In this document: positions 1-64,000 of the stretch, one piece after another
Layout of the letters: every line of letters begins with the position of its first letter
How positions within the stretch are numbered: position 1 is the first letter of the stretch
From: Bacteroidetes bacterium RIFCSPLOWO2_12_FULL_35_15
GTDB lineage: Bacteria > Bacteroidota > Bacteroidia > 2-12-FULL-35-15
NCBI GenBank assembly: GCA_001769385.1
Contig: MEPB01000019.1
Location: 62,001 to 126,000, forward strand
Length of the DNA: 64,000 nucleotides
Direction: 5' to 3'
Notes under the pieces: generated by a model
The model's input: only the letters and a program-made list of their open reading frames with translations
The model's database searches: none
What the model was told of the DNA's origin: nothing
Position numbers and translations under genes: made by a program

Positions 1-1
1 T

Positions 2-856
2 AGGATTTATGACCCCAGGTTAGGTAGATTTTTAAGTGTTGACCCATTATTCGAATCGTATCCCGCATTGACACCCTACCAGTTTGCTTCAAATAGGCCT
101 ATTGATGGTATTGATATAGACGGTTTAGAATATCATCAAAATTCTCGACCAGGTGAAATGGTAAACGGATTCCTCACTCCTGCAAAGGATAATGCAGCAT
201 TTGCTTTAACTGAGCAGCAGGTATTAGCTGCTTTGTCAAAAAAAGTACCACCACCACCACCGCCTACAAACCAATTTCAGAATGCAGCAATTGGTGTGGG
301 AGGGGTACAAGCAACTAAAGAATATCAAATGTTTAATTATAATGCACCGGTAATAGTGCCAGGTTATGGGTTGGCGGAAGCATATGGAGAATACAAGAAA
401 ACAGGGCAGGTATCTTATACTAACATTGGTTTAGGAATATTATCTATACTACCTGCAAAAGCGTTAGGTCCAATAGGGAAATTAATTGGTAAGGGAGGGC
501 AATATTTACTTAAAGGTGCTGGGAAATTAGGAAAATGTAAAGAGTTTGCTGGAGATTTTATGAAAAAAATGGCTCCAACATTAATGGAAAATGGTGCCAC
601 TGTTACTCAAAAGGAACTTCAGACATTTTCTTATGGAATTGAACAGAATGGCAAAAGTGTGGGAACAAATGGCTATCACACAATAGTTGAAATTGTAAAA
701 GACAGTCAGACATATATTGTAGACAATTTAAATCCAAGCTCTACAGGAGTTTTAAAAGAAGACTTTATTAAAACACTTGAAGTTGTTGATCCAGTAACAG
801 GAGGACTACGAAAGGGAGAAGCGGCTTATTCTTTATTTAAAGAAGTTAAAAAATAA
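2..856 (+). CDS. RHS polymorphic toxin, C-terminal part with papain-like tip (5' end outside window)
   Basis: The frame is open from the left edge and reads the end of an RHS core (RIYDPRLGRFLSVDPLF, then PYQFASNRPIDGIDIDGLE), the classic junction before a variable toxin tip. A short proline run (about nt 248-265) and a Gly/Ala-rich hydrophobic stretch follow. The last ~110 residues have a spaced Cys (GKCKEFA, codon 536-538), His (NGYHTIVEI, codon 677-679) and Asp (YIVDNL, codon 722-724), the order and context of papain-fold toxin domains in polymorphic toxins. Known for the family: such tips act as cysteine peptidases or deamidases on target-cell proteins. Inferred: this tip is an antibacterial effector. 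Its start and export signal lie outside the window. The RHS assignment is firm; the papain-like assignment rests on motif spacing only. The next gene starts 7 bp downstream, as expected of a toxin-immunity pair. Confidence 0.82.
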   Translation, partial: RIYDPRLGRFLSVDPLFESYPALTPYQFASNRPIDGIDIDGLEYHQNSRPGEMVNGFLTPAKDNAAFALTEQQVLAALSKKVPPPPPPTNQFQNAAIGVGGVQATKEYQMFNYNAPVIVPGYGLAEAYGEYKKTGQVSYTNIGLGILSILPAKALGPIGKLIGKGGQYLLKGAGKLGKCKEFAGDFMKKMAPTLMENGATVTQKELQTFSYGIEQNGKSVGTNGYHTIVEIVKDSQTYIVDNLNPSSTGVLKEDFIKTLEVVDPVTGGLRKGEAAYSLFKEVKK

Positions 857-863
857 TAAAAAT

Positions 864-1523
864 ATGAAATTTAATGATAGAATGAATGATTTGTGTTACA
901 AACCAAGTTTATTTGGAGTTACTTCATCGGAAGATATTTATTGGTATTCTGTGGGATATAGCTTTGTAGAAAGAAATTATGGAAAAGTAAATATGGAAAC
1001 AAATCATATTCTTAGTAAATTTCAAAATTTTATTCTATCAAAATATAATGTCTCTTCTTTTCTGAATTGGGGGATTTTGATAAGAGGAATTGCAATAAGT
1101 GATTCAAAGTCGATTGCACTTTTTAAAGAGTTATTTAACAATGTTAAAATAGAAGAGACTCCATTTAATAATTTTTGCTCTTACAATAAAGAACAAATTG
1201 AAAGAAAAATTACATTTAAGGATTTGCTTCAAAATATTATCGCCGAAACAAATATTAATAATATACTTCAACTTCAAATGTTTCTTTTAGGCTTTGAACT
1301 AGCTTATATCGATTTTCAAATTGAGGATAATGAGTTTAATTGGTTTCGCAAAAATAAAGTGCATTTAAATGAAAGTATTTTGGAGGAACTTGAACTGCCA
1401 TTATATTTAAATAGTGAGCTACAATTATTCGCAAGATTTTATCCAACTCCGCTGGAGGCAATTGATTTTTTTATTAAGAGGGCGTTAGCTCTATACTATG
1501 TGGACAATAAAGGTTTGCACTAA
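864..1523 (+). CDS. Probable immunity protein for the RHS papain-like tip
   Basis: A 219-residue cytoplasmic protein with no signal peptide, no obvious membrane segment and no motif I recognise. It begins 7 bp after the RHS stop codon, so it is almost certainly co-transcribed and probably translationally coupled. It is rich in Asn, Phe, Ile and Lys and very AT-rich, as is common for horizontally moving immunity genes. The role is inferred from position alone: immunity genes lie directly downstream of the polymorphic toxin tip they neutralise. Nothing in the sequence independently proves binding, and a small accessory protein of another kind cannot be excluded. Confidence 0.6.
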   Translation: MKFNDRMNDLCYKPSLFGVTSSEDIYWYSVGYSFVERNYGKVNMETNHILSKFQNFILSKYNVSSFLNWGILIRGIAISDSKSIALFKELFNNVKIEETPFNNFCSYNKEQIERKITFKDLLQNIIAETNINNILQLQMFLLGFELAYIDFQIEDNEFNWFRKNKVHLNESILEELELPLYLNSELQLFARFYPTPLEAIDFFIKRALALYYVDNKGLH

Positions 1524-1695
1524 ATAGTAAGCCCATATAATGCTCGTTGACACTATAGGTGATAGGTAGTCCAGTAGGCACTATAGATGGCAGACGCTAA
1601 GATTAAGCGTTGGCAAAGTGTATCAGGTCTTAGTGACTTTTGTTACCTGTAAGCTGCGCTTACAAAATGCTGTAAATGTTCTTTGAAAAGATTGT
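1524..1695. other. Non-coding spacer in the RHS island
   Basis: No reading frame is convincing here. The stretch holds two copies of CACTATAG about 28 bp apart and a perfect 7-bp inverted repeat, TGTAAGC-TGC-GCTTACA, at 1648-1664. The 11-mer GTTCTTTGAAA at 1678-1688 recurs on the minus strand at 3458-3448, directly in front of the other displaced RHS fragment. It could mark a cassette boundary or a shared leader. Confidence 0.4.
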
Positions 1696-1806
1696 TCTTC
1701 CTTTGGCTCGCCCATGCCCGGCAGGAGTTACACAAGTTCTACCGGATATCGTTACGGATTTAATGGAAAAGAAAGTGATTTTGAAGTTAAGAATATTGCG
1801 CTTTAA
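1696..1806 (+). pseudogene. Displaced RHS core fragment
   Basis: The frame reads SFGSPMPGRSY, then YRYGFNGKESDFEVKN, the conserved RHS-repeat-associated segment just upstream of a toxin tip. It is followed by a short non-RHS run and a stop at 1804-1806. No RHS core precedes it and no tip follows, so this is a scar of about 100 bp. From 1768 to 1798 it is identical over 31 bp, in inverted orientation, to 3277-3307 in the minus-strand RHS fragment, and similarity stops right after that word. This shows past recombination at this conserved RHS segment. Confidence 0.8.
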
Positions 1807-1927
1807 TTAATTTTATAAATTATGCTTTAATTTGAGTGCTTTTTTCTATTTGTAAGCAGAACTTATATGTAAAAAGTCACACAACCCTACCGAGACCTTC
1901 CGTCTATTGTGCCTGCCGGGCCTTTAT

Positions 1928-2524
1928 TTACATGACTTTTTTTATTCTAATAATGATTGTATCTTTCTTGTAATTCTCCAATTGTAATAACCTTTGATTA
2001 ATATCTTGTATCCACTTTTCCTGCATTTCCTTATTGACAGAATGCCCTGTCTCTTCATCATATTGCTTTTGCTCATTCTCCATTAGAGTCTTGTTTTTCT
2101 GATATATTTTTTCTACCTTTTTACTATAATTTTTTTTTGTAATTTTTTCTTCTGTAATTTCTTTCCTGATCATTCTCGCATAAATCTCTCCAATATCGAA
2201 GTGCCCATTCTCATGGGCTCGTGTATACTCATTTTGATAGTCCTTTAGCATCCATGACTTATGTTTGTCAAAATAGTCATTTAGAATGATTTTAATAACA
2301 CTATCTCCATCTAAAGATATTTTGTAGTTAAATCCTATGTAGGACAAAGCCTTAATACTTCCCTTCCCCTTATTCATAGACCTAAAATCTGAAATTTTTA
2401 GTTTAGTGGTATCATTCCAAATAATATAACTCTTCGGATAAGAAATTTGAGACATTAACTCGGAAGGTGAAAATGAAATATAGCTCATGTATAAAACTGT
2501 ATATATCAATAATTTCTTTTTCAT
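1928..2524 (-). CDS. Secreted DUF922-type metallopeptidase-like protein
   Basis: A 198-residue protein with an N-terminal hydrophobic export segment (KKKLLIYTVLYMSYISF). The central HENGHFDIGEIYARMIRKE matches the HExxH zinc-peptidase motif in the context usual for DUF922 proteins, in which the motif is followed by HFD and an E-Y-A-R helix. The C-terminal half is Lys/Glu-rich and probably helical. It starts 21 bp after the stop of the orphan RHS tip on the same strand, so both are probably one transcript. In this position it could be an accessory, processing or immunity factor for the tip, or an unrelated passenger. Peptidase activity is inferred from the motif only. An inverted repeat AAAAAGTCA/TGACTTTTT spans its 3' end. 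Confidence 0.65.
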   Translation of the reverse strand: MKKKLLIYTVLYMSYISFSPSELMSQISYPKSYIIWNDTTKLKISDFRSMNKGKGSIKALSYIGFNYKISLDGDSVIKIILNDYFDKHKSWMLKDYQNEYTRAHENGHFDIGEIYARMIRKEITEEKITKKNYSKKVEKIYQKNKTLMENEQKQYDEETGHSVNKEMQEKWIQDINQRLLQLENYKKDTIIIRIKKVM

Positions 2525-2545
2525 ACTTTGTATTGTGAGGAAGGA

Positions 2546-3448
2546 TTAGGGCGTTTTTTTTATTGTTCCATCTATTGTAATAGATTGATTACTTTCATTA
2601 TCATTAAGATATTTAATCTCCACAGGCACATTATATTTTGATTTTAATTCACCTTGTAGTTTACTAAGATTATTATCTCTTGCTATTTTCCAGCTACTTT
2701 CAGTTTTATTGTTTTTATCACTTTGTTTGCCAGTCACAATTATTGTCATCTTTTCTAATGATTCAGTAGTAGGATCTAACTGATTTAATGCTTGGTCTAT
2801 TGAACTTTTAATAGGCTTTGTATCATCAACATCAGGTGATCCTGTTCCAGCAAGTGTCAAATCATATTGATCCTTTGGAGTAGGAGGGGTTTCTTCTTTA
2901 GTCGGTTTTTCCGGTTTATCATTGTTGAGAACCGGTTTGTCTTTAGGCTCGTCCTTAAATGGGAATTCACTTTCGTCTTTATGAGTTTCTCCACTTGTTT
3001 TTTGTTTACTGTTATCAAAACTAAGATTTTTGAAATACTTTCCTCTTAATCCGCCAAATAAACTAACAAGTCCACCTCCTTCAAGATTAGCCCTTCGTAC
3101 TTTATTTAGACGTTTTGCTTTTTCTAATCCATCTAAATCTATAAAGTTAATCGGATCGTTTTCTGCAAAGGCATAAGTTGAGTTCCACGAGTAATCTTTA
3201 AATAACGGGTCAACCGATAAGAACTTTCCTAACCTAGGGTCATAAATTCGCATGCCATAGTCTTGTTGTGAGCCCCCAATATTCTTAACTTCAAAATCAC
3301 TTTCTTTACCGTTGAAACCATAACGATAAGGCTTAGTGCCAGCGCTTGTGTTGTCAGCAGCGGTTTGTGTAGGCCAAGTGCGTCCCGGCATAACTGCACC
3401 GAAGGTATTATAACGGCACTCCGCTTCAATTAAAAGCGTAACGCACAT
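2546..3448 (-). CDS. Orphan RHS tip: RHS core end plus unknown C-terminal domain
   Basis: A 300-residue open frame starting within an RHS core (YNTFGAVMPGRTW, YRYGFNGKESDFEVKN, RIYDPRLGKFLSVDPLF, then PINFIDLDGLE). It lacks the long upstream RHS barrel repeats, since an in-frame TAA lies only five codons before the ATG. After the core comes a charged Pro/Glu/Lys linker (about residues 155-195) and a C-terminal domain of ~100 residues that I do not recognise. Such orphan tips are known in RHS loci as silent alternatives that can replace the expressed tip by recombination. Whether this one is translated is unclear. It runs opposite to the RHS gene at the left edge and shares a 31-bp inverted identity with the scar at 1768-1798. 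Confidence 0.72.
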   Translation of the reverse strand: MCVTLLIEAECRYNTFGAVMPGRTWPTQTAADNTSAGTKPYRYGFNGKESDFEVKNIGGSQQDYGMRIYDPRLGKFLSVDPLFKDYSWNSTYAFAENDPINFIDLDGLEKAKRLNKVRRANLEGGGLVSLFGGLRGKYFKNLSFDNSKQKTSGETHKDESEFPFKDEPKDKPVLNNDKPEKPTKEETPPTPKDQYDLTLAGTGSPDVDDTKPIKSSIDQALNQLDPTTESLEKMTIIVTGKQSDKNNKTESSWKIARDNNLSKLQGELKSKYNVPVEIKYLNDNESNQSITIDGTIKKTP

Positions 3449-3521
3449 TTCAAAGAACTTTTATGTTATCAAAAATATGCAAAAAAATGCATAATTAGGC
3501 TTTTTTGTTTTTTTGTAAAAA

Positions 3522-3583
3522 GCCCTGCATAACATACCTTCAGCATCTGTAAATTAAAACCTGCTGAGGCAAGCATGCAGGGC
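3522..3583. repeat. Imperfect hairpin downstream of the recombinase
   Basis: Outer arms GCCCTGCA (3522-3529) and TGCAGGGC (3576-3583) pair perfectly. Inner arms around CAGCA (3541-3545) and TGCTG (3562-3566) also pair, giving an elongated, bulged stem. On the minus strand it follows the recombinase stop directly and is followed by a short T-run, so a terminator is the simplest reading. A structured recombination site is a weaker alternative. Confidence 0.5.
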
Positions 3584-3589
3584 ATTTTG

Positions 3590-4636
3590 TTATTTTTGAA
3601 GAGATGTTTTGTTTGCAAATGCGGCAGCTATATGTGAACAATCCTTTGCAGCTATTCTTGCATATGCTTTTTCCAATTCTTCATCCAAAAATCCATCTGA
3701 ATAGTTTACATAACGATAAAATGACGTACTGTTTGCTTTGTGTCCGGAAATGATCCTCACATTTGTTTCATTCATTCCCATTCGCAACAAAGTTGTTATT
3801 GCGGTCCGTCTCATGGAGTGTGATGCTATCAGATCACAAAAACGATAGTAGGTTTTTTTATCATCCTTAAATTTCTCAAAATGTTTCCCTCTTTTACTTC
3901 GCGTTACTTCAATCTCTTCGGTCCATCCTGCAAGCAAAGCAATTTTTTTAATGGCAATATTAAAATTTACATTCGAAATTGGTGGAAATAAAGTCAGTTT
4001 TCTGCGTTTGTATTTTAAAAGAATTTCTTTTGCAAAATCAGGTAGATATACCCTGGCACGATGATTTGTTTTTTGAGAAGTGGTACATAAATACACATTT
4101 TTATTAATGTATTCGATGTTGGTTCTGTTGGCTTTCATCAGATCACCAAAACGTAAAGCAGTGATACACCCAAAAACAAAAATATCTTTCATTACTCTTA
4201 ACCTTTTAGGTAAACTGTTTTCAAACTCCTTATTATAAATTAAAAAGTTTAATCGTTCAGGTATTAATACTAACACAGGAGTTTCCTCACTTGTAACATA
4301 AAATCGTTTGTAATAATGACCTGGTGAGGGATCCATTTCATTGTTCTGATAATTAAAAAAAGCGCGAAGCAGTTTCATTTGGGTGCCTACATAATTATCG
4401 TACAAATTACATTTGTAGTATAGGTACTCTGTAAAAGAAAAACAAAAACGTTTCCAATAATTCCGTTCTGTTTTTCGCGCCCTTATTGTTCTTAGTTGTT
4501 CGTAATCCCTGATACGAAGAACAATTCCTTTTTCCTTTGAAAAATTTGTTAAATTCCTTTTCAAAGCAAGATAATTTTCAATGGTTGTTTTTCTGATTAT
4601 GCGTCCATCTTTTTGGACGCGTTTCCCGCTTTTCAT
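3590..4636 (-). CDS. Tyrosine recombinase/integrase
   Basis: A 348-residue tyrosine recombinase of the type found in Bacteroidota mobile elements. The C-terminal catalytic domain shows the first Arg (ITALRFGDL), H-x-x-R (ASHSMRRTAIT), the second His (IISGHK) and the Tyr nucleophile (SFYRYVNYSD). An N-terminal SAM-like domain covers roughly residues 1-120. The first ATG in frame is at 4636, but the frame stays open upstream for 21 codons and reads SYELLPLYQHFIDE, which looks like genuine integrase N-terminus. An ATG at 4693 is out of frame by one base across an A8 tract (+ strand T8, 4680-4687). The true start may therefore need a frameshift, or the tract varies. It lies beside rearranged RHS cassettes and may have mobilised them. 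Confidence 0.85.
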   Translation of the reverse strand: MKSGKRVQKDGRIIRKTTIENYLALKRNLTNFSKEKGIVLRIRDYEQLRTIRARKTERNYWKRFCFSFTEYLYYKCNLYDNYVGTQMKLLRAFFNYQNNEMDPSPGHYYKRFYVTSEETPVLVLIPERLNFLIYNKEFENSLPKRLRVMKDIFVFGCITALRFGDLMKANRTNIEYINKNVYLCTTSQKTNHRARVYLPDFAKEILLKYKRRKLTLFPPISNVNFNIAIKKIALLAGWTEEIEVTRSKRGKHFEKFKDDKKTYYRFCDLIASHSMRRTAITTLLRMGMNETNVRIISGHKANSTSFYRYVNYSDGFLDEELEKAYARIAAKDCSHIAAAFANKTSLQK

Positions 4637-4650
4637 TTCATCGATGAAAT
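4635..4650. repeat. Perfect 16-bp palindrome at the recombinase start
   Basis: ATTTCATCGATGAAAT is a perfect palindrome overlapping the first in-frame ATG of the recombinase. If that ATG is used, a protein bound here would block translation or elongation, so autoregulation is possible. If the gene starts further upstream, the palindrome is simply within coding sequence (FIDEM). Confidence 0.4.
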
Positions 4651-4693
4651 GTTGATACAGCGGAAGTAATTCATAGCTGTTTTTTTTCTCATG

Positions 4694-5177
4694 GTGTTTT
4701 TAACACAAAGTACCGGAAAAGAATAGGATTTTTTATTTGTGCCGATAACACCAACATAAGCGTTAACCGTCCCTTATATAATTAAAAACTAATTAGCGTT
4801 GGGTATAGCGCCCCGCTACGTCCCTTTTTAACAAGGCTTCCAGCCTTAATCCATCAAATTGTTAATTCATTCGATCAATTTTAATTTCGGCAAGATGCCG
4901 GTTAAATAAAAGCGTAGCGGAACGCAACGCTTAACAACAGTTGTGCCTCATAAATCCATCTTCCAATAATGCTTTCCGCTTATCTATAAAAAATATTTTC
5001 CTCCTTCTTATGGAATATTAATAAATGTTACATCTAATAGATGAAAAATTTAAAAGGATTTAAAATCCGGCAGATAAAATAAATTTAAAATATTTATGGA
5101 ATCAAAATAAATGTTGCATCTGAAGAATAGAAATTTGAAAAATTAAATAAAATTCAATCAAATACGATTACCGGAAG
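4694..5177. other. Non-coding region with nested inverted repeats
   Basis: No gene seen. Two perfect 8-bp inverted repeats are nested: TAAGCGTT (4757-4764) with AACGCTTA (4926-4933), and CCGCTACG (4813-4820) with CGTAGCGG (4913-4920). An odd palindrome ACAAC-A-GTTGT follows at 4934-4944. The ~190-bp block is locally richer in GC than its surroundings, so it may be a decayed mobile element or a recombinase site. Further right, a roughly 40-bp motif around AATAAATGTTACATCTAA is repeated imperfectly at about 5012-5054 and 5096-5140. Confidence 0.4.
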
Positions 5178-5495
5178 AATCAAATTGAATAAAATGTCAG
5201 AGAATTCAAATTGTTTTGATTGTAATTCAAATAATAATAAAGGAAATTCAAATTGTAGTAAAGGAAATTCAAGCAGTTGTAAAAGGAATTCAAATAATAA
5301 TAAAGGAAATTCAAATAGTTTAAGTGAAATTCAAATAGTAATAAAGAAAATTCTAATAATAGTAAAAGGAATTCAAATTGTTTAAAAGGAATTCAAATTA
5401 TAGTAAATGGAATTCAAATTGTTTAAAAAGAATTAAAATAGTCCGATAGAAAATTCAAATAATCGTAAATAAATCAAATTATGTAAAAAAAATTA
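5178..5495. repeat. Degenerate ~21-bp tandem repeat array, about 14 units
   Basis: Units of 20-21 bp follow the pattern AATTCAAATWRTWRTAAAGG from about 5203 to 5490, with a weaker unit before. A short frame over it (5185-5385) reads seven-residue NSNNNKG repeats, but 20-bp units break the phase, so I do not call it a gene. The period is two helical turns, with A/T tracts roughly every half unit, the arrangement expected of intrinsically bent DNA. It sits between the recombinase region and the FN3-like gene. Confidence 0.75.
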
Positions 5496-5529
5496 CTCGC
5501 TTCGATTGCAAATGTTAAACACGCCTCAA

Positions 5530-5575
5530 CCCGTTTGGTATAATGTATGTAGATCAACATATTTTAACAAACGGG
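5530..5575. repeat. Inverted repeat in the leader of the FN3-like gene
   Basis: CCCGTTTG (5530-5537) and CAAACGGG (5568-5575) form an 8-bp perfect inverted repeat with a 30-bp loop, ending 27 bp before the ATG at 5603. It could be an operator or a leader hairpin. No clear promoter consensus is visible between the arms. Confidence 0.4.
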
Positions 5576-5602
5576 CAGGCATAAAAAAAAACCAAAAAAA
5601 AT

Positions 5603-6229
5603 ATGAAAGCAAAAGTGAGTTTAAAATTGTCGAAACTTTCAGGTTCCGAAAAAATTGAAAAAGGTCGTCACATGGTGACTTCCATGACAGGTAATAGTAA
5701 TTTTACTACGCCTTTTCCAACATTGGCAAATGTAACCACAGCCATCAATGCCTATGAAACAGCATACAATGCTGCACAAGGTGGTGGAACAGTATTAACA
5801 GCTTACATGCATGATAAAGAAGTGTTGCTGGATAATATATTAACCCAACTGGGCCATTATGTTGAATCATCTGCTAATGGAATTGAGTCCGCTATTTTAA
5901 GTGCAGGTATGGATATAAAAGGAAAAGGTGGAAATCGTTCCGTAGGATTTACTGCTGCTCCCGGAAAAGTTTCTGGTGATGTCATATTACATGCCAAAGC
6001 TATTGGAAGTAGGGGCGCTTTTATCTTTGAGAAAACAGGGGATGTTTTAGCAGATGGCACAAAAGCTATTGATTCATCCGGCTGGCAGGAAATAGGAGTG
6101 AGTCTGAAAGCAAATTTTACTGTAAGTAATTTAATAGTAGGACTTAGATATTGGTTCCGGTATGCTGCAGTAACCAAAGATGGACAAAGTTCCTGGAGCG
6201 ATCCGATAAGTATTATTGTAAGTTTATAA
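5603..6229 (+). CDS. Fibronectin type III-like protein
   Basis: A 208-residue protein without a signal peptide. The N-terminal half is a helical region (about residues 35-95, with ATTAINAYETAYNAA and DNILTQLGHYVE). The C-terminal half (about 105-208) reads as one fibronectin type III-like beta-sandwich ending in RYWFRYAAVTKDGQSSWSDP, the typical last strands of an FN3 fold. Proteins of this two-part layout and size recur in Bacteroidota and have no assigned function. It is monocistronic: an inverted repeat lies upstream and a strong terminator starts 2 bp after the stop. The fold is a moderately confident guess; the role is unknown. Confidence 0.7.
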   Translation: MKAKVSLKLSKLSGSEKIEKGRHMVTSMTGNSNFTTPFPTLANVTTAINAYETAYNAAQGGGTVLTAYMHDKEVLLDNILTQLGHYVESSANGIESAILSAGMDIKGKGGNRSVGFTAAPGKVSGDVILHAKAIGSRGAFIFEKTGDVLADGTKAIDSSGWQEIGVSLKANFTVSNLIVGLRYWFRYAAVTKDGQSSWSDPISIIVSL

Positions 6230-6231
6230 TG

Positions 6232-6263
6232 AAAAAATCCCGCAACGTTGCGGGATTTTTTTT
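6232..6263 (+). terminator. Rho-independent terminator of the FN3-like gene
   Basis: ATCCCGCAACGTTGCGGGAT is a perfect palindrome flanked by A6 and T8, directly after the stop at 6229. A near-identical stem (TCCCGCAACGTGGCGGGA) occurs at 9359-9393. Confidence 0.92.
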
Positions 6264-6287
6264 GATTTAAAAATATTTTATTTTTTA

Positions 6288-6470
6288 GAAGCTGTTTAAA
6301 TTTTACGAAAAAATCTTATTAGGGTATTTTTAACCATTCTGTCATTTCGACCAGAGGGAGAAATCTCATTTTCATCTTAATTTTATTGAGATTTCTCCCG
6401 GAGTTTATCCTGAGCAAAGTCGAAGGAGTCGACATATAATATATTTTTCTTAAAATTTAAACAGACTCTT
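6288..6470. mobile_element. MITE-like element, copy A
   Basis: A ~180-bp non-coding element bounded by terminal inverted repeats CTGTTTAAATTTTA (6292-6305) and TAAAATTTAAACAG (6451-6464). Inside lie GTCATTTCGACCAGAGGG (from 6341) and a partly complementary arm with GTCGAAGGAGTCGAC. A second copy lies inverted at 17126-17310, with a 27-bp exact match (6341-6367 against 17229-17255 reversed). It encodes nothing, so any mobility must come from a transposase elsewhere. Confidence 0.7.
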
Positions 6471-6482
6471 TTTCCCCATCCA

Positions 6483-8579
6483 TCATTTGATCCATTTATA
6501 ATTTTTATTCCAGACATTAAATTTCTCCACTTTATCAGAATTGGTTTTTAACCATTTGGCGTTATTTTGATCATTACCTCTGATGTTATTAATAGTGTTG
6601 GAAAAAGTTTCGAGATGTCCGTTCTCAATTAAATTTGAATAATATGGTAAATAATAATCCCAAAATACTTTTTCCTCCTGCTTAATTTCATTCGTATTCT
6701 TTTTGCAAATTTTACTTAATTCGGATTCAAATATTTCAACATTGCTGGCATTTTTATTTAGTGCCGATTCAATGGCCTTTTTAATTTCAGGATCTGTTTT
6801 TGAACTGTCGTTTTTAAACAGATCAGATCTTGTTAAGTCAGATATCATAGCAGCTAATAGGTCTGCCTGCGGATAATCACTTTTGTAAACAATCTCATTA
6901 TTTTCATTTCTAATGATGTATGAATCAAAATAGCTTGTGGTACCTCTTTTGTTTTCAAAACCCGACTTCATTCTCATTTTTTTAAGAAGAAATGGAAAGG
7001 TTGTTTTCGTTTTTTTGCTGGCAGGGTTAAGTGCAAATAATCGGAGGGAGGAAAAAATAAATAAGTCCTCCCGGTCTAAAACAAGAAATATGACCGCGAG
7101 GTAAAAATGGGAATCAGCATGTGAAGGATCAATTTTTAGTGCTTGCAAAAATGATTGCTGTGCTTCTTCATATTTTTTCTGATCAAAATAAAATTTTCCT
7201 AATTCGAAATAAGGAACAACATTAGTTGGCTCGGCTTTAATTTTTGATTCATATGAATTTAGTACCAGATCATATTTACTGGTTCTGTTGATGCTATTAC
7301 TATAGGTCGTCCGGATCTCATCAAGTGTTTTTTGAGAAGCATTTTTTGAGAGCGCTCTTTTGCAAATTGCAGCAGCTTTATCAAATTCACTGATATCAAC
7401 TAATATAGATGCCAATTCTGACATTGCTGATACATTGTTTGTATCAAGCCGGATTAACTCTTCATATTTAATTATGGCTTCTGTAGTATTTCCTGTTAAT
7501 TTTTTATTACGTGCCTGGCTTAACAGCAGTTTGGCCTGATACAATTCTTTTGTTGTTAGTCCTGTAATCTTGGTTCCATTGTTTTGAAGGTCGTATAATA
7601 CTTGCGGAAAAGATTGAAAAGAAAGATTTTTTATGTCAAGCAACTGAAGATTGCTAAGGCGATTATAATAAGTCGGGATTTCTTTTGCCGGATTGTTGCC
7701 AATATAAAGTGTTTTTAATTTGAATAAATTACCTATTTCAATTGGTAAACTATCAAATTGGTTCTGATCAATATATAGGTTTTGTAATTCATATAATTCA
7801 CCAATCTCAGGAGGAAGAGATTTTAATTTGTTATCCTCAAGTGCTACTATTTCTAATTTAGTTAGTTTGTTTATTCCTGAGTCAATTTGCAATAGATCAT
7901 TACCTGATAAAAACAAAGATTTTAAATTTGTTAATTCATAAAAATGTTCGGGCAGTTCTTTAATGTGATTGTTTGAAAAATAAATTTTTTTCAAATCGTA
8001 TAAATAACCAATTTCATCCGGAATTTTTTCAAATTGATTGTTGGATGCGATCAAGCTTTCTAATTCTTTTAAAACCTTTATTCCGGCCGGGATTTCAACC
8101 AGATTATTATTGTTGATGAATAATTCTTCCAGTTGTGCCAGTTTAAAAAATCCGGAAGGTAAAACAGAAATTTTATTGTAATCAAGATATAGAAATCTTA
8201 ATTCTATCAAGTCGCCTATTGTGGAAGGCAGTTCCTGAATATTATTATGTGACAGACTTAAATATTTTAATTTTTGTAATTCATTTATTTGTGGGGGAAT
8301 GTTAGATAGTTGATTACTGTCGAGACTCAGATATCTCAGCTCTTTTAATTTTAGAATTTCAAGTGGAAACTCTTTAAGTTCTTTATTAGAGAGGTTGAGT
8401 TTATAAACTTTATCAGCATTTCGTAATGCTTTAGATAAGCTTGTATAAACCGGTTTGCTTCCTATATTTTCTATCTCCGCACTATTGCTTTGCCCATAGG
8501 AAGATGATTGTGTCAGGAATAAAAATGCAAGAAAGAAAGCCGTGAAGAGTGGCCGGATACTCTTTTTTATTGTGTGCAT
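6483..8579 (-). CDS. Secreted leucine-rich-repeat and TPR protein
   Basis: A 698-residue protein with an N-terminal signal peptide (PLFTAFFLAFLFLTQSSSYG). Residues ~58-345 hold about twelve 23-residue leucine-rich repeats of the LxxLxLxxNxLxxLPxxIxxL type. TPR motifs follow at about 365-510, for example FDQKKYEEAQQSFLQALKID. The remaining ~180 residues have no motif I know. LRR and TPR arrays are both protein-binding scaffolds, so a periplasmic or surface assembly role is likely, but the partner is unknown. No T9SS sorting domain is present at the C-terminus. The TPR gene upstream on the same strand ends 15 bp before this start, so the two form an operon. Confidence 0.8.
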   Translation of the reverse strand: MHTIKKSIRPLFTAFFLAFLFLTQSSSYGQSNSAEIENIGSKPVYTSLSKALRNADKVYKLNLSNKELKEFPLEILKLKELRYLSLDSNQLSNIPPQINELQKLKYLSLSHNNIQELPSTIGDLIELRFLYLDYNKISVLPSGFFKLAQLEELFINNNNLVEIPAGIKVLKELESLIASNNQFEKIPDEIGYLYDLKKIYFSNNHIKELPEHFYELTNLKSLFLSGNDLLQIDSGINKLTKLEIVALEDNKLKSLPPEIGELYELQNLYIDQNQFDSLPIEIGNLFKLKTLYIGNNPAKEIPTYYNRLSNLQLLDIKNLSFQSFPQVLYDLQNNGTKITGLTTKELYQAKLLLSQARNKKLTGNTTEAIIKYEELIRLDTNNVSAMSELASILVDISEFDKAAAICKRALSKNASQKTLDEIRTTYSNSINRTSKYDLVLNSYESKIKAEPTNVVPYFELGKFYFDQKKYEEAQQSFLQALKIDPSHADSHFYLAVIFLVLDREDLFIFSSLRLFALNPASKKTKTTFPFLLKKMRMKSGFENKRGTTSYFDSYIIRNENNEIVYKSDYPQADLLAAMISDLTRSDLFKNDSSKTDPEIKKAIESALNKNASNVEIFESELSKICKKNTNEIKQEEKVFWDYYLPYYSNLIENGHLETFSNTINNIRGNDQNNAKWLKTNSDKVEKFNVWNKNYKWIK

Positions 8580-8594
8580 AGTAAGGGATTTAAA

Positions 8595-9299
8595 TTACTT
8601 AATTCCCAAGTCCTTCAGAAGCTTTTCAGGAATAGTTGATCCGCTTTTTTTCGCTTGTTCCAGATATATTTTTGCATTTTTATTGTCGTTATTATAATAA
8701 TAGCTTAGGCCCAATAAATACTGAGCATCGGCCATGTAAGGACTATTGGTTGCTTCATAGATCTCGAGCGTTTTTGCTGCGTTTTTAACCGCGGATTTAA
8801 AATCATTCAATGCAAAATAAATTTGAATTGTTCCATAATACCCTTCGGCATCGGTAGAGTCATTTTGTTGCATTGTTAGATATTGCTCAAGAGCTTTATC
8901 ATATTTCTTTTCGATCCAATAAACGATGCCAAGGTTTTGATGGGCCATGTTTCCTTGCGGATATAATTCAATTGATTTGTTATAGCATTTTTTTGCATTT
9001 TCCAGATCGCCTAACTTACGATAAGCGGCTCCCATATTATCATATGCTTCAATAAATTTGCTATCGGCTTCAACTGCTTTTTTATACCACTTAATAGCAT
9101 TTTTAAAATCTTCTTTTTCAGAAAAGTCTGAACCTTTGTCAAAGAATTCTTTTGCCTCTTTTGATTCAGAAGAGTTATACATATCTGTGTTCATAGTTTT
9201 TGTTTTCATCTTTTTCTCCTGTTTGCTCTGAGAATAAGAGTTGAACGAAAATAATACGACTATAACTAAAGTTTTGATCAGGATGTTTAGGGTTTTCAT
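8595..9299 (-). CDS. Exported TPR-repeat protein
   Basis: A 234-residue protein with a signal peptide (LIKTLVIVVLFSFNSYS) and about four to five TPR motifs from residue ~48 to the end (AIKWYKKAVEADSKFIEAYD, NAKKCYNKSIELYPQGNMAH, YDKALEQYLTMQQND). There is no enzymatic motif. It is the first gene of a two-gene unit with the LRR-TPR protein 15 bp downstream, suggesting that both are exported partners in the same envelope complex. The function is unknown. Confidence 0.8.
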   Translation of the reverse strand: MKTLNILIKTLVIVVLFSFNSYSQSKQEKKMKTKTMNTDMYNSSESKEAKEFFDKGSDFSEKEDFKNAIKWYKKAVEADSKFIEAYDNMGAAYRKLGDLENAKKCYNKSIELYPQGNMAHQNLGIVYWIEKKYDKALEQYLTMQQNDSTDAEGYYGTIQIYFALNDFKSAVKNAAKTLEIYEATNSPYMADAQYLLGLSYYYNNDNKNAKIYLEQAKKSGSTIPEKLLKDLGIK

Positions 9300-9358
9300 A
9301 GTTCGATAGATTTTAATACGAAGATATACATTCTATATAAATGGCAAATGTTGTCTTC

Positions 9359-9393
9359 AAAAAAAATCCCGCAACGTGGCGGGATTTTTTTTT
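9359..9393 (-). terminator. Rho-independent terminator of the NIDO-domain gene
   Basis: The stem CCCGC-AACGTG-GCGGG is flanked by A and T runs and lies just below the stop of the minus-strand gene at 9411. It resembles the terminator at 6232. Confidence 0.88.
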
Positions 9394-9410
9394 TGAAAAT
9401 ATTCTATCCT

Positions 9411-10904
9411 TTATTTGCGAATAATTTTTATGGTCTTGCTTTTTCCTTCGGAACTTGTGATTGTTGCAAAATAAATTCCTTTGGTTAAGGTCAGGATTTC
9501 AATTGTTTGTTCCTGGTTATTTAAAGTCGTTTTTAAAACAGTATTACCTAATACATCGGTAAGTGTTAATAATGGATTTGAATGAGGATCAAAGCCATGC
9601 TTCACACTAATATTATCAATTGCAGGATTTGGATATATGTTGATTGATAAGGCCTGTGTTTTTTCAGTAATTCCTGTTACAAGAGCAGCATCATAATTGT
9701 TTCGGATTACAATTGTTCTGCTTGTTTGTTGGGCAGGTGTTCCATTATCGGAAGCCAAAATTGTAACATAATATAATCCCGGTGATAAACCATCAGCTAA
9801 AAAATTACAATCAAACTGTTTGTAAGTTGGTGTATTCATTGATTCAGTGAACGTAAATGCAGAGGGTTGACTACAAGTTACAGTTGCGTTAACAATTTGG
9901 TTGATCTCAGGAGTAGTTGCTCCTAAATTAAATTGAACAAAATTATTATTTTGTGCTCGTGTTGTATCACCGGTATAAACATCTATCGTATCACAAATAT
10001 TATTATTGATAATTACAGGAGGAATATTTCCTATAACAGAAGTATTAAAATACATTCCTTGGTTATCTAACCAATCTACTTTATCCGGGGCACCATAAGG
10101 ACCATCAAATGCAACACCAGCACTGTCATAGGTTCCAACCTGAAAATAATCAATTCCATTGCCTTGATTTACGCCAACTGTAGCCGGGGAGCCATTAAAT
10201 CCGTTTATTCCCATTGATGCATCACCTGTTGTCCATTGCATATCTCCATAACAGAAGGATACATTTGTTCCGGAAGGTAAAAGTGGATCAGTACCATCCG
10301 TAATGATCAATTGAAATGAATTAACCTTATCAGAATGTGAATTATAATATCCAACATTTTCCCATTTCACGATCATACTGTTTGCTGTGATCTTATAGTA
10401 CACTAATCCACTTGTGCTATCACGAGTATCCACATCACCCCAAAAAGGAGCTATCATGTTGTATGCTGGATCAGGAAAAGGATTGGCAGTAAATGTATAA
10501 TAGGCCGCTTGAAAAGAAATATTTCCATTGTTGTTAATATAAAGAGAGTTGTAATTTACCCCGTATAGATTAAAAGAAAAGGGTAGAGCTATAAGATTGG
10601 ATGACCCATCATCGTTTCTGTAATCAGGAGCAGAATATCCGGAAAAAGGAACTACTGAAAAAGTGGAATCTAAGGGGATCAAACAACTGCAAATAGAACT
10701 CGGGGTTCTGTTTGACAACGCTTTTACAGATGGGGTTATTTTTTTTTGATCACTCGCTGTACCAATAAAAAAATAGTGTTTCGTAAGGTCAAGCTGCCCA
10801 TTTTGTTTAAGCATATCATATTGCTGTGGAGTGATGTTCATGGTATTTTGAGCAGTTGCCAAAATAGATAATGAACAAATGAAAAGGAGTAGTGGTTTTT
10901 TCAT
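9411..10904 (-). CDS. T9SS-secreted protein with nidogen-like domain
   Basis: A 497-residue protein with a signal peptide (KPLLLFICSLSILATA). Residues ~100-270 match a nidogen-like (NIDO) extracellular domain: an 'all phases flat' style segment with GVNYNSLYINNNGNISF, IAPFWGDVDTR and KVNSFQLIITDG. The last ~80 residues are a type A T9SS sorting domain (INIYPNPAIDNISV, LTDVLGNTVLK, LTKGIYFATI, KTIKIIRK). It is therefore expected to pass the outer membrane through T9SS, be cleaved by PorU (encoded at 41515-45438) and be attached to the surface or released. NIDO domains suggest adhesion. The gene stands alone, with its own terminator. Confidence 0.85.
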   Translation of the reverse strand: MKKPLLLFICSLSILATAQNTMNITPQQYDMLKQNGQLDLTKHYFFIGTASDQKKITPSVKALSNRTPSSICSCLIPLDSTFSVVPFSGYSAPDYRNDDGSSNLIALPFSFNLYGVNYNSLYINNNGNISFQAAYYTFTANPFPDPAYNMIAPFWGDVDTRDSTSGLVYYKITANSMIVKWENVGYYNSHSDKVNSFQLIITDGTDPLLPSGTNVSFCYGDMQWTTGDASMGINGFNGSPATVGVNQGNGIDYFQVGTYDSAGVAFDGPYGAPDKVDWLDNQGMYFNTSVIGNIPPVIINNNICDTIDVYTGDTTRAQNNNFVQFNLGATTPEINQIVNATVTCSQPSAFTFTESMNTPTYKQFDCNFLADGLSPGLYYVTILASDNGTPAQQTSRTIVIRNNYDAALVTGITEKTQALSINIYPNPAIDNISVKHGFDPHSNPLLTLTDVLGNTVLKTTLNNQEQTIEILTLTKGIYFATITSSEGKSKTIKIIRK

Positions 10905-10984
10905 TTTGTTTTTGAGTTGTGGGATAAACTTTGAAACGCAATTTTATTCAAAATGGTTGCACTTGTTGAATAAAATTAATTTGT

Positions 10985-11080
10985 TTTAGGTATTGGCATT
11001 TCGCCCAAAGCATAGCGAAGGGAGAAAATCTAATGACAGATAAGGGATTTCCTCCCGGAATGAAATTCTGCTTTAAACTC
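10985..11080. repeat. Dispersed palindromic repeat, degenerate copy
   Basis: A non-coding stretch with ATTTCGCCCAAAG, GAAGGGAGAAAATCT and, after a short loop, GGGATTTCCTCCCGGAATGA. It resembles the inner arms of the MITE-like elements at 6288 and 17126 but lacks their ends. It lies between the NIDO gene and the formate dehydrogenase stop. Confidence 0.5.
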
Positions 11081-11090
11081 AAACAACTTT

Positions 11091-13814
11091 TTATTTTTTA
11101 ATCCCTAATGGCGATCTTGCTTTACGAATAGTACATGCCACCACTTTATATTCCGGGCAAAGTGCTTCAGAATCAGAAATGTCGGAAGTAATGTTATTGA
11201 CCATATTTTCAGGAAAATGAAAGGTGCTGCTTAAAATCCCCGGTTGTACTTCATCCGTAATTTTTGCTTTTATATCTACTTTTCCTCTCGGACTTTCTAC
11301 ACAAACCATATCTCCATCACTGATGAAATGTTTTTTTGCATCTTCGGCACAGATCAGTAAAACATCTTCGGTGTTAATTAATACATTTCCTGTTCTGCGT
11401 GTCATGGCGCCACAATTGTAATGTTCCAACTCACGATTGGTTGTGATGATGTAAGGATATTTTTTTGAGTTTTGGGTTAGCTCTTCAGATTCTTTATAAT
11501 CTTTGTAAATGAACTTTCCTTTTCCTCTTCTGAAAGATTTGTTATGCAATATTTTTGTTCCTTTTCCATTTTCATTAACCGGCCATTGTTTTCCATTGTC
11601 TCCTAATCGATCCCATTTTACACCTGAAAAGAAAGGAACAATTTTAGAAATTTCCTGCAAGGTTGTATCCGGATGATAATCTGCCTGAGCATATCCCATG
11701 CGGTTCATGATGTCCACAATGATCTGTCCGTCTGCTTTTGTACTTGTAATTGGTTCCACCACTTTATTTACCCGCTGAATTCTTCGTTCGCCATTGGTGA
11801 ATGTGCCACTCTTTTCCAGGAAGGAGGCACCCGGTAAAATAACGGTTGCTAATTTTGCTGTTTCGGTCATAAATAATTCCTGCACAACAAGCAATTCTAA
11901 CTTATTTAATGCAGCAACTACTTTATGTGTATTCGGATCGGTTTGCGCAATATCTTCACCAATCACCCACATTGCTTTTAATTTATTTTCAAGTGCTGCA
12001 TCAAACATTTCCGGAATTTTATAACCGATATGTAGTGGTAATTTTGCCTGATAAAATTCTTCATAGACCTTATGCACTTCAATATCCGTTACATCCATAT
12101 ACCCTGCCCCTTGATGTGGCTGGCAACCCATATCGGCAGCACCTTGCACATTGTTTTGTCCGCGTAAGGGATTTACACCAACTCCTTTTCTACCAATGTT
12201 TCCGGTGATCATCGCCAGATCAGCAATTTGCATGACGGTAAATGTTCCTTGCGAATGTTCGGTAACACCGAGCCCATGAAACGACATAGCATTAGGCGCA
12301 CTTGCATAAGCGATCGCAGCAGCCTTCACTAAATTCCTGTCCACGCCCGAAACTTTTTCCATCTCATCAATATTCAGATTCAGAATTTGTTGTTTGAATT
12401 CTTCATACCCTTCGGTACGTGCAGCAATAAATTTTTTATCTTCCAGTCCTTCTTTAATGATGTAATATAACATCATGTTGAGCACTGCCACATTTGTTCC
12501 GGGACGTAATTGTAGATGATAATGTGCGTATTTCGCTAACTCAATTTTGCGCGGATCGATTACAATAAGCGTTTTGCCTTTCATGGCAGCCTGCTTTAAT
12601 TTAGCACCTGTTACAGGATGTGCATCTGTTGCATTGGCTCCGATCACTAACATGCAATCAGTATCTTTCAGATCAGCGATGGAATTTGTTGCTGCTCCTG
12701 TTCCGAAAGTGCTTTGCAAACCCAAGGCTGTTGGTGAATGACAAACTCTTGCGCAACTATCAATGTTATTGGTCCCGATAACTGCACGAAGAAATTTTTG
12801 CATCAGATAATTTTCTTCGTTTGTGCAACGTGCAGAGGAGATCCCTGCAATGAAATCAGCACCATTGTTTTTCTTTATTTCATTTAATTTACCCGAGATA
12901 AAATCATAGGCTTCATCCCAAGTTGCTTCCTCAAATTTTCCATTTCTTTTTATTAAAGGTGTGCGAAGTCTGTCGGCATGATTGTAAAACTTAAATGCAA
13001 ATCGTCCTTTCAAACAGGTATGTCCACTGTTTACTTCTGCATCATACGGTGCTTGAATTGATTTGATAACACCGCCTTTTACCGCTACATCTAAATTACA
13101 ACCAACACCACAATAGGTACAAACGGTACGTACTTTTTCATCAGCAACAATTGATTTTGATTCGAACACATCCGAAATAGCAGATGTAGGACAAGCCTGG
13201 GCACACGCCCCGCAACTTACACATTCGCTTCCGAAAAAAGTAGTTTCCATTCCTTTCACAATGTGACTATCAAAACCGCGACCGGCCATGCTTAATACAA
13301 ATTGTCCTTGTACTTCATCGCAGGCACGCACACAACGGAAACAATTGATACATTTCGAAAAATCGGAGGTCATGTAAGGATGACTCAGATCTTTTTTTGT
13401 AGCCAGATGGTTTTTTCCTTCCGGATAACGTACATCACGAACACCAACTCGTGCTGCAACTGTTTGTAATTCACAATTGTTATTTACTTCACAGGTCAAG
13501 CAATCCAATGGATGATCGGTTAAAACCAATTCAATAATATTTTTTCTAAGTTTTTGTATGCGTTCCGAATCAGGATAAATAAATGAATTTTCCATCACAG
13601 GTGTATGACAGGAAGCTTGTGCTTTTACATTTCCTTCTTTCGCAAATGCCACATCCACACTGCATACACGGCAGGAGCCAAAAGGGTCGAGATTAGGTGC
13701 ATCGCACAAAGTAGGAACAGCATTTTTTCCATGGTGACGTTTGATAAAGGAAAGAATGGTTTCTCCTTCTTCTATTTCAAAAGCGTTGTTGTTGATGTAG
13801 GCTATTTTACTCAT
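11091..13814 (-). CDS. fdhA: Formate dehydrogenase 1, catalytic alpha subunit (Mo-bisMGD)
   Basis: A 907-residue NuoG/FDH-type protein oxidising formate to CO2. Cofactor sites in order: a plant-type 2Fe-2S cluster (Cys37, 48, 51, 69); an N3-type His/Cys 4Fe-4S cluster (His101, Cys105, 108, 114); two ferredoxin-type 4Fe-4S clusters (Cys155, 158, 161, 165 and 198, 201, 204, 208); the molybdopterin-proximal cluster (Cys232, 235, 239, 267); and the catalytic RVCHSP, where Cys358-His359 occupy the metal-ligand Sec/Cys and adjacent His positions of formate dehydrogenases. The Cys codon means no selenocysteine machinery is needed. Molybdopterin and dinucleotide-binding domains complete it. The beta subunit lies 96 bp upstream. 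Absence of other nuo genes argues against complex I. Cytoplasmic, with no twin-arginine signal. Confidence 0.9.
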   Translation of the reverse strand: MSKIAYINNNAFEIEEGETILSFIKRHHGKNAVPTLCDAPNLDPFGSCRVCSVDVAFAKEGNVKAQASCHTPVMENSFIYPDSERIQKLRKNIIELVLTDHPLDCLTCEVNNNCELQTVAARVGVRDVRYPEGKNHLATKKDLSHPYMTSDFSKCINCFRCVRACDEVQGQFVLSMAGRGFDSHIVKGMETTFFGSECVSCGACAQACPTSAISDVFESKSIVADEKVRTVCTYCGVGCNLDVAVKGGVIKSIQAPYDAEVNSGHTCLKGRFAFKFYNHADRLRTPLIKRNGKFEEATWDEAYDFISGKLNEIKKNNGADFIAGISSARCTNEENYLMQKFLRAVIGTNNIDSCARVCHSPTALGLQSTFGTGAATNSIADLKDTDCMLVIGANATDAHPVTGAKLKQAAMKGKTLIVIDPRKIELAKYAHYHLQLRPGTNVAVLNMMLYYIIKEGLEDKKFIAARTEGYEEFKQQILNLNIDEMEKVSGVDRNLVKAAAIAYASAPNAMSFHGLGVTEHSQGTFTVMQIADLAMITGNIGRKGVGVNPLRGQNNVQGAADMGCQPHQGAGYMDVTDIEVHKVYEEFYQAKLPLHIGYKIPEMFDAALENKLKAMWVIGEDIAQTDPNTHKVVAALNKLELLVVQELFMTETAKLATVILPGASFLEKSGTFTNGERRIQRVNKVVEPITSTKADGQIIVDIMNRMGYAQADYHPDTTLQEISKIVPFFSGVKWDRLGDNGKQWPVNENGKGTKILHNKSFRRGKGKFIYKDYKESEELTQNSKKYPYIITTNRELEHYNCGAMTRRTGNVLINTEDVLLICAEDAKKHFISDGDMVCVESPRGKVDIKAKITDEVQPGILSSTFHFPENMVNNITSDISDSEALCPEYKVVACTIRKARSPLGIKK

Positions 13815-13830
13815 GATGTTCTTTTTGGAT

Positions 13831-13893
13831 TACCCTAAGGGTTTTTAAAACCGTTAGAGAAATACCCTAAGGGTTTTTAAAACCCTTAGGGTA
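13831..13893. repeat. Paired palindromic repeats between formate dehydrogenase 1 genes
   Basis: TACCCTAAGGGTTTT-T-AAAACCCTTAGGGTA at 13863-13893 is a perfect 15-bp stem with a one-base loop. A degenerate copy of the same motif precedes it at 13831-13857. It sits between the beta and alpha genes, where it could attenuate or stabilise the transcript. It looks like a dispersed intergenic palindrome rather than a terminator, since it lacks a T-tail. Confidence 0.75.
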
Positions 13894-13910
13894 TGCTTTC
13901 TTCAATTATT

Positions 13911-15599
13911 TTATTTTTTAAAATACCCCTTCAATTCCTCCTCAAAATACATCAAGGCATTTTTTATCGGTAATGGTAATCCGCCACCCAATGCGCATAA
14001 CGAACCTATTTCCATAGTCGTTAACAGATCAGCAAATAATTCTTTATCTATTTTATAATCCTCTGTAAGTGATTTGTTGATTAGCTCAAATCCCCGTGTA
14101 GCGCCTAATCTACAAGGAAAACATTTTCCGCAACTTTCGTGAGCTGTAAATTGAAATAAATGTTCGATATACTTTATCATTGGAAATTTTTCGGGGATAC
14201 AAACGATAGAAGCATGTCCCAGGAGAAAACCATTTTGTGAAAAAGACTCGAAATCAATACTTAGCTCATTTATTTTTTGCATTGGAACGATGCCCCCAAG
14301 CGGACCACCAATATGAAGGGCTTTTATTTTTGTTTTAAAACCACCACCTAATTCATTTATAAGAATGGAAAGCGGAGTGCCCATATCTACTTCATAAATT
14401 CCCGGTTTGTTAAAAAAGCCATCCAGAGAAACTAATTTTGTTCCGGTTGATTTTCCTTTGCCGATTTTTGCAAAAGCTTCTCCGCCATGTTGAATGATAT
14501 AAGGAATACAAGCCAAAGTTTCCACATTATTTACTACGGTTGGTTTGTTGAATAAACCTTGTTGAGTCGGGTAGGGCGGACGAACACGCACTTCGGGCCG
14601 TTGGCCTTCGATGGAAGAAAGCAAAGCCGTTTCTTCACCACAGATATAAGCGCCTTGTGCTGCAATAATTTTAAAGTCGAAATTAAAAGTACTGTCGAAA
14701 ATATTCTTTCCGATTATTTTTTTTATCCGTAATTCATCAATTGCTTTTTGCGTGATCTCTATTGCTTCGGGATATTCTGCGCGGATGTAAAGCACACCTT
14801 TGTCGGCCCCCATAATGTAACCCGCTATCATCATCCCTGATAAAACAGAATGTGTTTGTTGTTCCAGTAAATAACGATCGGAGTATGCTCCGGGGTCGCC
14901 TTCATCGGCATTGCAGACAATAAATTTTTGTTTACCCGGGGTGTTTTTTGCGGATTCAATTTTAAATGATATGGGGAAACCTGCACCACCACGTCCACGC
15001 AAGCCTGATAATTTTAATTCATTCAACAATTCATCTTCAGATTTTGTTAATGCTGTTTTTAAAATTTTATAATAGTCGTCAGTTGATGTTAAGGCAGAAG
15101 TTAAAACTGCTGTTCCTTTTGCAGCGGTATTATATTTATCGGTGAGATTTGAGATTTGAGAACTGAGATATGATAGTGTCGGATTGAGTTGATGCGATTT
15201 TATTTCTTCTATTTTGTTTATTGCGGTTCCTGAGTAATTTTTTCCGGCTATGTGAAAAGAAGCATTTTCGTGGCAACGGCCCAAACAACACATTTCACCA
15301 ATTTCTTCGGATCTATAATGTTGAAGTAAGTGCTCCTTTAATTTAGGTTGTGTCCCTGCGGTCATGCATGAACTTCCGTTGCAGACATATACTTTTTTCC
15401 CTTGATTCTCGGGACGCAAAAAATCATAGAAGCTGGCAGTACCATAAATATTGGCTTTTCCCATGATGAACTCATTTGCCAGCTCCTCCATTTTTTCGGA
15501 TGAAGGAGTTCCAGTTTGTCTGGCAGCTTTGCCTAGTTCTTCAAAAAGATTTTTATCAAGGGCTTTTCTTCCTGATAACTCGCTTAAATTTTTTGACAT
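13911..15599 (-). CDS. Formate dehydrogenase 1, NuoE-NuoF fused beta subunit
   Basis: A 562-residue diaphorase subunit. Residues ~1-125 are a NuoE-like helical plus thioredoxin-fold domain with a 2Fe-2S site (Cys73, Cys78, Cys105, Cys109). Residues ~165-560 are NuoF-like: the NADH-binding GLRGRGGAGFP, the FMN-site region IVCNADEGDPGAY, GAYICGEETALLSS, and the 4Fe-4S motif ESCGKCFPCRLG with a later Cys. It passes electrons from the alpha subunit to NAD+. Unlike the paralogue at 23250 it ends without a C-terminal ferredoxin domain. It is the first gene of the operon, with alpha next. A Crp/Fnr-like dyad lies 36-51 bp upstream. Confidence 0.88.
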   Translation of the reverse strand: MSKNLSELSGRKALDKNLFEELGKAARQTGTPSSEKMEELANEFIMGKANIYGTASFYDFLRPENQGKKVYVCNGSSCMTAGTQPKLKEHLLQHYRSEEIGEMCCLGRCHENASFHIAGKNYSGTAINKIEEIKSHQLNPTLSYLSSQISNLTDKYNTAAKGTAVLTSALTSTDDYYKILKTALTKSEDELLNELKLSGLRGRGGAGFPISFKIESAKNTPGKQKFIVCNADEGDPGAYSDRYLLEQQTHSVLSGMMIAGYIMGADKGVLYIRAEYPEAIEITQKAIDELRIKKIIGKNIFDSTFNFDFKIIAAQGAYICGEETALLSSIEGQRPEVRVRPPYPTQQGLFNKPTVVNNVETLACIPYIIQHGGEAFAKIGKGKSTGTKLVSLDGFFNKPGIYEVDMGTPLSILINELGGGFKTKIKALHIGGPLGGIVPMQKINELSIDFESFSQNGFLLGHASIVCIPEKFPMIKYIEHLFQFTAHESCGKCFPCRLGATRGFELINKSLTEDYKIDKELFADLLTTMEIGSLCALGGGLPLPIKNALMYFEEELKGYFKK

Positions 15600-15634
15600 G
15601 CAATTTTTATTTTACAACATGAAGGTATGAAATA

Positions 15635-15669
15635 TATGATAAAAATCATATTTTGATGATGTGGATCAA
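15635..15669. promoter_or_regulatory. Candidate Crp/Fnr-type dyads upstream of formate dehydrogenase 1
   Basis: TATGAT-AAAA-ATCATA (15635-15650) is a perfect dyad with the 4-bp spacer of Fnr/Crp-family sites (TGATnnnnATCA core). TTGAT-N7-ATCAA follows at 15653-15669 with a non-standard spacer. The first is 36 bp from the start codon of the minus-strand beta gene. Redox control of formate oxidation is plausible, but no regulator gene is in the window. Confidence 0.4.
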
Positions 15670-15872
15670 GAATAAAAAAGAAAGAGGAATCAGGAGATAA
15701 CTTTTTTATAATGAGGACGTATAGGTTGTAAATGATTAATCAGTGTTCGTGAATAATTTAAAACACAAATAAATAATTAGGAGGATGCGTATTAATAGAT
15801 CAATAAATCAAACAAATATTTTTTAAACATAATCTTTTGAAACAATTCTCTAAACAATTTATATTAAACAAA

Positions 15873-16370
15873 ATGAAAGCATCAAAACAAAATTTTACCT
15901 CAAAAAGCTACAAAGTGTTTTTGTGTGTCCTAAGCATAGTATGCGTTGTTATACTATCTAACAGTGTTTATGCCCAAAAGAAAGAAGCGGCAGAAAAGAA
16001 GGTGCCCGATAAACTTCTTGCCGGAAAAATATATACAATTGAACTTACCGCCCAAGGTGGTAAAAAAGTAGCAGATCCGGAGAAAGATGAACTAAGTTTT
16101 AAATCGGATAAGTTTACTTCAAACTTAATGAAGACCAATGAACAATTTATGGCTGCACCTTATACCGCAGCTATTGACAGCTCTAATACAGAAAGTAAGG
16201 TAATTACTTTTGAAGTGGAAAGTAAAAATTCAGGGGATGAAATTTTAAAATGGACGGGCACCGTGACAGGAGAGGAAATTGAGGGTACTGCTGTGTGGAC
16301 GAGTAAAAAAGGGAAAATAAAAAAGGAATATAAATTTACCGGGACCTTAAAAGGTAAGAAGAAAAAGTGA
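15873..16370 (+). CDS. Exported protein of unknown function
   Basis: About 165 residues from the ATG at 15873; a TTG 36 bp upstream also keeps the frame, but the ATG places a normal signal peptide (VFLCVLSIVCVVILSNSVYAQ) near the N-terminus. The mature protein is Lys-rich and beta-strand-like (GKIYTIELTAQGGKK, VITFEVESKNSGDEILKWTGTV) with a basic tail KGKKKK. It resembles small Bacteroidota periplasmic proteins of unknown role. The phrase TGTVTGEEIEGTAVW suggests a small beta-barrel or lipocalin-like fold, but this is only an impression. Probably monocistronic. Confidence 0.7.
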   Translation: MKASKQNFTSKSYKVFLCVLSIVCVVILSNSVYAQKKEAAEKKVPDKLLAGKIYTIELTAQGGKKVADPEKDELSFKSDKFTSNLMKTNEQFMAAPYTAAIDSSNTESKVITFEVESKNSGDEILKWTGTVTGEEIEGTAVWTSKKGKIKKEYKFTGTLKGKKKK

Positions 16371-16395
16371 AATTTACTTTTTTAAATTTATAATA

Positions 16396-16448
16396 TAAGG
16401 TTTCGAATAGTTGCTGCAAAAGGCCTTTCTAGTTGAAACCTTTTTACT
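16396..16448 (+). terminator. Possible terminator after the exported protein gene
   Basis: AAGGTTTC and GAAACCTT form 8-bp complementary arms around a ~30-bp loop that itself contains AAAGGCCTTT, followed by TTTTACTTG. Position and T-rich tail suit a terminator; the loop is long. Confidence 0.45.
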
Positions 16449-16669
16449 TGTTCTATTTCATCAAAGGAGACTTAAAAAAAGATAATTTAATTTCAAGCAG
16501 AAAAAAGACAGAAATTTGTTTCGAATACTTGTGACAAAACCCTCCCTCAATCCTGATAAAAATCCTCAAAAATAATTATTTTCTTCCATTTGAATGATTG
16601 AACGATATAATTCCTATGTTTGTCGAAATTTAAAATGATTTAAACTAAAAAAAATTAAGAAAAAAAATT
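16449..16669. other. Intergenic region before the cold-shock-domain gene
   Basis: No gene seen. It is AT-rich, with TGATAAAAATCC near 16557, an imperfect match to the dyads elsewhere. A long leader is usual for cold-shock genes, but no recognised RNA motif is visible. Confidence 0.3.
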
Positions 16670-16969
16670 ATGAAAAAATCTTCAATGTTTGTTAAAGGAT
16701 TGTTATGCCTTTTATTTCTAGTTACAATTTCCTTTACTTCCAATGCAATGAAAACAGGAACTGTTAAATTTTTTAATGAAGCAAAAGGGTTTGGAATGAT
16801 AACCGATGTTGAGACGGGTATCGACATGGAATTTGAAATTCAGCCTGGTGTTGAATTCAAAATTGGGGATGAAGTTGTGTATATAATTGTTACCAAGGGA
16901 AATGGTGATGTTATGGTAATAGTAGAAGGTAAAAAAGGACTTAATGCAGTGAATGTAAAACAAGCATAA
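16670..16969 (+). CDS. Cold-shock-domain protein with N-terminal signal peptide
   Basis: A 99-residue protein. Residues 1-26 form a textbook signal peptide (MFVKGLLCLLFLVTISFTSNA). From residue 27 it reads as a cold-shock domain: MKTGTVKFFNEAKGFGMITD carries the first strand and the RNP1 motif K-G-F-G. The RNP2 region, usually F-V-H, is replaced by EFEI, so an important nucleic-acid contact is missing. Length after the signal is 73 residues, normal for the domain. Either this is an exported domain turned to a new use, or translation can also start at the internal Met27 (16748), making a cytoplasmic form. A strong terminator follows. Standard cold-shock proteins are cytoplasmic RNA chaperones. 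Confidence 0.8.
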   Translation: MKKSSMFVKGLLCLLFLVTISFTSNAMKTGTVKFFNEAKGFGMITDVETGIDMEFEIQPGVEFKIGDEVVYIIVTKGNGDVMVIVEGKKGLNAVNVKQA

Positions 16970-16990
16970 TTTATTTTTTTTATTTCAAAT

Positions 16991-17023
16991 GGAGGTTGAC
17001 CCAAAAGGTCAGCCTCTTTTTTT
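16991..17023 (+). terminator. Rho-independent terminator of the cold-shock-domain gene
   Basis: GAGGTTGACC-CAAAA-GGTCAGCCTC followed by T7, 22 bp after the stop. One internal mismatch pair (T-G) in a 10-bp stem. Confidence 0.9.
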
Positions 17024-17125
17024 GTATTATAATAAAGAGAAAAACATTTTCCCGTGTCATCATTTCTTCCCAATAAAACAAAGCATTTTTTTAACAGGGA
17101 CTTTTATTTAGAGGTTGAAGATTTA

Positions 17126-17310
17126 GAGTCTTTTTAAATTGTACTTAAAAAGGTAGTGTATGTTCATTTCGACTCCTTCGATTTTGCTAAGGATAAACTC
17201 TTGGAGAAATCTGTAGTTTAATTTTATTGAGATTTCTCCCTCTGGTCGAAATGACAGTATGGTAAAAAATACCCGTAACCAGATTCTTTTATTAAAATTT
17301 AAAAAGACTC
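17126..17310. mobile_element. MITE-like element, copy B
   Basis: A 185-bp non-coding element with terminal inverted repeats GAGTCTTTTTAAATT (left) and AAATTTAAAAAGACTC (right). Inside it carries the reverse complement of copy A, including the exact 27-bp match at 17229-17255 and the arm with CTCCTTCGATTTTGCTAAGG. Copies A and B lie in opposite orientation 11 kb apart. With flanks, the non-coding gap here runs 17024-17481. Confidence 0.72.
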
Positions 17311-17320
17311 CAAGAGATTA

Positions 17321-17332
17321 TGATAAATATCA
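17321..17332. promoter_or_regulatory. Candidate Crp/Fnr-type dyad
   Basis: TGAT-AAAT-ATCA, an exact Fnr/Crp-type core, lies 10 bp beyond the MITE-like element and 150 bp before the DUF1801 gene. It may be chance: the core is expected a few times per 64 kb of AT-rich DNA. Confidence 0.25.
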
Positions 17333-17481
17333 CGTTTCAATGATTGTGTTTCAGTAATTTGGAGAACCGAATCAAGTATTATAATAATTGATAGATATTT
17401 ATTAATGAAATGTTATAAATTAGCCTGATAATAATTTGAAGCAAGGATTTGTTGCTGAAACACCAAAAGCAAAAATAAGTT

Positions 17482-17853
17482 ATGAAAAAGCCTTTGAATA
17501 TTGATGAGTATATTAAAAATTACCCAAAAGAAATTCAACAGCGTTTGGAAAAAATCCGCACAACAATAAAAAATAATGCTCCCAAGGCAGAAGAAGTTAT
17601 CAGTTACGGAATGCCGGCATTCAAATTAAATGGATTGCTTGTTTGGTTTGCGGCCCACAAAAAACACATAGGTTTCTATCCCAAAGCTTCAGGAATTGAA
17701 GCCTTTAAAAAAGAACTTTCTGTTTTTAAAGGAGCGAAGGGTTCTGTTCAATTTCCTTTTGACAAGCCTCTTCCAATCGGACTAATCACAAAAATTATAA
17801 AATTCAGAGTGAAAGAAAATTTGGAAAAAGCAAAAAACAAGGAAAAAAAATAA
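17482..17853 (+). CDS. DUF1801 (YdhG/CyaY-like) protein
   Basis: A 123-residue cytoplasmic protein that matches the DUF1801 family: IDEYIKNYPKEIQQRLEKIR, EEVISYGMPAFKLNG, HKKHIGFYPKASGIEAFK and KGSVQFPFDKPLPIGLI are family hallmarks. The fold resembles YdhG and frataxin-like proteins; some members have been linked to iron handling, but no reaction is established. Length is typical. The next gene starts 49 bp downstream on the same strand and may share its transcript. The C-terminus is a Lys-rich tail. Confidence 0.85.
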   Translation: MKKPLNIDEYIKNYPKEIQQRLEKIRTTIKNNAPKAEEVISYGMPAFKLNGLLVWFAAHKKHIGFYPKASGIEAFKKELSVFKGAKGSVQFPFDKPLPIGLITKIIKFRVKENLEKAKNKEKK

Positions 17854-17902
17854 TAAACAATTAATTTTAAAATTTTCTCATTTAATATTAAACCATTTAA
17901 CT

Positions 17903-18643
17903 ATGAAAAATAAACTATTCGTTTTAATCCTTGCAGCAAGCTTTTTAACCATGTTGTTTTCTTGCGGAGGAAATAATAATAAACCCGAAACGCCAAAAAA
18001 AATCGAAGTAACAGGTAGCGCTGAAATGGAAATTGTTCCCAATGAAATTTATATGACATTCACACTGAAAGAATATCTGGATGCAGCAAAGCAAAAGGTA
18101 AAATTAGAAACCATTAAAACTGATTTTCTGGCACTGTGTAAAGCTGCGGGTGTAGCCGACAGCAGTATAAGTATTTCAAGTTATACAGGAAATGAACGGT
18201 ATGATTATTATTATTGGAAAAAAAAGCGCAAAGCTGAGCCTGATTTTATGGCTTCTATATCCTATACGCTGATTGTTAGTTCACCCGAAAAACTGGATAA
18301 AATTGTAGCGGGTTTAAACGAAAATGCCATCGATAATTTCAGCGTTGGCAAAACTTCGCATAGCAACATTGAGCAATTACGTAAAGAAGTAAAAACTCAG
18401 GCTCTGATTGCCAGCAAAACAAAAGCCGATTATTTAGCAGAAAGTATTGGGGAAGAAATAGGCGAGGCATTGCTCATTCAGGAAATCGAAAATAGTTATA
18501 ATGGTTATTATTCTAACGAAAGTAATTTTAGCAATACGGTGAGCCAAACCGCAATGAGCTATGGAAGAAATAATACCTCAACACCTGATTTTCAGAAAAT
18601 AAAGTTACGTTACGAAATGAAGGTAGAGTTTAAACTGAAGTAA
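17903..18643 (+). CDS. SIMPL-domain (DUF541) lipoprotein
   Basis: A 246-residue protein with a lipoprotein signal (FLTMLFSCGG, lipidated Cys at about residue 21). The body matches the SIMPL/DUF541 family: it opens with IEVTGSAEMEIVPNEIYMTFTL, the family's typical first strand, contains the long helix-forming middle with TQALIASKTKADYLAESIGE, and ends in LRYEMKVEFKLK. SIMPL proteins form periplasmic or surface beta-rich assemblies of unclear role; in animals a relative binds a signalling kinase, which says nothing about this one. An atypical YDYYYWKKKRKA insert lies near residue 95. Confidence 0.82.
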   Translation: MKNKLFVLILAASFLTMLFSCGGNNNKPETPKKIEVTGSAEMEIVPNEIYMTFTLKEYLDAAKQKVKLETIKTDFLALCKAAGVADSSISISSYTGNERYDYYYWKKKRKAEPDFMASISYTLIVSSPEKLDKIVAGLNENAIDNFSVGKTSHSNIEQLRKEVKTQALIASKTKADYLAESIGEEIGEALLIQEIENSYNGYYSNESNFSNTVSQTAMSYGRNNTSTPDFQKIKLRYEMKVEFKLK

Positions 18644-18729
18644 GACTCTTATGGTTAAGCATTGATCTTTAGTTCAACGATATGGTCTTTCACAAGATGC
18701 CCAACAATAGAAACTTAAATTAAAAACAC

Positions 18730-19530
18730 ATGAATCCAAAAACATTAGTTCGTCTAAGTAATATTGTTGGAACAATTTCCATCCTGCTTTTAATTTATTG
18801 GGTTTTTGTATTTATTTCGATTCAGGTATTCGGTTTAAAAGTATTTCGTGAAAACATGACCGAAACATTCTTTATGAGTGTACTCGGTATTTTGGCATTG
18901 ATGTTTGGTGCCTTAATTATTAATATCATGTTCAACCTTACACGCATTGCTCAAAAACACAATCAGGATGATATCGAGACGGCAAGGTCTTCATCAAAAA
19001 AAATAGGCATAATTTTCATTATCAGTTTTCCATTGGTTTTCGGTTTATTATATGGAGGAGATTATTTGACGTCTAAGAAAAAAGAAAAAATGCTGATTGA
19101 AAGTGCTGAATCTATAATACAGGACAATACCATAAAGGCAAATAAATTGACAAATTATTCATTTGATAAAAAATGGATAAAAGAAACAAGTGAAATTTTG
19201 GATCTGCTTTCAAAGACCGACAAAAATTTTCCGAGCGTATCGGTAATTGTAAAAGACGAGATCGATCATTCAACTGTATTGTTAGGATTCAATTATTACT
19301 ATTATGATATAGCAAATGATACCATCCATCTTTCCAAAAGTAAATTTATTTACGAAACAACGAAAGAAGAAAGAGAATATTTAAACAAAGTGTTTGACAA
19401 AAAATTCAAGGAGATCAGATTCAGTGCCCATGATGGAAACTATGAATTGTATTATCCCTATTTCAAGGACAACAAAAAAATAGTATTGTACTTTTCGGAC
19501 TATCAGCGGTATGGTAAGTTAGGAAGTTAA
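18730..19530 (+). CDS. Membrane protein of unknown function
   Basis: A 266-residue protein with three likely membrane helices: about residues 12-35 (IVGTISILLLIYWVFVFISI), 45-70 (FFMSVLGILALMFGALIINI) and 90-112 (IGIIFIISFPLVFGLLYGG). They are followed by a ~150-residue soluble domain, probably periplasmic, that is mixed alpha/beta and ends in ELYYPYFKDNKKIVLYFSDY. I do not recognise the family. The gene starts 86 bp after the SIMPL gene and may belong to the same transcript. Confidence 0.7.
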   Translation: MNPKTLVRLSNIVGTISILLLIYWVFVFISIQVFGLKVFRENMTETFFMSVLGILALMFGALIINIMFNLTRIAQKHNQDDIETARSSSKKIGIIFIISFPLVFGLLYGGDYLTSKKKEKMLIESAESIIQDNTIKANKLTNYSFDKKWIKETSEILDLLSKTDKNFPSVSVIVKDEIDHSTVLLGFNYYYYDIANDTIHLSKSKFIYETTKEEREYLNKVFDKKFKEIRFSAHDGNYELYYPYFKDNKKIVLYFSDYQRYGKLGS

Positions 19531-19570
19531 ATTAAATTCAAATATTGATCATCCTGCTAAAAAGAAAAAC

Positions 19571-20023
19571 ATGAAAACAAACAAATTGATTCTTATCGCA
19601 TTTACAATAGCAGCAGTTTTTTTAAGTACAAGCTGTAAGAAAAAAATACGAGGTTGCACAGATCCAGCGGCAACAAATTACAAAACATCTGCTAATGAAG
19701 AGGATGGCAGTTGCACGTTTGAAGGAAGTGTGGTGTTGTGGTATGGACAAACTACCTCAGATTTGTTGATTCAGAATGGGCATTCTTTTTTAGAATATTC
19801 AATAGATTATTCTTATGCTGATGATTCAGATTGCTCCGCTTATTATACAACTGCTCCAAATTGTGGCGAAAGTGGTTCCGTAACAGTAACAAAAAACTTA
19901 GGTAATAGTAGTTCTAAATCTTTTTATTATTCTGTTGTTTGTGTAGGCACTGATTCTGTTCTCTGGTCAGGGAATTTAACTTTTACTGCAAAGACATGCA
20001 CAAAACATGAATTACATTATTAA
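19571..20023 (+). CDS. Small lipoprotein with Cys-rich GCTDPAATNY motif
   Basis: A 150-residue lipoprotein (signal AFTIAAVFLSTSC, lipidated Cys ~22). It carries RGCTDPAATNYKTSANEEDG, the short Cys-bracketed, acidic motif frequent in surface proteins of Bacteroidota and possibly calcium-binding. The rest is Ser/Thr/Tyr-rich and beta-like. There is no catalytic motif. It starts 40 bp after the membrane-protein gene, so the four genes from 17482 may be one operon. Function unknown. Confidence 0.72.
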   Translation: MKTNKLILIAFTIAAVFLSTSCKKKIRGCTDPAATNYKTSANEEDGSCTFEGSVVLWYGQTTSDLLIQNGHSFLEYSIDYSYADDSDCSAYYTTAPNCGESGSVTVTKNLGNSSSKSFYYSVVCVGTDSVLWSGNLTFTAKTCTKHELHY

Positions 20024-20226
20024 GTTATATTTCCAAGAATTTTAGATCCGAAATTTATTTTGTTGTGAGTGGTAATAAAGAACAAAAATAATAAAGCAGT
20101 CCAGACAAGAGCTCCGGTTTTATGAATTTTTGTTTTGAATAGAAATTTGAGCTATATCTAAATACCTTCTTGATATATTTGCTTCAAAGCAGACATACTC
20201 GAAAAGAATAGAAAAAATAATAATAA

Positions 20227-22956
20227 TTACGGTCGTGCCTGCCTAAATCCTCTTTCAACAACGGCAACGCCATCACTTACTTTTTCAATTTTAATGGCGC
20301 ATGCTTTATATTCAGGGGTTTCTGTTACATCATCATAGGCATCATTGGTCAACACATTTGCATGTGCTTCACGGAAGTGAAATGCACACCAGGTTACACC
20401 TTCCGGTGAACGTTCTGTTACCCATGCTTTCAGCGTTATGGTTCCTCGTCTGCTTGTAGCCTTCACCATATCACCGGTTTTTACGTTCATTCGTTTTGCA
20501 TCAACCGGACTGATCTCCAACAATTCTTCAGGGAAAATATTTTCTAATCCAATGGAGTTCCGTGTTTGTGTTCCGGTGTGGTAATGCCACAATCTGCGCC
20601 CTGTTGATAGAATGAATGGAAATTCTTTATCCGGTAATTCTGCTTGTGCACGATAGTTTGTTTGCGAGAATAAACCTTTTCCACGCGTGAATTTTCCGTT
20701 CAAATGTAAGATGGGTGTTCCCGGATGTTGCACTGTTGGACAAGGCCACTGAAGTCCTATGTGTTGAATACGGTCATAAGTAATGCCTCCCATAATGGTT
20801 CCGCTTCTTCTCATATCTTCCCAGGTTGCATTTGCTGAGGTAAATTTCAAGTCAACACCAAAACGTTTTCCTAACTCCTGCATGATCCACCATGTAGGAC
20901 GAGCTTCTCCGGGTGCATCAACAGCTTTGCGTAAAAACTGAACCCGTCTGTCAAGATTGGAATACGTTCCTTCATCTTCATTAAAACAAACATCCGGTAA
21001 TATCACATCCGCATATTCTGTAGTCATGTTAGGGAAAATATCAACTACCACAAGGAAATCCAAGGCTTCTACTTCTTTGATTGTTTTTGCTGTATTTGGC
21101 TCTGTCTGAACAGTATTATCACCAACACAGAATAATATTTTTGTTTCTCCTGTTGTTGCTTTGTGCAACATGGTTGGTAATTTATATCCTTCTTTTCGTG
21201 ATAGACCCGTTACACCCCAGTCTTTTTCCATTTTCTCAATCGCCTTTTCATCCGTAGCTGATTGATAATTATGAAATACATTAGGCAAAGCGCCCATGTC
21301 ACATGCTCCTTGCACATTGTTTTGTCCGCGCAATGGATTTACTCCACAACCTCTTTTTCCTAAATGACCCAGTATCATTTGCAAATTGGCAAGTGTTTTT
21401 ACATTATCCGTTCCGCATACATGTTCAGTGATTCCGAGTGTATATAGAATACTTACTTTTTTTGCATCAGCCAGCATTTTTGCCACTTGTTTTATTTTTT
21501 CAACCGGCACTCCCGAAATTTCAGATGCTTGTTCAACAGTAAAATCCTTCAACCATTTTTTTATTTCTTCCGGATTCTCTGTATTATTTTTCATGAACTC
21601 TTTATCTTCCCAACCATTATTCAAAATCTCAGTCATGAGTCCGTTTAAAAAAGGAACATCCGTTCCGACTCTTATTGGAACATACAGATCGGACCAATGT
21701 GCAATGTCCACTCTGCGTGGGTCACAAACAATTAGTTTGGCTCCATTCTGGGCAGCACGTTTTACATAATAGGAAACTACCGGATGTGCTTCTGTCATGT
21801 TCGAACCGATAACGAAAATTAATTCCGTTTCTGAAATCTCATCAATTGAATTAGTTGCAGCTCCACTTCCAAAGGCATGAGCAAGTCCTGCAACTGTGGG
21901 TGCATGACATGTTCTGGCGCAATGATCAATATTGTTTGTTTTAATTACAGCTCGTGTAAATTTTTGAATAGCATAATTGTTTTCATTCGTGATTCGTCCT
22001 GAACCAAGTGCTGAAAATACATCCGGACCATGTTTATCAACTGTCGTTTTTATTTTTTCTGCGATCAGATCCAATGCTTCATCCCAGGTTGCACGTTCAT
22101 GTTTCCCATTCTTTTTGATTGTTGGATACTGCAAACGTTTCGGACTATCATGAAACTCAAATCCATAACGCCCCTTCACACAAAGCATTCCATTGTTTGG
22201 CCACACTTCGCGACCGGTAACACGTACTACTTTATTTTTTGCACGATCTACATGCAAAGTCATTTGACAGCCTACACCGCAGTATGGACAAGTAGTATCT
22301 ACTTTTTCCAATTCTGAAAAACGACCTTTGCCTCTTGATTTTTTATCTGTTAATGCACCTGTCGGGCACAGTTGCACACATTCTCCGCATTGCACACAAG
22401 TTGATTCACCCATCGGAATATCATCATCGCACATGATGGTAGTTTCCAAACCACGAAATCCGAAACCCAGCACTTCATTCACTACCGAATGATTGCAGGC
22501 TGCAACACATCTTCCACACTTGATACATTTATCATAATCAATCACAATAAATTCAGAGCTCTCATCTTTTCTTCCGGTCGGATGATCAGAAAAAGTTGTC
22601 TTTTCGATTCCCAAATGATAACACGCATCTTGCAACTCGCAGCTGCCACTTCTATCACAAGCCAGACAATTATGATAACCGGACGAAAGCATCAGATCAA
22701 CAACCATTCTTTGTGCATCTTTAATTTCTTTGCTTTCGCTACTAACATTCATGCCTTCCTTTACCTTGAGATTACAGGATGTTTGATAGCCTCGCATACC
22801 TTCAACAGAAACAACACATGCTCTGCATTTTGCAGCTTGTCCGGTTTTTACATGATAACATAAAGTAGGAATATAAATGCCGTTTCTTTTAGCAACATCA
22901 AGAACGGTTTCGTTTTCTTGTGCTGTGTAAGAGGTGTTATTTATGGTGATTTGCAT
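20227..22956 (-). CDS. fdhA: Formate dehydrogenase 2, catalytic alpha subunit (Mo-bisMGD)
   Basis: A 909-residue paralogue of the 11091 subunit with the same order of sites: 2Fe-2S (Cys33, 44, 47, 61), His/Cys cluster (His95, Cys97, 100, 106; note the shorter H-x-C spacing than the paralogue's H-x3-C), two ferredoxin clusters (Cys144, 147, 150, 154 and 187, 190, 193, 197), molybdopterin-proximal cluster (Cys223, 226, 230, 259), and RTCHAP with Cys350-His351 at the metal site. It catalyses formate oxidation or CO2 reduction. Sequence divergence between the two alphas is substantial throughout, so they are not a recent duplication. The diaphorase subunits lie upstream on the same strand after a ~290-bp gap. 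Cytoplasmic. Confidence 0.9.
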   Translation of the reverse strand: MQITINNTSYTAQENETVLDVAKRNGIYIPTLCYHVKTGQAAKCRACVVSVEGMRGYQTSCNLKVKEGMNVSSESKEIKDAQRMVVDLMLSSGYHNCLACDRSGSCELQDACYHLGIEKTTFSDHPTGRKDESSEFIVIDYDKCIKCGRCVAACNHSVVNEVLGFGFRGLETTIMCDDDIPMGESTCVQCGECVQLCPTGALTDKKSRGKGRFSELEKVDTTCPYCGVGCQMTLHVDRAKNKVVRVTGREVWPNNGMLCVKGRYGFEFHDSPKRLQYPTIKKNGKHERATWDEALDLIAEKIKTTVDKHGPDVFSALGSGRITNENNYAIQKFTRAVIKTNNIDHCARTCHAPTVAGLAHAFGSGAATNSIDEISETELIFVIGSNMTEAHPVVSYYVKRAAQNGAKLIVCDPRRVDIAHWSDLYVPIRVGTDVPFLNGLMTEILNNGWEDKEFMKNNTENPEEIKKWLKDFTVEQASEISGVPVEKIKQVAKMLADAKKVSILYTLGITEHVCGTDNVKTLANLQMILGHLGKRGCGVNPLRGQNNVQGACDMGALPNVFHNYQSATDEKAIEKMEKDWGVTGLSRKEGYKLPTMLHKATTGETKILFCVGDNTVQTEPNTAKTIKEVEALDFLVVVDIFPNMTTEYADVILPDVCFNEDEGTYSNLDRRVQFLRKAVDAPGEARPTWWIMQELGKRFGVDLKFTSANATWEDMRRSGTIMGGITYDRIQHIGLQWPCPTVQHPGTPILHLNGKFTRGKGLFSQTNYRAQAELPDKEFPFILSTGRRLWHYHTGTQTRNSIGLENIFPEELLEISPVDAKRMNVKTGDMVKATSRRGTITLKAWVTERSPEGVTWCAFHFREAHANVLTNDAYDDVTETPEYKACAIKIEKVSDGVAVVERGFRQARP

Positions 22957-23099
22957 GGTGCAATTATTTTATATTCGTGTTTATTATTTTGTTGTGATCA
23001 TTCAACTGGTTTGCAACCCCAAATACATATTTCACTCCTATAGGGCATAACAAAAATATTAATTTACTATAAAGATGTCTTTCAGCTGGAACTTCTGCA

Positions 23100-23180
23100 A
23101 TCTCTGTTCGACCCCTGCGGGGTCGCATATTAATAGAAAATACATTATTATTAACCTTTGACCCCTGCGGGGTCAAATAT
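23100..23180. repeat. Two short palindromes between formate dehydrogenase 2 genes
   Basis: CGACCCC-TGC-GGGGTCG (about 23108-23124) and TTTGACCCC-TGC-GGGGTCAAA (about 23157-23177) share core and loop and sit ~50 bp apart in the 293-bp gap between the NuoF-like and alpha genes. They look like a dispersed palindrome family and could affect expression of alpha relative to the upstream genes. Confidence 0.7.
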
Positions 23181-23249
23181 TCAATCATTAATAGTGACAG
23201 TTTCCTGTGAGTCCAATCAAAATAGAAAAAATAAATTCAAAATTTCAAT

Positions 23250-25112
23250 CTAATATTTAACAATTGCATCAAATTTACAAGTGCTTAAACACAATCCACA
23301 ACGAATACACAAGTCGGTATTGATGATATGATGCTGTTTTTTCTCTCCGTGAATGGCCTCAACCGGACACACTTTTTTACACGCCTGGCATCCATTACAA
23401 ACATTAAGAATTTCAAAAACAATAAGTTCCTTACAAACTGCTGTTCTGCATTTTTTATCCCTGATGTGTTCAATATATTCTTCTCTGAAATGTCGCAACG
23501 TACTCAAAACCGGATTTGGAGCAGTTTGTCCGAGTCCGCATAAAGAAGCGTTAGTTACAGTAGCTGCAAGTTTTTCCAGTTCCTCAATATCTTTCATTTC
23601 ACCTTTGCCTTCACAGATTCTGTCAACAATTTGTTTCATACGTGCTGTTCCTTCGCGGCAAGGAACACATTTGCCGCAGGATTCATCCTGAACAAATTCC
23701 AGAAAGAAACGGGCAACATCTACCATGCAACTGCTTTCATCCATCACGATCAACCCTCCACTTCCCATGATGGCGCCTAATTTATTGAGTGATTCATAAT
23801 CCAAAGGAACATCCAGATGTTCGGCAGGAATACAACCTCCTGATGGTCCGCCAATTTGTGCAGCTTTGTATTTTTTATTGGTAGAAATTCCTCCACCAAT
23901 ATCATACACTAATTTTCGCAAAGGAGTACCAACAGGAACTTCTACAAGTCCTGAAATTTTTATTGTTCCGGCAAGAGCAAATATTTTTGTGCCTTTACTT
24001 TTTTCTGTTCCGGTTTCGGCAAACTGAGCTCCTCCTTTAGTAATTAAAAGTGGGATGTTAGAAAATGTTTCTACATTATTCAGAACAGTTGGCTTGTTCC
24101 ATAATCCTTTTTCTGCCGGAAAAGGAGGGCGAGGGCGCGGTTCACCACGATTTCCTTCAATAGAAGTAATGAGTGCGGTTTCTTCTCCACATACAAATGC
24201 TCCTGACCCTTTTCTGATCTCCAGATCAAAATTAAAACCAGTGCCTAAAATATTATTTCCAATCAATCCAAACTCTTGTGCCTGATCAATTGCAATTTGC
24301 AGCCTTTCTATAGCAAGCGGATATTCTGCACGAACATACACATAACCAATAGAACTTCCGATCGCATAAGCACCAATTGCCATCCCCTCAATGATGCTGT
24401 GTGGGTCGCCTTCCAGAATACTACGATCCATAAATGCTCCCGGATCCCCTTCATCTGCATTACATAAAATATATTTTTCTTTATCCTGACTTTTTCTTGC
24501 AAAGCTCCATTTTGTGCCTGTTGGGAAGCCCGCTCCGCCACGCCCACGCAGACCAGATACAGTCACTTCCTGAACAGCCTGCTCACTGGTCATGCTGCTT
24601 AAAACCTTGCTCAATGCCTGATAACCACCGGCTGCTATGTAATCTGAAATTTTGGTTGGATTTATTTTTCCGCAATTTCTAAGGACCTGTTTATCCTGAT
24701 TTTTAAAAAATGGTAATTCTGATTTTTTAGAAATTTTTTGTTCATCTACCGGATGTAAAAGTTTTTCAACAACAATGCCGGCAATTAAATGTTGTTCAAC
24801 AATATCTTTCACATCTTGTGCACGCACTTTCTGATAAAATGTATCATCCTTTCCTATAACAACTACAGGGCCAATGGCACATGGTCCCAGGCAACCTGTT
24901 TCCATGATGTCTATCGTTTCATTTAATTTAGAATTTGCCAGTTGAGAAACAAAAGCATCTTTTATTTTCATGGAACCTGAAGCAATACAACCACCACCGG
25001 CACATATAAATACTTTTTCGGAATTATATTCTTTGCTTTTTAAGAGGGTGTTTCTTACTGCTTGCAACTCTTCTGCATTCTTAATGAATTGCATGTACTT
25101 ATTAATATCCAT
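23250..25112 (-). CDS. Formate dehydrogenase 2, NuoF-type beta subunit with ferredoxin tail
   Basis: A 620-residue diaphorase subunit in three parts. Residues ~30-110 are a thioredoxin-fold 2Fe-2S domain (Cys37, Cys42, Cys74, Cys78). Residues ~140-560 are NuoF: GLRGRGGAGFPTGTKW, ILCNADEGDPGAFMD, GAFVCGEETALITSIEG, and the cluster motif DESCGKCVPCREG. Residues ~570-620 are a two-cluster ferredoxin (Cys572, 575, 578, 582 and 602, 605, 608, 612). This layout is that of HydB/HndC-type subunits, known from NAD-dependent and electron-bifurcating hydrogenases and formate dehydrogenases. It may thus couple NAD and ferredoxin. It overlaps the upstream NuoE-like gene by 11 bp. Confidence 0.9.
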   Translation of the reverse strand: MDINKYMQFIKNAEELQAVRNTLLKSKEYNSEKVFICAGGGCIASGSMKIKDAFVSQLANSKLNETIDIMETGCLGPCAIGPVVVIGKDDTFYQKVRAQDVKDIVEQHLIAGIVVEKLLHPVDEQKISKKSELPFFKNQDKQVLRNCGKINPTKISDYIAAGGYQALSKVLSSMTSEQAVQEVTVSGLRGRGGAGFPTGTKWSFARKSQDKEKYILCNADEGDPGAFMDRSILEGDPHSIIEGMAIGAYAIGSSIGYVYVRAEYPLAIERLQIAIDQAQEFGLIGNNILGTGFNFDLEIRKGSGAFVCGEETALITSIEGNRGEPRPRPPFPAEKGLWNKPTVLNNVETFSNIPLLITKGGAQFAETGTEKSKGTKIFALAGTIKISGLVEVPVGTPLRKLVYDIGGGISTNKKYKAAQIGGPSGGCIPAEHLDVPLDYESLNKLGAIMGSGGLIVMDESSCMVDVARFFLEFVQDESCGKCVPCREGTARMKQIVDRICEGKGEMKDIEELEKLAATVTNASLCGLGQTAPNPVLSTLRHFREEYIEHIRDKKCRTAVCKELIVFEILNVCNGCQACKKVCPVEAIHGEKKQHHIINTDLCIRCGLCLSTCKFDAIVKY

Positions 25113-25638
25113 TTTTTTCCTCCTCCTGTTTTACCTCTTTTTGTTTTTTATAGGAACTAATAATTTTCTTTACATCCGTAGGTTTAACCCATTGATGCAC
25201 ATCATCATTTACCATGATGATAGGAGCTAAGCCACAGGCTCCGAAACAACGTCCGACATCTAAAGTAAAAAGTTTATCGGGCGAAGTCTCACCAATTTCA
25301 ATACTTAATTGTTGTTTGAGGGCTGTTAATATTTCATTGGCTCCCTGCACATAACATGCTGTTCCAAGGCAAACCCGTATCAAAAATTTGCCGCGTGGTT
25401 TTAATGAGAAAAAAGAATAAAACGTGATAACGCCATATACTTTTTGTAAAGGCTCATTCAGAATTTCTGAAATTTTAAGAATCGCTTCCTGAGGAATATA
25501 TCCAAAAAGACTTTGTGTTGCTTGAAGTACAGGTATCAATGCACCGGGTTTGTCTTTAAATGAAATAATGATTTCTTCCAATCTATCCAACAATCCCTCT
25601 TCATCATTACCACAGGAACATTTTTCAACTTTTGCCAT
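25102..25638 (-). CDS. Formate dehydrogenase 2, NuoE-type gamma subunit
   Basis: A 178-residue NuoE-like protein: an N-terminal helical domain (SLFGYIPQEAILKISEIL, then VYGVITFYSFF, both family hallmarks) and a thioredoxin-fold domain with a 2Fe-2S site (Cys90, Cys95, Cys131, Cys135). A short extra CSC near the N-terminus (Cys7, Cys9) is not part of the usual site. It carries electrons between the NuoF-like subunit and NAD or its partners. It is the first gene of the gamma-beta-alpha operon and overlaps beta by 11 bp, which indicates translational coupling. The Lys/Glu-rich tail lies in the overlap. Confidence 0.9.
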   Translation of the reverse strand: MAKVEKCSCGNDEEGLLDRLEEIIISFKDKPGALIPVLQATQSLFGYIPQEAILKISEILNEPLQKVYGVITFYSFFSLKPRGKFLIRVCLGTACYVQGANEILTALKQQLSIEIGETSPDKLFTLDVGRCFGACGLAPIIMVNDDVHQWVKPTDVKKIISSYKKQKEVKQEEEKNGY

Positions 25639-25677
25639 TTGAACAATATGTATTTAATTTGTTACTTTTCGTATTAA

Positions 25678-25725
25678 AGTGTTTTTGCCACGAAGGCGCA
25701 AAGACGCAAAGTCTTTCTCACTAAA
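25678..25725. repeat. Dispersed repeat fragment before formate dehydrogenase 2
   Basis: The GCCACGAAGGCGCAAAGACG segment, with AAGAC-GCAAA-GTCTT as a 5-bp dyad, resembles a repeat commonly scattered in bacterial intergenic DNA. It lies between fdhD and the gamma gene. Confidence 0.4.
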
Positions 25726-25761
25726 TAATTATATTTTATTTATGTCTATGCGACAGTTTAT

Positions 25762-26565
25762 TTAATGAACTTTAATATTTTCAATATGGCTATAAGCAGT
25801 AAATTTATTCTCCCTGCAAAAAGCCATCAGTGTTATTCCTAATGCTTCGGATAGATCAACCGCTAATGAGGATGGTGCCGAAACTGCTGCCAAAAAAGGA
25901 ATACCGGCAGCAAAACATTTGTTTACAATTTCGTAAGAGATGCGTCCGCTTACTACCATGCATTTTGCATTGTTCAATTGTTTTTGAAAAATTAAACTTC
26001 CGATCACTTTATCAACTGCATTGTGTCTTCCGATATCTTCCTGAATTGTCAATTGCTTCCCTTCAATTGTAAATGCCGCTGCTGCATGTGATCCGCCTGA
26101 TTGTTTGAATGTGTTTTGAGCCGAATTCATTTGTTCAAACATTCTTCCTACAAGTTCTGAATCTAATTTTTCTTCTACGATTATTTTTTTTGAATCACTT
26201 GGCAAGGTATCCAGTTCTGATTTCCCGCAAATTCCGCAAGACGAAACCGAAACAATGCTCCGGGAAATCTCCATTCCTTTTCCAACTTTTTCTTTAGGAA
26301 TGGTTACGTCAACTGATGTGATAAAACCTTTTTCGTTCATTTCTTTTACTACAATTATTGGATCAGGTTCTGGTTCCGAATAAACTCTTTCAGTAAATAA
26401 AAGTCCACGCACAAGCTCATTCTCAGAGCCCGGGGTACGCATGGTAATAGTAAATGGAGTATTGTTAATGGTTATTTTTAGCGACTCTTCTACTACAAGA
26501 ATATCGTTAACCTGAATGGATTTTCCTTCGGTATATTTTTGACCTTTATAGGAGGATGTACTCAT
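25762..26565 (-). CDS. fdhD: FdhD, sulfur carrier for formate dehydrogenase maturation
   Basis: A 267-residue FdhD. Known role: it moves sulfur from a cysteine desulfurase to the molybdenum cofactor, adding the sulfido ligand that formate dehydrogenase needs. The essential Cys pair is SSCGICGKSEL (Cys110, Cys113), matching the C-x-x-C of the family. Other hallmarks: LVRGLLFTERV, GGSHAAAAFT, EDIGRHNAVDKVIG and the C-terminal ISYEIVNKCFAAGIPFLAAVSAPSSLA. It lies 123 bp upstream of the gamma subunit gene on the same strand. It would serve both formate dehydrogenases, since no second fdhD is seen. Confidence 0.95.
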   Translation of the reverse strand: MSTSSYKGQKYTEGKSIQVNDILVVEESLKITINNTPFTITMRTPGSENELVRGLLFTERVYSEPEPDPIIVVKEMNEKGFITSVDVTIPKEKVGKGMEISRSIVSVSSCGICGKSELDTLPSDSKKIIVEEKLDSELVGRMFEQMNSAQNTFKQSGGSHAAAAFTIEGKQLTIQEDIGRHNAVDKVIGSLIFQKQLNNAKCMVVSGRISYEIVNKCFAAGIPFLAAVSAPSSLAVDLSEALGITLMAFCRENKFTAYSHIENIKVH

Positions 26566-26629
26566 TTTAATATTTTTATCATTTCTAGCTTGCCCGGGAA
26601 ATCGTTATGTTATTTTGTAACGATGTTAA

Positions 26630-26695
26630 CAATTGTAAAGATTCCTCCGCGAAGTTTATACTGAGCGAATCCGAAGTAGTCGGAATGACATTTGT
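26630..26695. repeat. Dispersed palindromic repeat, degenerate copy
   Basis: GATTCCTCCGCGAAGTTTAT and, 3', CCGAAGTAGTCGGAATGACA recall the inner arms of the MITE-like elements. No terminal repeats are seen. It lies between fhs and fdhD. Confidence 0.5.
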
Positions 26696-26731
26696 TTTTA
26701 GATTTTTAAATTAAAATCTTATTTAAAATAA

Positions 26732-28411
26732 TTAAGACAGCCCTGTTATTTTTCCATTTGCATCAATATCCATTCCTTCAGAAGCTGGTGTTTCAGGTAA
26801 TCCCGGCATACGCATCATTTCACCAAGGATTGGAATTACAAAACCTGCTCCGGCAGCAAATTCAAATTCACGAACAGTCACATTAAAGTTTCGTGGACGG
26901 CCGATTTTCGATTCATTATCAGATAAGGATTTCTGAGTTTTTGCCATACAGATTGGCAATTTATCATAACCCAGTGCATTGATTGTTTTTAACCCTGAAC
27001 GTGCTTTTGCAGAATACTCAACACCATCAGCACCATAAATTTCGGTAGCGATAATTTTTATTTTTTCTTCAATGGATAAATTCCAATCATACAAAGGTTT
27101 GAAATTATTTTCACCGCTTTCAATAACTTTTACCACGGCTTTAGCAAGGTCGGTTGTGCCTGCTCCTCCTTTTGCCCAACATTCTGAAAGTACTGCATCA
27201 ACACCATGTTTAGCACATTCGGTTTTAATAAATTCTACTTCTTCTTTTGAATCACTGATAAAGCTGTTGATAGCAACAACCGGTTTTATTCCGAATTTTA
27301 AGATGTTTTCAATGTGTTTTTCTAAATTTTCGAATCCTTTTTTTACACGTTCCAGACTTGGAGTATTGTATTCTTCTTTTTTTGCACCACCATGATGGCG
27401 CAATGCTCTTATTGTTGCAACCAACACAACCGCATTTGGTTTTAATCCGGCATATCCGCATTTGATGTTCATGAATTTTTCAGCTCCTAAATCGGCACCA
27501 AAACCAGCTTCTGTTACAACATAATCAGCTAATGATAATCCCATTTTTGTAGCAATGATCGTATTTGTTCCTTGTGCAATGTTTGCAAACGGGCCTCCAT
27601 GAATAATTGCCGGATTTCCTTCTAATGTTTGAACCAGATTTGGTTTGATGGCATCTTTCAATAAAATTGCCATAGCGCCTTCTGCCTTTAAATCACGAGC
27701 GAAAATTGGTTTTTTATCGAATGTATATCCAACAAAAATATTTCCAAGTTTTGTTTTCAGGTCTTCAATGTTTTTCGACATACACAAAATCGCCATCACT
27801 TCTGAAGCCGGAGTGATATTAAATCCGTCCTGACGAGGAGTTCCATTAGTTGTTCCGCCCAGGCCAATCACAATGTTACGTAAGGAGCGATCGTTCATAT
27901 CCATGACCCTTTTCCAAACAACTGTCCTTGCATCAATATTTAGATTGCGTGTTTTGTTTTGAATGTTGTTATCAATTAAAGCAGCCAATAAATTATTTGC
28001 TTTTTCAATAGCGGAAAAATCACCGGTGAAATGTAAATTTATATCTTCCATCGGTATTACCTGAGAGTATCCGCCACCGGCAGCTCCACCTTTTATTCCG
28101 AATACCGGTCCGAGCGAAGGTTCGCGCAGGACAACAGCAGTTTTTTTACCAATTATGTTTAATCCTTCGGTTAAACCGATCGAAGTGGTTGTTTTTCCTT
28201 CTCCTGCAGGAGTCGGGCTTATAGCAGTTACTAAAACTAATTTATGTTTTTTAATTTTTTCTTCATCTATAAATGACAAAGGAAGTTTCGCTTTATACTT
28301 TCCGAAATGTTCCAGATCATCGGCTGCAATTCCTAACTTGCCTGCTATTTCATTAATGTGTTTAATCGTTGCGTTTTGTGCGATATCTAAATCAGATGGA
28401 ACTGTACTCAT
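26732..28411 (-). CDS. fhs: Formate-tetrahydrofolate ligase
   Basis: A 559-residue cytosolic enzyme that uses ATP to join formate to tetrahydrofolate, giving 10-formyl-THF. Length is typical (about 556-560). The P-loop is TPAGEGKTTTSIGL (about residues 70-83). Further hallmarks are VLREPSLGPVFGIKGGAAGGGYSQ, INLHFTGDF, VVTEAGFGADLGAEKF and the C-terminal PGLPETPASEGMDI. It lies upstream of fdhD on the same strand with a ~165-bp gap. Context: formate made or consumed by the two dehydrogenases can enter the one-carbon pool here. The enzymes that would take 10-formyl-THF further (FolD and later) are not in the window, so a full reductive pathway cannot be claimed. A near-match to a Crp/Fnr dyad lies 76 bp upstream. 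Confidence 0.96.
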   Translation of the reverse strand: MSTVPSDLDIAQNATIKHINEIAGKLGIAADDLEHFGKYKAKLPLSFIDEEKIKKHKLVLVTAISPTPAGEGKTTTSIGLTEGLNIIGKKTAVVLREPSLGPVFGIKGGAAGGGYSQVIPMEDINLHFTGDFSAIEKANNLLAALIDNNIQNKTRNLNIDARTVVWKRVMDMNDRSLRNIVIGLGGTTNGTPRQDGFNITPASEVMAILCMSKNIEDLKTKLGNIFVGYTFDKKPIFARDLKAEGAMAILLKDAIKPNLVQTLEGNPAIIHGGPFANIAQGTNTIIATKMGLSLADYVVTEAGFGADLGAEKFMNIKCGYAGLKPNAVVLVATIRALRHHGGAKKEEYNTPSLERVKKGFENLEKHIENILKFGIKPVVAINSFISDSKEEVEFIKTECAKHGVDAVLSECWAKGGAGTTDLAKAVVKVIESGENNFKPLYDWNLSIEEKIKIIATEIYGADGVEYSAKARSGLKTINALGYDKLPICMAKTQKSLSDNESKIGRPRNFNVTVREFEFAAGAGFVIPILGEMMRMPGLPETPASEGMDIDANGKITGLS

Positions 28412-28697
28412 AGTTTGGGATCTCCTTTAAAATTTTTATAAATTGTTTATTTAATCAAAAGTGAATAAAAAGAATGAAATCTATTATGACAAATATCAGT
28501 ATTTCTGGTTCTAAGATACAAATCTTGTCATCTAAATTTGTATTATTCGAAACGTTTTTTTGAATCATACCAATTGAAATATAAAATGTCCAATCATCAT
28601 CTCCTTTTTACAAGGAGAGGGTTGGGTGAGGTTTTAAAAATAGAAATTTTAGATTTCACTTTGAATCAGTAGTGCATTAGAAAGAGATTTCTTTTGA
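28412..28697. other. Divergent intergenic region between fhs and efp
   Basis: It holds TGAC-AAAT-ATCA at 28487-28498, one mismatch from a Crp/Fnr core and 76 bp upstream of fhs. Around 28598-28632 lies a palindromic repeat (CTCCTTTTTACAAGGAGAGG then GTTGGGTGAGG), of a kind often scattered in Bacteroidota. No gene is seen. Confidence 0.45.
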
Positions 28698-28728
28698 TTT
28701 GCAATTCAAGCCATAAATCATATCTTTG
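28698..28728 (+). promoter_or_regulatory. Promoter of efp (Bacteroidota sigma-A type)
   Basis: TTTG (28698-28701), exactly 19 bp, then TATCTTTG (28721-28728) fits the TTTG-N19-TAnnTTTG consensus of Bacteroidota perfectly. It ends 39 bp before the efp start codon. Confidence 0.85.
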
Positions 28729-28767
28729 CAATCCAATTAAAAACTCATACTTTAAAATTTAAATTTC

Positions 28768-29328
28768 ATGGCAAACTCAGGAGATATTAATGTAGGTTCA
28801 GTGATCCGTTTTAATGGTGACCTTTGCAGAATAGAAGAATACCAACACCGTACACCGGGGAATTTGCGGGCATTTTATCAGGCACGTATGCGAAATTTAA
28901 AAAATGGAAAGATTGTAGAAAATCGTTTTCGTGCAGGTGAAGCTGTTGAAGTAGTTCGCGTTGATTATAAACAAATGCAATATATTTTTCCGGAAGGGGA
29001 TTTTATTGTTGTAATGGATAATGAAACATTTGAACAAGTATATGTGCCCTCTTTTTTATTCGGTGATGGTATAAAATTCCTGAAAGAAGGAATGGAAGTA
29101 AAGGTCTCGTTTGAAGGTGATGAACCAATTTTGGCAGAAGGACCTACATTTGTCGAACTTGTTATTACCTATGCAGAGCCCGGTGTAAAAGGTGATACTG
29201 CAACAAATACATTAAAGCCGGCCACAATGGAGACGGGTGCTATCGTAAACGTTCCTTTATTTGTTAATGAAGGTGAAAAAATTAAAATAGATACACGTAC
29301 TAATTCATACGTGGAGCGTGTAAAATAA
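28768..29328 (+). CDS. efp: Elongation factor P
   Basis: A 186-residue EF-P of standard length, which relieves ribosomes stalled at polyproline by entering next to the P site. The three beta-barrel domains are intact: KOW-like (1-63), OB (64-125) and C-terminal (130-186, with GDTATNTLKPATMETGA and INTRTNSYVERV-like end). The tip loop reads HRTPGNLRAFYQ; the position of the modified Lys34 of E. coli (PGK) is Asn32, with Arg34 two residues later. So neither beta-lysylation nor the rhamnosylated-Arg pattern at that exact position is possible. It has its own promoter and terminator and precedes an lpxD paralogue. Confidence 0.96.
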   Translation: MANSGDINVGSVIRFNGDLCRIEEYQHRTPGNLRAFYQARMRNLKNGKIVENRFRAGEAVEVVRVDYKQMQYIFPEGDFIVVMDNETFEQVYVPSFLFGDGIKFLKEGMEVKVSFEGDEPILAEGPTFVELVITYAEPGVKGDTATNTLKPATMETGAIVNVPLFVNEGEKIKIDTRTNSYVERVK

Positions 29329-29349
29329 GTATAACAAACAATCATTTTA

Positions 29350-29387
29350 AAGCGCCCCAGCAACACTATTGATGGGGCGTTTTTTTA
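29350..29387 (+). terminator. Rho-independent terminator of efp
   Basis: CGCCCCA (29353-29359) pairs with TGGGGCG (29373-29379), followed by T8, 25 bp after the efp stop. Confidence 0.9.
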
Positions 29388-29427
29388 TCCTTATCTTTGA
29401 ACCCTTTAACAAGCAATTATTAAATAG

Positions 29428-30360
29428 ATGAAATTACCAGGTCCAAATAAACTGAAAGATATTGCTGCGATCATTAATTGTGAATTTGAGGGAGATCCGA
29501 ATCATATTGTTAATGGTTTAAATGAGATCCATATGGTAGAAGAAGGTGATATTGTTTTTGTAGATCATCCTAAATATTATACGAAAGCGCTCAGTTCAAA
29601 AGCCACAACTATTTTAATCAATAAAAAAGTGGAATGCCCCCAAGGCAAAGCATTATTGATCTCTGAGGATCCATTTACCGATTATAATAAGTTGGTGCGT
29701 TATTTTCAACCTGTAAATTATTCACAAAAAAACATCAGTGATACTGCTAAAATTGGTGCGGATAGTGTTATTATGCCGGGAGTCTATTTGGGAAACAATG
29801 TAACTATAGGAACTAATTGTGTGATCCATCCTAATGTGGTTATTTATGATAATTGCCATTTAGGTAATAATGTAATTATTCATGCCGGTACAGTGATTGG
29901 AGCGGATGCATTTTATTATAAAAAACGTGCTGCCTTTTTTGATAAAATGATCTCTTGCGGTAGAGTTATGATTCAGGATGATGTTGAAATTGGCGCCCTA
30001 TGTACAATTGATAAAGGAGTTTCGGGGGATACGGTAATTGGTGCAGGAACAAAAATTGATAATCATGTTCAGATCGGACATGATACACAAGTAGGGAAAA
30101 TGTGTTTGATGGCTTCTCATGTGGGAGTTGCGGGTGTCGTAACTATTGAAGATGGAGTAACGCTATGGGGACAAGCAGGTGTGCGGAGTGATGTAAGGAT
30201 AGGGAAAGGGGCGGTGCTATTGGCACAAGCAGGATTAGGAGAAGATATTCCGGAAGGGAAAACTTATTTTGGTTCTCCCGCAGGAGAAGCAAGAGGTAAG
30301 ATGAAAGAAGTAGCAGCACTTAAAATGTTACCCGAATTAATAAAAAAAATGAATCAGTAA
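29428..30360 (+). CDS. LpxD-like acyltransferase paralogue
   Basis: A 310-residue LpxD family protein. An N-terminal uridine-binding-like domain (about 1-100) precedes a left-handed beta-helix of hexapeptide repeats (about 105-280: IGADSVIMPGVYLGNNVTIG and onward). His218 in NHVQIGHDTQVG matches the catalytic His of LpxD. LpxD adds 3-hydroxyacyl chains to the lipid A precursor. The main lpxD of Bacteroidota usually lies with lpxC-fabZ and lpxA, and a second copy next to efp is a recurrent arrangement as I recall it, so this is likely the paralogue with possibly different acyl or sugar preference. A -7-like TATCTTTG lies at 29392-29399, after the efp terminator. Confidence 0.85.
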   Translation: MKLPGPNKLKDIAAIINCEFEGDPNHIVNGLNEIHMVEEGDIVFVDHPKYYTKALSSKATTILINKKVECPQGKALLISEDPFTDYNKLVRYFQPVNYSQKNISDTAKIGADSVIMPGVYLGNNVTIGTNCVIHPNVVIYDNCHLGNNVIIHAGTVIGADAFYYKKRAAFFDKMISCGRVMIQDDVEIGALCTIDKGVSGDTVIGAGTKIDNHVQIGHDTQVGKMCLMASHVGVAGVVTIEDGVTLWGQAGVRSDVRIGKGAVLLAQAGLGEDIPEGKTYFGSPAGEARGKMKEVAALKMLPELIKKMNQ

Positions 30361-30442
30361 CGATTTGGAAGATCAATCAATTTGAATTTTTAGATTCAAT
30401 TTATAATTCAAATTATTTATTTTCCTTCGATCCAAATTAGCA

Positions 30443-31663
30443 ATGGCAACTCAAGCAAATAATAATTCTTCAAAACCTATTAAGGATATTAAACTTAATT
30501 CGCTTTTGGAGATCACCAAAGCTATCAACCATAATTTTTCAACAGAACAGATTCTTGAGATTTTTAAGGAAGTCCTTGAAACACAATTAAACATTGGGAA
30601 ATTAGTGTTATTCAGTAATGATAATGGGTGGAAATGTATTTTAAAGTATGGTGTTGGAGATGAATACAATGATATTGATATTGATCGGGATTTATCACCA
30701 ATAGATGAGATCGGAACCATTAATTTTTCTAAAAAAACATTAAATAAATCATTTGAAATTGTAATTCCTGTTTTTCATAAATCTCAGCCATTGGCTTATT
30801 TGCTGATAGGGGATCTGGAAGATAAATTAGAATTGAGTCCTGCCATAAAACATTTGCCTTTTGTTCAAACGCTTACCAGTATCATTGTTGTTGCTATAGA
30901 AAATAAAAAATTAGCAAAAGAAAATATTCGTCAGGCTGCAATCAAAAAAGAGTTAGAATTAGCCTCCGAAATGCAATCCATGCTTTTCCCTTCCTCTTTA
31001 CCTCATGATAATAAACTGGACGTTGCAGCCTATTACCTGCCGCATCAACAAGTGGGTGGTGATTATTATGATTTTATCTGGCTGAATGAAAATGAGTTTG
31101 CCTTTTGCGTTGCAGATGTTTCAGGTAAAGGAATTGCTGCTGCTTTATTAATGTCAAATTTTCAAGCTAATCTTCGTATTTTATTTAATCATACTTCCTC
31201 ATTAACAGAGCTTGTTCGCGAATTGAATACCAAAGTAATGGCGAGCGCTAAAGGTGAAAAATTTATTACTTTATTCATCGCAAAATATAATTTAATTACT
31301 CGTACATTAACTTATATAAATGCAGCGCATAATCCACCATTACTGGCATCCGGTAGTTTTATCAGCTCTTTAAAAATTGGCTGTACCGGATTGGGAATGT
31401 TTGATGAGATCCTGAAAATAAAAGAAGGTACCGTCAATATTAATCCTGAATCCAGGATCATTTGTTATACGGATGGCTTGGTTGAATTAGAAAACGATAG
31501 TAAAGAAGATTTTGGAATTGATGGATTAAAAGACCTTGTAACAAACAATTCTGACCTTACAATGAATAACCTTAATAAGTTAATTATGGAAACCTTAATT
31601 AACTATAAGCAGAAGCAACCTTATATTGATGATATTGCATTGTTTAGTATAAAAATGCACTAA
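30443..31663 (+). CDS. SpoIIE/RsbU-type PP2C phosphatase with GAF-like sensor
   Basis: A 406-residue cytoplasmic protein. Residues ~15-155 form a GAF-like sensor (LLEITKAINHNFSTEQILEI start, then KLVLFSNDNGWKCILKYG). A short coiled-coil linker (~165-185, AAIKKELELASEMQSMLFP) leads to a SpoIIE-type PP2C phosphatase domain (~190-406). Metal-binding hallmarks are visible: HQQVGGDYYDF, FCVADVSGKGIAAALLM, YINAAHNPP and YTDGLVEL. Such proteins dephosphorylate anti-sigma antagonists or other Ser/Thr-phosphorylated targets in response to a signal. Its target is not in the window. The stop overlaps that of the convergent polysaccharide gene by 4 bp. Confidence 0.9.
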   Translation: MATQANNNSSKPIKDIKLNSLLEITKAINHNFSTEQILEIFKEVLETQLNIGKLVLFSNDNGWKCILKYGVGDEYNDIDIDRDLSPIDEIGTINFSKKTLNKSFEIVIPVFHKSQPLAYLLIGDLEDKLELSPAIKHLPFVQTLTSIIVVAIENKKLAKENIRQAAIKKELELASEMQSMLFPSSLPHDNKLDVAAYYLPHQQVGGDYYDFIWLNENEFAFCVADVSGKGIAAALLMSNFQANLRILFNHTSSLTELVRELNTKVMASAKGEKFITLFIAKYNLITRTLTYINAAHNPPLLASGSFISSLKIGCTGLGMFDEILKIKEGTVNINPESRIICYTDGLVELENDSKEDFGIDGLKDLVTNNSDLTMNNLNKLIMETLINYKQKQPYIDDIALFSIKMH

Positions 31664-33108
31664 CTTTCACTTTCTAGACTGCTTTTTTCTTCTCCCTTGT
31701 TTTTATGATAAATATCTATTGCAACGATCATTGCAATAAATCCCCAAAATGGGACCGATGCTTTATCGGTATCTAAGAAGTTGTTTAATGCTCCATGAAC
31801 AATATAGGTAATAAAACCCAGTATAGTAACTAACAACAATCTCTTCATCTCATAATCTTTTATTGAATAATATAGCCTTAATGCTGTTGATAAAACGGCT
31901 AAGAGAATTGCAATAAATGTTATCGAACCCAATAATCCCGATTCACTTAGTGGACCAAGGTATTCACTATGTGCATTTCCTCTGTCTCCTTTATTGGTAC
32001 TTATTATTGTTTTTTCATTTGCATGTTGAAAAGGAGCATATTGAAAGCTATATGTACCTGGACCGTATCCTAAAATAGGTTTTGCCTCAAACATCCTTAA
32101 TGCACAACTCCAGCGATTCAAACGTTCAACATTTGATGCATCCGTGGAAATGTTGGAAATTGATTCAATGTGTTTATTAAAATCCTGAGATGCATCCTGA
32201 CGATTTGATTCGAGTTTTAAAATGATTTCAGCACGAAATGTAAAAACTACGATTATCACACCAATTAATGCAAACATTAATGTTCGAAATTTAATACGAA
32301 GTAATAATATGAAATAAAAGATAAGCGCAACTGCCAGACTTAACCATGCTGCCCGTGTATAAGAAAAGATCAAAGCAACAATATAAATGATCAAAAATAA
32401 AAAGGCTGTAAAACGAATAGAATTTGAATACTTTTTATTTAGTGTAAAAAACAGTAACACCGGAAAAAACATGGCTAGCATTGCACCATAAATTGTGTGG
32501 TCATTATAAAATGGCGACATTACATAATTGGCCGGTTTCTCACCAAAATCTAATAAATAGTGGTTATATAATGTGTAAAAAACAATTAATGTGAATGCAA
32601 CAATATATAGCCAGAAAAATCTTTTAATGTTTAAATAGTTCTTAAATAATTGTGTGCATAAGAAGTAAAAAACAATTACAAACCATAAACGCGACAATAA
32701 AAATTTAAATGAAACAAGAGGCATTTGACTGGTAATGCTGGTTATTAAAATCCATGCTAAGTTTAAAATGATTGCGATAGTAATAGGGTGATTCATTAAT
32801 TTGTAATCAACCGAACTATGGTTGATTTGTTTTAAAATAAAAATCAACATGATCCCAAAAATAATCGGTTCTGTTGGAAGACTCAATCCAAAACCTTCAT
32901 CATAATCTTGCAGGTTAATTGCTAAGGGTGTTAAAAAAACAACAAGCAAAATAAGCTTATCAAGAGAAAAGAGGGCAAGAAGTAGTACTAGTAGTATCGC
33001 GGGAAATAAATTAAAATAATAAAAATTGAAATAGATACAAGTAGCATTAATTAAAATAAATGCGATACTTAAAATATAAACCCATATTATGTTTTTCTTC
33101 TCTGACAA
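31660..33108 (-). CDS. O-antigen ligase/polymerase (Wzy_C family)
   Basis: A 482-residue membrane protein with about ten to twelve hydrophobic helices and one large periplasmic loop (~300-385). The loop carries the Wzy_C signature: ILGYGPGTYSFQYAPF and GNAHSEYLGPLSESGLLG. Members either polymerise O-units (Wzy) or ligate O-antigen to the lipid core (WaaL), and sequence alone does not decide here. It is the last gene of the minus-strand polysaccharide unit, 11 bp after the second Wzz-like gene, so it is most plausibly the polymerase working with those chain-length regulators. Confidence 0.82.
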   Translation of the reverse strand: MSEKKNIIWVYILSIAFILINATCIYFNFYYFNLFPAILLVLLLALFSLDKLILLVVFLTPLAINLQDYDEGFGLSLPTEPIIFGIMLIFILKQINHSSVDYKLMNHPITIAIILNLAWILITSITSQMPLVSFKFLLSRLWFVIVFYFLCTQLFKNYLNIKRFFWLYIVAFTLIVFYTLYNHYLLDFGEKPANYVMSPFYNDHTIYGAMLAMFFPVLLFFTLNKKYSNSIRFTAFLFLIIYIVALIFSYTRAAWLSLAVALIFYFILLLRIKFRTLMFALIGVIIVVFTFRAEIILKLESNRQDASQDFNKHIESISNISTDASNVERLNRWSCALRMFEAKPILGYGPGTYSFQYAPFQHANEKTIISTNKGDRGNAHSEYLGPLSESGLLGSITFIAILLAVLSTALRLYYSIKDYEMKRLLLVTILGFITYIVHGALNNFLDTDKASVPFWGFIAMIVAIDIYHKNKGEEKSSLESES

Positions 33109-33119
33109 TTTTCAAAAAA

Positions 33120-34076
33120 TTACTGAATTATTTTTTTTCTGTAATCGCGTGCAACAAGAAGTAAATATAAAAACAGGTTGGTAGATATCAATGAAATTAA
33201 TACGATTAGCCAACGAACCGGATAATCCTTTTTATCTGATGGGAAGGGAGGCGTAACTAAATTACTGTACGTCAACTCTTTGTTCAAATCTTTCCAGACA
33301 TTATCATATTCGATTTTAATGGTATTATATGCAGCTAAACAGGAATTGTAGAGCGCCATTTTTTCATAATATTCTCCTCCTTTTTCTTGCAGATTGCGCA
33401 TCATAACATCAATATCTTTCAGGTTACTATTTCCTTTTCCACTACTTAATATTTTAACATATCCTTTAATTACTTCTTTTGCCTGGGTGCCATAATCTAA
33501 AATTTGATACTTTACTCTCAATTCTATAAGTGCTGTATTTAAAGAATCAAGTTGACGTTTTTTTAAATTTAACTGATTTGCCTCCACCACTAAAACCTCA
33601 CGGGTTTTTTCCCGTTGCAAATTACGTGCTTTCAAATTAAGAGCATTAATTATCTCTTTAACCATATCACATGCCACCTGTGGATCTGAGTCTATTACTT
33701 TAATTTCTACAGATTGATATTTTGTAGCCCCGATTAAAACATTCGATTCGTACATTTTGATCAACGCTGCACGGTAAGATTTTGCTGTGGAATCAATTTC
33801 ATATCGTTCAATTAAATTAAATTTTTTAATGATGTGATTTCGTATGTCTGCAGATTCCAATAATTGGATCATTTGTTCTGATTCGCTTTCACCAGAATAT
33901 GGGGTGATATTTGAAGGGTAAATTATAGCAAAAGATTTGTATTTTGGTTTAATAAAAAATTCGCTCGAAAAAATTACTGCACATACAATGGCAATTAAAG
34001 AAACAATAGCAAATTGTTTTTTCCAGGTTACAAGTAATTGTAAAAAATAAAAATTACTTTTAGTATATTCTTCCAT
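33120..34076 (-). CDS. Wzz-like chain length determinant (second copy)
   Basis: A 318-residue inner-membrane protein: helix near residues 18-38 (FAIVSLIAIVCAVIFSSEFF), a periplasmic coiled-coil-rich domain, and a second helix near 285-308 preceded by the typical FPSDKKDYPVRWLIVLISL (the Pro-rich Wzz end). It regulates polysaccharide chain length. The frame is open upstream from the ATG at 34076 all the way to the TGA that ends the first Wzz-like gene (34224-34226), 49 codons with an EKVTPEKTIEKVTP repeat. The start could therefore be upstream at a non-ATG codon, or the two genes may be split from one by that TGA. I keep the ATG. Confidence 0.82.
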   Translation of the reverse strand: MEEYTKSNFYFLQLLVTWKKQFAIVSLIAIVCAVIFSSEFFIKPKYKSFAIIYPSNITPYSGESESEQMIQLLESADIRNHIIKKFNLIERYEIDSTAKSYRAALIKMYESNVLIGATKYQSVEIKVIDSDPQVACDMVKEIINALNLKARNLQREKTREVLVVEANQLNLKKRQLDSLNTALIELRVKYQILDYGTQAKEVIKGYVKILSSGKGNSNLKDIDVMMRNLQEKGGEYYEKMALYNSCLAAYNTIKIEYDNVWKDLNKELTYSNLVTPPFPSDKKDYPVRWLIVLISLISTNLFLYLLLVARDYRKKIIQ

Positions 34077-34223
34077 TTTATTAGGTGTTACTTTCTCTAT
34101 TGTTTTTTCAGGTGTTACTTTCTCGGCAACTTTGTTTGGTATTATATTGTCAATTAGTGTTAATGCTTTGTCTAATACTTTTTTGCCATCTAAAAAATTA
34201 AAATTCTGATTTGGACCTTGCAG

Positions 34224-35240
34224 TCATTTTGCTTCCGGCTTATTAATTTTTCCAAAAATTATTATTATTATCAACGTAATAAACAGCGTTGACAAAGTGG
34301 AAAGCAAAACAATTAACCAACGTACCGGATATGTTTTCTTTTCAGCAGGAAAGGCTTTGCTTACAACAAATTTTTGAGAAAGAACCTGGTTAGCATTTAC
34401 CTTAGCTTCCTCTAATTTCGTTTTTAAAATACTTAAAACTTTTCCCTGCAAAATAATATTATCACGTATTAAAACATATTCACTTCCATATTTTGCAATT
34501 ATTTGTAACTTTTCCTCCAATAACTTAATGGCACGCTGATCGCCTTTAGCAATCGCAATGTTGTATTCTTGAACAGTCCGGTCTGATTGAGATTCGTAAT
34601 CATAGATGCCATGCGCATTAATAATTTTCAGTGAATCGTTCAATGTTTCTAAATCCTCTTTTTTGTTTAGATAAGCTCTTTCAACAATTTTTAAAGCCTC
34701 TAAAGCTCTTTCGTGTTGGATTTTTATTTTTACAGAGTCCAGCAGATTGGCAATATCATTTGCTATTTCGGCTGCTAGTTTAGGATCATTATCCAAAACA
34801 TCAATTTTTACAGACATATACTCCGTAAGTTTAAAGCTGATGTTGTCTGCATAAATATCGTACAGTTGTGTGTTTTTTAACTTATCATTAGGATTGATGC
34901 CGTAATGCTTCATCAAATTATACTTTTCACATATTCGGGACCGTATTTCATTGGAATTTAATATCTGAATCATCTGTTCGGCATCTTCTTCCTCACCAAA
35001 TTTCAACAGATCTTCCTTTGAGGTGTTTACCTCTGAAAGAAGAACATTTGATATGGAGTTTGTTGTTGCCGGAAAAAGCACAACAGTTGATTTATACCTG
35101 TCGGAAATGGTTAATGCAACGATACTGGAAATTACAATTGCTGAAAGACAAACTATTGTGAGTTGTTTCCACCATTGGTAAATAAAATAAATCACATTCA
35201 ATGAGTCAAAATCATCTGTTGCTGAAGCTTTCTTGTTCAT
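34224..35240 (-). CDS. Wzz-like chain length determinant (first copy)
   Basis: A 338-residue protein of the same fold as the next gene: membrane helix near 25-48 (LTIVCLSAIVISSIVALTIS), a long periplasmic helical region, the FPAEKKTYPVRWLIVLLSTL motif, and a last helix ending in Lys/Glu. The two Wzz-like genes are clear paralogues (both have the TYPVRWLIVLLS-type end and the EQMIQ segment) but diverged. The polymerase, both regulators and the flippase upstream (35316) run in the same direction, so this is one polysaccharide export unit of the Wzx/Wzy type. Confidence 0.85.
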   Translation of the reverse strand: MNKKASATDDFDSLNVIYFIYQWWKQLTIVCLSAIVISSIVALTISDRYKSTVVLFPATTNSISNVLLSEVNTSKEDLLKFGEEEDAEQMIQILNSNEIRSRICEKYNLMKHYGINPNDKLKNTQLYDIYADNISFKLTEYMSVKIDVLDNDPKLAAEIANDIANLLDSVKIKIQHERALEALKIVERAYLNKKEDLETLNDSLKIINAHGIYDYESQSDRTVQEYNIAIAKGDQRAIKLLEEKLQIIAKYGSEYVLIRDNIILQGKVLSILKTKLEEAKVNANQVLSQKFVVSKAFPAEKKTYPVRWLIVLLSTLSTLFITLIIIIIFGKINKPEAK

Positions 35241-35315
35241 GTGTAATTTTTAATAATTTCGAATTGGAAGACAAAAGTATAAATTTTTGAGACATAGCCG
35301 ATAATTAGGCCCTTT

Positions 35316-36761
35316 TTATCCGTATTTGAATAACCGGAGCAAGGATTTTATTCGGATAATTCCAATAAAGAATGCCCAAAGTCCACAACAAGAAACCATT
35401 ATCACAAAATTTATCATCCAATAAAACTGAAGTAACTTTGAACCATAATTGATGGCAATAACACCAATTGCAAACATGATCAGGGTGCTTATTAATTTGT
35501 AGTTGACTCGGAATTTAAAAATACGTTGTGCAATTAGTACCTGGATGCCGGCAGTTAAAAATTGTGTTATTGTACTCGATATTGCCGACCCGAATGCTTC
35601 CATTTTTTTAATAAGAATTAAGTTTAATATAATATTTAACAGCATACCAAATGCAGCCATAATATTCAGCTGTTTCATATTGCCATTTGCCGTAAGGAGT
35701 GTTCCAAAAATGTAAGTTGTTGAAACAGCAATGAAGCTTAACATAAGTATCCCAAATATTCTTGCTGATTCTTCAACATGCTTTGTATATAACATATTCA
35801 TTAATTCAGTACTATAAAACAAACAACCTACTCCAATAACAATGGCGGGTGTAAGTAATAGGGTAACAATTAATTTTACTAATGATTCAACAGATTCTTT
35901 ATACTTTAACATTCTTGAAAATATAGGCAGCAACATGCCCGCTGTTAGAAATGCAATCATATTTGTGGCATCCAATAAGCGAAATGCCTGTGCATAAATT
36001 CCCGATTGAACATCTCCTACTCCCTGCGGCAAAAGCCGTTCGATCATAGGCGTGTCGATGCGGTTGTAAAAAGACATGAGTAAAGTTAAAATGGCAAAAG
36101 GCAAACTCTTTTTTAATATCATCAATGAAAATGGCCAATTCCAGGTTAATTTAAATGTATGTGTTTTACCTAACACGATTATAAAAGCAATAATTGCTGT
36201 AATGGAATAGGAAAATGTTTGAGCATAAACAAAATACATAATTCCGTCAGGCCCTTTAAATAGCTCCATGTGAAGCATAATCGGACAAATAGTCAATAAA
36301 ATGACACGGTCAAGAACTGAAACAATCCCATCCGTTTTAAACAAATGTAAGCCTGCAATGTTCGATCGTAAATACAATATAAAGAAAATTAAAAATGTAT
36401 TAAATCCCTGAATTAATACAAGTTTCATCAATCGTGTATCGTATCCGATTAATAATCCAACAAGAACTATAGCAACAATGTAAATAATCGCCAAAGCGAT
36501 TTTTAAGCCGATTAAACTCGAAAGATGTTTTGTAAGTAAGTGATTATTCTGTGCAATATTCTTGTTATTGAAATTGGTAATTCCAAAATCAAGAAGTATT
36601 GTTAATAAAAAGGAAAAGTTGAAAATAACAAAATAGATACCATAACTTGCCGAATCAGCTTGATTTTGAACTGCTCTGTCGATACCAAAAATATAAATAG
36701 GTTTGATGAGTAAATTCAAAAATAAAATTAAGCCAAGATTGGTCAGAAATTTTTTATGCAT
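35316..36761 (-). CDS. Polysaccharide flippase (Wzx/MOP superfamily)
   Basis: A 481-residue, strongly hydrophobic protein with roughly 12-14 membrane helices, the usual Wzx size. It begins with a PIYIFGIDRAVQNQADSASYG segment, typical of this family's first loop, and has FGITNFNNKNIAQN and MIERLLPQGVGDVQSGIYAQ later. It flips lipid-linked sugar units to the periplasm. First gene of the minus-strand unit; the glycosyltransferase at 36885 diverges from it with a 123-bp spacer. Confidence 0.88.
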   Translation of the reverse strand: MHKKFLTNLGLILFLNLLIKPIYIFGIDRAVQNQADSASYGIYFVIFNFSFLLTILLDFGITNFNNKNIAQNNHLLTKHLSSLIGLKIALAIIYIVAIVLVGLLIGYDTRLMKLVLIQGFNTFLIFFILYLRSNIAGLHLFKTDGIVSVLDRVILLTICPIMLHMELFKGPDGIMYFVYAQTFSYSITAIIAFIIVLGKTHTFKLTWNWPFSLMILKKSLPFAILTLLMSFYNRIDTPMIERLLPQGVGDVQSGIYAQAFRLLDATNMIAFLTAGMLLPIFSRMLKYKESVESLVKLIVTLLLTPAIVIGVGCLFYSTELMNMLYTKHVEESARIFGILMLSFIAVSTTYIFGTLLTANGNMKQLNIMAAFGMLLNIILNLILIKKMEAFGSAISSTITQFLTAGIQVLIAQRIFKFRVNYKLISTLIMFAIGVIAINYGSKLLQFYWMINFVIMVSCCGLWAFFIGIIRIKSLLRLFKYG

Positions 36762-36884
36762 TTGGCAAAAATACTTAATTTATTAAGGTAGATAGATAAA
36801 GTTTCTTGTTTTTACATTTTTTAGTAAGGGTCTTTAGTTCATGTCAAACGATAAATTCCTACTTTCGCCAACAGAAAGTTATGT

Positions 36885-38012
36885 ATGGAAATAGTTGTTA
36901 ATACCAGATTACTGTTAAAAAATAAACTCGAAGGTATTGGATGGTTTACGTTTGAAACACTTAAACGTATTACCAATGATCATCCTGACGACCATTTTGT
37001 TTTTTTATTTGATCGGGATTTTGATGAGGATTTTATTTTTTCTGATAATATTACACCGCTCATTCTTTCTCCCCAGGCGCGTCATCCGATTTTATATTAT
37101 TTATGGTTTGAGTTTTCTGTTGCAGCGATTTTAAATCGTTTGAAACCCGACTTGTTTCTTTCGCCTGATGGCTATCTGTCTTTAAAAAGTAATTGCAAAC
37201 AATTAGCTGTTATTCATGATATTAATTATGAGCATTATCCAATGGATGTGCCTTTTTTAGAACGAAAATATTATCAGCATTTCTTTCCAAAGTTTGCACA
37301 AAAGGCAACCAGGATAGCGACAGTTTCTGAGTTTTCGAAAAAAGATATTGCCGGAACATACAACATCGATCCATCAAAAATTGATGTTGTTTATAATGGA
37401 TGTAATGAATCATACACAGCAATTGATTATGAAGAACAACAGCAAACAAAATTAAAGTTTTCTCAAAATTGTGATTACTTTTTATTTGTGGGAGCATTAC
37501 ATCCACGAAAAAATATTTCGCGATTATTTCAGGCATTTGATAAATTCAAAAACGATCAGCCAAGTACTGTTAAATTGGTAATTGTTGGTGTAAAGTATTA
37601 CTGGACAAGAGAGATCAAACATACTTATTTGAACATGAAACACAAAGAGGATGTAATTTTTACCGGTCGCTTATCCACTGAAGATCTCAAAAATGTGCTT
37701 GGTTCAGCACTGGCAATGACTTATGTTCCTTATTTTGAAGGCTTCGGGATACCGATCCTGGAAGCGATGAATTGCGATACTCCGGTAATTACAAGCAATA
37801 TTACATCTATGCCGGAAGTGGCTCAGGATGCAGCTTTGCTGGTTGATCCTTTTTCTGTTGAATCAATTGCAAATGCTATGCTTTATATTTATAAAGATGA
37901 GGATATGCGTAACAAATTGATCCAAAAAGGAAGAAAACGAAAACTGGATTTTAGTTGGGATAAAACAGCAACTGCACTATGGGAAAGTATTGAAAAGGCT
38001 GTGAACGAATAA
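36885..38012 (+). CDS. Glycosyltransferase (GT4 family)
   Basis: A 375-residue cytoplasmic GT-B glycosyltransferase. The N-terminal acceptor domain covers ~1-185, and the C-terminal donor-binding domain starts at YFLFVGALHPRKNISRLF. The GT4 signature EGFGIPILEAMNCDTPVI (about 287-304), with the two Glu residues that hold the nucleotide sugar, is intact, followed by SMPEVAQDAALLVDP. It adds a sugar to a lipid- or protein-linked glycan. The sugar is not predictable. It is divergent from the flippase; without more GT genes in the window, other steps must be encoded elsewhere. Confidence 0.9.
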   Translation: MEIVVNTRLLLKNKLEGIGWFTFETLKRITNDHPDDHFVFLFDRDFDEDFIFSDNITPLILSPQARHPILYYLWFEFSVAAILNRLKPDLFLSPDGYLSLKSNCKQLAVIHDINYEHYPMDVPFLERKYYQHFFPKFAQKATRIATVSEFSKKDIAGTYNIDPSKIDVVYNGCNESYTAIDYEEQQQTKLKFSQNCDYFLFVGALHPRKNISRLFQAFDKFKNDQPSTVKLVIVGVKYYWTREIKHTYLNMKHKEDVIFTGRLSTEDLKNVLGSALAMTYVPYFEGFGIPILEAMNCDTPVITSNITSMPEVAQDAALLVDPFSVESIANAMLYIYKDEDMRNKLIQKGRKRKLDFSWDKTATALWESIEKAVNE

Positions 38013-38494
38013 GAAAATTTATTTTTGAATCAGCACAACAGTTTGGACGCATGAAAATCATGCGGAACGGTCAATTCAAATACTTTTTATCTAACAAAAT
38101 CAGATTACTTTCATAACAATGATGTTAGGGCTGGAATGATCTAAAAACCTGAAGAATACAATGATTTAGTAGCTTAATTTTAGAAGTGTAAAAAACGATC
38201 TGCGCTTAGTCAGATTTTGGAAAAGAGTACTTAAAACAAGAAGCAAAATAAATAATTAAAAATTCCTATTCCATCCTTTTATCGAAACCTCATCTTTTTC
38301 TACCCTATTTTAATAGGATGTAAGAACATGCTTTTCTATGTTTAGAATCTCAATTTTTCTCCCAATCTTTGGCGAACTTATCTGTACACTTCAGAAAAGA
38401 GTTGACATTATTTATAACAGAACCGCTTCTCTTTATTTGCAATGAAAGAAACAGCCATTGAAAAAAACAAGCTTAATATTTAACCAATGCGCTA
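38013..38494. other. Non-coding region with duplicated ispF 3' end
   Basis: No gene seen. The stretch 38021-38041 (ends GAATCAGCACAACAG) repeats 39644-39664, the 3' end of ispF. The rest is AT-rich; near 38434-38444 TTTATTTGCAATG could be a -7 region for the next gene, with no clear -33. Confidence 0.6.
38021..38041. repeat. Direct repeat, left copy (ispF 3' end)
   Basis: 21 bp identical to 39644-39664, and preceded in both places by AAAATTT (here adjacent, there with a 3-bp insertion). The two copies bracket a 1.6-kb segment that carries the T9SS cargo gene. See the right copy inside ispF. Confidence 0.85.
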
Positions 38495-39463
38495 ATGATA
38501 AAATCTAATAACAAAAAATTATTAAATGCAATTTACATTTTAATAATAAACATTGCTTTTACGACAAACGTATATTCCCAAGCTTGGTGCCCACCGGGTG
38601 CAACATGGCATTATGGATATTCTGTTTGGATGACATCGGGCTACTATAAAGTAAGCTACATTGGTGATACAATCATTGGCTCTATAACATGTAAAATTTT
38701 AGAAAAGAAAAACTATGTCAACGTTTATGCGCAATCTGCCGATACGATAAGTTTATCACATGAGTACACTTATGCGGACGCCAACAAAGTTTACATTTAT
38801 CGCTTTAATAATTTTTATACCCTGTATGATTTTTCTGCAAATCCTGGTGATACGATTATTGTACCTGGTACAAATAAATACTCGTCCTCAGGTTGCGATT
38901 CTATAGGTGCTGTTAGAGTAGATAGTGTTGGGATAGTCAATATTAATGGAGAAAATTTAAGATACATTTCAGTTAGTCCAACACCAACATCAAAATGGGG
39001 CTGGAATTGTAGAATAGTAGAAAAAACAGGTCCATTCGGTTATCTGTTTCCTGAGAAAAATGATTATTGCGGTATGATGATAGAGGAAATTGCTGAGGGG
39101 GGAAACCTCCGTTGTTACTCTGACGACTTAGGATTCAGCTACTTCAAATTCGATTCAAATAATCCAACTTGTGATTATATTTTTACTGGAATAAATGAAA
39201 ATAAGAACAGAAGCAACGAATTTATTGCGTACCCTAATCCTGCAAATGATGAATTTAAAATAACTTTTCATTTGGATCAGTCACAAATAGCAATACTAGT
39301 AATATATGACCTTACAGGAAGTTTAGTGATTTCAAAAACCCTTGATGGAAATAGTGATATAACGGAAGTTTCAACATCTAACTTGATTCCAGGCTTGTAT
39401 ATTTACAAATTGAATGTAAATAATACAACAGTAAATGCAGGGAAACTAAGCATCATTCGTTAA
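38495..39463 (+). CDS. T9SS-secreted protein of unknown function
   Basis: A 322-residue secreted protein: signal peptide at 1-29 (NAIYILIINIAFTTNVYSQ), a ~210-residue mature beta-rich domain with WCPPGATWHYGY near its N-terminus, and a type A T9SS sorting domain over the last ~75 residues (FIAYPNPANDEFKITF, LVIYDLTGSLVISKTL, LIPGLYIYKLNV, KLSIIR). It would be exported by T9SS and cleaved by PorU. The central domain I do not recognise. It lies alone in a 1.6-kb segment flanked by 21-bp direct repeats, so it may have been inserted between the glycosyltransferase and ispF. Confidence 0.8.
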   Translation: MIKSNNKKLLNAIYILIINIAFTTNVYSQAWCPPGATWHYGYSVWMTSGYYKVSYIGDTIIGSITCKILEKKNYVNVYAQSADTISLSHEYTYADANKVYIYRFNNFYTLYDFSANPGDTIIVPGTNKYSSSGCDSIGAVRVDSVGIVNINGENLRYISVSPTPTSKWGWNCRIVEKTGPFGYLFPEKNDYCGMMIEEIAEGGNLRCYSDDLGFSYFKFDSNNPTCDYIFTGINENKNRSNEFIAYPNPANDEFKITFHLDQSQIAILVIYDLTGSLVISKTLDGNSDITEVSTSNLIPGLYIYKLNVNNTTVNAGKLSIIR

Positions 39464-39509
39464 TAAATTTGTAAATTGGTAAGATATTAAACAGTAAATG
39501 AAATGTTTA

Positions 39510-39600
39510 TTTCTGTAACCATAGTTTTCGTGCTGAACTTGTTTCAGCATCTGTTCGCAGATCATAAATTCAGGATGACCTTCTCTGGGCCATTAAGCTA
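39510..39600. repeat. Dispersed palindromic repeat
   Basis: CGTGCTGAACTTGTTTCAGC, then CAGATCATAAATTCAGGATG, a hairpin-forming, non-coding motif of the type often scattered in Bacteroidota intergenic DNA. It lies inside the repeat-bracketed segment. Confidence 0.5.
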
Positions 39601-39641
39601 AAAAAGGGGTCAGAAATAAGGTGCAATTATTTTAAAATTTT

Positions 39642-40118
39642 CTATTTTTGAATCAGCACAACAGCATACGCACAAATACCTTCTTCCCGCCCTACATAAC
39701 CCATTTTTTCATTCGTTGTCGCTTTTATTCCAATATCATTTGTTTCGATGGATAGAATAGAGGCAAGCATTTTTTTCATTGTATCAATATGCGGATTTAT
39801 TTTAGGATTTTCCAGAACCAGTGTACAGTCAATATTTCCAATGGAATAATTTTCTTTTTTTAATAGTTCCATTACTCTGGCAAGTAATATTTTACTATCG
39901 ATATTCTTAAATTCTCCGGAAGTATCAGGAAAGTGAAAACCTATATCTCTCATTCCTGCTGCCCCAAGCAAGGCATCACAAATGGCATGTATCAATACAT
40001 CAGCATCAGAATGACCTACAGCGCCTTTGGTATGTGAAATTTTGATTCCTCCAATCCACAAGTCGTTGCCTTCTTTTAATTGGTGAACATCAAATCCAAA
40101 ACCTACCCGAATTTTCAT
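39642..40118 (-). CDS. ispF: 2-C-methyl-D-erythritol 2,4-cyclodiphosphate synthase
   Basis: A 158-residue IspF of standard length, the fifth step of the non-mevalonate isoprenoid pathway, closing the cyclic diphosphate. Metal-binding and fold hallmarks: GFGFDVHQL (Asp, His), GHSDADVLIHAICDALLGAAG and RDIGFHFPD; the C-terminal KATTNEKMGYVGREEGI is also typical. Trimeric, zinc-dependent, cytosolic. Its last 21 bp (39644-39664) recur at 38021-38041. Located between the polysaccharide and T9SS blocks with no pathway neighbours. Confidence 0.97.
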   Translation of the reverse strand: MKIRVGFGFDVHQLKEGNDLWIGGIKISHTKGAVGHSDADVLIHAICDALLGAAGMRDIGFHFPDTSGEFKNIDSKILLARVMELLKKENYSIGNIDCTLVLENPKINPHIDTMKKMLASILSIETNDIGIKATTNEKMGYVGREEGICAYAVVLIQK

Positions 40119-40218
40119 ACTATTATTTTCTGCGAATTACTAATTTAATGAATTACGAACTTGCTTATTATTCCAAGTTCATTTTCAAATTATCAAATCA
40201 GAACATTTTCAAATTGAC

Positions 40219-41481
40219 TTATTCACTCTTCTCATCATTTTGAGATTTGAATGCATCAAAATCAAAAGTGAGCGAAAAGCGTAAGGTGTTTTCGAGTGGA
40301 TTTTTTTGTTTTGTTGGAATCAGGTAAGCAAAATCAAGTCCGAATACATTGTATTTTACACCTGCACCTATGGTAAAGTATTGACGGTTTCCTTTTTTAG
40401 GATGTTCATAAAAATATCCAGCGCGGATCGCAAATAATTTATTGTACCAGTATTCCATTCCGATAGAATAATTTATTTCATGAAGTTCTTCTTTCCCTCC
40501 ACCAGGTGCATCATTAAAGGAACCAAACATACCTTCAACAACTCCTCTGTTTGGATCTTTTCCTGCTGCAATAACAGGGTCACCGTTCGCATCGTATTCA
40601 ATCACATTTGTTTCTACACCATTCGAATCAACAACATGCTTATATACAGGCGGTGTAGGAACCAATAATTTATTTGCATCTGCCATAAAAGCGATACTGT
40701 TGTATTCATCCAACTGCAAGGTAAGGGAAGCTCCCAATCTTAGGTTGATAGGAATAAAATCCGAATTATTTTTGCCATTTCTATCAGAATAAGACATCTT
40801 AGCACCAATATTCGAAATGTTCAGGCCAACACCAACAATTCCTTTTTTATCGCCAATTTTAATTTTATCTTTTCTGTATAATGCTGATATATCAACAGCA
40901 ACAGATCGTCCGGGATGTGTTCCTGCACCTTCTACAACAGTGCCACCGGTAAGGTTGGAGTTGATATAACGTACTGCCCCGCCAACTGAAAAATTATTGG
41001 AAAGTTTTGTTGCATAAGCTACGTCAATAGCAAATTCATTTGGACGAAACTGACCAATAACATTCCCATTTGCATCGGTAAAAGTAATATCCCCCAACGA
41101 AAAATAACGTAACGAAGCCCCAATGGATCCTCTTTTTTTAGTTTTATAATATCCTGATAAATAGGCAAGATTGATATCCGGAACCAATGCTCTTAACCAT
41201 GGGGTATAGGAAACACCAATACCCATTTTTTTGTCGGCAAACGCAAGTTTAGATGGGTTCCAATGGATTGAATTAACATCTGTTGAAGAGGCGCACCCGA
41301 CATCTCCCATTCCTCCTGCCCGTGAATCAGGTGATATCACTAAAAATGGAACAGCAGTAGTTATAGTATTTAATTGATCGGCAATTTTTTTATAATCGAC
41401 CTGTGCTTTTATGTTAGTTCCAACAAATAAAGCTAAAGCAAAAACATATATTTTTTTGCTATGTGCCCTTAAATCTTTCAT
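40219..41481 (-). CDS. porV: PorV, T9SS outer-membrane shuttle protein
   Basis: A 420-residue outer-membrane barrel with a signal peptide (KIYVFALALFVGTNIKAQ). It has the PorV/LptO opening: TAVPFLVISPDSRAGGMGDV and SSTDVNSIHWNPSKLAFADK, and a C-terminal beta-barrel ending in NTLRFSLTFDFD. In T9SS, PorV carries cargo from the translocon to the PorU sortase. The gene order porU-porV matches the known Bacteroidota arrangement: porU lies 33 bp upstream on the same strand. This supports the call strongly. Confidence 0.94.
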   Translation of the reverse strand: MKDLRAHSKKIYVFALALFVGTNIKAQVDYKKIADQLNTITTAVPFLVISPDSRAGGMGDVGCASSTDVNSIHWNPSKLAFADKKMGIGVSYTPWLRALVPDINLAYLSGYYKTKKRGSIGASLRYFSLGDITFTDANGNVIGQFRPNEFAIDVAYATKLSNNFSVGGAVRYINSNLTGGTVVEGAGTHPGRSVAVDISALYRKDKIKIGDKKGIVGVGLNISNIGAKMSYSDRNGKNNSDFIPINLRLGASLTLQLDEYNSIAFMADANKLLVPTPPVYKHVVDSNGVETNVIEYDANGDPVIAAGKDPNRGVVEGMFGSFNDAPGGGKEELHEINYSIGMEYWYNKLFAIRAGYFYEHPKKGNRQYFTIGAGVKYNVFGLDFAYLIPTKQKNPLENTLRFSLTFDFDAFKSQNDEKSE

Positions 41482-41514
41482 TCTTTTTTTTATTTGGGGT
41501 TGCTAAATTACTAA

Positions 41515-44500
41515 TTAATTTAAAATTACAAGTTTTTCATATTTCTCAGCCGTTGAGCCTTCACTCGTCTTTACTTTTATTCGATAAACATAAACTCCTT
41601 TTCCAATCTTATCTCCAAAGTCATCTCTTCCATCCCACTCAATAGGGTTTGAACGGTAACCTTCAGCCTGAACAAATCGACTTATATTTTTTATCAGTTT
41701 CCCTGAAACGGTAAAAATCTGCACCTCCACATTTAATACTTGGCAGCATTGGTTTTGTTCAAAGAAAAACTGTGTTTTAGAGGTAAATGGATTTGGATAA
41801 TTCAACACATGGCTTAATGCTAATTCAGCCGATTTGGCAACTACAAACTCCGTATAGGCATCAGATGAATTATTGTAAACATCCCATGCTTTTATTTTTA
41901 AGGTATGTTTTCCTTCGTTCAGATCCGAAAAAGGATAACGAATAGTACCGCTTTTATAACTGTTTAGATCTGCCTGATAATAATCATTCAGTACTATAGA
42001 GTTATCAGTATCGGCATCAATTGTAGCTAAAATGTCATGTCCAATACCATTTCCTACCGTGTTAATGCCATTTGCATCTTTTAAAACACAATAAAGATCA
42101 GGGCTTTCATCGGTTAATCCTCCAAAAACAAATTTATTATCATTTAAAAATAGATTTACCTCCGGACCTGCTACATCAATAGGAGCATTATCATTTGATC
42201 CTCCGATTATTATTTTTTCATAGGAGCCGGTGGCATCAACAGAACCATTTTCAGCATAATAACTAATACGTCCGACCCCATATTGATATGCAATATCTTT
42301 TGGAACAATAAAGGAAAATTTAAAGGATCCATTTGTAACACTTACTTTTCCTTTGTATAAAATATTTTTTTGGAGCCCAAAAGTAAATGGAGGACTTCCG
42401 GTTGTTCCATCGTTTGAAAGGGTTGTAATATTTTGTGGCTTATCATAAATGGTTGGATATAAAACTCCATTGTAATTTGTTAAAATAACTCCATTCATAT
42501 CTCTTACAAATCCGCTTATTGTCCTGGACGACAAAGCTTTTAATGTATCCAGACTCATAGGGGTGATTGGAAGAGAATAAGTGGAATCGGTATATTTTAT
42601 CGAATCAGTAGATACATTGTATTTGGGGTATGATAAAGATAATGCCGGGTCACCTAACAAAGTGAAATTTCTGCTATTGACAGAATTTCCACCAGCTTGT
42701 GTTTTCATAAATTTGAACAGGTCACCTAAGGCTGGCATTTCCCCATTTACAGGCACAAATGCAGCTTTATAAAAATCTTTATTCAAATAAAAATTCGGAC
42801 TTGCAAATACCAATCTGACTGTAGTAAACAATGCTATTCCACCACCGTTTGGATTTAGAAAAACATATTCCCCGGCTGAAGTCCGCTCAGGGTCATCAAA
42901 TCTGCTAAATTCACAGGTTGCAGTAAAAAACAAAGGAAGATTATTTTTGTTATCCCAGGTATTAATTTGAGACACCTCCACTATACGCTCATGGGCTAAT
43001 CCTACCTCTCCTCCATGGCCGGTGTAGTTCAATACCAAACAACCTTTTTCAACACGTTTGTTGATCGCTTCTGAAACACCTGGGTAACGATCTCCTCCCG
43101 GTGTAGCTACTTGCTGATAGGAATCTAAATATATTTTGTCAATATTAATATTATCATACGTTGTATCCACCAAAGTTGCTAATTTGTTGGCATCAGAAAT
43201 ATGTAGATCTCCATCTTCATCATCAGCAATAAAACAAACGATGTTTCGCCAATCGCCAAAAGGTGATCCGGAAACTTGACTAGTGCAGGAGTTTGATGTA
43301 GTTGCCGAAGAAGGGAACCCGGTTTTTGAATAGTTAAATACTTTATTGATTGCCGTTTGTGCTTCGGCTTTTGATTTTACCGGAAATCGGCCAATTCCGA
43401 TATCCAATGCGTCAGCATTCCAAACACCTTCGTTATCATCTAACAAGCCGTAAAAGTCATCTGAAACATAAGAGGATGTTGAAACAGTTGAATTTACCGA
43501 TTGATAGGTTGGTATGTAGTTAGTATTACTTAAACCAAAACGGGTTTTATTATCATAAGATCCATCACCAAATAGCAACACATATTTTGGTAGTTCTGAT
43601 GAAACAACTGCTCTGTCATAAAACATTTTTATAAAATCACGTATGGCAGAAATATCCTGAGATCCTGAAGAAAATTCATTGTAAATCTGTTGAGGTGTAA
43701 CTACAATGGTTGATAAGGTGTCATTGCTTTCATGAAATGCAGCTAACTGTAATGCTTCATCATAAAAATTAGGATGAGCAATAATAATAAAGTTTTTATT
43801 TGCTAGAGCATGCAAATCCTGGTTTACTACTGTTCCTGAAATAGATGGTGAAAGAAATGCCGTTCCGGTAAAGGCTACAAATTGCTTTAATGAATCTGCC
43901 GGTAATGCAAATTGATAATCGGTAGAAGAAGGATTAGATACTGTTTGAAGCTTAATAGTATAAAGATCCGAAATATCCCAAATTTCAATAGGGGAATTGC
44001 TTATTACATGGTATTCTGCGATGTTGCCTGGTCCAACAGTTTTCAGATCCCGAAAATTCATTTGAGAGCCATTCATAATAAGCTGACGCCTCACATTCAC
44101 TTCAATATAATCAAGCCAGGCAATGGCATCAGTTGTTTGTTTTGTAATGTTTACTGTTACTGTGGAGGAGGATGGATTAAAAGAAAAACAAGTTGATGCA
44201 ATTTTTGCATAATCATCATAAGAGCTACCTGAAACTTCAGGAATAGAAAGTGTAGTACTTCCTGATTGGGCACTGATCGAATAATTCGCACTATTGCTTC
44301 CTGTTAAATCCTGATAACGCGATGCAATTCCCACTCTTACATTCGAAGCAAAACTTCCATCAATATTTGGAAAAGAAAAAGGGAAATTATAAGATGCTAT
44401 ATTTTCGAAATATTCACCAAACCATTGTTTACCTGATTTTATAAAATTTACATTCTCATTTTCATGGAAAGCATAGTCATTAAAACTGGTAACTAAATGG

Positions 44501-45438
44501 GTAGGGGTTAATGTTGAAGATGCTTGCGATTGAATTCTTTTTCCCGCACCGAGATCAGTTGTAATAAAATAAAAAGCAGAATCAGAATATAAATTAATTT
44601 TATGCTGAAATTCTGTGCAGAAGGAAGTGTCATATAACCATGTTTGCGGCCCTTTTCCATATAACAAAATATAGTCTGAAGCATCAAATTTGGTGTCGCT
44701 TTCTCCTTGAACATAAATAGCGTTCTCAACCAGATCATCCGGACGTTGAACTGAATTTAATTCAGGAAGCATTCCTCCGCCATTGCCGTAAATTCTAATG
44801 TTTTGTGGGTTAATTGCATCAACATCAATACCTAAACTCTTTAAAAAAGAATAGGATAATTTATAAATGCCATCTGTATTAATTGCAATTTTATACCAAT
44901 TTCCAGATTGTAAAACAGAATGAGGAGCATAGGTGTGAACAGACCTGCTACCGGCTTTTTCAGTCCCTTCTGAAATAATTGATAAATCAAAAGAAATAAG
45001 TTTTTCCAGTTTTCCTGAACTTAAATTTTTTCGAAGAGGAATAAATGAAACAACACCATAGGATTTTTTTTGAGAGGTAAGGATACTTGTATTTATTTGT
45101 ATTTGACTCGCTATTTTTTTTGAATTTTTTACCGTGGTTATTTCTGCTTCTGTTAACACTTCGTATTTTGGGTTAACTAATAGAGCAGAAAAACTGCTCG
45201 AATTGTATTCAATGGCCACTTTTTCGTTATAACGGGGAAGAAAGTTGTCTTCAAAAGAATTTTGAGCTCCTGTAAAAGATAAAAAAGACTGGATTTCTGT
45301 ATCAGAAATTTTTACAGACGATACCCCTTTCCAATCAATATGATAGCTAGTTGAATTGCTTCTATCGACAGTTTTCGTCTGACCAAAAACAAAACCATTT
45401 ATTAAGAAAATTAAACCTAATCCAAATCGAATACCCAT
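41515..45438 (-). CDS. porU: PorU, T9SS C-terminal signal peptidase/sortase
   Basis: A 1307-residue gingipain-type (C25) peptidase with an N-terminal signal peptide (FGLGLIFLINGFVFGQ). Known role: at the cell surface it removes the CTD sorting signal of T9SS cargo and joins the cargo to a lipid-linked anchor. The C25 core lies at about residues 530-900. The catalytic His is in LNYTGHGGEVGLAHERIV (near 806) and the Cys in FFTATCEFSRFDDP (near 841). The last ~100 residues are a FlgD-like beta domain (LNYPNPFTSKTQFFF, WDGRDDFGDKIGKGVYVYRI). Typical length. Divergent from the porP/sprF-like gene. Confidence 0.95.
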   Translation of the reverse strand: MGIRFGLGLIFLINGFVFGQTKTVDRSNSTSYHIDWKGVSSVKISDTEIQSFLSFTGAQNSFEDNFLPRYNEKVAIEYNSSSFSALLVNPKYEVLTEAEITTVKNSKKIASQIQINTSILTSQKKSYGVVSFIPLRKNLSSGKLEKLISFDLSIISEGTEKAGSRSVHTYAPHSVLQSGNWYKIAINTDGIYKLSYSFLKSLGIDVDAINPQNIRIYGNGGGMLPELNSVQRPDDLVENAIYVQGESDTKFDASDYILLYGKGPQTWLYDTSFCTEFQHKINLYSDSAFYFITTDLGAGKRIQSQASSTLTPTHLVTSFNDYAFHENENVNFIKSGKQWFGEYFENIASYNFPFSFPNIDGSFASNVRVGIASRYQDLTGSNSANYSISAQSGSTTLSIPEVSGSSYDDYAKIASTCFSFNPSSSTVTVNITKQTTDAIAWLDYIEVNVRRQLIMNGSQMNFRDLKTVGPGNIAEYHVISNSPIEIWDISDLYTIKLQTVSNPSSTDYQFALPADSLKQFVAFTGTAFLSPSISGTVVNQDLHALANKNFIIIAHPNFYDEALQLAAFHESNDTLSTIVVTPQQIYNEFSSGSQDISAIRDFIKMFYDRAVVSSELPKYVLLFGDGSYDNKTRFGLSNTNYIPTYQSVNSTVSTSSYVSDDFYGLLDDNEGVWNADALDIGIGRFPVKSKAEAQTAINKVFNYSKTGFPSSATTSNSCTSQVSGSPFGDWRNIVCFIADDEDGDLHISDANKLATLVDTTYDNINIDKIYLDSYQQVATPGGDRYPGVSEAINKRVEKGCLVLNYTGHGGEVGLAHERIVEVSQINTWDNKNNLPLFFTATCEFSRFDDPERTSAGEYVFLNPNGGGIALFTTVRLVFASPNFYLNKDFYKAAFVPVNGEMPALGDLFKFMKTQAGGNSVNSRNFTLLGDPALSLSYPKYNVSTDSIKYTDSTYSLPITPMSLDTLKALSSRTISGFVRDMNGVILTNYNGVLYPTIYDKPQNITTLSNDGTTGSPPFTFGLQKNILYKGKVSVTNGSFKFSFIVPKDIAYQYGVGRISYYAENGSVDATGSYEKIIIGGSNDNAPIDVAGPEVNLFLNDNKFVFGGLTDESPDLYCVLKDANGINTVGNGIGHDILATIDADTDNSIVLNDYYQADLNSYKSGTIRYPFSDLNEGKHTLKIKAWDVYNNSSDAYTEFVVAKSAELALSHVLNYPNPFTSKTQFFFEQNQCCQVLNVEVQIFTVSGKLIKNISRFVQAEGYRSNPIEWDGRDDFGDKIGKGVYVYRIKVKTSEGSTAEKYEKLVILN

Positions 45439-45661
45439 AATAGTTAAGTGTTAAAAATTCAAATTTAGTTAAAAATGAGGGTTTATTATTGTAGGTAATG
45501 TTTTTTTTATATAGATTTGCCTTTAATAAAGTTTTTAAAACTGTTTTGTAAACGGACTTTTTATTTAAATATTGTGTATTAAAATAAAAAAAATAATGTC
45601 TGAAATGAAACTTTTACAGATTTAATATGTATAATTGTGTCCCATTAAAAATCAAGCTATT

Positions 45662-46618
45662 ATGTTAAAACGTGTCGTTTTAATTTTAACCGTATTGTTT
45701 TCATTAGGTTTTAGCGAAAACTTATTTGCCCAGGACCCCGAATTTACTCAGTTTTACGCCAATCCTCTTTACTTGAATCCTGCTTTTGCAGGAACGGCTC
45801 GTTGCCCAAGAATTAACTTAAATTATCGTAATCAATGGCCCGGAATATCCGGTACATATGTTACCTATTCAGCTTCTTATGATCAGCATTTTGATGCATT
45901 AGCAGGTGGATTAGGATTGTTGGTTACTAATGATAAAGCCGGACAAGGAACGTTAACAACAACAAATGTTAGTGGGATATATTCCTATCAATTGAATGTG
46001 AACAGAGAATTCTCAATGAAAATTGGTTTTCAGGCAACCTATTTTCAAAAAAGTATTGATTGGAGCAAACTTACTTTTGGGGATATGATTGATGAGAGAC
46101 GAGGATTCGTTTATAATACAAATGAAGTGCCGGGTCAAAGCAAAAAACAAAATTTTGATGTTTCCGCAGGCTTACTTGGTTATAGCAAACGTTATTTCTT
46201 TGGTTTTGCAGCTCATCATATTAATCAACCTGATGAAGGATTAATTGGACCTAGTAAATTACCAATGAAAATTACCGGCCATGCAGGAGCTGTTCTTCCT
46301 GTTGGTAACAAAGGAAGTGAAACATTTATTTCTCCAAATATTTTATACCAGAAGCAACAGGATTTTCAACAACTTAATATCGGGGTATATGTTAATAAAG
46401 GCTCCATAGTTGGTGGTTTATGGTATAGGAACCAGGACTCATTCATTGCGCTTGTAGGGTTTCAGCAGCATTTTTTCAAATTTGGATATAGCTATGATGT
46501 AACAGTTTCTAAACTTACAAATGCAACTGCCGGTTCACATGAAATTTCATTTTCATTACAATTTGAATGTAGGCCAAAAAAGAAAAAATTCAGAACAGTT
46601 AGCTGTCCTTCATTCTAA
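45662..46618 (+). CDS. PorP/SprF-like T9SS outer-membrane protein
   Basis: About 318 residues from the ATG at 45662; a TTG 27 bp upstream keeps the frame but the ATG fits the signal peptide (VVLILTVLFSLGFSENLFAQ). The mature protein is the PorP/SprF barrel: DPEFTQFYANPLYLNPAFAG, the strict family opening, and NYRNQWPGISGTYVTYSASYD, ending with a Cys-containing basic tail. Family members anchor periplasmic T9SS rings or help secrete specific adhesins such as SprB. The gene lies between porU and gldJ, 80 bp before the latter; bona fide porP usually sits with porK-N, so this is a paralogue of uncertain role. Confidence 0.9.
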   Translation: MLKRVVLILTVLFSLGFSENLFAQDPEFTQFYANPLYLNPAFAGTARCPRINLNYRNQWPGISGTYVTYSASYDQHFDALAGGLGLLVTNDKAGQGTLTTTNVSGIYSYQLNVNREFSMKIGFQATYFQKSIDWSKLTFGDMIDERRGFVYNTNEVPGQSKKQNFDVSAGLLGYSKRYFFGFAAHHINQPDEGLIGPSKLPMKITGHAGAVLPVGNKGSETFISPNILYQKQQDFQQLNIGVYVNKGSIVGGLWYRNQDSFIALVGFQQHFFKFGYSYDVTVSKLTNATAGSHEISFSLQFECRPKKKKFRTVSCPSF

Positions 46619-46698
46619 AAAGTAGTAACCAAGACAATTTTTTATTTAAAACATAGTTTTATTTGATTATAGAATTTTTTTAACCAATAACACAACCA

Positions 46699-48246
46699 AT
46701 GAAAAAATTATCAAGCAAACTAATCCTATTCTCCGGAATTGTAATTCTTGCATCCTGTAGCAAAGAAAGATCTCCAGTTACAGCTTGGGAATACAACAAT
46801 ACCAAAAACGGAGGCTTTGAAGTTGCACCATACGAAGAACAAGAAACCGGACCAGGATTAATTTTGGTGGAAGGCGGAACCTTTACTATGGGTAGAGCGG
46901 AGCAAGATGTAACTTATGAGTGGAATACAATTCCAAGGAGAGTTACTGTTTCTTCTTTTTACATGGACCAAACGGAAGTACGTAATCTTGATTATCTTGA
47001 ATATATTCATTGGACCTCCAGAGTATTTGGTGCCAATTTTTATGATGTTGTAAAAAAAGCGCTCCCTGATACATTAGTATGGCGGGATCGTTTGGCTTTT
47101 AATGAGCCTTATGTTGAATATTATTTACGTCATCCATCATACAGAGATTATCCTGTTGTTGGTGTAAACTGGCTGCAAGCATCAGATTTTTGTGCCTGGA
47201 GAACAGACCGCGTAAATGAATTTATTCTTATTCGTGAAGGTATTTTAGAACATACTCCTTCTCCTACAGAAAATGATTATTTTAATACTGACCAATATCT
47301 TGCCGGAAAATGGCAAGGAACAGTTGTTTCACCAATACCTTCCATAGATCCGAATGGTGGTGATCGTTTAGTTCGCATGGAAGATGGGATATTTTTACCT
47401 CGTTATCGCCTGCCAACCGAAGCTGAATGGGAATTTGCCGCTTATGGGTTAATTGGTAATACTGTTGGTGAAAGGATTACAAGCAGAAGATTATATCCTT
47501 GGAATACCCATGGAACCCGTAATGCTGATGAGAAATATCTGGGTCAGATGATGGGTAATTTTCAACGTAGTAATGGTGACATGATGGGAGTAGCAGGATC
47601 ATTAAATGATGCTGGGGATATCACAACACCGGTTTATTCCTATTGGCCAAACGATTATGGTTTGTATAATATGGCTGGTAATGTCAGCGAATGGGTAATG
47701 GATGTTTATCGTCCTCTTTCACCGGAAGATAAAGCTGATTTCCGCCCTTTCCGTGGAAATGTATTTCAGACTCAAATGCGCGATGTGGATGGTATTATGA
47801 TTAGTGATACAATCAGATATGATAATGAAGCTGATACAGCACACAGAAATATCATTAGCATACCAGGTATGGTTCGTTGGAGAGATGTAAGTGTTACTGT
47901 GGCAGATGATAATTTAGATGAAAGAAGAAATTATAAATATGCAGATAATATTAATTATTTAGATGGAGATGTTAAATCTCAGGCAGAAGGATTATCAGGT
48001 TTGGCTTGGAGTGATCCTTATGATCCTTCTTCCGGCAAGCCTGAAAGTAGTGGAATGTATGATTATAGCGTTACTTCCATGATAAATGATAAGGCACATG
48101 TTTATAAGGGTGGTTCATGGAAAGACAGAGCTTATTTTATGGTACCCGGTACCAGGCGCTTTCTTGATCAACGTCAATCAACAGCATGGATAGGTTTTAG
48201 ATGTGCGATGGTTCGTGTAGGAAGCCCACAAGGATTAGGAAAATAA
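46699..48246 (+). CDS. gldJ: GldJ, gliding/T9SS lipoprotein
   Basis: A 515-residue lipoprotein (signal LFSGIVILASC, Cys20) with an FGE-sulfatase-like fold: LILVEGGTFTMGRAEQD, FYMDQTEVRNLDYLEYIHW, YPVVGVNWLQASDFCAWRT, RLPTEAEWEFAAYG, NVSEWVMDV, VYKGGSWKDRAYFMVPGTRR. GldJ and GldK share this domain; the order porV-porU-gldJ matches GldJ, while GldK heads the gldKLMN cluster, absent here. GldJ stabilises T9SS/gliding components in the outer membrane. No sulfatase-maturation chemistry is implied. A terminator follows. Confidence 0.9.
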   Translation: MKKLSSKLILFSGIVILASCSKERSPVTAWEYNNTKNGGFEVAPYEEQETGPGLILVEGGTFTMGRAEQDVTYEWNTIPRRVTVSSFYMDQTEVRNLDYLEYIHWTSRVFGANFYDVVKKALPDTLVWRDRLAFNEPYVEYYLRHPSYRDYPVVGVNWLQASDFCAWRTDRVNEFILIREGILEHTPSPTENDYFNTDQYLAGKWQGTVVSPIPSIDPNGGDRLVRMEDGIFLPRYRLPTEAEWEFAAYGLIGNTVGERITSRRLYPWNTHGTRNADEKYLGQMMGNFQRSNGDMMGVAGSLNDAGDITTPVYSYWPNDYGLYNMAGNVSEWVMDVYRPLSPEDKADFRPFRGNVFQTQMRDVDGIMISDTIRYDNEADTAHRNIISIPGMVRWRDVSVTVADDNLDERRNYKYADNINYLDGDVKSQAEGLSGLAWSDPYDPSSGKPESSGMYDYSVTSMINDKAHVYKGGSWKDRAYFMVPGTRRFLDQRQSTAWIGFRCAMVRVGSPQGLGK

Positions 48247-48266
48247 TCAAACTTTATATAAAAATA

Positions 48267-48302
48267 AAACGCCAGGAAATTTTCTTGGCGTTTTGTTTTT
48301 AT
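48267..48302 (+). terminator. Rho-independent terminator of gldJ
   Basis: AAAACGCCA (48267-48275) pairs with TGGCGTTTT (48286-48294), followed by a T-rich tail, about 20 bp after the gldJ stop. Confidence 0.88.
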
Positions 48303-48390
48303 AGGGCAAGGAGCAAATTCCTCCCAATATTAAAAACTTGAATTGCACCTGTTTTGTATATTTATTTTACAAATTGTAATAAATTTTCAA

Positions 48391-50478
48391 ATGAAATCAA
48401 AAAATATTATGCTATCAATAGCAATCCTGCTTAGCAGTATTTCTATTTCGAATGCTCAAAAGTTTATTCGGAAATCTGCGGGTCAAAAATTAACTTTTGT
48501 TGAAATGCAGCGACAGTTTAGCGATTGGCGGAAACATACGGATTTGAAAACTGCAAAAAATTGGAAATATTATAAACGTTGGGAAAATGATATGCAGTTT
48601 AAAACGAATGGACATGGCGAACTTGCTGACCCGGCCATTTATATTGATGAAGCCGTAAAAGCTGCAAACCTAAAAAATTCAGTCCCGGCTTCTTCCCGAT
48701 TTTCTTCTTCCACCTGGTCGCCATTCGGACCTTATGACCTTCCTGGAAATCTTACAGGGTATATGGAAAATGGAATTGGAAGGATCAACTGTATTGCTTT
48801 TCATCCAACAGTTTCTTCTACTTATTTTGCTGGCGTTGCACAAGGTGGTTTATGGAAAACTACAAATGATGGCGTTTCATGGACACCTCTTACGGATAAT
48901 TTACCAATAGAAAGAATAAGTGATATCGCCATTGACCCTTCTAATCCTAATACAATGTATATTTCTGTTTGTGATTTTGAATATATTGATGTAGCATTGA
49001 ATATTGATGGCCGTAAAAGAAATACACATTATGGTTTAGGAGTTTATAAAACCACAGATGGAGGCTTGAACTGGATACCTACCGGTTTGAGTTTTCAATT
49101 GACGGATGGTGATGCATCGCTTATCCGAAAAGTGTTGATCAATTCAACCAATAGCAATAAACTAATTGCTTGTGGAGTAAGTGGAATGTTTACATCGAAT
49201 GATGCAGGAACATCATGGATACATACTTTAGATTCCTTGTTTTGGGACCTGGTGCAAGACCCTGTTAATCCAAATACGATTTATGCGACTTCAGGATGGC
49301 TTGCCGGCTCCAACAAAGGGTTTGCTGCAATATACAAATCATTGGATTTTGGAATGTCATGGACAATGCTTCCAACAGGTATTCCGGGTACCGGCATTGT
49401 TCAACGAATTAAATTAGCAATCGCTCCATCGGATCCTAATTATATATATGCCGCAGCAGTGGATGATCAGGACGGAGCCTATGGTATTTACAAATCAATA
49501 AATGCCGGCACATCCTGGTCATACATCAATTCGGGAGTAAATATGCTGGAAGGAGGAGATGGAAGTTCACCTGGCGGACAAGGAACATACGACCTGGGAT
49601 TTACAGTTAACCGCGCTAACAAAAATATGGTATATATTGGCGGTGTAAACATTTGGGCTTCTACCGATGGCGCAAACACATTTGATCCTGTAAGTTACTG
49701 GACCTTGCAATACGGACCAACCTTACATGGCGACATTCATTTTATTGAAACAAACCCCTTGACATCAGGAATATTTGTATGTAGTGACGGTGGATTGTAT
49801 AAAACAAATACGATAGCATCACAAACCTGGTCGGACGCAAATAACGGTTCTCCCTGGCCAACAAACTGGACAACAATAAGCAATGGAATGAACATCACTT
49901 CTTTTTACAGGTTATCCAGTTCACGAAATGCAACAGGAAGATTGGCTGCTGGTGCGCAGGACAATGCAACTTTTTATTATGATGGTGCCTCCTGGAACAC
50001 TATTTTTGGGGGCGATGGAATGGATAATTATTTGGATCCGATAGATGATAACATGGTAATTGGAGCAAGTCAATATGGTTGGTTTTATGTTTCAGCGGAT
50101 GGAGGATTTTCAACTACAGGTGCTAATGTAAATGTGAATAGTGAAAATGGAGAATGGGTTTCTCCTATCGTTGCTGATTATAATAATTACGGAACGTTGT
50201 ATGCCGGATTTACAAATGTGAATAAATCTTCAGATGGTGGCTATTCCTGGAATTCTTTAACATCGTTACCATCAAATGGGATTTATGATAACGAAGTATC
50301 TGCACTTGCTGTTGCAAACTCTAACAGCAATGTAATTTATGCAGCAAGAAGAATTCGTTTTGAATATAATTCTCCTTCCGGTATATATAAAACCAGCGAT
50401 GGCGGAACAAGCTGGACAGATATAACTATGGGATTACCGGATTCTATTTACTATACAAGTATCGATGTGAGCCAATGA
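48391..50478 (+). pseudogene. 3'-truncated secreted beta-propeller (sortilin/BNR) protein
   Basis: From the ATG at 48391 a signal peptide (MLSIAILLSSISISNAQ) and ~650 further residues of VPS10/sortilin-type BNR repeats: repeated GLWKTTNDGVSWTPL, GVYKTTDGGLNWIPTG, AIYKSLDFGMSWTMLP, GIYKTSDGGTSWTDI units with NPNTMYIS/NPNTIYAT links. Such Bacteroidota proteins usually end in a T9SS sorting domain, missing here. The frame breaks off at ...SIDVSQ within about 8 bp of the point where a 5'-truncated rubrerythrin frame begins (50477). Probably a deletion scar or assembly chimera. The fragment could be exported but would lack a T9SS signal. Confidence 0.82.
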
Positions 50479-50881
50479 AGCATATGCCTTTTATAATTCA
50501 GCTTCAGAAAAAGTAACCAACCCCGGAGTGAAACAACTCTTTTTGGAATTAGCACAAGATGAAAAAGGACATGCAAATTTATTGGAAATGTACCGAAAAA
50601 ATAAATCAATAGCGGAACTTTTTAAAGCACAGGTGATCGATTATAAAATTGCCGAAACACAGGATATGCCTGAGCTTTCTGTTAATATGAAACCTGCTGA
50701 AGCCATAGCTATAGCAATGAAGCGCGAGCAACAAGCAGCAGAACTTTACACTTGTTTAGCCGCCAACGCAATTAACAGCTCAGAAAAAGAGGCTTTGGAA
50801 AATTTGGCAAATATGGAAATGGGGCATAAACATAAACTTGAAAATGCATTTGTGGAAATTGGATATCCGGAAGTGTTTTAA
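50477..50881 (+). pseudogene. 5'-truncated rubrerythrin-like (ferritin-like diiron) protein
   Basis: The open frame reads EAYAFYNSASEKVTNPGVKQ, LFLELAQDEKGHANLLEMYR and MKREQQAAELYTCLA, then LENLANMEMGHKHKLENA. These are the four-helix rubrerythrin motifs (E-x-x-H pairs: DEKGH, EMGH; plus EQQAAELY). The first ~15-20 residues, carrying the first helix start, are missing, since an in-frame TGA sits at 50468. The first in-frame start codon is a GTG at 50528, inside helix 1, so it is not a plausible natural start. The ferritin-like diiron family handles peroxide or iron. Probably inactive. See the junction at 50470. Confidence 0.8.
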
Positions 50882-50949
50882 GTTTTCTCAAAAACTGTTT
50901 GATAACATGAGCTTGATTAATAATTGATTTTAAAAATGGGAGCAGCACT

Positions 50950-51050
50950 TTATTTTCAAGCACCTGTCATTTTGAGCAGAACGAAAAACCTTTTTTTATT
51001 AGCAAGATGCTTCATTCCATTCAGCATGACAAAACAACAAACACATAGTT
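50950..51050. repeat. Dispersed palindromic repeat
   Basis: CCTGTCATTTTGAGCAGAAC and, after ~50 bp, CATTCAGCATGACA give imperfect complementary arms. Non-coding, of the same general type as the repeats at 26630 and 39510. Confidence 0.5.
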
Positions 51051-51155
51051 TCATAAATGGCTCTGTTTGTTGATGTTTTCGAGACATTATTAATCGAACT
51101 CAGGTTGATAATATATCTCGAACAGTTTAAAAGATGAAAAAGAAATGAAAAAAAA

Positions 51156-52454
51156 TTATTGTTGAAAGAAAAAATCGATCAAAGCATTTATTTTTTCAAC
51201 TGTAAAACTTGAATCTCCTTCAAAAAAATTATCGATCGCGTCTTTTATTTCATCCGCAGAAATAAATCCGTCTTTATTTTTATCCACCGCCTTTAAGTTA
51301 TCAGGGATCTCAATTTTTATTTTTGATTTGTTTTTTTGAGATTCGATTGCCATTGATTCGATCTCTTTTAAATATTCCAGACTCGGACTTGCATTAAACA
51401 TTCTGCTCCGTTCAAATGTCTCTGCCTCAAATGCTTTTTGTTTGTCAGCAATCATTTTTTTTGTTAAGGTTTCACCTTTTTCGTTAACAATTGCTCCTTT
51501 TTTTGTTTGTGGTTCTATATCAAGATAATCCGGGATTCCGTCCTCGTCACTATCAATGGGACAACCATAGGTATCCACATTCACACCATTAGGTGTACTC
51601 TGGCAATGATCATCGCTATCTTTTATTCCATCACCATCTGAATCCAAATTATCTATTGCGGAAAAATCAAGCGGAGTAACTGCTGAGTTTTTATTTTTAT
51701 TTTTTGTGAAATTATATTGAATCGAAAAATTTGTATAAATATAATTGTCATTTTTTCCGCTTTTGTAATTGTCGATCCAATCGGTGAAAGTTAAATAATA
51801 AGCAGCCCCAAGATTAAGGTCAAGATTGTCCATCAATTTTAATTTAAACCCTCCTCCAACAGGTAAAGCTAATGCGGTTCTTTTGTAATTTGTACTTGAG
51901 TCATTTAACTTTGTTTCGTATGTATAATCCCGTTGGATGGTAATTGCGGAAGAAGCATTGGGTTCTGATTCGGCAATACTCCGAATAGTAAAATCACTCC
52001 AGTAATTATAGTTCAGCCCATTTGCATCTTTAAGATCTCCATATGGATCAAATTTTAAAAGTCCTAAACCAATTGAAATGAAAGGGGAAAGGTAGTTGCC
52101 ATCTTTAAATAATAAGCCATTATCAAAATGAACTACAAAATTAAGATCTCCTTGAAAAATTTTTGATTGAAAATTTAAATTAGAAGTTTTATTACGCTCA
52201 TTGCCGGATAATTTACCGAACATGCCATTAACAGAAACTCCAAAATGTTTCCAGAAACGCTCTTCTACAGTAAGATTATAGCCCGCTCTGATCCCTCCAA
52301 AAGTACTTCCCCCTTTACTTACGTCACCTTTAAAAGAAAGAACCCCTGTCCCAATTGCAATGGAAGGGAGTTGTCTGTTTTTTTCGGTTTGGGAATGCAT
52401 TGACTCAATCATTGCAAAAAATAAAACGATGATAAAAAATACTTTTTTAATCAT
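51156..52454 (-). CDS. Outer-membrane barrel with thrombospondin-3 and EF-hand motifs
   Basis: About 432 residues from the ATG at 52454, where a clean signal peptide starts (MIKKVFFIIVLFFAMIESMHSQ); a frame from 52673 is open but only prepends a non-signal region. Residues ~20-275 look like an outer-membrane beta-barrel (LPSIAIGTGVLSFKGDVSKG, FSIQYNFTKNKN at its end). Calcium-binding thrombospondin type 3 motifs follow (DSDGDGIKDSDDHC, DSDEDGIPDYLD), then a Lys/Glu-rich stretch and a canonical EF-hand (DKNKDGFISADEI). The usual OmpA peptidoglycan domain is absent. A structural or calcium-responsive surface protein; role unknown. Confidence 0.78.
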   Translation of the reverse strand: MIKKVFFIIVLFFAMIESMHSQTEKNRQLPSIAIGTGVLSFKGDVSKGGSTFGGIRAGYNLTVEERFWKHFGVSVNGMFGKLSGNERNKTSNLNFQSKIFQGDLNFVVHFDNGLLFKDGNYLSPFISIGLGLLKFDPYGDLKDANGLNYNYWSDFTIRSIAESEPNASSAITIQRDYTYETKLNDSSTNYKRTALALPVGGGFKLKLMDNLDLNLGAAYYLTFTDWIDNYKSGKNDNYIYTNFSIQYNFTKNKNKNSAVTPLDFSAIDNLDSDGDGIKDSDDHCQSTPNGVNVDTYGCPIDSDEDGIPDYLDIEPQTKKGAIVNEKGETLTKKMIADKQKAFEAETFERSRMFNASPSLEYLKEIESMAIESQKNKSKIKIEIPDNLKAVDKNKDGFISADEIKDAIDNFFEGDSSFTVEKINALIDFFFQQ

Positions 52455-52612
52455 ATTGTTTAGTTTGAAAGCAAATAAATTGTCAATCAAGTTGAGTAGT
52501 TTGATATGTAAAAATATGGAAGTATTTCTAACAAAGCAATATTCGTTGTGATTAATAATTTGGCTTTTATGCGGGTTATGAGATTCAGTAGAAAGAATAG
52601 AAAAACAATTCC

Positions 52613-52646
52613 AAAAAAAATCCGCTTTTTCAAGCGGAGATTTTTT
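52613..52646 (-). terminator. Rho-independent terminator of the DsbD-like gene
   Basis: TCCGCTT-TTTC-AAGCGGA at 52621-52638; on the minus strand it is followed by T8, directly after the stop of the gene above. Confidence 0.88.
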
Positions 52647-54786
52647 ATTTTCCTGATCGTTTTTTGAATTCATTTATTCCTTCATCCAGCCATTGTGTAT
52701 ATTCAGGAATTCCTGATTTATAACCTCGTGGAGTATTCAATGTTTTTTCGTTTTGGTCGAGTAAAATATATAGTGGCTGAGTGCTTTGTTTGAATAATGT
52801 TTCTTCCATGTATTTGAATTTATCGCCAATATCTTTAATTTCTCTTTCCTGGCCATTCCAGATAACTTTCATATAGTCTTTCGGATCCAAAGCTCTTCTG
52901 TCATCAACATACAAGGAAACCAGAACAACATTATTGTTTAATCGTTTTACTACTTCAGGATCTGGCCAAATAAAATCTTCTGTTTTTCTGCAGTTAGCAC
53001 ATGCATGTCCTGTAAAGTCAACCATTAAAGGTTTTTTTGTTTTTTTAGCATAAGCCAGTGCATGTTCATAATCGTTTTTAAAATGTACAATTCCATTTTT
53101 ATTTACTTCAATATAAGCAGCAAATTCGGCATCTATGGGTGTTGATGAAGTAGTTTTCGAATTATTTCCTCCTCCCCCAAAACCGTGTGGAGATTCAGAA
53201 TATTCCAATGGAGGAAGAATGCCGCTGAAAAGTTTTAGTGGTGCACCCCATAATCCCGGAATTAAATAAATAGTTAATGAAAATGAAATGATAATAAAAA
53301 ATAAACGTGTTACCGAAATATGTTTGGTATCACTATCATGTGCAGTTTTAAATCCCCCCATCAAATAAATGCTAAGTAATCCGAAAATTACGATCCAGAG
53401 GGTAATAAATACTTCACGTGTTAAAATCTCCAATTGATAAACCAAGTCCACATTTGAAGCAAATTTCAGGGCCAGAGCTAATTCTAAAAAACCTAAAGTA
53501 ACTTTTACTGTATTTAACCAACCTCCACTTTTAGGCATCGAATTTAATAAGGATGGAAAGAAGGCAAACAATCCAAAAGGAATAGCCAATCCTGTAGAAA
53601 ATCCAAACATTGCCCAGAAAGGTCCGGAAATTTTTCCGGTTCCCGCTGCAGCCACCAAAGCATTTCCAATCATGGGTCCGGTACAGGAAAAGGACACAAC
53701 AACCAGTGCTAAGGCCATAAAAAATATTCCTACTAATCCGCCACGGTCACTTTGTTTGTCAATTTTATTTACAAAAGAGGAAGGTAGAACAATTTCAAAT
53801 GCTCCTAAAAATGAAGCCGCAAAAACCAGTAATAATGCAAAAATTATCAAATTAAATACAGCACTTGTTGAAAGGGTATTTAATGCTCCTGCGCCAAATA
53901 CCAAGGAGATACCCAAGCCTAAAGAAATAAAAATTATTATGATGGAAGAGGCGTAAACAATTGCATTAAAGCGTCCCTGAGATTTCGTTTTGCTGCGCTT
54001 TAAAAAGAAACTCACATTCATTGGAATTAAAGGAAAAACACAGGGTGTAAGTAAGGCAGCAAATCCCCAAACTAATCCGGTTAAATAGATCATCCACCAA
54101 GGATCGTTTTCAGAAGAAGGGTTGCCATTGTTTGTATCATTGGTTGAAGTGCCATTCATTTCAGATTTAAAGCTGGTATCAATTGAAGTACTTGTATTTG
54201 CGGTTACAACTTCTTTCGACTTGAATATGGAATAAATAGTATTTGAATCGCATTCGCAAGGGGTTTCATTATTGGCAATTTCAACCGGATTAAGTTTTAC
54301 TTCTTTCTTTAAACACTCATCACTTCCCTTTAATTTCAATTCAATAGGATTGTGATTCTGAAAAATACATTTTTCTTCTGTGCATGCCTGATATTCAAAA
54401 TTTCCTTTAATTACAACTTCCTTATTTGTTTTTAGTCTGATTTTTTGTTTGAATGTTACTGTTTTTTCAAAGTAAGCAACATTCATAGAAAATACTTTAT
54501 CAAATATTTTTACAGGGGTTCCTTCTGTAGTCTTACCAATTAATTCGAAATCGGAATTTTTGTCAAAGTCAAATCTCGAAGGCATTGGGCCGTCTTCGCC
54601 ACTTGTCACCAAGGAATATACATGCCAGTGTTCTTCAATTGTTCCTGTGAATTGCAATTCGTATTCACAGTCACTGATTTTTTTGCTCGATGATTTCCAT
54701 TTTACAGGATCAGAAATTTGCCCTATTGCAGTATTAAAAACAAGAGTAACCAGAAATAATAAAAAAAGCCTGAAAATGTTTTTCAT
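52645..54786 (-). CDS. dsbD: DsbD-like thiol:disulfide interchange protein
   Basis: About 713 residues from the ATG at 54786 (Met9 of the longer frame), next to the signal peptide IFRLFLLFLVTLVFNTAIG. Order of domains: N-terminal DsbD alpha domain (~25-155, Cys pair in FEYQACTEEKCIF); a transmembrane CcdA-like section (~225-500) with LLTPCVFPLIPMNVSFFLK and the second Cys in SFSCTGPMIG; and a C-terminal thioredoxin-like domain (~600-713) with ACANCRK. Electrons pass from cytosolic thioredoxin to periplasmic proteins. The C-terminal motif C-A-N-C-R-K is typical of this branch. Length is somewhat above E. coli DsbD. Confidence 0.92.
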   Translation of the reverse strand: MKNIFRLFLLFLVTLVFNTAIGQISDPVKWKSSSKKISDCEYELQFTGTIEEHWHVYSLVTSGEDGPMPSRFDFDKNSDFELIGKTTEGTPVKIFDKVFSMNVAYFEKTVTFKQKIRLKTNKEVVIKGNFEYQACTEEKCIFQNHNPIELKLKGSDECLKKEVKLNPVEIANNETPCECDSNTIYSIFKSKEVVTANTSTSIDTSFKSEMNGTSTNDTNNGNPSSENDPWWMIYLTGLVWGFAALLTPCVFPLIPMNVSFFLKRSKTKSQGRFNAIVYASSIIIIFISLGLGISLVFGAGALNTLSTSAVFNLIIFALLLVFAASFLGAFEIVLPSSFVNKIDKQSDRGGLVGIFFMALALVVVSFSCTGPMIGNALVAAAGTGKISGPFWAMFGFSTGLAIPFGLFAFFPSLLNSMPKSGGWLNTVKVTLGFLELALALKFASNVDLVYQLEILTREVFITLWIVIFGLLSIYLMGGFKTAHDSDTKHISVTRLFFIIISFSLTIYLIPGLWGAPLKLFSGILPPLEYSESPHGFGGGGNNSKTTSSTPIDAEFAAYIEVNKNGIVHFKNDYEHALAYAKKTKKPLMVDFTGHACANCRKTEDFIWPDPEVVKRLNNNVVLVSLYVDDRRALDPKDYMKVIWNGQEREIKDIGDKFKYMEETLFKQSTQPLYILLDQNEKTLNTPRGYKSGIPEYTQWLDEGINEFKKRSGK

Positions 54787-54841
54787 AAGTATATTATTGA
54801 AAATGGACAAAGTTTTTTTCGTAGATGAGGTGTAAAGATAA

Positions 54842-54874
54842 AAAAATAGCCCTGAAACAACAGGGCTATTTTAA
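54842..54874 (-). terminator. Rho-independent terminator of the 54896 gene
   Basis: ATAGCCCTG-AAACAA-CAGGGCTAT is flanked by A and T runs on both sides, so it can work in either direction. On the minus strand it ends the small gene at 54896-55195. Confidence 0.9.
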
Positions 54875-54895
54875 AAATATTATTAGTAATTGATC

Positions 54896-55195
54896 CTAAA
54901 GTCTTACCTCGTGAATACACGAAATAGGGATTAGTACGCCTTGTTTTAATATCACTCGTTTGTCGGTTACTCCCCAAATAGTTGTTTCTACTTGTTTTAA
55001 ACCTTGATTGTCTTGAAATATGATTTTAATTTTATGATTTTCGATATTCCCCAATTTTAAAGCGTTTTCAAGGTTTGTATGGCGCAATAGTATTGCATCT
55101 TTACATGATAATACTTCATGGTTAGGAAAATGTAAGCCACTTATTTCTTCTTTTGAAATTAAAACGGGCTGGTGAGGGTGTATTGAGTTTGTCAT
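54896..55195 (-). CDS. Small conserved-looking protein of unknown function
   Basis: A 99-residue soluble protein with no signal peptide. It is mixed alpha/beta (KIKIIFQDNQGLKQVETTIWGVTDKRVILKQG) and has the look of a small structured regulatory or binding protein: a DxxGLKxVETxIWGVTDxRVILKxGVxIPI segment suggests a beta-barrel. I do not recognise the family. It lies between dsbD and the membrane protein gene on the same strand, with its own terminator. Confidence 0.65.
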   Translation of the reverse strand: MTNSIHPHQPVLISKEEISGLHFPNHEVLSCKDAILLRHTNLENALKLGNIENHKIKIIFQDNQGLKQVETTIWGVTDKRVILKQGVLIPISCIHEVRL

Positions 55196-55294
55196 ATATC
55201 GAATGATTTAAATGTTGATTAATAGAAAGAAAAAAGGGAAATTGATTTCTTCTACGTGCAAAGAATATAACAGTTTCAATTTACAGGAATATTT

Positions 55295-55843
55295 CTAATT
55301 TTTATTTTTAGAAATAATATGATATAAAACAGCTTTTAGTTCTTCCGGCCTCTGACTGCCTATCTTATATTTCAGGCCATCCTTATCAGTAAGTTCTATT
55401 GCATAGTTACCTTGGGTGAAAAAACGAATTGTATTTTTAAAATGTAAATTATAAACCGGACGATTAAGAAGATATTTACTGTATTTTACTTTTTTAACAA
55501 GAACAATGCTATTTAAATCTATTTTCACTTTTCGTGAAGTCCAGAGTCCATCAATGATCAAGCTATTGCCAATTACTTTAGTATGGATATGTAAAACAAA
55601 AATTAAAATCAACGAAAGTATCATAATGATCAAACCCATTAAGAAAAATAACTGGCCTGAATCCTCACCGACAGGAGATGAGGGGATTTCACCGACTACG
55701 GCAACTTCAAGAGCTTTAGGGTGTTCGCTCCAGTAATAAAGTAAAAAACAGAACATGGCCAAAACTGTTCTCCAAAGTATTGCCCATTTATTATAGCCGA
55801 TGTATTGCTTTTCTTCAAAAAGAAGTTTGTCTTTTTCTTCCAT
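55295..55843 (-). CDS. Membrane protein with PH-like domain
   Basis: A 182-residue protein with two membrane helices, ~20-42 (WAILWRTVLAMFCFLLYYWS) and ~67-92 (LFFLMGLIIMILSLILIFVL), and a C-terminal soluble domain (~95-180) rich in beta strands (VIGNSLIIDGLWTSRKVKIDL, IELTDKDGLKYKIGSQRP) that resembles a bacterial PH-like domain. The function is unknown. It lies 17 bp upstream of tilS's stop side on the same strand and is probably in one transcript with tilS and pabB. Confidence 0.72.
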   Translation of the reverse strand: MEEKDKLLFEEKQYIGYNKWAILWRTVLAMFCFLLYYWSEHPKALEVAVVGEIPSSPVGEDSGQLFFLMGLIIMILSLILIFVLHIHTKVIGNSLIIDGLWTSRKVKIDLNSIVLVKKVKYSKYLLNRPVYNLHFKNTIRFFTQGNYAIELTDKDGLKYKIGSQRPEELKAVLYHIISKNKN

Positions 55844-55860
55844 AGTGCTTCAAATGTACG

Positions 55861-57210
55861 CTACTTAACTATTTTTACAAAATAAATTTTCAGGGTTTTG
55901 TCTGTGATCTTAAAACGATCATCAAGGCGTTGCCCGATAATCCATACAATTTTTCCTTTTGAGGTCAATAACCAAGTGTTTTCTTTTTGACTGAGGGATA
56001 ATTTTTTATCAATGAAAAAATCACTGACTAATTTTTTTCCTTTCATTCCTAAGGGATAAAAAAAATCTCCTTTTTTCCATTTACGTATTTCCAGGGGGAA
56101 TTCGAGTTTGTTAAAATCCAAACATGCTACAGAAAGAGATTTTATGATTCTGGATTTGGGATTTAGGATTTCAGAACTAAATGACAATTCAAAGTCAGTA
56201 ATAGTTAGTTTTTTTTGATTTTCTTTAATATGAAATTTTTTAACTTCCGAATTGGAACTTTCGACTTTCGAATTAATTTTCGGTTCTATAATTAAAAATT
56301 CTCTGTCTTTTATCAATCGATGTGTTTCGGAAAAAAATTGTTTCCCAGATTCTGCATCTAATGATTCAAGGATTTCATTTACTACTGTTGAGTTAAAATT
56401 GTAAGGTTTTAAGAATTCAAATAAATAGATAGAAACAGGAAAAAGTTTTCGTAATTTTCTGATAGAAATAGTAAGATTGTTTTTTTCTTGTTTTACGGTT
56501 TTTGTTCGCTTGTTTTCAATCTCTTTTTTGAAAATTATTTCTACATCCTGTAAGTGTTGGATGTCATTGTTAATAGTTTCTTCAAGATTTGGATTTAATT
56601 CTTTTAAAACAGGAATAACATGATGCCGGATTTTATTTCTTACATATTTGTCAGAAGAGTTACTGCTATCTTCACGATGTTTTAATTTGTTTTTTTTGGA
56701 AAATAACTCAATTTCGTTTTTGTTTGTAAAAAGTAAGGGCCGAATAATTTTCCCTTGTTTAGGTAAGATGCCATGTAAGCCCGAAATCCCGGTGCCCCGA
56801 AGCAGATTGATAAAAAATGTTTCAATGGAATCGTCCCGGTGATGAGCTGTTGCGATAAATTTATAACTGAATTGCTCTCTTACTTCTTCAAACCAGTTGT
56901 AGCGTAATTGTCGAGCTGCAACCTGGATTGATAATTTATTTTTTTTAGCATATGCAGAAGTGTCGAAAGAAACCGTATGAAATGGTACCGAATATTTTTC
57001 TGCTAACGCTTCTACAAATAATTCATCTTCATCGCTTTCCACACCCCGTAATTGAAAATTGCAATGTGCGATTCCAAAATTCAACTTTGCTTTATGAAAA
57101 AGTTCACACATTACAACTGAGTCGATACCACCGCTAACGGTCAAAAGTATTTTCTCAGACAGAGTGAAAAGTTTTTCTTTTTTTATAGATGATAAAAAGG
57201 ACTGAAGCAT
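55861..57210 (-). CDS. tilS: tRNA(Ile)-lysidine synthase
   Basis: A 449-residue TilS. It attaches lysine to C34 of tRNA-Ile(CAU) with ATP, turning it into an AUA decoder. Essential. The PP-loop is LTVSGGIDSVVM (about residues 22-33), followed by IAHCNFQLRGVESDEDE, FIATAHHRDDSIETFFINLLRG and, toward the C-terminus, the TilS_C domain (IRKWKKGDFFYPLGMKGKKLVSDFF). Length and domain order are normal for Bacteroidota. The next gene upstream, pabB, ends 13 bp before its start; probable operon. Confidence 0.95.
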   Translation of the reverse strand: MLQSFLSSIKKEKLFTLSEKILLTVSGGIDSVVMCELFHKAKLNFGIAHCNFQLRGVESDEDELFVEALAEKYSVPFHTVSFDTSAYAKKNKLSIQVAARQLRYNWFEEVREQFSYKFIATAHHRDDSIETFFINLLRGTGISGLHGILPKQGKIIRPLLFTNKNEIELFSKKNKLKHREDSSNSSDKYVRNKIRHHVIPVLKELNPNLEETINNDIQHLQDVEIIFKKEIENKRTKTVKQEKNNLTISIRKLRKLFPVSIYLFEFLKPYNFNSTVVNEILESLDAESGKQFFSETHRLIKDREFLIIEPKINSKVESSNSEVKKFHIKENQKKLTITDFELSFSSEILNPKSRIIKSLSVACLDFNKLEFPLEIRKWKKGDFFYPLGMKGKKLVSDFFIDKKLSLSQKENTWLLTSKGKIVWIIGQRLDDRFKITDKTLKIYFVKIVK

Positions 57211-57223
57211 TGAACAAAGTTAA

Positions 57224-58540
57224 TTAAAAAGAAGAATGAAGTACATCAAACATGGCCTTTGCTTTCAGCAAACATTCATCATATTCCTGTTCGGCAATGG
57301 ATTTATCAGTAATTGCACTTCCCACCATAAAGGATAAGTGTTTTTTTTTCTGATTATATAAAATACTACGGATAATTACATTGAAATCAAGGTCTCCATT
57401 AGGATCAATATATCCAACAGCACCGGAATATAATCCGCGTTTTGTACTTTCAAATTCTTCGATCAGTTTCATGGCACTTACTTTTGGCGCCCCGGTCATT
57501 GATCCCATTGGGAAGGTTGCTTTTATAATGCCTGAAAATGAAATATTATTTTTTAGTTTGCAGCTAATTGTAGAGATCATTTGATGAACCTGTTTGAAAG
57601 TGTAAATTTCAAACAGCTCTTCCACCTTAACTGTTCCTCGTTCTGCAATACGAGATAGATCATTGCGAACAAGATCCACGATCATCACATTTTCACTTCT
57701 TTCTTTTGGATTACTTTGCAATTCATTTTTTAATTGATTGTCTTCTTGTTTGTTTTCTGAACGCCTGATAGTACCTTTTATGGGCTGTGAGATCAGGGTG
57801 TTCCCTCTTTTTTGTAAAAAACGTTCAGGACTGGAACACAATAAGTAGTGTTCTGCAAATTTGCAGTAGGCAGCAAATGGAGCTTGAGAAATCGAATTTA
57901 ATTTTTCGAAAATTTCAACAGGATTAATTTCAACATTTTCTGAAAAAAATTCCTGACAAAAATTTATCTCATAGATATCTCCTCTATGAATATGTTTTTT
58001 TAACTGATCTACAGAATGAATGTATTCTTCCTTTGTAATTTTTGATCGGATATTTATTTTATTTGATTTCCCTTTAAAAGGTCTTGTGACAGGAGTAATA
58101 CTCAAATTGTAAATTTTTTCTACTTCTGTTTTTGAACTAAAATCATCATTGTAATAGACAGAACTAATTTCATTCTCAATTTGTATCACAACTTTCGGAG
58201 AAAAAAAATGAAGTACAGGGAACTCTATGTTGTCGCTATTGATAGAGTTTAATTCTTCGATTTCATTTTTTAGATCGTAGCTTAAATAACCAAATAACCA
58301 ACCTTTTTTTCGATCATAAAAATCTTGCAGTTCTTTTAAAGCAGATCCTGTTTTATTCACAACGAGTTCTTCATCTGCTCCAATAGCAATAATCTTAGAA
58401 GCAAATAGGTTTTTATTGTTGTTTGCTTTTCGATTTGAATCGAAGAAACAAATTCGATCAAAGCGAGTGTTAAGTGCTTCAATATTGATAGCAAAGTCGT
58501 GGTGTAAGTTTTTGTATGTGAGTTTTTGAAGCACATGCAA
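57224..58540 (-). CDS. pabB: Aminodeoxychorismate synthase component I
   Basis: A 438-residue chorismate-utilising enzyme with PabB features: GDIYEINFCQEFF, FAAYCKFAEHYLLCSSPERFL, ISQPIKGTIRR, NVMIVDLVRNDLSRIA, FPMGSMTGAPKVSAMKLIEEF and EQEYDECLLKAKAM. These are the chorismate-binding family's active-site segments. The product is 4-amino-4-deoxychorismate, precursor of p-aminobenzoate for folate. The GSMTGAPK and PIKGTIRR forms favour PabB over TrpE. It is not fused to pabC or pabA. A perfect Fnr-like dyad (58570-58583) lies about 30 bp upstream. Confidence 0.93.
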   Translation of the reverse strand: MHVLQKLTYKNLHHDFAINIEALNTRFDRICFFDSNRKANNNKNLFASKIIAIGADEELVVNKTGSALKELQDFYDRKKGWLFGYLSYDLKNEIEELNSINSDNIEFPVLHFFSPKVVIQIENEISSVYYNDDFSSKTEVEKIYNLSITPVTRPFKGKSNKINIRSKITKEEYIHSVDQLKKHIHRGDIYEINFCQEFFSENVEINPVEIFEKLNSISQAPFAAYCKFAEHYLLCSSPERFLQKRGNTLISQPIKGTIRRSENKQEDNQLKNELQSNPKERSENVMIVDLVRNDLSRIAERGTVKVEELFEIYTFKQVHQMISTISCKLKNNISFSGIIKATFPMGSMTGAPKVSAMKLIEEFESTKRGLYSGAVGYIDPNGDLDFNVIIRSILYNQKKKHLSFMVGSAITDKSIAEQEYDECLLKAKAMFDVLHSSF

Positions 58541-58569
58541 AGATAGTTTTCCATTTCATTCATGGAAAA

Positions 58570-58583
58570 TTGATTTAAATCAA
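58570..58583. promoter_or_regulatory. Fnr-like dyad upstream of pabB
   Basis: TTGAT-TTAA-ATCAA is an exact match to the E. coli Fnr consensus and a perfect 14-bp palindrome, 30 bp before the pabB start and in the divergent region with the dcw cluster. AT-rich palindromes do arise by chance, and no Fnr gene is in the window. Confidence 0.4.
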
Positions 58584-58759
58584 AATCGCAATTATTTTTT
58601 AGCCTCCGGATTTTTTCTGGTCAACGAAAAATATAAAAAAAATAATTTCATTCAATCGATTAATCAATGATATTAATGGTTACAAAGGTTATGTGTTTTG
58701 AAAAATGTTTTTCGGAATAGGTTAATTCGATGTCGATAACCTAAAAGTTTTCAACAAAG

Positions 58760-58784
58760 TGGGAAATTGTGGTAAAAAGTGGGA
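58760..58784. promoter_or_regulatory. MraZ operator (three TGGGN-type boxes)
   Basis: TGGGA (58760-58764), TGGTA (58770-58774) and TGGGA (58780-58784) are exactly 10 bp apart, i.e. 5-bp boxes with 5-bp spacers. This is the known architecture of MraZ sites in front of mraZ in other bacteria. The array ends 40 bp before the mraZ start at 58825, supporting autoregulation of the division cluster. Confidence 0.9.
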
Positions 58785-58824
58785 AAACTTTCATTATTTT
58801 TACCCCACAAAGGATAAAACCGCT

Positions 58825-59292
58825 ATGAGTAGTCTGTTTGGAGTTTATGAATGTAATGCTGATGCAAAAGGACGTGTAATGCTTCCGGTAGCGTTTAAAA
58901 AGCAACTTACAAAAGAGTTGAAAGGAGGCTTTGTGATGAAGCGTAGCATATTCAGCAAATCCTTAGAGTTGTTTCCAACAGCAACCTGGAATGAAATGGT
59001 GAAGGAGGTAAACAAGTTGAACAAGTTTGTGAAAAAGAATGTGGAGTTTATTCGAATGTTCAATTATGGAGTTGTTCCGGTGGAGTTGGATTCAGCTGGT
59101 CGTTTATTGATTTCAAAAGATATGATGACTTTTTCGGGCATAACTAAAAATGTAATGATGGCAGCAGCTGGAGACCGAATTGAGATTTGGGATAAAAAAG
59201 CGTACGAGAAATTTATTAATGACGGTACAAGCAATTTTGAAAAATTGGCTGAAGATGTAATGGGTGGAATAAATCCAACAACTCCGGAATAA
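58825..59292 (+). CDS. mraZ: Transcriptional regulator MraZ
   Basis: About 155 residues from the ATG at 58825 (an upstream in-frame ATG at 58759 would overlap the MraZ boxes and adds a non-conserved leader, so it is rejected). Two SpoVT/AbrB-type swapped-hairpin repeats: FGVYECNADAKGRVMLPVAF and VVPVELDSAGRLLISKDMM, with the D-x-x-G-R-x-x-x-P-type motifs. A ring-forming repressor of the dcw cluster, acting on the boxes upstream. Its TAA overlaps the rsmH ATG (TAATG). Confidence 0.95.
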   Translation: MSSLFGVYECNADAKGRVMLPVAFKKQLTKELKGGFVMKRSIFSKSLELFPTATWNEMVKEVNKLNKFVKKNVEFIRMFNYGVVPVELDSAGRLLISKDMMTFSGITKNVMMAAAGDRIEIWDKKAYEKFINDGTSNFEKLAEDVMGGINPTTPE

Positions 59293-60188
59293 TGGAATAT
59301 CATAACCCTGTTCTTTTAAAAGAGTGTATTGAAGGTCTGAACATTAATCCTAAAGGAATTTATGTAGATGTAACATTCGGTGGTGGTGGACATTCCAGGG
59401 AAATTTTAAAGCACTTAACAACTGGTAAGTTGTATGCTTTTGATCAGGATGAAGATGCTGTGAAAAATAAAATTGATGATGAGCGTTTTGTTCTCATCAG
59501 GCAGAATTTCAGGTATCTCAAAAATTTTCTAAAGATGTATAATGCATTACCGGTTGATGGTTTACTTGCCGACTTAGGCGTTTCATCGCATCAGTTTGAC
59601 CAGGCGGATAGAGGGTTTTCTACTCGCTTCGAAGCAAAATTGGATATGCGAATGGATAGAAATGACAAGCTAACCGCTGCAGATGTATTAAATACATATA
59701 GTGAAGAAGATTTGAAGCGGATTTTTAAGTTATACGGAGAGATTGATAATGCCGGGCGATTAGCTTATGCCGTTTTTCATGCAAGGAAAGAAAAACAAAT
59801 TGAAACAGTTAATGATCTGAAAATAGCAATTGAAAAATGTGTAAGACGTGGCCGCGAAAATCAATATTTCGCTCAGGTATTTCAGGCATTGAGAATTGAA
59901 GTGAATAAAGAATTGGATGTTTTGCAAGAATTATTGACACAAAGTTTAGAAGTATTAAAGCCGGGTGGAAGGTTGGTAGTAATAGCTTATCACTCATTAG
60001 AAGACCGATTAGTAAAAAACATAATGCGCAGCGGAAAGTTTGAAGGTGAAATAGATAAAGATTTTTTTGGAAATCAATTAACGCCTTTCAAGCAAATAAC
60101 CAGAAAGCCAATTGTTCCGACAGAAAAGGAAAATGAAGAAAATAGCCGAGCAAGAAGCGCAAAATTGAGAATAGCGGAAAAAAAATAG
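59292..60188 (+). CDS. rsmH: 16S rRNA m4C1402 methyltransferase
   Basis: A 298-residue RsmH (MraW). It methylates N4 of C1402 in 16S rRNA with S-adenosylmethionine. Hallmarks: MEYHNPVLLKECIEGL, VDVTFGGGGHSREIL (SAM-binding G-rich loop), LADLGVSSHQFDQADRGFS, NQYFAQVFQALRIEVN and LVVIAYHSLEDRLVKN. Length is normal. Start overlaps the mraZ stop by one base; ftsL follows after a 113-bp gap containing inverted repeats. Confidence 0.96.
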   Translation: MEYHNPVLLKECIEGLNINPKGIYVDVTFGGGGHSREILKHLTTGKLYAFDQDEDAVKNKIDDERFVLIRQNFRYLKNFLKMYNALPVDGLLADLGVSSHQFDQADRGFSTRFEAKLDMRMDRNDKLTAADVLNTYSEEDLKRIFKLYGEIDNAGRLAYAVFHARKEKQIETVNDLKIAIEKCVRRGRENQYFAQVFQALRIEVNKELDVLQELLTQSLEVLKPGGRLVVIAYHSLEDRLVKNIMRSGKFEGEIDKDFFGNQLTPFKQITRKPIVPTEKENEENSRARSAKLRIAEKK

Positions 60189-60297
60189 TAGACAGTCAAC
60201 AAAAAAATAAAGAAACAAACAAAAGAAGAAATTAAAAACTAAGGTAAAAAAATAATTATAACAATTGTCTACTGTTTATTGCCAATTGTCTACTGAA
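60188..60297. repeat. Short inverted and direct repeats between rsmH and ftsL
   Basis: CAATTGTCTACTG occurs twice as a direct repeat (60262-60274 and 60283-60295). AGTAGACAGT at 60188-60197 is complementary to the GTCTACT part. Either copy could form a stem spanning the gap, within the dcw transcript. It resembles small dispersed hairpin elements; no T-tail is seen, so not a terminator. Confidence 0.6.
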
Positions 60298-60301
60298 TAA
60301 A

Positions 60302-60718
60302 ATGGGAAATAAATTCAAAGAACAAGCAAAAGCGGAAGAGCCTAAAAAAACTGAAAATCCTGTAAAGGAAAGTAAGGTGGTGCGCTCTGTTGCTAATGTG
60401 GTGAGTGGAAGTTTCCTTTCAAAAGAAACTACGCTTAAAAATTTACCATTCATTGTTTTTTTGTCTTTCCTCGCTATATGTTACATCGCTAATGGATATT
60501 ATGCTGATGACCAGGTACGGAAAGTAAATCGGTTGACAAATGAAATTAAAGAATTAAGAACTCAATATATAGTTGTAAAAGATTCATTAGTAATAAAAAG
60601 TAAACAAACAGAAGTTGCTAAAGCATTGGCTTTGCAAGAAACTGGAATAAAGGAGTCGGTGGTGTCTCCTAAAAAAATTTTAGTAAAAACAGTTAACCCA
60701 ACTCCTCAAAAAGATTAA
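60302..60718 (+). CDS. ftsL: Cell division protein FtsL-like
   Basis: A 138-residue bitopic protein: a basic, Glu/Lys-rich cytoplasmic N-terminus (~1-45), one membrane helix (~50-66, FIVFLSFLAICYIANGY), and a periplasmic coiled-coil segment (VRKVNRLTNEIKELRTQYIV, then KQTEVAKALALQETGI). The family is poorly conserved; the position between rsmH and ftsI and the topology fit FtsL of the FtsQLB divisome complex. The sequence by itself would not prove it. The stop is followed 5 bp later by the ftsI TTG. Confidence 0.82.
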   Translation: MGNKFKEQAKAEEPKKTENPVKESKVVRSVANVVSGSFLSKETTLKNLPFIVFLSFLAICYIANGYYADDQVRKVNRLTNEIKELRTQYIVVKDSLVIKSKQTEVAKALALQETGIKESVVSPKKILVKTVNPTPQKD

Positions 60719-60723
60719 GATAA

Positions 60724-62844
60724 TTGGAAGTTAAAAAAGACATACTGTGGCGTGTATATCTCATATATTTTATTATATGTCTTTTTGGTGTCGCTATTAT
60801 TTCCAAAATCTGTATCATCCAATTTGTAGATGGTGATAAATACAGGGCACAAGCAGAAAGCTTTTTAACCAAGTTTTTCGATATCGAAGCCGTTCGTGGA
60901 AATATTTATGATGCAAATGGAAGTTTGCTGGCTACTTCATTGCCTTATTATGAAGTTGGTATGGATGTAAATACGGATGCAATTACTCAGGAAATTTTTG
61001 AGGGGAATGTTGATTCATTATCAATGTGTTTATCAAATTTATTTAATGATAAATCCTGGAAAGAATATAGGAAGGGTTTGATAAAAGCTCGCAAAGATGG
61101 TGACAGGTGGGTGCTTTTGCAGAAAGATGTTTCTTATACCAATCTACAAAAAATGAAAAAATTCCCGATTCTCCGCAAAGGAAAAAATCGTGGAGGATTC
61201 GTATATGAACAAACAAATAAGAGAGAACGGCCTTTTCAATTTCTTGCTGCACGTACCATCGGCAAGTTAAATGATAACGGAACGGGAAAATCGTATGGTA
61301 TGGAAGTGGCTTTCAATAATTATCTAGAGGGGGTAAAAGGTCATTGTTGGAAGAAAAAAATTGCCGGCAATGTTTGGAGATCGATTAATGATGAAAATGA
61401 AGTTGATCCGGAAGATGGAGATGATATTGTTTCTACGATTGATATTAATGTTCAGGATGTTGCTGAAAATTCTTTAATGAATTGCTTGAAAAAACATGGT
61501 GCCGATCATGGTTGTTTGGTATTAATGGAAATTAAAACAGGTGAAGTTATTGCAATTGCAAATCTTACCCGAAATAACAAAGATACTTCCATGTATCTGG
61601 AAAATTTAAACTATGCAGTAGGTAAAGGAACTGTTCCCGGCTCCACATTTAAGTTGGCTTCCCTTGTTGCCGTAATGGAAGATTTTAATGTGAAGCTTGA
61701 TGAAATAGTTGATATCGGAAATGGTGTTTGCTTTTACAGTGATGCAAAAGTGAGCGATTCACATCATCCTGAGAAAAGTAAAATCACTGTTCAGGAAGTT
61801 TTTGAGCAATCGTCAAATGTTGGAGTTACAAAAATTATTACACGATATTATGCAAAAGATCCTCAAAAATACATTGATCGTTTGTATAAAATGAATTTGA
61901 ATTTGCCTTTAGAGGTCAGTATTCCGGGAGAAGCAAATCCATATATAAAAAACACACAAGATAAAACATGGTCAAAAATTTCATTGCCTTGGATCAGTTA
62001 TGGATATGAATCGAGAATTACTCCTTTGCAGATCTTGAACTTTTATAGTGCAATTGCAAACAATGGAAAAATGATGCGCCCAATGTTTGTAAAAGAAATT
62101 CGCAATAGAGGGAAGACTACAAAAATATTTGAACCAGAAGTTATTAATCCATCCATCTGTTCTCAAAGTACAGTCAATAAAGCCAAGTTAATGATGGAAG
62201 GTGTTGTGTCAAGAGGAACCGGAAAAAGTTTGAAGTCAGCGAACTATCAAATTGCCGGCAAAACTGGAACTGCACAAATGGGCATTGTAAATGGGAAAAT
62301 GACATATCAAGCTTCATTTGTTGGTTATTTCCCGGCAGATAATCCAAAGTATTCATGCATTGTTGTAATTAGTGCCCCTAGCGGTGATGCTTACTATGGT
62401 GGTGTTGTAGCTGGTCCTGTATTTAAAGATGTAGCTGATAAAGTATATTCCACAAGTCTGGAGATTCATAAAGAAATAAATGCCAAGCAAGCATCATTCG
62501 CAGTGAAGGCTCCAGCGGTAAAAAATGGTTCTCAAAAAGAAATAAAAAATGTATTAAACAAACTGAAAATAAAAAATCTTTCACTGGATCAAAAAGCTGA
62601 TTGGGTTTCAACATCATTGATAGATTCTTCTTCTATTAAATTATCATCACAAAGTATTGAGAATGATTTAAAGAAAAATATTGTTCCTGATTTAAGAGGA
62701 ATGACAGCAAGAGATGCTTTATTTCTATTAGAACCAAAAGGATTGAGAGTAAAAATTATCGGTAGTGGAGCTGTTTCAACACAGTCAATTCAAGCAGGAG
62801 CAACTTTTATTAAAGGGACACAAATTATTTTGCAATTGATTTAA
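60724..62844 (+). CDS. ftsI: Division-specific penicillin-binding protein (FtsI/PBP3)
   Basis: A 706-residue class B penicillin-binding protein, the septal transpeptidase. An N-terminal membrane helix (YLIYFIICLFGVAIISKICI) precedes a dimerisation domain (RGNIYDANGSLLATSLPYYE) and the transpeptidase domain with all three motifs: S-x-x-K (GSTFKLAS), S-x-N (EQSSNVG) and K-T-G (AGKTGTAQMG). A C-terminal PASTA domain (PDLRGMTARDALFLLEPKGL) ends the protein. Start is TTG at 60724: an in-frame TAA lies immediately before it, and the next ATG is far inside. Its TAA overlaps the murE ATG. Confidence 0.95.
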   Translation: MEVKKDILWRVYLIYFIICLFGVAIISKICIIQFVDGDKYRAQAESFLTKFFDIEAVRGNIYDANGSLLATSLPYYEVGMDVNTDAITQEIFEGNVDSLSMCLSNLFNDKSWKEYRKGLIKARKDGDRWVLLQKDVSYTNLQKMKKFPILRKGKNRGGFVYEQTNKRERPFQFLAARTIGKLNDNGTGKSYGMEVAFNNYLEGVKGHCWKKKIAGNVWRSINDENEVDPEDGDDIVSTIDINVQDVAENSLMNCLKKHGADHGCLVLMEIKTGEVIAIANLTRNNKDTSMYLENLNYAVGKGTVPGSTFKLASLVAVMEDFNVKLDEIVDIGNGVCFYSDAKVSDSHHPEKSKITVQEVFEQSSNVGVTKIITRYYAKDPQKYIDRLYKMNLNLPLEVSIPGEANPYIKNTQDKTWSKISLPWISYGYESRITPLQILNFYSAIANNGKMMRPMFVKEIRNRGKTTKIFEPEVINPSICSQSTVNKAKLMMEGVVSRGTGKSLKSANYQIAGKTGTAQMGIVNGKMTYQASFVGYFPADNPKYSCIVVISAPSGDAYYGGVVAGPVFKDVADKVYSTSLEIHKEINAKQASFAVKAPAVKNGSQKEIKNVLNKLKIKNLSLDQKADWVSTSLIDSSSIKLSSQSIENDLKKNIVPDLRGMTARDALFLLEPKGLRVKIIGSGAVSTQSIQAGATFIKGTQIILQLI

Positions 62845-64000
62845 TGAAATTATTAAAAGACATATTATATAAAGCAGGATTAATAGAAGTAGTTGGTTCT
62901 ACCAATATTACGATCAGTGCTATCAGTTTTGATTCAAGAAAAATCGAAAAGGATAGTTTGTTTGTTGCTGTGAGAGGGACATTAAGCGATGGGCATAAAT
63001 ACATCGATGAAACTATTTCAAAAGGTGCAATTGCTATTTTATGTGAAGTGTTCCCAAAGCAAATAAATGAAAATGTAACATACATAAAAGTAAAAGATAC
63101 TACTCTATCATTGGGGATTATTGCAAGTAATTATTTTGATAATCCATCTGAACAACTAAAATTAGTGGGTGTTACAGGTACAAATGGAAAAACAACAACG
63201 GTTACCTTGTTGTTTAATTTATTCAGACTATTAGGATATAAAGTTGGTTTGCTTTCAACTGTAAAAAATCAGATCAATGATGAAATAATTCCCTCAACGC
63301 ATACAACGCCTGACGCAATTCAATTGAATGCATTACTGCGGCAGATGGTAGATAAGGGTTGTACGCACTGTTTTATGGAAGTAAGCTCTCACGCAGTGGT
63401 TCAAAACCGCATTTCAGGAATTCATTTTGTGGGTGGTGTATTTACAAATATTACACATGATCATTTAGATTATCACAAAACATTTGCGGAATATATTAAA
63501 GCAAAGAAATCTTTTTTTGATTCATTAGGAAGTGATGCATTTGCCTTGACTAATAAGGATGACGCGAACGGAGAAGTTATGTTGCAAAATACCCGTGCTT
63601 CAAAACATACCTACTCGCTTCGTTCCATGGCTGATTTTAAATGCAGAGTAGTTGAAAATCAATTCAGTGGTTTGCTTTTAAATATCGAAAATCAAGAAAT
63701 GTGGAGCAAACTAATTGGCAGTTTCAATGCTTATAATTTGTTAGCTGTTTATGCTACAGCGGTGTTGTTGAAAGAAGAGAAATTAAATGTCCTTACCACT
63801 TTAAGTTCATTGAATTCTGTTGAGGGGCGTTTTCAATATGTGAGAAGTGATAATGGAATAATTGGAATTGTAGATTATGCACACACTCCGGATGCATTAC
63901 TAAATGTATTAAAAACAATTGCTGATATCCGTACCGGAAATGAACAAGTAATTACTGTTGTCGGTTGCGGAGGTGATAGAGATTCTGCCAAGAGGCCGAT
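62844..64000 (+). CDS. murE: UDP-MurNAc-tripeptide ligase MurE (3' end outside window)
   Basis: 385 codons are visible. MurE adds the third residue to the peptidoglycan peptide; in this phylum that is normally meso-diaminopimelate. The ATP-binding GVTGTNGKTTT lies at about residues 109-119 and the ATP/sugar segments SSHAV, NITHDHLDYHKTFAEYIKAK (with the carbamylated Lys region) and VDYAHTPDAL are intact. The start ATG shares its A with the ftsI TAA (TAATG). The D-x-N-P motif that selects diaminopimelate falls beyond the right edge. Confidence 0.94.
   Translation, partial: MKLLKDILYKAGLIEVVGSTNITISAISFDSRKIEKDSLFVAVRGTLSDGHKYIDETISKGAIAILCEVFPKQINENVTYIKVKDTTLSLGIIASNYFDNPSEQLKLVGVTGTNGKTTTVTLLFNLFRLLGYKVGLLSTVKNQINDEIIPSTHTTPDAIQLNALLRQMVDKGCTHCFMEVSSHAVVQNRISGIHFVGGVFTNITHDHLDYHKTFAEYIKAKKSFFDSLGSDAFALTNKDDANGEVMLQNTRASKHTYSLRSMADFKCRVVENQFSGLLLNIENQEMWSKLIGSFNAYNLLAVYATAVLLKEEKLNVLTTLSSLNSVEGRFQYVRSDNGIIGIVDYAHTPDALLNVLKTIADIRTGNEQVITVVGCGGDRDSAKRP

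Follow-up and report, generated by a model that had tools for sequence, protein, structure and literature searches.

Gene structure and flanking signals

Does this locus encode a cold-shock protein that leaves the cytoplasm, and is the part that leaves still a cold-shock protein? The question is raised by an open reading frame in the window (the whole stretch of 64,000 nucleotides that was analysed) which begins with an ATG at 16670 of the + strand, reaches the end of its stop codon at 16969 and encodes a product of 99 amino acids, P0001. The earlier note on this DNA had described it as a signal peptide fused in frame to a cold-shock domain of the kind encoded by csp genes. The reading frame is a real gene, since it has a full-length homologue, P0003, and a dN/dS of 0.24 against it. 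The following features were assigned in and around the gene.

16670..16969, + strand: gene for P0001, a putatively exported cold-shock mosaic protein; 99 amino acids plus stop; homologue and dN/dS
16670..16747, + strand: signal-peptide-like segment, residues 1-26, with S-N-A before Met27; by inspection, and kept in P0003
16748..16795, + strand: csp-derived head, residues 27-42 (MKTGTVKFFNEAKGFG), including RNP1; 31.0 bits on the csp profile against 0.9 bits for the other family
16796..16921, + strand: middle segment, about residues 43-84, assigned by family profiles to an undescribed sensor-linked family; edges approximate
16922..16969, + strand: csp-derived tail, about residues 85-99 (VEGKKGLNAVNVKQA), and stop codon; 19.1 bits on the csp profile, no match to the other family
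16991..17017, + strand: terminator-like hairpin, then a T run
16615..16622, + strand: TATGTTTG, which fits the -7 consensus TAnnTTTG; consensus match only

The consensus TAnnTTTG matched by TATGTTTG is the one that we take to be the -7 consensus of Bacteroidota, and its counterpart at the P0003 gene, in a comparable position, is TATTTTTG. The P0003 gene is also followed, as seen by eye, by a hairpin and T run like those of P0001. A search for RNA families between 15000 and 19000 of the window gave none at gathering thresholds. On the - strand of the same window, two sets of molybdopterin oxidoreductase and NuoEF-like genes (Pfam, three of the ORFs) lie at 11091-15599 and 20227-25638; these are presumably formate dehydrogenase genes, and the ORF at 25762-26565 is taken to be FdhD-like.

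Homologue, distribution and selection

P0003, from genome G002, is 67% identical to P0001 across all 99 residues, and among 59 genomes (own included) a stop-free match spanning all 99 residues was found only in the own genome and G002. Of the 36 genomes from the order, a profile search found the full-length form in 2. In samples of 395 genomes from the class (E at most 1e-8) and 395 from the phylum (E at most 1e-10), neither of which contained G002, only the own genome had it; the matches in two further genomes of the phylum sample are to ordinary csp genes. The genome_contigs collection, in which 84,980 species are represented by one genome each, was scanned with the middle segment by exact-pattern matching, which reaches near relatives; the scan gave one relative, a metagenome-assembled Bacteroidia bacterium taken to be G002. 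In a search for a mobile origin, no plasmid record was found, and one unannotated phage record gave a csp-like match to residues 25-97. A link to defence was also considered and set aside, the cold-shock model of PADLOC having given a weak match only.

The gene neighbourhoods of P0001 and P0003 differ. Between the two genes dN/dS is 0.24 for the whole gene and 0.17 for the mature part, and over the whole gene the nonsynonymous and synonymous counts differ significantly (Fisher p 3.5e-7). Synonymous changes were counted at 2 of 9.5 sites in the tail and 7.5 of 9.3 in the head, numbers too small to be weighed.

Signal segment and choice of start

Residues 1-26 of P0001 (MKKSSMFVKGLLCLLFLVTISFTSNA) open with an n-region containing lysine, continue with a hydrophobic core and close with S-N-A, as judged by inspection and hydropathy, and thus have the Sec/SPI layout of n-, h- and c-regions with small residues at -3 and -1. 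The segment is retained together with its SNA-M end in P0003, the sole full-length homologue found, so that the search for the same fusion called for in the earlier note returned a protein that includes the hydrophobic stretch; this retention supports the export proposed there. Taken alone, the 26 residues of the signal segment have a dN/dS of 0.54, with nonsynonymous and synonymous counts that do not differ significantly (Fisher p 0.35); for residues 10-26 dN/dS is 0.30.

The predicted cut lies between A26 and M27 in both proteins, and is not followed by the Q that Bacteroidetes prefer after the cut. In P. gingivalis, more than 60% of the SPI substrates have Q at this position (PMC5837995). 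As a preference and not a requirement, this weakens the case for cleavage at A-M without excluding it, and we infer that P0001 is probably exported by Sec and cleaved.

An internal methionine, Met27, is indeed encoded at 16748, and the earlier note had suggested that it could start a second, cytoplasmic product. The start-context score was 5.05 for the first ATG and 0.15 for Met27, and that of Met27 in P0003 was -3.68, against a median of 2.26 for the reference set of 34 window ORFs with at least 200 aa. The first ATG ranks among the best 0.6% of the window's 2444 ATGs; Met27 stands at the 79th percentile of all window ATGs and the 15th of the 34 reference ORFs. Because the context of the first ATG is good and that of Met27 is poor in both homologues, the gene likely gives one exported product, and the proposed separate cytoplasmic product appears unlikely. 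The mature protein would begin with Met27-Lys28, exactly at the position where ordinary csp proteins start, as if the signal segment had been set directly before a csp start codon.

Cold-shock features of P0001

With PF00313, P0001 scored 25.9 bits (E 9.3e-6), under the gathering score of 27, and P0003 scored 25.6 bits; all 11 NCBIfam matches to P0001 were likewise under their cut-offs. A search of solved structures with P0001 returned cold-shock proteins, Y-box proteins and a single combinatorial protein. Cold-shock proteins carry an RNP1 motif, K-G-[FY]-G-[FY]-[IV], and an RNP2 motif with F-V-H. The KGFG of RNP1 persists, as the earlier note had observed, in P0001 as KGFGMI, from which the last aromatic is gone, and in P0003 as KGFGFV. 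At the RNP2 site, F-V-H is found in neither protein, P0001 having FEI and P0003 having FTV, whereas the three ordinary csp genes that were found by search in the own genome all encode FVH.

The mature part of P0001 has 73 residues and is about ten residues longer than the csp proteins of the own genome, which have 62-63. Its csp tail is intact, EGKKGLNAVNVK being identical in P0001 and P0003, and KFFN/KFYN and KGFG are kept in both. The mature proteins differ in charge, with a pI of 4.76 and a charge of about -3.5 for P0001 and a pI of 8.0 and a charge of +0.5 for P0003. P0001 was not placed among the cold-shock proteins because two defining features were tested and found absent; it was filed as a variant of known building blocks.

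Mosaic composition of the mature protein

Scoring of P0001 with two profiles, a csp control profile of 68 csp proteins and a profile of the sensor-linked family, divided the mature part into three. Residues 27-43 scored 30.9 bits on the csp profile and 0.8 bits on that of the sensor-linked family, whereas residues 43-86 scored 1.6 and 32.2 bits, respectively, with shuffles reaching at most 11.6 bits (1983 of 2000 shuffles reported). Residues 85-99 returned to the csp profile and had no match to the sensor-linked family. Sliding windows of 16 residues placed the switch points identically in P0001 and P0003. By these profiles the mature part of P0001 is a mosaic, with a head and a tail of csp type and a middle of another family. 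In P0001 the csp tail follows a last strand of the family type, and a family-type ending without the csp tail was not found.

This result changes how RNP2 is to be read. The replacement of FVH by FEI, letter by letter, stands as described in the earlier note, but FEI falls inside the middle segment at 16796..16921, and the description of a lost RNP2 is too narrow: since residues 43-86 are not csp sequence by profile, FEI is more than a mutated RNP2.

The sensor-linked family was reached through P0002, first noticed as a weak own-genome match to P0001 (E 0.04), which led to the relatives P0004, P0005 and P0006. A profile made from the four members, P0001 excluded, gave 8 matches in 7 of 395 class genomes at E at most 0.01; P0001 was among them at 1.3e-6, and no csp gene was. 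Two matches, those in G341 (E 0.0017, 11.8 bits) and G093 (E 0.0025, 12.2 bits), were in long, unrelated-looking frames and were not counted as members. On a later family profile, also without P0001, P0001 scored 36.6 bits (E 2.3e-8 per genome) and P0003 had an E of 1.7e-6. The full family profile gave 38.5 bits for P0001 and 31.2 for P0003, with at most 12.4 bits for the 68 csp proteins; one csp protein of genome G650, outside these controls, scored 15.7 bits. Because P0002 had been noticed through P0001, a profile lacking P0002 was built, the remaining members of which had still been reached through P0002, and on this profile P0001 scored 30.5 bits and P0003 27.0, against at most 12.8 for the 68 csp proteins and at most 11.9 for shuffles (1987 of 2000 reported). 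In a profile-profile comparison, P0001 together with P0003 matched both the sensor-linked family (E 2.4e-11) and csp proteins (E 3.5e-21).

The sensor-linked family

Ten members were collected: P0002 (own genome), P0004 (G042), P0005 (G009), P0006 (G028) and ORFs at the loci L067 (G163), L068 (G070), L123, L125 and L126 (all G028) and L124 (G009), that of L068 being cut by a contig end. Pfam gave no credible match in the 9 members scanned (best E 0.063), NCBIfam nothing near its cut-offs, and the search of solved structures only repetitive de novo trefoils and weak matches. No viral relatives were confirmed. Nine of the ten members adjoin a sensor-type gene of the TPR or Y_Y_Y kind, which in eight of these cases has a SpoIIE or histidine-kinase output.

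TPR-SpoIIE neighbour: P0004, P0005, P0006, L123, L067
Y_Y_Y-SpoIIE neighbour: P0002
TPR-histidine kinase neighbour: L124, L125
TPR protein neighbour, no recognised output domain: L126

In our reading the sensor-type neighbours probably span the membrane. SpoIIE domains are common in these genomes, numbering 52 in the own genome (5.4 Mb), 55 in G028, 46 in G009, 44 in G042 and 16 in G163, or about one per 75-200 kb. A single adjacency therefore means little; set informally against this density, nine of ten seems far above chance. By inspection, signal-like starts are present in P0005, L124, L125 and L126, and P0002, P0004, L067 and L123 are without a signal segment, so that membership of the family does not prove export. 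P0006 and L123 flank one TPR-SpoIIE gene of G028 (L076 316-2325), with L123, lacking a signal segment, upstream and P0006 downstream. P0006 itself lies directly behind a short export-like reading frame, as if the two had been frame-broken in that assembly. The csp genes L127 and L128 of G028 also appear frame-broken or cut short, and the assembly may carry indel errors. At two loci (L131 891-2366 and L132 1620-3173), TPR proteins end soon after the linker motif YAKRIQLSLLP and show only TPR-type repeats in Pfam, as if they had lost a SpoIIE domain.

No sensor-type gene adjoins P0001 among the eight neighbouring ORFs scanned from 11091 to 22956, the nearest SpoIIE domain in the window being at 31088-31657, and none was found beside P0003 in seven ORFs scanned on both sides. 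The link to sensors consequently holds for the family and not for the P0001 gene.

Origin of the mosaic

A second protein combining the two kinds of sequence is the L125 member of G028 (1468-1758, - strand), which has a signal-like start followed by a csp-like fragment, EVTYDVQEGKKG, at the mature N-terminus. The whole protein scored 15.3 bits on the csp profile, against a maximum of 4.2 bits for shuffles of its mature part, of which 1677 of 2000 were reported. Among the csp genes compared, the closest, L021 of the same genus, shares 31 of 36 bases with the fragment. As the fragment is short and was first noticed by eye, these data are only suggestive of a second, probably independent csp mosaic. 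At L068 of G070, a csp gene (1178-1369) and a family gene (1492-1593) lie tail-to-tail about 120 bp apart, a neighbourhood in which exchange could happen.

We infer that the mosaic arose by recombination. Head and tail DNA identities did not decide whether gene conversion had occurred: P0001 has its closest tail in P0003 (0.93), and the P0003 tail is just as close to an own-genome csp gene (0.93). The alternative is gradual divergence, in which the sensor-linked family would have descended from csp genes, with P0001 and P0003 as intermediates that kept the csp ends. The csp and family profiles show a weak co-linear match over head and middle (E 0.011, probability 3.9%), the G163 family member reaches 5.3 bits on the csp profile, and the G650 csp protein mentioned above has its 15.7 bits on the family profile. 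Divergence sits poorly, though, with the rather sharp switch points, with ends that are still close to present csp genes, with a csp tail placed after the family's last strand and with the different arrangement of the csp-like fragment in L125, which fits recombination better, and we consider it a possible but doubtful origin.

Fold and function

The most likely fold for P0001 would be a small OB-like beta-barrel. A structure model from an alignment of 32 sequences, 30 of them csp proteins, had a mean pLDDT of 64, and one from the two homologues alone had a mean pLDDT of 47. Cold-shock proteins fold as a five-strand OB barrel, and Foldseek with the former model, which thus had 30 csp proteins in its alignment, gave mostly cold-shock domains as best matches (best E 0.02, TM-scores <0.5). 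Both models were too weak to be used as evidence of fold.

Our proposal, to which we give about an even chance, is that P0001 is a Sec-exported mosaic that acts outside the cytoplasm and is more likely to bind protein than to serve as an RNA chaperone. The gene would yield a small protein exported by Sec, signal peptidase I would cut after Ala26 to release a mature domain of about 73 residues, and this domain, folded as a small OB-like beta barrel, would serve as a protein-binding factor located in the periplasm or at the surface. If the analogy with the sensor-linked family holds, it might act on the outer portion of a TPR or Y_Y_Y sensor, as a ligand or a modulator.

On another reading, P0001 would be exported but would keep the single-stranded nucleic-acid binding of a cold-shock protein, its altered middle tuning and not removing the binding, and would act on RNA or DNA in the periplasm, the biofilm matrix or vesicles. 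KFFN/KFYN and KGFG carry several of the binding aromatics of cold-shock proteins, and their retention in both homologues, with the complete KGFGFV of P0003 and the unchanged tail EGKKGLNAVNVK, would favour such binding. It is nevertheless doubtful, because the RNP2 histidine is replaced by I or V in the two proteins, the last RNP1 aromatic is gone in P0001 and mature P0001 is acidic, although P0003 is not; as the middle of P0001 also belongs by profile to another family, we regard this reading as rather unlikely. The signal segment might instead remain uncleaved as a membrane anchor, or an additional start at Met27 might leave a csp-like domain active in the cytoplasm. Met27 does stand exactly where a csp start codon would, and the cut departs from the Q rule, but the start context at Met27 is poor in both homologues and that of the first ATG is good. 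By the positive-inside rule, N-terminal positive residues leave the domain that follows an anchor on the outside, so that an anchored P0001 would be placed outside too, and we think these variants improbable. The rarity of the full-length form, seen in two genomes of the order and in the own genome alone of the class and phylum samples (G002 being in neither), would suit a decaying csp copy without function; against this, the frame is open, the whole gene is under purifying selection and the terminator-like hairpin is kept, which makes decay very improbable.

On the preferred reading of P0001 as an exported mosaic, a wider picture can be offered tentatively: a small beta-barrel-like family, exported in some members and cytoplasmic in others, would have as partners the numerous TPR/Y_Y_Y membrane sensors that these Bacteroidia carry, and csp sequence may have recombined into exported members at least twice, in P0001/P0003 and in L125. 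Cold-shock proteins are among the most conserved of cytoplasmic proteins. If the proposal is true, pieces of an intracellular RNA chaperone now serve in a signalling or binding protein outside the cytoplasm, and Sec-exported csp ends around a foreign core would be a clear instance of recombination on a scale smaller than the domain giving rise to a new small protein. P0001 also exposes a family that lacks a credible Pfam match in the members scanned and whose genes neighbour sensors of the SpoIIE and histidine-kinase types; such sensors would become testable through small partners on one or the other side of the membrane.

Comparison with known systems

Among the best matches listed in the open-access literature, no paper described an exported bacterial cold-shock domain. 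P0001 differs from the secreted Y-box proteins YB-1 and DbpA, which are long animal proteins said to leave by non-classical routes and not known to have a Sec signal peptide. What they have in common is a cold-shock-domain protein outside cells, as reported for animal Y-box proteins (PMC6158828, PMC11506473).

The L125 protein resembles P0001 in combining a family domain, an export-type start and a csp piece, but has a single short csp-like piece, placed ahead of the family domain. The sensor-linked family as a whole is like P0001 in residues 43-86, by profile, and in the signal-like starts of some members, whereas P0001 has in addition the csp head and tail and stands without a sensor-type neighbour. 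With the CspA-type cold-shock proteins (PF00313), P0001 shares the head MKTGTVKFFNEAKGFG and the tail EGKKGLNAVNVK, both of which match csp genes of its own genome; it departs from them in its signal segment, in the FEI at RNP2, in its foreign middle and in about ten extra residues.
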